DNA of 17,410 nt from Chloroflexota bacterium (GTDB taxonomy: Bacteria > Chloroflexota > Limnocylindria > Limnocylindrales > CSP1-4). The stretch lies in assembly GCA_021786915.1 (NCBI GenBank), contig JAJYMP010000673.1, positions 1 to 17,410 on the forward strand, in the 5' to 3' direction. Within the stretch, counting starts at the first letter, position 1, and every line of letters starts with the position of its first letter. The notes beneath the pieces are model-generated. The model ran no database searches. It was not told the DNA's origin and saw only the letters and a list, made by a program, of their open reading frames with translations. This document shows positions 1-17,410 of the stretch, piece after piece. The position numbers and the translations under genes are program-made.

Positions 1-107
1 CTGACTACATCTCACACCGTGCAACACCCCAAGTTGACCGCCTTCGTGAGATCAGCAGGGCGCGCAGAACCGCCCGATCAGGCTCCTCGGGCGCTGGAAG
101 TTCGGGC

Positions 108-113
108 TAGACT
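108..113 (+). promoter_or_regulatory. Possible -10 box for the oxidoreductase pair
   Basis: TAGACT fits the TANNNT -10 pattern. It would put the transcript start near 120 and give a leader of about 55 nt holding the hairpin and ribosome binding site. No recognisable -35 box lies about 17 nt upstream, so this is a weak call. Confidence 0.3.
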
Positions 114-138
114 GCATCAATTCCATGCAGGCTGAATA

Positions 139-154
139 GCGGCCGCGAGGCCGC
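139..154 (+). other. 5'-leader hairpin with GCGA tetraloop
   Basis: GCGGCC (139-144) and GGCCGC (149-154) pair perfectly around the loop GCGA, a GNRA-type tetraloop. The stem ends 11 nt before the GGAGG ribosome binding site of the first gene. It could affect mRNA stability or translation; no function is shown by the sequence alone. Confidence 0.45.
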
Positions 155-175
155 GCGTCCCGAACGGAGGGTGGG

Positions 176-1798
176 GTGCCCCAGCGCTACGACGCGGTCA
201 TCATCGGCGGCGGGCACAACGGACTCGTGTCCGCGGCCTACCTGGCCAGGGCCGGGCTCAAGACGCTCGTCCTGGAGCGGCGGCACGTCCTGGGCGGCGC
301 GGCCGTCACCGAGGAGATCATCCCGGGGTTCCGCTTCTCGGTCGCGAGCTACGTCGTGAGCCTGCTGCGGCCCGAGATCATCCGCGACCTCAACCTGCCC
401 CGCTACGGCCTCGACATCCTGCCCCTCGACGGCACGTTCACCCCGCTGCGCAAGGGCGTGGACAGGACACCGCCCGGCGGCGACTACCTGTGGCGCGTCA
501 ACGACCACGGCCGGACGGTCCGCGAGCTGCGTCGCTGGTCCAAGAACGACGCCGAGGCGTACGAGGAGTACGGCCAGCTCATGGTGGAGATGGCCCGCTT
601 CATCAAGCCGATCCTGGGCATCGTGCCGGGCGACCCCACCGAGAACGACCCGCGCCCGCTGCTCCCGATCGCGAGCCTGGCTCGCCGCTTCGCGCAGCTC
701 CCCGAGCGCCAGCAGGCCGTCTTCGTCCAGCTGATGACGATGTCAGCGAAGGACTTCCTCGACCAGTGGTTCGAGACCGAGCCGCTCAAGGCGACGATGT
801 CAGCGTCGGGGATCATCGGCACCTACCAGGGCATCCGCTCGCCGGGCACGGCATACGTGCTGCTCCACCACTACATGGGCGAGATCGACGGCGCCTTCCG
901 CGCCTGGGGCATCCCCAAGGGCGGCACCGGCGGCGTGTCGTACTCGATCGCCCGCGCCGCGCAGGCGCTGGGCGCCGAGATCCGCACCGAGGCGCCCGTC
1001 GCGAGGATCGTCGTCAAGCACGGCCGTGCCACCGGCGTCGCGCTCGAGAGCGGCGAGGAGATCGAGGCGACCGTCGTCCTCTCCTCGGCCGACGCGAAGG
1101 TCACGTTACTCGACCTCCTGGAGCCCGGCTCGCTCGACCCGCTGTTCGAGCAGGAGGTCCGGCGCTTCAAGTTCCGCGGGTCGTCCGGGAAGGTCAACCT
1201 GGCCGTGGACCGGCTGCCGGACTTCACGTGCCTCCCCGGCGAAGGCGAGCACCTCCGGGGCGCCATCTCGTTCAGCCCCAACACGATCGAGATGGAGCAG
1301 GCCTACGACGACGCGAAGTACGGGCGGTTCAGCGCCCGGCCGTACATCGACATGATCATCCCGACCCTCGTCGACCCGGAGATGGCGCCTCCGGGCAAGC
1401 ACGTCATCTCGTGCTTCGTCCAGTACGCGCCGTACAAGCTGGCGCCCGAGCTGGGCAGCTGGGACGACCAGCGCGACGCATTCGGCGACGCCGTGATCAA
1501 CCGGATCGCCGAGTTCGCGCCGAACATCCGCGACATCATCATCGGCCGCCAGGTCCTGACGCCGCTCGACATCGAGCGCACGATGGGGCTGACGGAGGGG
1601 AACATCTTCCAGGGCGAGCTCTCGCTCGAGCAGCTGTTCTTCAACCGGCCGGTCCCCGGCTACGCCCGGTTCAAGACCCCCGTGCAGAACCTGTACCTGT
1701 CGGGCTCGTCCACGCACCCCGGCGGCGGCCTGATGGGCGCCAACGGGCGGCTGGCGGCGCTCGAGGTCCTCAAGTCCCGCGGCCGGAAGGTGGCCTGA
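176..1798 (+). CDS. FAD-dependent oxidoreductase, phytoene desaturase/PYROXD2-like
   Basis: A 540-residue flavoprotein of the NAD(P)/FAD-dependent oxidoreductase superfamily, in the branch that holds phytoene desaturases and PYROXD2. The GTG start at 176 is chosen because GGAGG ends 5 nt upstream and the Rossmann fold follows at once: the FAD motif GGGHNG spans residues 11-16. A typical GGAAVTEE segment follows the first beta-alpha-beta unit. The C-terminal signature STHPGGGLMGANG closes the FAD site. No signal peptide or membrane helix is visible, so it is probably cytosolic or peripheral. The family oxidises or desaturates hydrophobic compounds, but the substrate cannot be read from the sequence. 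No phytoene synthase or other carotenoid gene is nearby, so a carotenoid role is not supported. A paralogue starts one nucleotide after its stop. Confidence 0.88.
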   Translation: MPQRYDAVIIGGGHNGLVSAAYLARAGLKTLVLERRHVLGGAAVTEEIIPGFRFSVASYVVSLLRPEIIRDLNLPRYGLDILPLDGTFTPLRKGVDRTPPGGDYLWRVNDHGRTVRELRRWSKNDAEAYEEYGQLMVEMARFIKPILGIVPGDPTENDPRPLLPIASLARRFAQLPERQQAVFVQLMTMSAKDFLDQWFETEPLKATMSASGIIGTYQGIRSPGTAYVLLHHYMGEIDGAFRAWGIPKGGTGGVSYSIARAAQALGAEIRTEAPVARIVVKHGRATGVALESGEEIEATVVLSSADAKVTLLDLLEPGSLDPLFEQEVRRFKFRGSSGKVNLAVDRLPDFTCLPGEGEHLRGAISFSPNTIEMEQAYDDAKYGRFSARPYIDMIIPTLVDPEMAPPGKHVISCFVQYAPYKLAPELGSWDDQRDAFGDAVINRIAEFAPNIRDIIIGRQVLTPLDIERTMGLTEGNIFQGELSLEQLFFNRPVPGYARFKTPVQNLYLSGSSTHPGGGLMGANGRLAALEVLKSRGRKVA

Positions 1799-1799
1799 C

Positions 1800-3518
1800 A
1801 TGACCACGACCACGACGTCGACCACGTCCTCGCCGTCCTCGGCTCCAGATTCGGCTCCGGCCGCGTCCGCTTCGGCATCGGCCGCCACCACCGCCTCGAC
1901 ATCGGCGGCTTCGGCCCCGGCCTACGACGTCATCGTCGTCGGCGGCGGCCACAACGGGCTGACCGCGGCGGCGTACCTCGCCCGGGCCGGCCAGCGCGTG
2001 CTCGTGCTCGAGGCACGCGGCCGGGTTGGCGGCGCGGCGGTGACCGAGGAGATCGCCCCCGGCGTCCGCGTGCCGACCCTCGCCCACACGGTCGGTCGAC
2101 TGCGCCCTGCGGTCGTCCGCGACCTCGACCTCGGCAGCTTGGGAATGGCGCTCGTCTCGCCCGAGGTCCGCGTCTTCGCCCCCCAGCCCGACGGTCGCGC
2201 CGTGACCCTGTGGGCCGACCTGGGCAGGAGCGTCGAGTCGCTGCGCGCCTGGTCCGACGATGACGCCACCGCGTTCGTCGAGTTCGACCGGCGGGTGCGC
2301 GCCCTCTCGAAGTTCCTCGCGGGCATCGGCGACGAGACGCCGCCCGACATCGGGGGACCCGGCGCCGGCGACGCGCTGATCGGGCTGCGCCTGGCGCGCG
2401 CCTTCCGCGGCATGGGGCGCGAGGACGGGCGCACGATCCTGAGAGTCCTCGCGATGGCGGTCGCCGACTTCGTGGCAGAGTCGTTCACGACGGAGGCCGT
2501 CCGGGCCACGACCGCCTGGCGGGGCGTCCGCCACACGGCGATGGGCCCATGGTCGGCGGGGTCGACCTCGGTCCTGCTCGCTGACGCGGCCGGCAGCGAC
2601 AGCGGCGGCGTCGGCGAGACCGTGTTCGCGAAGGGCGGGCCGTCGGCCGTCTCCGACGCGCTGGCGTCGGCGGCGAAGCTGGCTGGCGCCGAGATCCGGA
2701 CGGGTGCCCGCGTGGCGTCGCTGGCCACACCGGACGGCGCAGTCACTGGCGTCGTGCTCGAGTCCGGCGAGGAGATCCAGGCTTCGGCGGTCGTGTCGGG
2801 CATCAACCCCAAGCTCCTGCTGACCTCGCTGGTCGATCCCGTCACTGTGGGGCCGAACATGCGCTGGCGGGCCGGGAACATCCGAACCCCGGCCGTGTCG
2901 GCGAAGGTCAACCTCGTGCTCGACGGGCTGCCGGAGTTCCCCGCGGCTGCCGGCGATGCGCGGCTGCTGCGCGGTCGGATCCAGGTCGGGACGACCTCGA
3001 TCGACGCGATGGAGCGCGTCTTCGATGCGGCCAAGTACGGGCGGTTCGCCGAGCAGCCGGTGCTCGAGGCCACGATCCCCTCGCTGGTGGACCCGTCGCT
3101 CGTCGCCGGCGCGCCCGAGGGGACGCAGGTGATGAGCGTCATCGCGCAGTGGATGCCGTCGGGGCTGAGCGCCGCCGAGTGGGACGCACAGCGCGACGCG
3201 GTGGGCGACGCGGTGCTCCGCTCGCTCGAGGGCGTGGCGCCCGGGATCTCCGCGCGGGTGACGGCGCGCCAGGTGCTCACCCCCGCCGACCTGGAGCGCG
3301 AATTCGGGCTCACCGGCGGCCACCCGATGCACGTGGAGCCGGCGCTCGACTCCTTCTGGCTGTGGCGGCCGGTCCTCGGCTGGGCGCGTTACCGGATGCC
3401 GGTGAGCGGGCTGTACCTCGCTGGCTCGGGCGCGCACCCGGGCGGCGGCGTCACGGGCGCCCCTGGCCGGAACGCTGCACGCGAGGTGCTGGCGGATCGT
3501 CGGAGGCGACGCCGATAG
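1800..3518 (+). CDS. Second FAD-dependent oxidoreductase, paralogue with Ser/Thr/Ala-rich N-terminus
   Basis: A 572-residue paralogue of the preceding gene. Its ATG lies one nucleotide after the upstream stop (TGACATG), so the two are almost certainly cotranscribed and translationally coupled. The FAD motif GGGHNG is at residues 48-53, followed by a GGAAVTEE segment as in its neighbour; the C-terminal signature is GAHPGGGVTGAPG. The first 40 or so residues are only Thr, Ser, Ala, Pro and one Asp. They have no hydrophobic core, twin arginine or lipobox, so they look like a disordered tail. No later ATG or GTG precedes the Rossmann strand, so the tail is probably translated. Substrate unknown. 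Two similar subunits could form a heteromer or act on related substrates; that is inference. The coding region ends at the edge of a tandem repeat array. Confidence 0.87.
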   Translation: MTTTTTSTTSSPSSAPDSAPAASASASAATTASTSAASAPAYDVIVVGGGHNGLTAAAYLARAGQRVLVLEARGRVGGAAVTEEIAPGVRVPTLAHTVGRLRPAVVRDLDLGSLGMALVSPEVRVFAPQPDGRAVTLWADLGRSVESLRAWSDDDATAFVEFDRRVRALSKFLAGIGDETPPDIGGPGAGDALIGLRLARAFRGMGREDGRTILRVLAMAVADFVAESFTTEAVRATTAWRGVRHTAMGPWSAGSTSVLLADAAGSDSGGVGETVFAKGGPSAVSDALASAAKLAGAEIRTGARVASLATPDGAVTGVVLESGEEIQASAVVSGINPKLLLTSLVDPVTVGPNMRWRAGNIRTPAVSAKVNLVLDGLPEFPAAAGDARLLRGRIQVGTTSIDAMERVFDAAKYGRFAEQPVLEATIPSLVDPSLVAGAPEGTQVMSVIAQWMPSGLSAAEWDAQRDAVGDAVLRSLEGVAPGISARVTARQVLTPADLEREFGLTGGHPMHVEPALDSFWLWRPVLGWARYRMPVSGLYLAGSGAHPGGGVTGAPGRNAAREVLADRRRRRR

Positions 3519-3684
3519 CCGGTCGCGGTCGCCGGTCGCGGTCGCCGGTCGCGGTCGCCGCTGTCCGGTCGCGGTCGCCGGTCGCGGTCGCCGCTGTCCG
3601 GTTGCGGTCGCCGCTGTCCGGTCGCGGCGCGGCGAGGCGGCCGGTCGCGGCGCGGCGAAGCGGCCGGTCGCGGCGGCGAGGCGG
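3519..3684. repeat. GC-rich compound minisatellite (13-, 7- and 23-bp units)
   Basis: The array starts with the base after the oxidoreductase stop codon. It has three copies of a 13-bp unit CCGGTCGCGGTCG (3519-3557), then CCGCTGT (3558-3564), two more 13-mers (3565-3590), CCGCTGT, a one-mismatch 13-mer (3598-3610) and CCGCTGT (3611-3617). It continues as two 23-bp units beginning CCGGTCGCGGCG (3618-3640, 3641-3663) and a shortened 21-bp copy (3664-3684). The shared CCGGTCGCGG core suggests stepwise slippage from one seed. Confidence 0.9.
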
Positions 3685-3776
3685 CCGGTCCGCCGTGGTG
3701 CCCGGTTTGCGCGACGGTGGGCTGGGGCCACCAAATTGCGCGGGGCCGGCGAGACCCCGGGCGATTCGGTGGCCAC

Positions 3777-3890
3777 GGACCACCAAACCCCGCGAGACGG
3801 TGCCCACGGACCACCAAAGCCCGCGAGATGGCGCCGACGGACCACCAAACCCCGCGAGATGGTGCCGACGGACCACCAGTCCCGATCATC
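3777..3890. repeat. 31-bp tandem repeat, about 3.5 copies
   Basis: Units begin with GGACCACCA at 3777, 3808, 3839 and 3870, exactly 31 bp apart, with the last copy breaking off. Inside each full unit is a CCGCGAGA core; copies differ at a few positions. There are no spacers between units, so this is not a CRISPR array. A degenerate relative (GGCCACCAAATTGCGCGGGG) lies just upstream near 3726. The period is not a multiple of three, so a coding role is unlikely. Confidence 0.88.
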
Positions 3891-3989
3891 GGCGACGGTT
3901 CGCGGTGACTTTGTTGGCGTGACGCCACCGGGGGGCCTGGCGGGGAGCCCGGCGGGCCGCACGTCGTGCCGCACGGACTACCCGGAGTC

Positions 3990-5012
3990 CTACCGTCGCT
4001 CGAGCTTCGTCTCCTCGGCGAACCGCTCGCGCTCGAACGGCGTCGGCCGGAGCGCCTCCGCGTCTTCGGCCACAGGCTGCTTCGGCGACGCCTCGAGCGC
4101 CCAGTCCCACTTCGGCAGCTCGCGCAGCAGGCGCCGCCCCGTCAGGTCGAGATGGACGGGCGTGACCGAGACCCGCCGGTTGACGATGGCGTCGAAGTCG
4201 GTCCCGGGCAGCGCGATCCCCGACGGCGGCGGCCCGCCGATCCAGTAGTAGGGGAGCCCGCGAGGGTCCACGCGCCCGATCAGCTGGTCCTGGTAGACGC
4301 GGCGCCCGAGCCGGGTGACCTCGATGCCGCCGCACTCCTCGACGCTGACCGCGGGCACGTTCACGTTGAGCAGCTCGCCGCGTCGCAGGCCGTGCTCGAG
4401 GATGTTGCGCCCCACGATCGCCGCGGCGATCCCCGCCAGCGTGAAGTCGACCTCCTCGGAGTACTCCTGCGAGATGGCGAAGGCAGGCGTCGAGTTGATG
4501 ATCGCCTCCATCGCGGCCGAGACCGTGCCGGAGTAGGTGAGGTCGTCGCCGAGGTTGGCGCCGTAGTTGATCCCCGAGGCGACAAGGTCGAACTTCTCGT
4601 CGAAGAAGCCCAGCAGTCCCAGGCTCACCGCGTCGGTGGGCGAGCCGTCGATCGCGTAGCCCGTGGACCCGTCGGGGAGCGTTCGCTCGCGGACGCGGAG
4701 GGGACGCGACAGCGTCTTCTGGTGCCCCACGGCCGACTGGTTGGAGTCGGGCGCCACGACGATCACCTCGCCGAGCGGCTCGAGCGCCCGCTTGAGCGCG
4801 AGGATCCCGTGCGACTCGATCCCGTCGTCGTTGGTCACCAGGATCCGCGGCCGGGTCGTCCAGGCGTCGAGCGGCTTGCCCATGCGCTTGAGCGCGCGCC
4901 GTCCGCCCCGGGCCCCCGCGAGCGGCTCGCCACGCTCCTTGTCGAGGTCCCGGCGCTCGGTCCTGGCTCGCTCCCGGGCCATCTCAGGCCGGCCGAGGTC
5001 GTCGCTGCTCAT
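3990..5012 (-). CDS. surE: 5'/3'-nucleotidase SurE
   Basis: SurE is a metal-dependent phosphatase that removes phosphate from 5'- or 3'-nucleoside monophosphates in the cytosol. The family motifs are intact: NDDG at residues 61-64 (two metal-binding Asp), the APDSNQSA segment (about 87-94) with its metal-ligand Ser, GSPTDAV (123-129), and SGINYGANLGDD (146-157) with the metal-ligand Asn, followed by YSGTVSAAMEA. With the ATG at 5012 the protein has 340 residues, longer than the usual 250-270, because of a charged N-terminal extension of about 50 residues and a long C-terminus. An internal ATG at 4883 (residue 44, MGKPLDAW) would give 297 residues and is a plausible alternative start. Neither start has a clear Shine-Dalgarno sequence. 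It lies downstream of the AI-2E-family gene on the same strand. Confidence 0.93.
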   Translation of the reverse strand: MSSDDLGRPEMARERARTERRDLDKERGEPLAGARGGRRALKRMGKPLDAWTTRPRILVTNDDGIESHGILALKRALEPLGEVIVVAPDSNQSAVGHQKTLSRPLRVRERTLPDGSTGYAIDGSPTDAVSLGLLGFFDEKFDLVASGINYGANLGDDLTYSGTVSAAMEAIINSTPAFAISQEYSEEVDFTLAGIAAAIVGRNILEHGLRRGELLNVNVPAVSVEECGGIEVTRLGRRVYQDQLIGRVDPRGLPYYWIGGPPPSGIALPGTDFDAIVNRRVSVTPVHLDLTGRRLLRELPKWDWALEASPKQPVAEDAEALRPTPFERERFAEETKLERR

Positions 5013-5069
5013 TGCTCGTCGGGGCTCATCGCTGGAGGAGGGTTGGGGTGACGGTCATCGGGCAGGGGC

Positions 5070-6374
5070 TCAGTCGCCCGGCTTGCTGGGCGGAGTGACC
5101 GAGGCCGCGATCCCGGCTGCCGCCGCGATGACCGGATCGTCCGCCTCGGGCGCGACAGGCTCCTCGTCCTGCTCCTGCCGCCGTCGACGAACCTCGTCCA
5201 CGTCTTCGTCCAATCCCGGCACCGGCTCCTGCGGCCGCCGCACCGGGTGACCCTCGCGGGCCTGGAGCCGCCTCGTCGCCCGGTCTGCCACTGAGCCGCC
5301 CTCACGCGACCGCTCGAACCAGTGGAAGAAGAACGCCGAGAGCACCGCGGCGATCGGGATGCCGAAGATGGCGCCCGGGATGCCGGCCAGCTTCGACCCG
5401 ACCACGACCGAGCCCAGGACCACGATCGGGTGGATCCCGACCGCCCCGGCCATGAGCCGCGGCTGGAGGATGTTCATCGTGGCGAACCAGCCGACGCCCA
5501 TCACCGCCAGGACGACCACCGGCGTGGGGAACTGCGTCGACAGGAGCGCCACGGCCACCGGCGGCAGCCATGACAGGAACGGCCCGAAGAACGGGATGGC
5601 GTGGAGGACGCCGGCCGCGACCGAGGTCACGCTGCTGTAGGGCAGGCCGAACACGGCGTTCACGATCGCGGCCAGCACGCCGAAGACCAGGCCCATGACC
5701 AGCTGCGTGCGCAGGAACCCGCCGAAGGAGCGCGCCACGCTGGTCTGCACCAGGCGCGCGGTGTGGGTCCTGCCGGGCGGCACGAGCCGGTAGACGAACG
5801 CGAGGGCCTCCTCGCGGTCGATGACCAGGTACACCGATAGGATCGTGATGATCAGCACGTTGCCCAGCACGCCGATGCTGGCCACGGCCACCTGCTGGAG
5901 CGGCCCGACGAGTTGGACGGCCCATTGGTTGATCGTGTCCCAGATGGCGGGCGCCTGGCCCACGAGGTCCACCTTGAAGCCGACTCCCACCAGGCGCCCC
6001 TGCACATCGGCCAGCAGCTTCACGAACTGGTCGTAGAGGGGCTGGTCCTTGGGCAGCGCGCCGATCGACGAGGCCAGGACGCTCGAGACCTGGATCACGA
6101 GGCCGAGCAGCAGCCCGACCACCACGAGGTAGACCAGGAGCACCGCCGCGATGTCAGGCAGGCCGGGCACCAGCCGCTTGACCAGGCTGATGAGCGGGAG
6201 GACCGCGAACGCGAGCAGCCAGGCGAGGAAGAAGACGAGCAGGACGTCGCTGAACAGCGTCAGCACGCCCGCGACGTCGGCCACCACGACGAAGGCCAGC
6301 GCGACGACCGCGAGGACGAGGGCGGCGTCGAGGAGGCGGCGCTGCCGCTCGGAGAGCTCAACTGGCATGACCAC
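5070..6374 (-). CDS. AI-2E/PerM-family transporter (UPF0118)
   Basis: A 434-residue integral membrane protein of the AI-2E transporter (PerM/UPF0118) family. Three hydrophobic segments occupy residues of about 12-100. A soluble stretch of about 65 residues follows, then further membrane segments to about residue 345. The family hallmark is present: a membrane hairpin with HAIPFFGPFLSWLPP, followed by NILQPRLMAGAVGIHPIVV. Family members have been linked to autoinducer-2 export or to Na+/H+ antiport, so the substrate is not predictable. The last 80 or so residues are charged (Arg, Glu, Asp, Pro) and probably cytosolic. The start is either GTG 6374 or ATG 6368, two codons later; neither has a clear ribosome binding site. 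It sits between trpS and surE on the - strand. Confidence 0.9.
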   Translation of the reverse strand: MVMPVELSERQRRLLDAALVLAVVALAFVVVADVAGVLTLFSDVLLVFFLAWLLAFAVLPLISLVKRLVPGLPDIAAVLLVYLVVVGLLLGLVIQVSSVLASSIGALPKDQPLYDQFVKLLADVQGRLVGVGFKVDLVGQAPAIWDTINQWAVQLVGPLQQVAVASIGVLGNVLIITILSVYLVIDREEALAFVYRLVPPGRTHTARLVQTSVARSFGGFLRTQLVMGLVFGVLAAIVNAVFGLPYSSVTSVAAGVLHAIPFFGPFLSWLPPVAVALLSTQFPTPVVVLAVMGVGWFATMNILQPRLMAGAVGIHPIVVLGSVVVGSKLAGIPGAIFGIPIAAVLSAFFFHWFERSREGGSVADRATRRLQAREGHPVRRPQEPVPGLDEDVDEVRRRRQEQDEEPVAPEADDPVIAAAAGIAASVTPPSKPGD

Positions 6375-6435
6375 AGCCTACGACGCCTGGATCACGCCGT
6401 GCTTACCGCTTCGGCTCCAGTTGGTCGCCTCCCGA

Positions 6436-6484
6436 CCGAACGGAGCTGGACGAGCGCCCGCCCGCTGGGCTGGGCTCCGTTCGG
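6436..6484 (-). terminator. Candidate terminator hairpin downstream of trpS
   Basis: CCGAACGGAGC (6436-6446) and GCTCCGTTCGG (6474-6484) are perfect 11-bp inverted repeats around a 27-nt loop. The stem begins 3 nt after the trpS stop codon on the - strand. No T-tract follows, so it is not a classical intrinsic terminator. It may stabilise the trpS 3' end or end transcription in a U-less manner. The next gene starts about 60 nt further on. Confidence 0.5.
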
Positions 6485-6487
6485 CGC

Positions 6488-7507
6488 CTAGCGCAGGCCC
6501 ATCCTGGTTCGGACCTCGTCGATCGTCGCCTGGGCGAGGGGCTTGAGGCGGTCGGCGCCCGCTTCGAGGATCCCGTCGATCTCGGTCGGGTGCGCCATCA
6601 GCTCCGCGTAGCGCTCGCGCGCCGGGGCGTAGTGCTCGATGATCCGCGCGGCGAGCAGCTTCTTGGTGTCCACGCAGCCGGTCCGCGCCGTGCGCTCGCC
6701 GTCCTGGATCTCCTCCCAGTCGTCGCCGAAGAAGCGGTGCATCTGGCACACGTTGCAGACCTCGGGCCGGCCGGGGTCGGTGCGCAGGATCCGCTTCGTG
6801 TCGGTCACCATCGACATGACCTGCTTGCGGATCTCGTCGGGCGACCCCAGGATCTCGATCGTGTTCCTGACCGACTTGCTCATCTTCCGGACGCCGTCGG
6901 TGCCCAGCACCACGGGTGCCTCCGTGTAGACCGCCTCGGCCTCCGGGAACGTCACGCCGTACCGGTTGTTGAACGCGCGGACGATCTCGCGCGAGATCTC
7001 CAGGTGCGCCGCCTGGTCCTTGCCCACCGGGACGAGCCCGGCTTTGTAGATGGCGATGTCGGCCGCCTGGAGGACCGGGTACGTGAGCAGCCCGTGGTTG
7101 ATGTCGTCGGGCTGGTTCTGCTTCTTCTCCTTGTACGTCGGCGTCCGCTCGAGCCAGCTGACGGGCGTGACGGTGGCCAGGAGCCACATCAGCTCCGCGT
7201 GCTCGGGGCGGTGGCTCTGGACGAACAGCGTGCAGCGTTCGGGAGCCAGGCCCAGCGCGAGCAGGCTGGCCGCCATCTCTCGGGTCCGCTGGCGCATCAC
7301 GGCCGGGTCGTGCGTGCTCGTGAGGGCGTGGTAGTCGACGATGCAGTAGATCGCCTCGTACTCCCACTGGAGCATCACGTAGTTCCGGATCGCGCCCAGG
7401 TCGTTGCCCAGGTGCACGATGCCGGACGGCTGGATGCCCGAGAAGATCCGCGGGCGTGGCTTGGGCGCCTCCACCGGCGCCGGGGAGGGGAGCAGTTCGA
7501 TGGTCAT
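6488..7507 (-). CDS. trpS: Tryptophanyl-tRNA synthetase
   Basis: A class I aminoacyl-tRNA synthetase that charges tRNA-Trp with tryptophan at the expense of ATP. The HIGH-type motif is HLGN (residues 32-35) within SGIQPSGIVHLGND, and the KMSKS loop is RKMSKS (207-212). The tryptophan-pocket region LTYPVLQAADIAIYKA and VGKDQAAHLE are typical. Its 339 residues match the bacterial norm. Three cysteines (C251, C254, C278) sit where some TrpRS enzymes bind an iron-sulfur cluster, but the four-Cys pattern is not complete. The ATG at 7507 has no Shine-Dalgarno sequence; a TACACT -10 box ends 9 nt before it, suggesting a leaderless mRNA. A long inverted repeat follows the stop. Confidence 0.97.
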   Translation of the reverse strand: MTIELLPSPAPVEAPKPRPRIFSGIQPSGIVHLGNDLGAIRNYVMLQWEYEAIYCIVDYHALTSTHDPAVMRQRTREMAASLLALGLAPERCTLFVQSHRPEHAELMWLLATVTPVSWLERTPTYKEKKQNQPDDINHGLLTYPVLQAADIAIYKAGLVPVGKDQAAHLEISREIVRAFNNRYGVTFPEAEAVYTEAPVVLGTDGVRKMSKSVRNTIEILGSPDEIRKQVMSMVTDTKRILRTDPGRPEVCNVCQMHRFFGDDWEEIQDGERTARTGCVDTKKLLAARIIEHYAPARERYAELMAHPTEIDGILEAGADRLKPLAQATIDEVRTRMGLR

Positions 7508-7515
7508 TGGCGCGG

Positions 7516-7521
7516 AGTGTA
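7516..7521 (-). promoter_or_regulatory. -10 box of a probably leaderless trpS transcript
   Basis: On the - strand TACACT is followed by 8 nt and then the trpS ATG. A transcript starting about 7 nt after the box would begin at or within a base or two of the ATG. No Shine-Dalgarno sequence is present, which fits leaderless initiation. No good -35 box is visible. Confidence 0.45.
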
Positions 7522-7559
7522 ACGGAGCGCGCGGGGCCCGCGGGGCCGTTGGCGATCGC

Positions 7560-7988
7560 CTACCGGAGCCCGAGGATCTGGTCGGTGCGGCTGTCCGCGA
7601 CGCCGCCGTAGAAGCGGTCGAGGACCTGCTGCCAGCGCGGCTCGTCCGGGGCGGCGCGCAGGAACAGCGTCATCGACGAGCGGAGCTTCATGGCATCGAT
7701 GCCGCCGAAGATGGATTCGGCCGTGGCGCCGCGGGGAGCCGCCAGGACTGCATCCGCGCACTCGCGCAGGCGGGGGCCGACGACGGGGTGGGCGAGGTAG
7801 GCGCGCGCCTCGTCGAGCGAACGGATGGCGTAGTGCTGCGACATCCAGGTCTGACCGAGGCCGGCGACCTGCGGGAAGACGAACCACATCCAGTGGCCGG
7901 TCTTGCGGGCGGCCCGAAGCTCTCCGAGGATGCTCTCGTAGCCGCCCTGCTGGGCCTCGGCGAAGCGGTCAAGGTCGAACGGGTCCAT
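7560..7988 (-). CDS. DUF1810 family protein
   Basis: A 142-residue protein matching the DUF1810 family from end to end: DPFDLDRFAEAQ at the N-terminus, then HWMWFVFPQVAGLG, YAIRSLDEARAYLAHPVVGPRL, a central IFGGIDAMKLRSSMTLF and a terminal LDRFYGG. The frame stays open upstream to 8153, but family homology begins exactly at the ATG at 7988, so the longer version is rejected. The biochemical role of the family is not established, and some databases label it calpastatin without support. No signal peptide or membrane segment is visible. The start lacks a Shine-Dalgarno sequence; CACAAT 6 nt upstream is a weak -10 candidate. It is 52 nt upstream of trpS on the same strand, but trpS seems to have its own promoter. 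Confidence 0.88.
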   Translation of the reverse strand: MDPFDLDRFAEAQQGGYESILGELRAARKTGHWMWFVFPQVAGLGQTWMSQHYAIRSLDEARAYLAHPVVGPRLRECADAVLAAPRGATAESIFGGIDAMKLRSSMTLFLRAAPDEPRWQQVLDRFYGGVADSRTDQILGLR

Positions 7989-8061
7989 GTCGCGATTGTG
8001 CGCTTGCGGCCGCAGCGGCGACGCTCCCATCGCCGCCCCACGGCGCTCATCTCGGAAGACC

Positions 8062-8094
8062 CGCTCGTAGCGCCGCTCACCGGCGGTACGAGCG
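8062..8094. other. Imperfect hairpin in divergent promoter region
   Basis: CGCTCGTA (8062-8069) pairs with TACGAGCG (8087-8094). After one G-G mismatch, CGCCG (8071-8075) pairs with CGGCG (8081-8085) around a 5-nt loop. The 13 pairs make it one of the stronger local palindromes in the window. It could be an operator for a dimeric regulator or an RNA structure. Confidence 0.5.
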
Positions 8095-8125
8095 TAGCGC
8101 GCGGCGGCGTCGCGCTCTACACAGC

Positions 8126-8158
8126 CGAGTCGTGCAGTGCAGCTGGGGTGCACGCTCG
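8126..8158. other. Hairpin with single-base bulge in divergent promoter region
   Basis: CGAG (8126-8129), a bulged T, then CGTGCA (8131-8136) pair with TGCACG (8149-8154) and CTCG (8155-8158) around a 12-nt loop. It lies about 145 nt upstream of the ligase start and 32 nt from the neighbouring hairpin. Confidence 0.45.
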
Positions 8159-8210
8159 AGGATCATGCTGCCGAGACGGCCTGGTAGACGGCTGGCGCTT
8201 CCTGACGACA

Positions 8211-8303
8211 ATGGAGCCCATGTCGGTGAACGTCGCGCAGGCCATGGGTCGAACCGAAGACTTCGCGCATGGCCGCGGTTCGCGGGCGCGAGGCGCGGGC
8301 TGA
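8211..8303 (+). CDS. Possible 30-aa leader ORF overlapping the ligase start
   Basis: ATG at 8211 opens 30 codons that end in TGA at 8301-8303; the last A of the stop is the first base of the ligase ATG (TGATG). Such overlaps allow translational coupling. The peptide begins MEPMSVNVAQAMGRTEDF and ends in an Arg/Gly-rich stretch. I see no Shine-Dalgarno sequence before it and do not recognise it. In such GC-rich DNA a 30-codon ORF can arise by chance, so this is a weak call. Confidence 0.25.
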   Translation: MEPMSVNVAQAMGRTEDFAHGRGSRARGAG

Positions 8304-10309
8304 TGGCCAGGATGCCGGCCGACGAGCCGATCTTCGGTCGCGACGCGCCCGACGTCGCCTGGCGTCCCACGCCCGAGCACCTGGCGACGAGCCGCCTCGC
8401 CAGGTTTCTGCGCGCTGCGAGGGAGCCCTCGCTCGACGCCCTCCAGCGCCACGCCGCGGCGGACCCCGCATGGTTCTGGGGTGCCGCGGCCGACGACCTC
8501 GGGCTCGCCTGGGATCGGCGTCCCAGCTCGGTGCTCGACACGAGCAGGGGCCCCGAGTTCGCCCGCTGGTGGAGCGGCGGCTCGTTCAACTACGCGTCGG
8601 CGGCGCTCGAGCCCCGAGCGGCAGCGGACCCTGACGGTGAGGCACTGATCTGGGAGGGCGAGGACGGGGAGGTTCGGCAGCTGACGAATGCAGAGCTGCT
8701 GCGCGCGGTCGACGATGCCGCGAGGATGCTCGCGCGCCAGGGCGTGCGCGAGGGCGACCGGGTGGGCATCCTGCTGCCGATGCTGGTCGAGACCGTCGTC
8801 GCCGTCCTCGCGATCGGCCGGCTTCGGGCGATCTACACGCCGATCTTCTCGGGCTACGGCGCGCCCGCCATCGCGAGCCGCCTGGCCGACTGCGACACGA
8901 GCGTGCTCATCACGGCCGACGGCTTCCTGCGGCGCGGCAAGGCGGTCCGCCTCAAGGAGGTCGCCGACGCGGCCCTCGCCGACGCCCCGAGCGTGCGGCG
9001 CGTCATGGTCGTGCGGCGACTGGGCCAGCGGGCCGGAGACGTCCCCTGGGACCGCGACCGGGACCGCTGGTGGGACGAGGAGCTGGGCCTGGTCAGGGAG
9101 GCTGAGCCCGCGCCGGGCGGCGAGACCGACCCGGAGACGCCATACATGCTCATCTACACCTCGGGCACGACCGGGCGGCCGAAGGCGGCGGTCCACGTCC
9201 ACGGCGGCTTCCCGGTCAAGGGCGCGCAGGACCTCGCCCACAACTTCGACCTCGGGCCTGGCGACGCCCTGTTCTGGTACACGGACTTGGGCTGGATGAT
9301 GGGCCCGTGGGCCATCTCCGGGGCCCTGCTCCTCGGCGCGCGCCTCGTGATCTACGAGGGCGCCCCCGACTATCCAGGCCCGGACCGGATGTGGGCGATC
9401 GTCGAGCGCCACCGCGTCACCCATCTGGGGATCTCGCCGACGCTCGTGCGGGCGCTGATGGCCCATGGCGAGGAGCCCGTCAGGGGCCACGACCTCGGCT
9501 CGCTGCGCGTCCTGGGGTCCACCGGCGAGCCGTGGAACGACGAGTCGTGGTGGTGGTACTTCCGCGAGATCGGCGGCGGCCGCTGCCCGGTCATCAACTA
9601 CAGCGGCGGGACCGAGGTCAGCGGCGGGATCGTCGCCTGCAACCTGCTGACGCCCATCAAGCCCAGCTCGTTCAGCGGGCCGAGCGTGGGCATGGCCGCC
9701 GACGTCGTGGGGCCCGACGGCACGCCGGTCCGCGGCGCCTACGGCGAGCTGGCGATCCGCGCGCCCTGGCCCGGCATGACCCGCGGGTTCTGGCACGACC
9801 GCGACCGCTACCTCGCCAGCTACTGGGCTCGGCTGCCCGGCGTGTGGCTGCACGGGGACTGGGCCGAGATCGACGCCGACGGCTTCTGGTACATCCACGG
9901 CCGCTCCGACGACACGCTCAAGGTCGCCGGCAAGCGCGTCGGGCCGGCCGAGGTGGAGGGCGCCGCGTCGGCCCACCAGGCCGTGATCGAGGCGGCGGCC
10001 ATCGGCGTGCCAGACCCGGTCAAGGGCGAGGTGATCGTCGTCCTGTGCGTGCTGCGGGCGGGCGTGACCCCCGATCCCGACCTGCTGCGCGAGATCTCCG
10101 ACGGCGTGACGTTCAGCCTGGGAAAGACGCTCCGGCCGGAGCGGGTCGAGGTCGTGACGGCGCTGCCCAAGACCCGCTCGGGCAAGGTCATGCGGCGCGT
10201 CGCGCGTTCCTCCTGGCTCGGGCTGGACGCCGGGGACCTGTCATCGCTCGAGAACCCGGCGGTGGTCGAGGAGATCGGCCGGCTCGGCGCCGGGGGAGCG
10301 CGGTCCTAG
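8303..10309 (+). CDS. Acyl-CoA synthetase, acetyl-CoA synthetase-like (AMP-forming)
   Basis: A 668-residue adenylate-forming enzyme that activates a carboxylic acid with ATP and transfers it to CoA. The N-terminus resembles the acetyl-CoA synthetase N-terminal domain (FWGAAADDLGLAW, then WWSGGSFNYA). The ATP/AMP loop is YTSGTTGRPKA (about 285-295), the A5 motif is YSGGTE (433-438), the A7 region is HGDWAEIDADGFWYIHGRSD, and the catalytic Lys is in RSGKVMRR (K628). In acetate-specific enzymes the A5 motif reads WWQTE, and its second Trp closes the acyl pocket. Here that position is Gly, so a substrate larger than acetate is likely; this is inference. The ATG at 8303 is chosen because homology begins soon after it. 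ATG 8312 is an alternative, and the longer upstream frame looks non-coding. hom follows 86 nt later. Confidence 0.9.
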   Translation: MARMPADEPIFGRDAPDVAWRPTPEHLATSRLARFLRAAREPSLDALQRHAAADPAWFWGAAADDLGLAWDRRPSSVLDTSRGPEFARWWSGGSFNYASAALEPRAAADPDGEALIWEGEDGEVRQLTNAELLRAVDDAARMLARQGVREGDRVGILLPMLVETVVAVLAIGRLRAIYTPIFSGYGAPAIASRLADCDTSVLITADGFLRRGKAVRLKEVADAALADAPSVRRVMVVRRLGQRAGDVPWDRDRDRWWDEELGLVREAEPAPGGETDPETPYMLIYTSGTTGRPKAAVHVHGGFPVKGAQDLAHNFDLGPGDALFWYTDLGWMMGPWAISGALLLGARLVIYEGAPDYPGPDRMWAIVERHRVTHLGISPTLVRALMAHGEEPVRGHDLGSLRVLGSTGEPWNDESWWWYFREIGGGRCPVINYSGGTEVSGGIVACNLLTPIKPSSFSGPSVGMAADVVGPDGTPVRGAYGELAIRAPWPGMTRGFWHDRDRYLASYWARLPGVWLHGDWAEIDADGFWYIHGRSDDTLKVAGKRVGPAEVEGAASAHQAVIEAAAIGVPDPVKGEVIVVLCVLRAGVTPDPDLLREISDGVTFSLGKTLRPERVEVVTALPKTRSGKVMRRVARSSWLGLDAGDLSSLENPAVVEEIGRLGAGGARS

Positions 10310-10350
10310 CGCGGAGCGGGCCCCGGTCGCGGAGGGCGCCCCGCGTTCGC

Positions 10351-10356
10351 TACCAT
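10351..10356 (+). promoter_or_regulatory. Possible -10 box for hom
   Basis: TACCAT fits the TANNNT pattern 33-39 nt before the candidate hom start codons and would give a short leader that includes GGAG at 10379-10382. No -35 box is evident, and readthrough from the upstream ligase is equally possible. Confidence 0.3.
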
Positions 10357-10395
10357 CCCGGCGTCGCCCAAACCGTCCGGAGATCCCCGTTGAGC

Positions 10396-11514
10396 ATGCA
10401 GCCCCTGCGCGTCGGCGTCATCGGAGCCGGCACCGTCGGCCGAGAGGTCGTCCGCGCGTTCCTCGAGCGGTCGCCCCGCCTCGCCCCGGCGGACGGCAGG
10501 CCGCTCGTCCTCGCCGGCGTCGCCGAGAAGTTCACCGAGCGCGCCATCGCGCGTGGGATCCCGGCTGCGCTCCTCACCGACGCTCCCGCGCACCTCATCG
10601 CGAGCGGCGACTGCGACGTCATCGTGGAGACGATGGGCGGCGACGAGCCTGCCCACACGCTCGTTGCGGCGGCGCTCGAGGCGGGACTGGCCGTGGTCAC
10701 CGCGAACAAGCACATCGTGGCGCACCACGGGGCGGAGTTCGAGGCGCTCGCGCGGGGGACCGATTCGACCCTGCGCTTCGAGGCGGCCGTCGGCGGCGGC
10801 ATCCCGCTCCTGGGGCCCATCGCCCAAGACCTCGCCGGCGACCGCATCGCGCGGGTCCGCGGCATCCTGAACGGCACGACCAACTACATGCTGACCGCGA
10901 TGGCGCGCGACGGGCGCGACTACGCGGACGTCCTCCGCGAGGCCCAGGCGAAGGGCTACGCGGAGGCCGACCCGACCGCCGACGTCGAGGGGCTCGACGC
11001 GGTCAACAAGCTCGTCATCCTCGCCCGCCTCGCGTTCGGCGTGTGGATCTCGCCCGGCGCGGTGTCGAACTGCCCGGGCTCCACCAGCGGCAGGGCCGGC
11101 GCCCCGGGCATCACGGGCGTCACGGCGCAGGACGTGACGGCACTCGCCGCCGAGGGCCGCACGCTGCGTCTGATCGCCACGACGCGCCTCGCCGAGGACG
11201 GCGCGATCGAGGCTTCCGTCGTTCCCACCGCCGTGCCCGCCGGATCGCCGTTCGGCCGCTGCGACGGTGTGCTCAACCGGGTCGAGGTGGACGCGGAGCC
11301 GGTCGGTCGGGTCGCGTTCGAGGGGCCCGGCGCGGGCGGCGCGGCCGCGGGCGCCGCAGTGCTCTCGGACCTCGTGTCCATCGCCCGCGGGCTCGGCTCA
11401 ACGTGGGCCGGGGCCGTGCGCGCGGAGGCGTCGTCGGCTGGGGTCGTCGTCCGTCCCGTCGCCGGCGAGTGCGTCGCGGCGCCGTCGGGCGTCTGCTACC
11501 CGGTCGGGGACTGA
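10396..11514 (+). CDS. hom: Homoserine dehydrogenase, apparently without ACT domain
   Basis: It reduces aspartate semialdehyde to homoserine with NAD(P)H in the threonine/methionine branch of the aspartate pathway. The dinucleotide motif GAGTVGREV lies near residues 10-18. TANKHIVAHHG, the signature NGTTNYMLTAM and the substrate segment GYAEADPTADVEG follow. At 372 residues it is shorter than the roughly 430 of ACT-containing enzymes, and after the catalytic domain the chain ends without a recognisable ACT domain. Feedback control by threonine may therefore be weak or act elsewhere; this is inference. The start is ambiguous: ATG 10396 begins at homology, but a TTG at 10390 is better spaced from GGAG at 10379-10382 and would add two residues. 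thrB starts 5 nt after the stop, so the two form an operon. Confidence 0.95.
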   Translation: MQPLRVGVIGAGTVGREVVRAFLERSPRLAPADGRPLVLAGVAEKFTERAIARGIPAALLTDAPAHLIASGDCDVIVETMGGDEPAHTLVAAALEAGLAVVTANKHIVAHHGAEFEALARGTDSTLRFEAAVGGGIPLLGPIAQDLAGDRIARVRGILNGTTNYMLTAMARDGRDYADVLREAQAKGYAEADPTADVEGLDAVNKLVILARLAFGVWISPGAVSNCPGSTSGRAGAPGITGVTAQDVTALAAEGRTLRLIATTRLAEDGAIEASVVPTAVPAGSPFGRCDGVLNRVEVDAEPVGRVAFEGPGAGGAAAGAAVLSDLVSIARGLGSTWAGAVRAEASSAGVVVRPVAGECVAAPSGVCYPVGD

Positions 11515-11519
11515 CCGAC

Positions 11520-12509
11520 ATGGCCCGCCTCCCGGTCGCCGGCCACTGGCAGACCCACGGGGACTGGTCGTCGGTACTCGGCCGACGGCTGGTCGTTGAC
11601 GTGCCCGCCTCCACGGCCAATCTGGGCGCTGGGTACGACTGCCTTGGCCTCGCGTTGGATCTGTGCAACCGGGTCGAGGTCGAAGCGGTCGAGGCTGACG
11701 GGCTGGTCGAGCTGACAACCACCGGCGAGGGAGCCGGCGAACTGCGCGGCGAGCGGTCCGACCGCTTCGTCATGGGCCTTGAGGCGGCCATCGAGGCGCA
11801 GCTCGGGCCGCGGCCGCCGGCGATCGGCTGGAGGATCAGCGCGCACAACCGGATCCCGCTGTCGCGCGGCCTGGGGTCGTCGGCCGCGGCCGCAGTGGGC
11901 GGTGTGTGGGCGGGCAACGTGCTGGGCGGCGGGACGCTGTCGGTGCCGGTGATGCTGCGCCTGGCCACGGACATCGAGGGCCACCCGGACAACGCGTCGG
12001 CGGCGCTGCTGGGCGGCTTCGTCGTGTCGGCCCACCTGGGCCAGCGCGTGGAGGCGGTGCGGTTCGATGCGCCCCTCGGGCTGCGCGCCGTGCTGTTCAT
12101 CCCCGACCGACGGCTGTCCACCGCAGACATGCGCCGGGTACTCCCGGCCGAGGTGCCGCTGCGCGACGCCGTGTCCAACATGAGCCGCATCGCGATCGGC
12201 GTGGCGGGGATCGCGTCCGGCCGGTGGGGTCTCCTCGCGGATCTCACCGTCGACCGGATCCACGAGCCGTACCGCTCGGTCGCGTACCCGCAGCTGCCGC
12301 GACTGACTGGCGCGGCGCGGGCGGCCGGCGCGCTGGGCGCGTTCCTCTCGGGCGCGGGCTCGACCGTGCTGGCGTTCGTGGCGCCCGACGCCGACGCCGC
12401 GCCGGTCGAGGAGGCGCTGCGCGATGCCGCCGAGGGCGCGGGGCTGTCCGGGCGCACCGAGATCGTCGCGCCGCGCAACCGGGGCCCGGAGCTGGTCGAG
12501 GGAGCCTAG
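11520..12509 (+). CDS. thrB: Homoserine kinase
   Basis: A GHMP-family kinase that phosphorylates homoserine to O-phosphohomoserine, the threonine synthase substrate. The three GHMP motifs are present: PASTANLGAGYDCLG near the N-terminus, the ATP loop PLSRGLGSSAAAAVG in the middle, and GAFLSGAGSTVLAF near the C-terminus. The 329-residue length is slightly above the usual 300-320 because of about 23 residues (MARLPVAGHWQTHGDW...) before the first motif. The ATG at 11520 lies 5 nt after the hom stop, so coupled translation is likely. The usual partner thrC is not found next to it or elsewhere in the window. A convergent intergenic region with inverted repeats follows. Confidence 0.95.
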   Translation: MARLPVAGHWQTHGDWSSVLGRRLVVDVPASTANLGAGYDCLGLALDLCNRVEVEAVEADGLVELTTTGEGAGELRGERSDRFVMGLEAAIEAQLGPRPPAIGWRISAHNRIPLSRGLGSSAAAAVGGVWAGNVLGGGTLSVPVMLRLATDIEGHPDNASAALLGGFVVSAHLGQRVEAVRFDAPLGLRAVLFIPDRRLSTADMRRVLPAEVPLRDAVSNMSRIAIGVAGIASGRWGLLADLTVDRIHEPYRSVAYPQLPRLTGAARAAGALGAFLSGAGSTVLAFVAPDADAAPVEEALRDAAEGAGLSGRTEIVAPRNRGPELVEGA

Positions 12510-12793
12510 CGCCGGCACGTCGTCGGGCAGCGCAATGCGGCGCCTCGTCGGAGCGCGAGTCGCCAAGTCGTCGGCGCCGCAGGTGCCACATCGTCGGCAC
12601 ATCATTCCGCAGCGCGAGTCGCCACAGACTCGATTCGCGGTTCGGCGAGCGCGCCACGTGCCACGCATCCGACCTTGGGCGCGCCGCCCACGCTCGACGC
12701 GCCCCGAATCGAGTCGGACGCGACTCGTGCGGACCTCCGTGGCGGGCGCCACGAGGGACGGGATTCGACGGCAGGGTGGGGTGCCGAACGACG
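12510..12793. other. Convergent intergenic region rich in short repeats and hairpins
   Basis: This 284-bp gap lies between the convergent stops of thrB and the PNPOx-like gene. I see no gene. It contains a 14-bp direct repeat AGCGCGAGTCGCCA (12552-12565 and 12611-12624) and TCGTCGG four times at 23-25 bp spacing (12520, 12545, 12568, 12591). It also has a 7-bp hairpin CGAGTCG/CGACTCG (12710-12727) and an 11-bp inverted repeat (12627-12637 with 12705-12715). GANTC pentamers occur eight times between 12557 and 12766. Some of these may be terminator structures for both genes. Confidence 0.65.
12627..12715. repeat. 11-bp inverted repeat in convergent intergenic region
   Basis: GACTCGATTCG (12627-12637) is the exact reverse complement of CGAATCGAGTC (12705-12715), with 67 nt between them. 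The right arm overlaps a local hairpin CGAGTCG-GACG-CGACTCG (12710-12727), so the two pairings exclude each other. Confidence 0.6.
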
Positions 12794-13471
12794 CTAGGGG
12801 ACGCGCACCACCGGCGGCGGCATGCCCGGCTGGACGAACTCGTCGGGCTCGGGCTCTCCGCGGACGGTCTGGACGGGGATCAGCCCGGCCCACACCGGCC
12901 ACGTCTCATCGCCCTCGTCGTCATGGGCGCCCTCGTCTCGCACCTTAGCGGAGGCCTCGGCGAGGTCGACGTACATGACGCCGGTCTCCTTGCGCTCCTT
13001 CTCGGTCATCGGCCGGAGCTGCGCCCAGCGGCCCGGGTAGAGCGACTCGACCAGGCTCTCGAGCGCGTGCTCGACGTGGTCGACCTCGGTCACGAGGTGC
13101 GCCGTGCCCAGAACCATCACTGAGCGGAAGTTGACCGAGTGGTTCGTCGCGGAGCGAGCCAGCACCAGCCCGTCGAGGTTGTACACCGTCACGCAGACCG
13201 GGCTCGCGTCTGCCGTCCGGAGCAGGCGACTGCCCGCCGACCCGTGCCAGTACAGGCGGTCGCCATCGCGCCAGACGTTGGTCGGCACGGCGTACGGCTG
13301 GCCGTCCCCGACGAACGCGACCACGCCGACGACCGCCTCGTCGATGATCGCGTCGATCGTGGCGCGGTCATGCCGGCCGCGCATCGGCTTCCGGCGAAGG
13401 CGGACGCGGTCGCTGGCGGGTGGCGTGACGTCGGCCGGCTGGTTCGAGGAGGCAGGCGAGACGTCGCTCAC
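12794..13471 (-). CDS. Pyridoxamine 5'-phosphate oxidase-like, FMN-binding family protein
   Basis: A 225-residue protein of the split-barrel FMN-binding superfamily (PNPOx-like, near the NimA-type group). Residues of about 23-60 (RVRLRRKPMRGRHDRATIDAI...) followed by VGVVAFVGDGQPYAVPTN are the typical opening helix and first strands. WHGSAGSRLL and VCVTVYNLDGLVLARS are the next barrel strands. The first 20 or so residues are Ser/Pro-rich and probably disordered, as is the acidic patch near DEGAHDDEGDET. Such proteins bind FMN, F420 or haem; which one cannot be told here. The GTG start at 13471 overlaps the TGA of the upstream 77-aa gene as GTGA, so the pair is translationally coupled. It ends opposite thrB. 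Confidence 0.86.
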   Translation of the reverse strand: MSDVSPASSNQPADVTPPASDRVRLRRKPMRGRHDRATIDAIIDEAVVGVVAFVGDGQPYAVPTNVWRDGDRLYWHGSAGSRLLRTADASPVCVTVYNLDGLVLARSATNHSVNFRSVMVLGTAHLVTEVDHVEHALESLVESLYPGRWAQLRPMTEKERKETGVMYVDLAEASAKVRDEGAHDDEGDETWPVWAGLIPVQTVRGEPEPDEFVQPGMPPPVVRVP

Positions 13472-13701
13472 CGGCGGTACAGGATCCAGAGCGACAAGGC
13501 GACCGCGTAGGAGGGGGCGCCGTAGCCCATCTGCGGCTGCTGCATCCCCATCTGGGTGCCGATGCCGCCAATGTTGGCGATCCGCCAGCCGTCGGCCGCC
13601 CGCCGCGAGGCGTCGGCTGCCACCCAGTCCCAGAGCGCGTCGCCGAGCGAGGTGTCGGCCGTGACCAGCAGCTGGTCGTCGCCGATGAGCCGTTCCTTCA
13701 T
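13468..13701 (-). CDS. Small protein of unknown function (77 aa)
   Basis: I do not recognise this family. The gene is credible because its ATG at 13701 follows a strong Shine-Dalgarno sequence (AAGGAGG on the - strand, 13706-13712) and because its stop overlaps the GTG of the PNPOx-like gene by GTGA. The first half (MKERLIGDDQLLVTADTSLG, then DALWDWVAADASRRAADGW) looks like a compact alpha/beta unit. The middle is Gly/Met/Gln-rich (IGGIGTQMGMQQPQMGYG), and the end is a short hydrophobic segment followed by YRR. The hydrophobic end is short for a membrane helix but might serve as a weak anchor. Coupling suggests a role linked to the flavin-type protein; this is inference. Confidence 0.72.
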   Translation of the reverse strand: MKERLIGDDQLLVTADTSLGDALWDWVAADASRRAADGWRIANIGGIGTQMGMQQPQMGYGAPSYAVALSLWILYRR

Positions 13702-13705
13702 GGCC

Positions 13706-13712
13706 CCTCCTT
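13706..13712 (-). promoter_or_regulatory. Strong ribosome binding site of the 77-aa gene
   Basis: AAGGAGG on the - strand lies 4 nt before the ATG at 13701. It is the best Shine-Dalgarno match in the window and supports the small gene. A TAGGCT at 13729-13734 (- strand) is a possible -10 box for this two-gene unit. Confidence 0.75.
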
Positions 13713-13782
13713 GTTGGTGTGGACCCCCAGCCTAGCGCGACGGCGGTTCGCGGACTGCCCGCTCGTCGCGCAGGACCTTTCC

Positions 13783-14274
13783 CTAGACGACCAGCAGCTC
13801 GTCAGGCTCGGCCGTCACGCCGAAACCGCCGAAGAGCGTCCGGTATCGGATGGTGAGGATCGGGCCGGCCCCGCCCTCTTCGGGCTGCGGCGCCGTCGTT
13901 CCCGCCCCGCCGAAGACGGCCAGGCCGCGCAACCGCACCCGCCAGTCCTCGGGCACGCGCAGATGCATCCCGCCGAAGACGGTCCAGACCTCGAGGTGCG
14001 CCCCGGCCGGGTCGAGCGACGCCCCTCGGAGGTCGATGTCGGCGCCGCCCTGCCACGAGATGAGCCGCCCGCCGCGGAAGGCCTTCGCCTCCGACCGGAA
14101 CTTGCGAGCCCGCAGGATCGTGGCCAGATCGAGCTCGTCGTCCTCGGGCTCCGCGTCGTCTGGGAACTGGTCGCGCTTGGCCATGGCGACGGCTGTGGAC
14201 ACCATCGATGCCGCGGTGACCGCGATCGTGAACGCGGCCAGCAGCCGGACGAAGAATCGGACCAGGCGCACCAT
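13783..14274 (-). CDS. Membrane-anchored LiaF-like C-terminal domain protein
   Basis: With the ATG at 14274 the protein has 163 residues. Residues 5-31 form one hydrophobic membrane segment. An acidic linker (PDDAEPEDDELD) follows, then a beta-rich domain from about residue 65 to the end. That domain has the repeated FGG pattern of the LiaF/YvqF-type cell-wall-stress response domain: VFGGMHLRVPEDWRVRL (99-115), VFGGAG (120-125) and LFGGFGV (147-153). Such domains sense or modulate envelope stress in some bacteria; a similar role here is inference. AGGAGG lies 3 nt before the ATG and 6 nt before the next codon, GTG 14271, so either may be the start. A longer frame upstream overlaps the 76-aa gene and is not credible. 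It is third in the operon with the dienelactone hydrolase. Confidence 0.8.
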   Translation of the reverse strand: MVRLVRFFVRLLAAFTIAVTAASMVSTAVAMAKRDQFPDDAEPEDDELDLATILRARKFRSEAKAFRGGRLISWQGGADIDLRGASLDPAGAHLEVWTVFGGMHLRVPEDWRVRLRGLAVFGGAGTTAPQPEEGGAGPILTIRYRTLFGGFGVTAEPDELLVV

Positions 14275-14293
14275 CGGCCTCCTGTTCGCTGTG

Positions 14294-14524
14294 CTAGGCA
14301 TCGTCGGCGCGCCGCTCCCCTCCCTGCGCGGGCGGCGTCCACGACCGGTCGGCGTACCGCATCTGGCGCGCCAGCAGCTCGTCGGACAGGCGGACGGCCT
14401 CCTCGCGCAGCAGCGCTCGCTCGTGCTCGGCATCCTCGGCCGCGGCTTCGACCGGGTCCAGAGGCGCTCGGCCTGTCCCTTCGGCCTCCCCGCCGCCCCC
14501 GAACATCCGACGCAGGAAGCTCAT
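14294..14524 (-). CDS. Small charged protein of unknown function (76 aa)
   Basis: I do not recognise a named family. The N-terminus MSFLRRMFGGGG is a short amphipathic, basic segment of the kind that can touch membranes. Residues of about 20-58 (DPVEAAAEDAEHERALLREE, then AVRLSDELLARQMRY) are predicted helical and acidic; the C-terminus is polar and disordered. The ATG at 14524 is the last in a chain of ATGA overlaps made by a 14-bp tandem repeat. A GAGGG core in the last repeat lies 7 nt upstream as ribosome binding site. The LiaF-like gene starts 19 nt after its stop, so it belongs to one operon with the flanking genes. Confidence 0.7.
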   Translation of the reverse strand: MSFLRRMFGGGGEAEGTGRAPLDPVEAAAEDAEHERALLREEAVRLSDELLARQMRYADRSWTPPAQGGERRADDA

Positions 14525-14604
14525 CGCACGGCCCTCATCGCACGGCCCTCATCGCACGGCCCTCATCGCACGGCCCTCATCGCACGGCCCTCATCGCACG
14601 ACCC
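14521..14604 (-). repeat. 14-bp tandem repeat, six copies, filling the operon spacer
   Basis: On the - strand the unit is GGGCCGTGCGATGA. Five copies are identical (14521-14590) and the sixth, next to the dienelactone hydrolase, has one change (GGGTCGTGCGATGA, 14591-14604). The array fills the whole space between the TGA of the upstream gene (14605-14607) and the ATG of the 76-aa gene (14524). Each unit contains GAGGG across the junction and ATGA, so every copy offers a ribosome binding site, a start and a stop. Confidence 0.95.
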
Positions 14605-14608
14605 TCAT
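14521..14608 (-). other. Chain of six overlapping 5-residue mini-ORFs
   Basis: Starts on the - strand at 14608, 14594, 14580, 14566, 14552 and 14538 each read ATG, four codons, TGA (18 nt). The first encodes MRVVR and the other five MRAVR. Each stop shares ATGA with the next start, and the final stop shares ATGA with the 76-aa gene start at 14524. The first ATG itself overlaps the dienelactone hydrolase stop (AAATGA). The 18-nt ORF minus the 4-nt overlap equals the 14-nt repeat period. Whether ribosomes use the chain is unknown. Confidence 0.6.
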
Positions 14609-15366
14609 TTCGCGACCCCCATGAAGCCCAGCGTCTCCGACCACGCGCGATCGCTCGCCTCGGCGAACTCGGTGGCCTTGCGGTCGAAGAAGGAGTGCGG
14701 AGCACCATCGTACGTGCTCAGCCGGTGCTCGATCCCAGCTTCGGTCAGCGCGCGCCCGAAGGCGGCCACGACGTCTGCCGTGATGCCCTCGTCCGCGCCG
14801 CCGAAGATGCCCAGCACCGGGCAGGTGAAGGTGGAGGCGACGTCGGCCGGGGCGGGCGTGTCGTTGCGGGCCGATCCTGTCGGCCAGCCGTAGAAGCCGA
14901 TGACGCCCGCGAGGCTGAGATCCGCCATGCCGGCGGTGAGGAAGGCCAGTCGGCCGCCGAAGCAGAAGCCCGTGGTGTAGAGGCGCTCGACGCTGGCGAC
15001 CTGGCGGAGGCGCGCGGCGGCCGCTTGGATGTCGGCCGTCAGGCCCGCGTAGGTCGTGGCGGCGACATGCGGCATGTACTCGAAGTCCGGCCCCCGGTCG
15101 CCGATGCCGGCGGTGCGCCCGAAGAAGTCGATGGCGATCGCGTCCACGCCGTGCTCGGCGAACCGCTCGGCCAGCTCCTTGTAGTACGTGTGGAGGCCGC
15201 GGACGTCGGGCAGGATGACGATCCCGGCGCCAGTGGGATGCGCAGCACGGGCGACGTAGGCGGCGAAGCGGTTGCCGTCGGCGGCCTCCAGCTCCACCTC
15301 CTGCGCATCGCGCATGCCAGACGGGTCGGGGACGATGGGGGGTCGCGAGTCGTGATCGAAGCACAT
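14605..15366 (-). CDS. Dienelactone hydrolase family protein
   Basis: A 253-residue alpha/beta hydrolase of the dienelactone hydrolase family, probably cytosolic. The catalytic triad is visible: Cys135 in GFCFGG, Asp192 in GADEG and His224 in PHSF. ILPDVRGLH (51-59) near the N-terminus and IDFFGRT (79-85) are family segments. Characterised members open enol-lactones in chloroaromatic breakdown, but most relatives act on other esters, and no aromatic-degradation gene is nearby, so the substrate is unknown. The ATG at 15366 (MCFDHDSRPP) is chosen because a GGAG core lies 7 nt upstream. The frame stays open further to 15582 but that part is Arg/Pro-rich and not family-like. It is first of three - strand genes and is joined to the next by the 14-bp repeat array. 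Confidence 0.92.
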   Translation of the reverse strand: MCFDHDSRPPIVPDPSGMRDAQEVELEAADGNRFAAYVARAAHPTGAGIVILPDVRGLHTYYKELAERFAEHGVDAIAIDFFGRTAGIGDRGPDFEYMPHVAATTYAGLTADIQAAAARLRQVASVERLYTTGFCFGGRLAFLTAGMADLSLAGVIGFYGWPTGSARNDTPAPADVASTFTCPVLGIFGGADEGITADVVAAFGRALTEAGIEHRLSTYDGAPHSFFDRKATEFAEASDRAWSETLGFMGVAK

Positions 15367-15591
15367 GGCAGGTCTCCGGGGCGGGGCGCTTGGCTCGGGT
15401 TCGGCCGATTGTGGCGCAGGGCGCCGTATCGGGTCTCCGGCGGCGATGCGCGCTCGGTACCCGGACCGACGGGCGGCCCTCGGCACAGGCGGCCATGGCG
15501 CGCGATCGGGGCTGTCCGGATCAGGCACGGCACGAGCGAGACTCCCAGCAGGGACAACTGGCAGATAAGGCGCGCCAGCCATCCTCTCTGC
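15367..15591. other. Divergent promoter region of dienelactone hydrolase and HTH gene
   Basis: This 225-bp gap separates divergent genes. On the - strand CACAAT (15408-15413) is a weak -10 candidate for the hydrolase. On the + strand GATAAG (15564-15569) is a weak one for the HTH gene. GGTCTCCGG occurs twice (15371 and 15435). No gene is evident. Confidence 0.4.
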
Positions 15592-16347
15592 ATGGATCTC
15601 GATCGGATCGGCCGCGGCGTGCGGGCGCTGCGGCGCCGACGCGGCTGGAGGCAGTCGGATCTTGCGGCGTCCGCCAACGTCTCACGCTCGGTCGTGGGCA
15701 GGATCGAGAACGGCGAGTGTCGCGAGGTCGCAATCGGTGTCCTCGAGCGGGTCGTATCGGCGGTGGGTGGAACGCTCGATGTCTTCGTGCGCTACCAGGG
15801 TGAGGCGCTGGACCGGCTGCTGGATGAGTCGCACGCCCGACTCGTCGAGGCAGTCGTGGCCCGGCTTCGGCTCCTCGGCTGGGAGGTTGCTGTCGAGGTC
15901 ACCTTCTCGCGGTATGGCGAGCGCGGTTCGATCGACGTGCTGGCCTGGCACCCGCCGACAAGGGCACTGGCGGTGTTCGAGATGAAGTCGGTCACGCCGG
16001 ACATGCAGGCGATGTTGGCCGGGCTCGACCGTAAGGTTCGGCTCGCACCCACCATCGCCCGCGAGCGCGGCTGGGAGCCGAGCTGCGTCGCACGGATCCT
16101 CGTCCTGGGCGACACCAGCACGAATCGCCGGCGGCTCGCCCGTTTCGCTGGTACGGCGGGGGCCGTGCTTCCGGCGGGGACGTGGCAGGTACGCCACTGG
16201 GTCGAGGATCCGACAGCGCCGGGCGTCTCCGGGATCTGGTTTCTTGCAGATGACCGCCCGGCGGACCGTACGGGCGGCGGTCGGCACAGGGTTCGCGTCG
16301 CGGATGGCGGCCCACGCACGGGAGGAGCGCGGGATTCCGCCACATGA
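15592..16347 (+). CDS. XRE-type HTH protein fused to a PD-(D/E)XK-like domain
   Basis: A 251-residue protein. Residues of about 6-62 form a Cro/C1-type helix-turn-helix, with WRQSDLAASANVSRSVVGRI as the DNA-binding core. Residues of about 74-205 look like a PD-(D/E)XK nuclease fold. A helix carries Glu86, a strand holds GSIDVLAW with Asp115, and after a short turn comes FEMKS with Glu130 and Lys132: the E...D...ExK arrangement of this superfamily. A conserved-looking LVLGDTSTNRRRLARFAG segment follows (171-187). The fold call is mine from the motif pattern. The last 30 residues are Arg/Gly-rich. It could be a regulator that keeps an inactive nuclease fold or a DNA-cutting regulator. The ATG at 15592 begins where HTH homology starts; there is no clear ribosome binding site. 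No toxin, methylase or phage gene adjoins it. Confidence 0.8.
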   Translation: MDLDRIGRGVRALRRRRGWRQSDLAASANVSRSVVGRIENGECREVAIGVLERVVSAVGGTLDVFVRYQGEALDRLLDESHARLVEAVVARLRLLGWEVAVEVTFSRYGERGSIDVLAWHPPTRALAVFEMKSVTPDMQAMLAGLDRKVRLAPTIARERGWEPSCVARILVLGDTSTNRRRLARFAGTAGAVLPAGTWQVRHWVEDPTAPGVSGIWFLADDRPADRTGGGRHRVRVADGGPRTGGARDSAT

Positions 16348-16364
16348 CCGCCGGGCGGGCCGTA
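16250..16364. repeat. 21-bp imperfect direct repeat around the HTH gene 3' end
   Basis: The 21-bp segment at 16250-16270 recurs at 16344-16364 with two mismatches; both begin ATGACCGCC and end CCGTA. The second copy spans the stop codon of the HTH gene. The first also carries a 7-bp inverted repeat with the bases that follow (CCGCCCG at 16254-16260, CGGGCGG at 16271-16277). Confidence 0.5.
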
Positions 16365-16607
16365 TCCGAAGACGTCTCGGACAAGGCCCGCAGCACGGGC
16401 ATCTGGGGGCGACGGGCGCGGCAGTTGTCGCAGCCGCCCGCCACGCGGACCTCGGGCGGAAACGGGCGACGTAGCGACCGCACGGCGGGCAAGTGGCGGA
16501 ATCAGCGGCGGCTGGCACGAAGACGCGCGACCCCGGCCAACGCCGGCGCGCCGCAACCGAACCGAAACGGCGGGATCACCGCGTCGGACCGCTAGAATTG
16601 CCCGGCT
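16348..16607 (+). other. Intergenic region before lysC
   Basis: This 260-bp gap is GC-rich and without a credible gene. It contains the second copy of the 21-bp repeat at its start and the probable lysC -10 box at its end. I see no T-box, lysine riboswitch or leader-peptide attenuator, although a lysine riboswitch cannot be excluded by eye. Confidence 0.5.
16593..16598 (+). promoter_or_regulatory. -10 box of a probably leaderless lysC transcript
   Basis: TAGAAT is followed by 9 nt and then the lysC ATG at 16608. There is no Shine-Dalgarno sequence between them. The spacing matches the trpS case and suggests that transcription begins at or next to the ATG. No convincing -35 box is visible. 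Confidence 0.5.
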
Positions 16608-17410
16608 ATGTCCACCCCCCTCGTCGTCATGAAGTTCGGCGGCTCGTCCGTCGCGGGCGCCGAGCGCATCAAGCGCGTCGCACGGCGGATCGCGCGCGAG
16701 CGCGCGGCGGGCTCCAACCTCGTCGTGATCGTGTCCGCCATGGGCGACACCACCGACGAGCTCCTCGCCCTCGCCGCTGCCATCACCGATGATCCCGACC
16801 CGCGCGAGCTCGACGTCCTCCTCGCCACCGGCGAGCACCAGAGCGCCACGCTGGTCTCGATGGCCCTCCACTCGCTCGGCGTCGCGGCGATCAGCCTCAC
16901 CGGCCCGCAGGCGGGCATCACCACGGACGGCACCTACGGCAAGGCGCGCATCGCGGGCATCGACCCGAGGCGGGTCAACGCGGAGATCGCGGCCGGCAAG
17001 GTCGTGATCGTCGCCGGCTTCCAGGGCATGAGCTCCAAGGGCGTGGCCGCGCTCGAGGAAACCGCGACCGCGAGCGACGTCCACGCGGCCGAGATCACCA
17101 CCCTCGGCCGGGGCGGCTCGGACACCACCGCCGTCGCGCTCGCCGCCCAGCTGCGCGCCGACCGCTGCCAGATCTTCACCGACGTCAAGGGGATCTACAC
17201 CGCGGATCCGCGGATCGCCCCGGACGCCCGCCAGCTGTCCGTCATCGGCTACGAGGAGATGATGGAGCTCGCCCACCAGGGCGCCCAGGTGATGCAGGTG
17301 CGCGCCGTGGAGCTGGGCTGGGTCAACGACGTCGTCATCGAGGTCCTCAGCTCGTTCGAGGACGCCCCCGGCACGCTCATCAAGGAGGACCCGCTCGTGG
17401 AGCAGAGGAA
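16608..17410 (+). CDS. lysC: Aspartokinase, 3' end beyond window
   Basis: It phosphorylates aspartate, the first step toward lysine, threonine and methionine. 267 complete codons are present and the frame runs open to the window edge. Motifs: KFGGSSVA near the N-terminus (residues 9-16), SAMGDTTDELL, the TGEHQSATLVS segment, TLGRGGSDTTAVALA and TDVKGIYTADPR in the catalytic domain, then the start of the ACT region (VVIEVLSSFEDAPGTLI). Between FQG (138-140) and TTLGRGGSDTT there are 23 residues, about 15 more than I know from Corynebacterium or Bacillus enzymes. The insert is Ala/Glu/Thr-rich (KGVAALEETATASDVHAAE). The ATG lacks a Shine-Dalgarno sequence and follows a -10 box by 9 nt. hom and thrB of the same pathway lie 4 kb upstream on the same strand. 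Confidence 0.95.
   Translation, partial: MSTPLVVMKFGGSSVAGAERIKRVARRIARERAAGSNLVVIVSAMGDTTDELLALAAAITDDPDPRELDVLLATGEHQSATLVSMALHSLGVAAISLTGPQAGITTDGTYGKARIAGIDPRRVNAEIAAGKVVIVAGFQGMSSKGVAALEETATASDVHAAEITTLGRGGSDTTAVALAAQLRADRCQIFTDVKGIYTADPRIAPDARQLSVIGYEEMMELAHQGAQVMQVRAVELGWVNDVVIEVLSSFEDAPGTLIKEDPLVEQR

What the first reader, a model, noticed from the sequence alone, without database searches (positions are those of the whole stretch)
14521..14608. A 14-bp tandem repeat builds a relay of six overlapping mini-ORFs between two operon genes
The spacer between the dienelactone hydrolase and the 76-aa gene is entirely six copies of GGGCCGTGCGATGA (one copy with a single change) on the - strand. 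Each copy holds a GAGGG ribosome-binding core 7 nt before an ATG, and each ATG opens ATG-AGG-GCC-GTG-CGA-TGA (MRAVR, or MRVVR in the first), whose stop overlaps the next ATG as ATGA. Eighteen nt minus a 4-nt overlap gives exactly the 14-nt period. The chain begins inside the hydrolase stop (AAATGA) and ends on the start of the 76-aa gene. Copy number can therefore change by slippage without damaging either gene, while altering how many termination-reinitiation steps a ribosome must pass. This could be a tunable translational coupler, or a neutral minisatellite grown from one ATGA overlap.
Basis: partly seen in the sequence, partly recalled or inferred. Interest (0 to 1): 0.82.

Follow-up and report, generated by a model that had tools for sequence, protein, structure and literature searches.

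The report
Chain of tiny start-stop reading frames
Between two bacterial genes lies a short repeat in which every copy is a five-codon reading frame that ends exactly where the next begins; comparison with related genomes suggests that such chains grow by accidental copying of a gene's own start and persist mainly when the copy length keeps ribosomes on track.

Summary
In detail: six 14-nt units (14521-14604, minus strand) form six 18-nt mini-ORFs from the dienelactone hydrolase (DLH) stop to the 76-aa gene start. A syntenic sister genome (about 83-93% identical) and two further relatives have a single spacer there (14, 14 and 11 nt); eight more distant loci have a direct 4-nt overlap. Six copies are thus private to this lineage as far as sampled, and nothing supports copy-number tuning. 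The relay geometry itself recurs. In 177 genomes of the class, arrays of four RTGA at an exact period gave 75 genome hits for periods 11/14/17/20 (2 mod 3) and 8 for 10/13/16/19 (1 mod 3); the same pattern read backwards gave 17 and 21. Arrays at co-directional junctions or on a gene start: 37 versus 1. Flanking pairs include purF-purM and ABC permeases. Units often resemble the downstream gene's start. Best reading: small tandem duplications of a start region, kept mainly when each extra start leads ribosomes back to the true start. Closest known: mycobacterial MIRUs. Translation was not measured, part of the bias is unexplained, and viral contigs showed no such excess.

The parts
14605..15366 (-). 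Upstream gene: dienelactone hydrolase family protein, 253 aa, stop TGA at 14607-14605
   Evidence: Pfam DLH E 2e-36; homologues over the full length
14521..14604 (-). Six tandem 14-nt units; the first carries one change (GGGTC for GGGCC)
14591..14608 (-). Mini-ORF 1 (MRVVR), ATG overlapping the DLH stop
   Evidence: sequence
14521..14594 (-). Mini-ORFs 2 to 6 (MRAVR), each overlapping the next by ATGA; the last TGA overlaps the ATG at 14524
   Evidence: sequence
14294..14524 (-). Downstream gene: 76-aa protein of unknown function, conserved next to DLH in 14 of the 24 related loci read
   Evidence: no Pfam family

Best explanation
A stop-start relay made by tandem duplication. (1) The ancestral DLH/76-aa junction was a direct 4-nt NTGA overlap that couples translation (inferred from more distant relatives). 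(2) In the window's clade a short insertion of 3n+2 nt, most likely a duplicate of the 76-aa gene's own first 14 nt, left one mini-ORF ending exactly on the true start (one-spacer state shown in three relatives; duplication inferred). (3) In this lineage the unit multiplied to six copies (shown by comparison; slippage inferred). (4) It could do so because a 3n+2 period returns a ribosome that initiates on an extra ATG to the next ATG and finally to the true start, whereas a 3n+1 period would send it out of frame into the gene (inferred from the class-wide frame bias). So the array probably keeps the two genes coupled across an 80-nt gap by serial termination-reinitiation. It is a tolerated, translation-filtered passenger rather than a dial.
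For: One spacer in L001, L002, L003 and direct overlap in 8 of 14 loci with the gene pair. The window's first unit matches the 76-aa gene's first 14 nt at 11 of 14; 3 of 127 other RTGAG starts match its nine variable bases as well. purF-purM in the same clade: direct overlap, one 11-nt unit, three 11-nt units, or 20 nt; in G016 the unit repeats purM's first 11 nt at 10 of 11. Genomes with RTGA arrays, periods 2 mod 3 versus 1 mod 3: 75 versus 8, backward control 17 versus 21, Fisher p 1.7e-7. Arrays at junctions or gene starts 37 versus 1; 15 run from an upstream stop to the next start. The prediction that period 20 exceeds 19 was written down first: 10 versus 3 genomes. In reporters, +14 nt cut E. 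coli reinitiation by 40-80%, +38 nt nearly abolished it, and 15 nt of upstream gene sufficed (PMC10666635, passages).
Against: No expression or profiling data. Each unit has its own GAGGG, so independent initiation at the last ATG is possible. Copy number is not conserved. One 16-nt (1 mod 3), eight-RTGA array lies at a junction (L155). Arrays outside junctions also lean to 2 mod 3 (20 versus 6 without periods 10 and 11); junction versus other is not significant by itself (p 0.07). Ordinary short gaps lean the same way (92 versus 40). Periods 20 and 19 alone do not stand out from their backward controls (8 and 6 genomes). The unit's likeness to the gene start is weak in L001, L002 and L003 (9 of 14, 7 of 14, 6 of 11). 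Genomes were not corrected for kinship. Viral contigs gave no excess.
Confidence: 0.6

Rival explanations
1. Neutral minisatellite: slippage between the two ATGAG words flanking the ancestral 14-nt spacer multiplied it, and the relay is an automatic by-product that ribosomes do not use; the last GAGGG-ATG starts the 76-aa gene independently.
For: Copy number 6 versus 1 in the sister. The window has other intergenic arrays at 3510-3878, and the sister has a different 36-nt array in the corresponding spacer. No unusual RNA fold. L024 has its own 41-nt array at the DLH stop.
Against: A neutral process should not prefer periods 2 mod 3 at junctions (37 versus 1); backward controls show no such preference (17 versus 21).
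Confidence: 0.27
2. Tunable coupler: copy number sets how many termination-reinitiation steps must succeed and so sets 76-aa gene output; variation is adaptive.
For: Geometry allows copy-number change without coding damage; reinitiation is lossy per step in reporters (PMC10666635).
Against: No conserved multi-copy state in L001, L002 or L003; no data on variation within the population or on expression; the function of the 76-aa protein is unknown.
Confidence: 0.08
3. Not a translational feature: a protein-binding direct repeat, or an assembly artefact.
For: 15 of 46 period-11 RTGA arrays lie between divergent genes, as expected of binding sites spaced by one helical turn (recalled analogy to PHO boxes). 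No reads were available.
Against: The window array has period 14 and runs exactly from a stop to a start inside a co-directional pair; an artefact does not explain the one-hop relays of the relatives.
Confidence: 0.05

Closest known systems
Mycobacterial interspersed repetitive units, MIRUs (Supply et al. 1997, known to me only as cited in review PMC12548453, passages)
   Same: A repeat placed at a start codon whose internal ORF overlaps the following gene by 4 nt, so that coupling survives insertion.
   Different: MIRUs are longer (recalled: about 50-100 bp), share a family sequence and appear mobile; here the unit is 14 nt, looks like a copy of the local gene start, and no dispersal was seen in what could be searched.
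Overlapping gene pairs coupled by termination-reinitiation (PMC6728339 and PMC10666635, passages)
   Same: Each hop is an ATGA overlap of the commonest type.
   Different: Six hops in series through five-codon ORFs instead of one between two genes.
Bacterial minisatellites
   Same: Short near-perfect tandem copies, number differing between close genomes.
   Different: At junctions the period class looks constrained to 2 mod 3, and every copy is a stop-start unit.

Membership tests
MIRU | Insertion at a start codon with an internal ORF coupled to the gene by a 4-nt overlap | tested here: met
   Geometry; the feature as stated in PMC12548453
MIRU | Unit of about 50-100 bp belonging to one sequence family (recalled) | tested here: not met
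   Unit is 14 nt
MIRU | Mobile, dispersed to many loci of the genome | tested here: inconclusive
   Only the locus itself matches in the window; own genome not held; the three-ATGA pattern at period 14 is absent from the first 80 related loci
Termination-reinitiation gene pair | Stop and start overlap by 4 nt or lie very close | tested here: met
   True for each of the hops; the two genes themselves are 80 nt apart
Termination-reinitiation gene pair | Downstream translation depends on upstream translation | not testable with these tools
   Needs reporters or profiling
Bacterial minisatellite / VNTR | Head-to-tail copies of a short unit | tested here: met
Bacterial minisatellite / VNTR | Copy number varies between strains | tested here: inconclusive
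   1 versus 6 between two syntenic genomes; no strains or reads of the same species
Phase-variable contingency repeat | Copy-number change switches a reading frame on or off | tested here: not met
   Both genes lie outside the array and keep their frames at any copy number
Leader-peptide attenuator | Unusually stable or alternative RNA hairpins | tested here: not met
   14490-14640 minus strand: z +1.42, 185 of 200 shuffles fold at least as well; alternative folds were not examined

The most novel reading that the evidence does not exclude
Stop-start relays are a general, repeatedly evolving operon element: serial termination-reinitiation through ORFs of about five to eight codons lets a coupled junction grow in 3n+2 nt steps without losing coupling, natural arrays record which frames the ribosome tolerates, and at some junctions the number of hops has been recruited to set subunit ratios.
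Probability: 0.22. Interest if true: 0.8.

Novelty: new variant of a known kind. Interest (0 to 1): 0.6.

Why it matters
If the frame filter is real, genome sequence alone gives evidence that ribosomes reinitiate serially through ORFs of about five codons in uncultured bacteria, and it offers a simple testable rule (period 2 mod 3) for how coupled operon junctions can lengthen. It would place MIRUs as the long, mobile case of a broader class that arises by small duplications of gene starts.

Tried and rejected
By my reading of the printed examples period 14 there is swollen by 7-nt repeats. Arrays with open frames of 80 or more codons on both sides were 5 of 150 and 1 of 87, no difference by GC class. 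Generality beyond this class is not shown.

RNA structure as the function: rejected. Three ATGA at period 14 in the first 80 related loci: none.

That the spacer is a relic of an older DLH tail was considered by reasoning only and set aside for a duplicated gene start, because of purM and the 11 of 14 match.

Single-unit survey: 786 co-directional pairs in 1.62 Mb; RTGA stop plus RTGA start at spacing 5-40 gave 9, 3 and 1 pairs (2, 0, 1 mod 3) against 83, 67, 39 for the rest; not significant (2 versus 1 mod 3, p 0.13). One of the three 0 mod 3 pairs is itself a three-unit 11-nt relay.

Rows dropped or doubtful: purF-purM was read in 67 of 90 loci, 21 lacked my purM motif and 2 my purF motif, and one of the 67 (L552) is a misreading. 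The 90 loci are the 30 given plus 60 fetched, out of 136 genomes with a match. In one search two GTGA microsatellites were set aside, arrays of identical sequence were counted once (L141/L143), and L166 and L565 each contribute two readings of one array. Gene calls come from a simple codon-usage script of mine. The controls are RTGAG starts only, which understates chance likeness for units that begin RTGAC or RTGAT.

Full report
What is there. On the minus strand the DLH gene (15366-14605; Pfam DLH) ends AAATGA. Six 14-nt units follow (14604-14521) and end on the ATG (14524) of a 76-aa gene. Each unit holds GAGGG and, seven bases on, an ATG. Every ATG opens an 18-nt frame whose TGA overlaps the next ATG.

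Where it comes from. Those DLH and 76-aa homologues that carry an organism name in the listed hits are labelled Chloroflexota, Chloroflexi or Candidatus Limnocylindrales. No whole genome is held for the window. The genome behind L001 (G001) is a syntenic sister: window 105-17410 aligns in order, with small gaps, at 83-93% nucleotide identity.

The same junction elsewhere. I read the sequence after the DLH match in 24 of the 80 loci; 14 have the 76-aa homologue next to it. L001 has one 14-nt spacer ending TTGA, L002 one of 14 nt ending ATGA, L003 one of 11 nt ending GTGA; in all three the spacer is one mini-ORF from the DLH stop to the 76-aa start. L006-L010, L018, L021 and L022 have a direct 4-nt overlap. 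L013, L015 and L017 have gaps of 3, 2 and 1 nt. L004 and L005, close relatives, lack the gene there, and their genomes gave no match. The order direct overlap, one hop, six hops is an inference; six hops were seen in the window only. The unit next to DLH keeps a T that L001 also has, so the other five probably descend from a changed copy. Read from its ATG, the first unit matches the first 14 nt of the 76-aa gene at 11 of 14; 3 of 127 other RTGAG gene starts match its nine variable bases as well. For L001, L002 and L003 the match is only 9 of 14, 7 of 14 and 6 of 11.

Is the geometry special? I searched 177 genomes of the class of G001 for four RTGA (ATGA or GTGA) at an exact period; the tool adds a control, the pattern read backwards. 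Genomes with a match, and control genomes by my count of the listed rows: period 10, 0 and 6; 11, 38 and 2; 13, 3 and 6; 14, 12 and 1; 16, 2 and 3; 17, 15 and 6. I then wrote down the prediction that 20 would exceed 19: 20 gave 10 and 8, 19 gave 3 and 6. Sums: 75 versus 8 forward, 17 versus 21 backward, Fisher p 1.7e-7; without periods 10 and 11, 37 versus 8 and 15 versus 15, p 0.0035. One genome with a GTGA microsatellite is among the hits of 16 and of 20. Species are not independent, and no correction was made.

Where the arrays lie. With a simple codon-usage gene caller (contexts; table) I classed 95 arrays, two microsatellites excluded. At co-directional junctions or exactly on a gene start: 15, 8, 9 and 5 for periods 11, 14, 17 and 20 (37 in all), and 0, 0, 1, 0 for periods 10, 13, 16 and 19. 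Fifteen of the 37 run from an upstream stop that is the first or second RTGA to a start that is the last RTGA. The one 1 mod 3 case (L155, 16 nt, eight RTGA) also lies at a junction, a clear exception. Period 11 has a second population, 15 arrays between divergent genes, which look like promoter direct repeats. Arrays in other places also lean to 2 mod 3 (20 versus 6 without periods 10 and 11), which I cannot fully explain; junction against other is p 0.07. Five arrays sit on a gene start without a co-directional gene close upstream, all with periods 2 mod 3.

Flanking genes were printed for twelve arrays. By recognition, not by a family search, they include purF-purM (L130), aspartate kinase and semialdehyde dehydrogenase (L107), spermidine-type and sugar-type ABC permease pairs (L132, L104), CoA-transferase subunits (L101), ABC-2 permeases (L131) and succinate dehydrogenase subunits (L203). 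Overlapping and closely spaced pairs are reported to be enriched in complex subunits (PMC10666635, passages).

How such junctions evolve. Among 67 of 90 purF-purM junctions that I could read, in the window's clade G012 has a direct GTGA overlap; G001, G015 and G016 one 11-nt unit; G002 three; G003, G004 and G005 20 nt. In G016 the unit repeats purM's first 11 nt with one change. Among the 67 rows I saw no RTGA-to-RTGA spacing of 1 mod 3. These cases are related by descent and may be only two or three events. For the 29 arrays whose last RTGA is the called start, the last unit matches its own gene's start at 0.56 of spacer positions against 0.35 for other starts; seven exceed all 127 controls. 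Small tandem duplications of a start region are thus a likely source.

Mechanism. A duplication of 3n+2 nt around a coupled start leaves both genes intact and adds a start whose ORF ends on the true start. A 3n+1 duplication also leaves both genes intact, but a ribosome using the extra start runs out of frame into the gene. The two differ only if the extra start is used, so the bias is indirect evidence that it is. Reporter work found that in E. coli a +14-nt gap lowered reinitiation by 40-80%, +38 nt nearly abolished it, and the last 15 nt of the upstream gene suffice (PMC10666635, passages). An 18-nt mini-ORF meets that length, and an 80-nt gap without hops would be expected to uncouple the genes. 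The same paper cites a synthetic construct that reinitiated across 73 nt, so that expectation is not certain. Ordinary gaps of 5-40 nt spacing in these genomes already lean to 2 mod 3 (92 versus 40); against that baseline 22 of 23 (periods 14, 17, 20 versus 13, 16, 19) still has p 0.003.

Known relatives. The 2025 review PMC12548453 (passages) states that MIRUs insert at start codons so that their ORF is coupled with a -4 nt spacing. Searches combining tandem repeats, MIRUs, minisatellites, coupling and reinitiation listed, judged by titles and abstract starts, no paper on short relays of this kind. Most subscription papers are outside that library, and the 1997 MIRU paper was not read. I file this as a new variant of a known kind.

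Verdict. Observation confirmed. The relay idea has indirect comparative support, the dial idea none. Viral contigs gave no support for wider generality.

Noticed in passing
3510-3878: Three further intergenic tandem arrays (13/20/33-nt, 23-nt and 31-nt units) between the amine oxidase and surE-like genes; the sister G001 has a different array (36 nt, 4.1 copies) in about the corresponding spacer.
   Followed up: partly
14294-14300: The 76-aa protein ends four to five residues before its closest homologues (80-81 aa), whose C-terminal ends continue past the window's stop.
   Followed up: no
L024 7646-7793: An unrelated DLH gene ends in its own 41-nt tandem array (3.6 copies, 99%) that includes the stop codon.
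   Followed up: no
L127-L129, L135, L136, L144, L153, L195, L197: RTGA direct repeats of period 11 between divergent genes, all facing the downstream gene; candidate binding sites of a response regulator.
   Followed up: no
L507, L511, L515, L518 and similar purF-purM loci: Junctions reading ATGAGTGA, an 8-nt overlap with two nested stop-start words; 8-nt overlaps made up 20 of 786 co-directional pairs.
   Followed up: no
L155: Eight RTGA at period 16 (1 mod 3) at a co-directional junction, the exception to the frame rule.
   Followed up: partly
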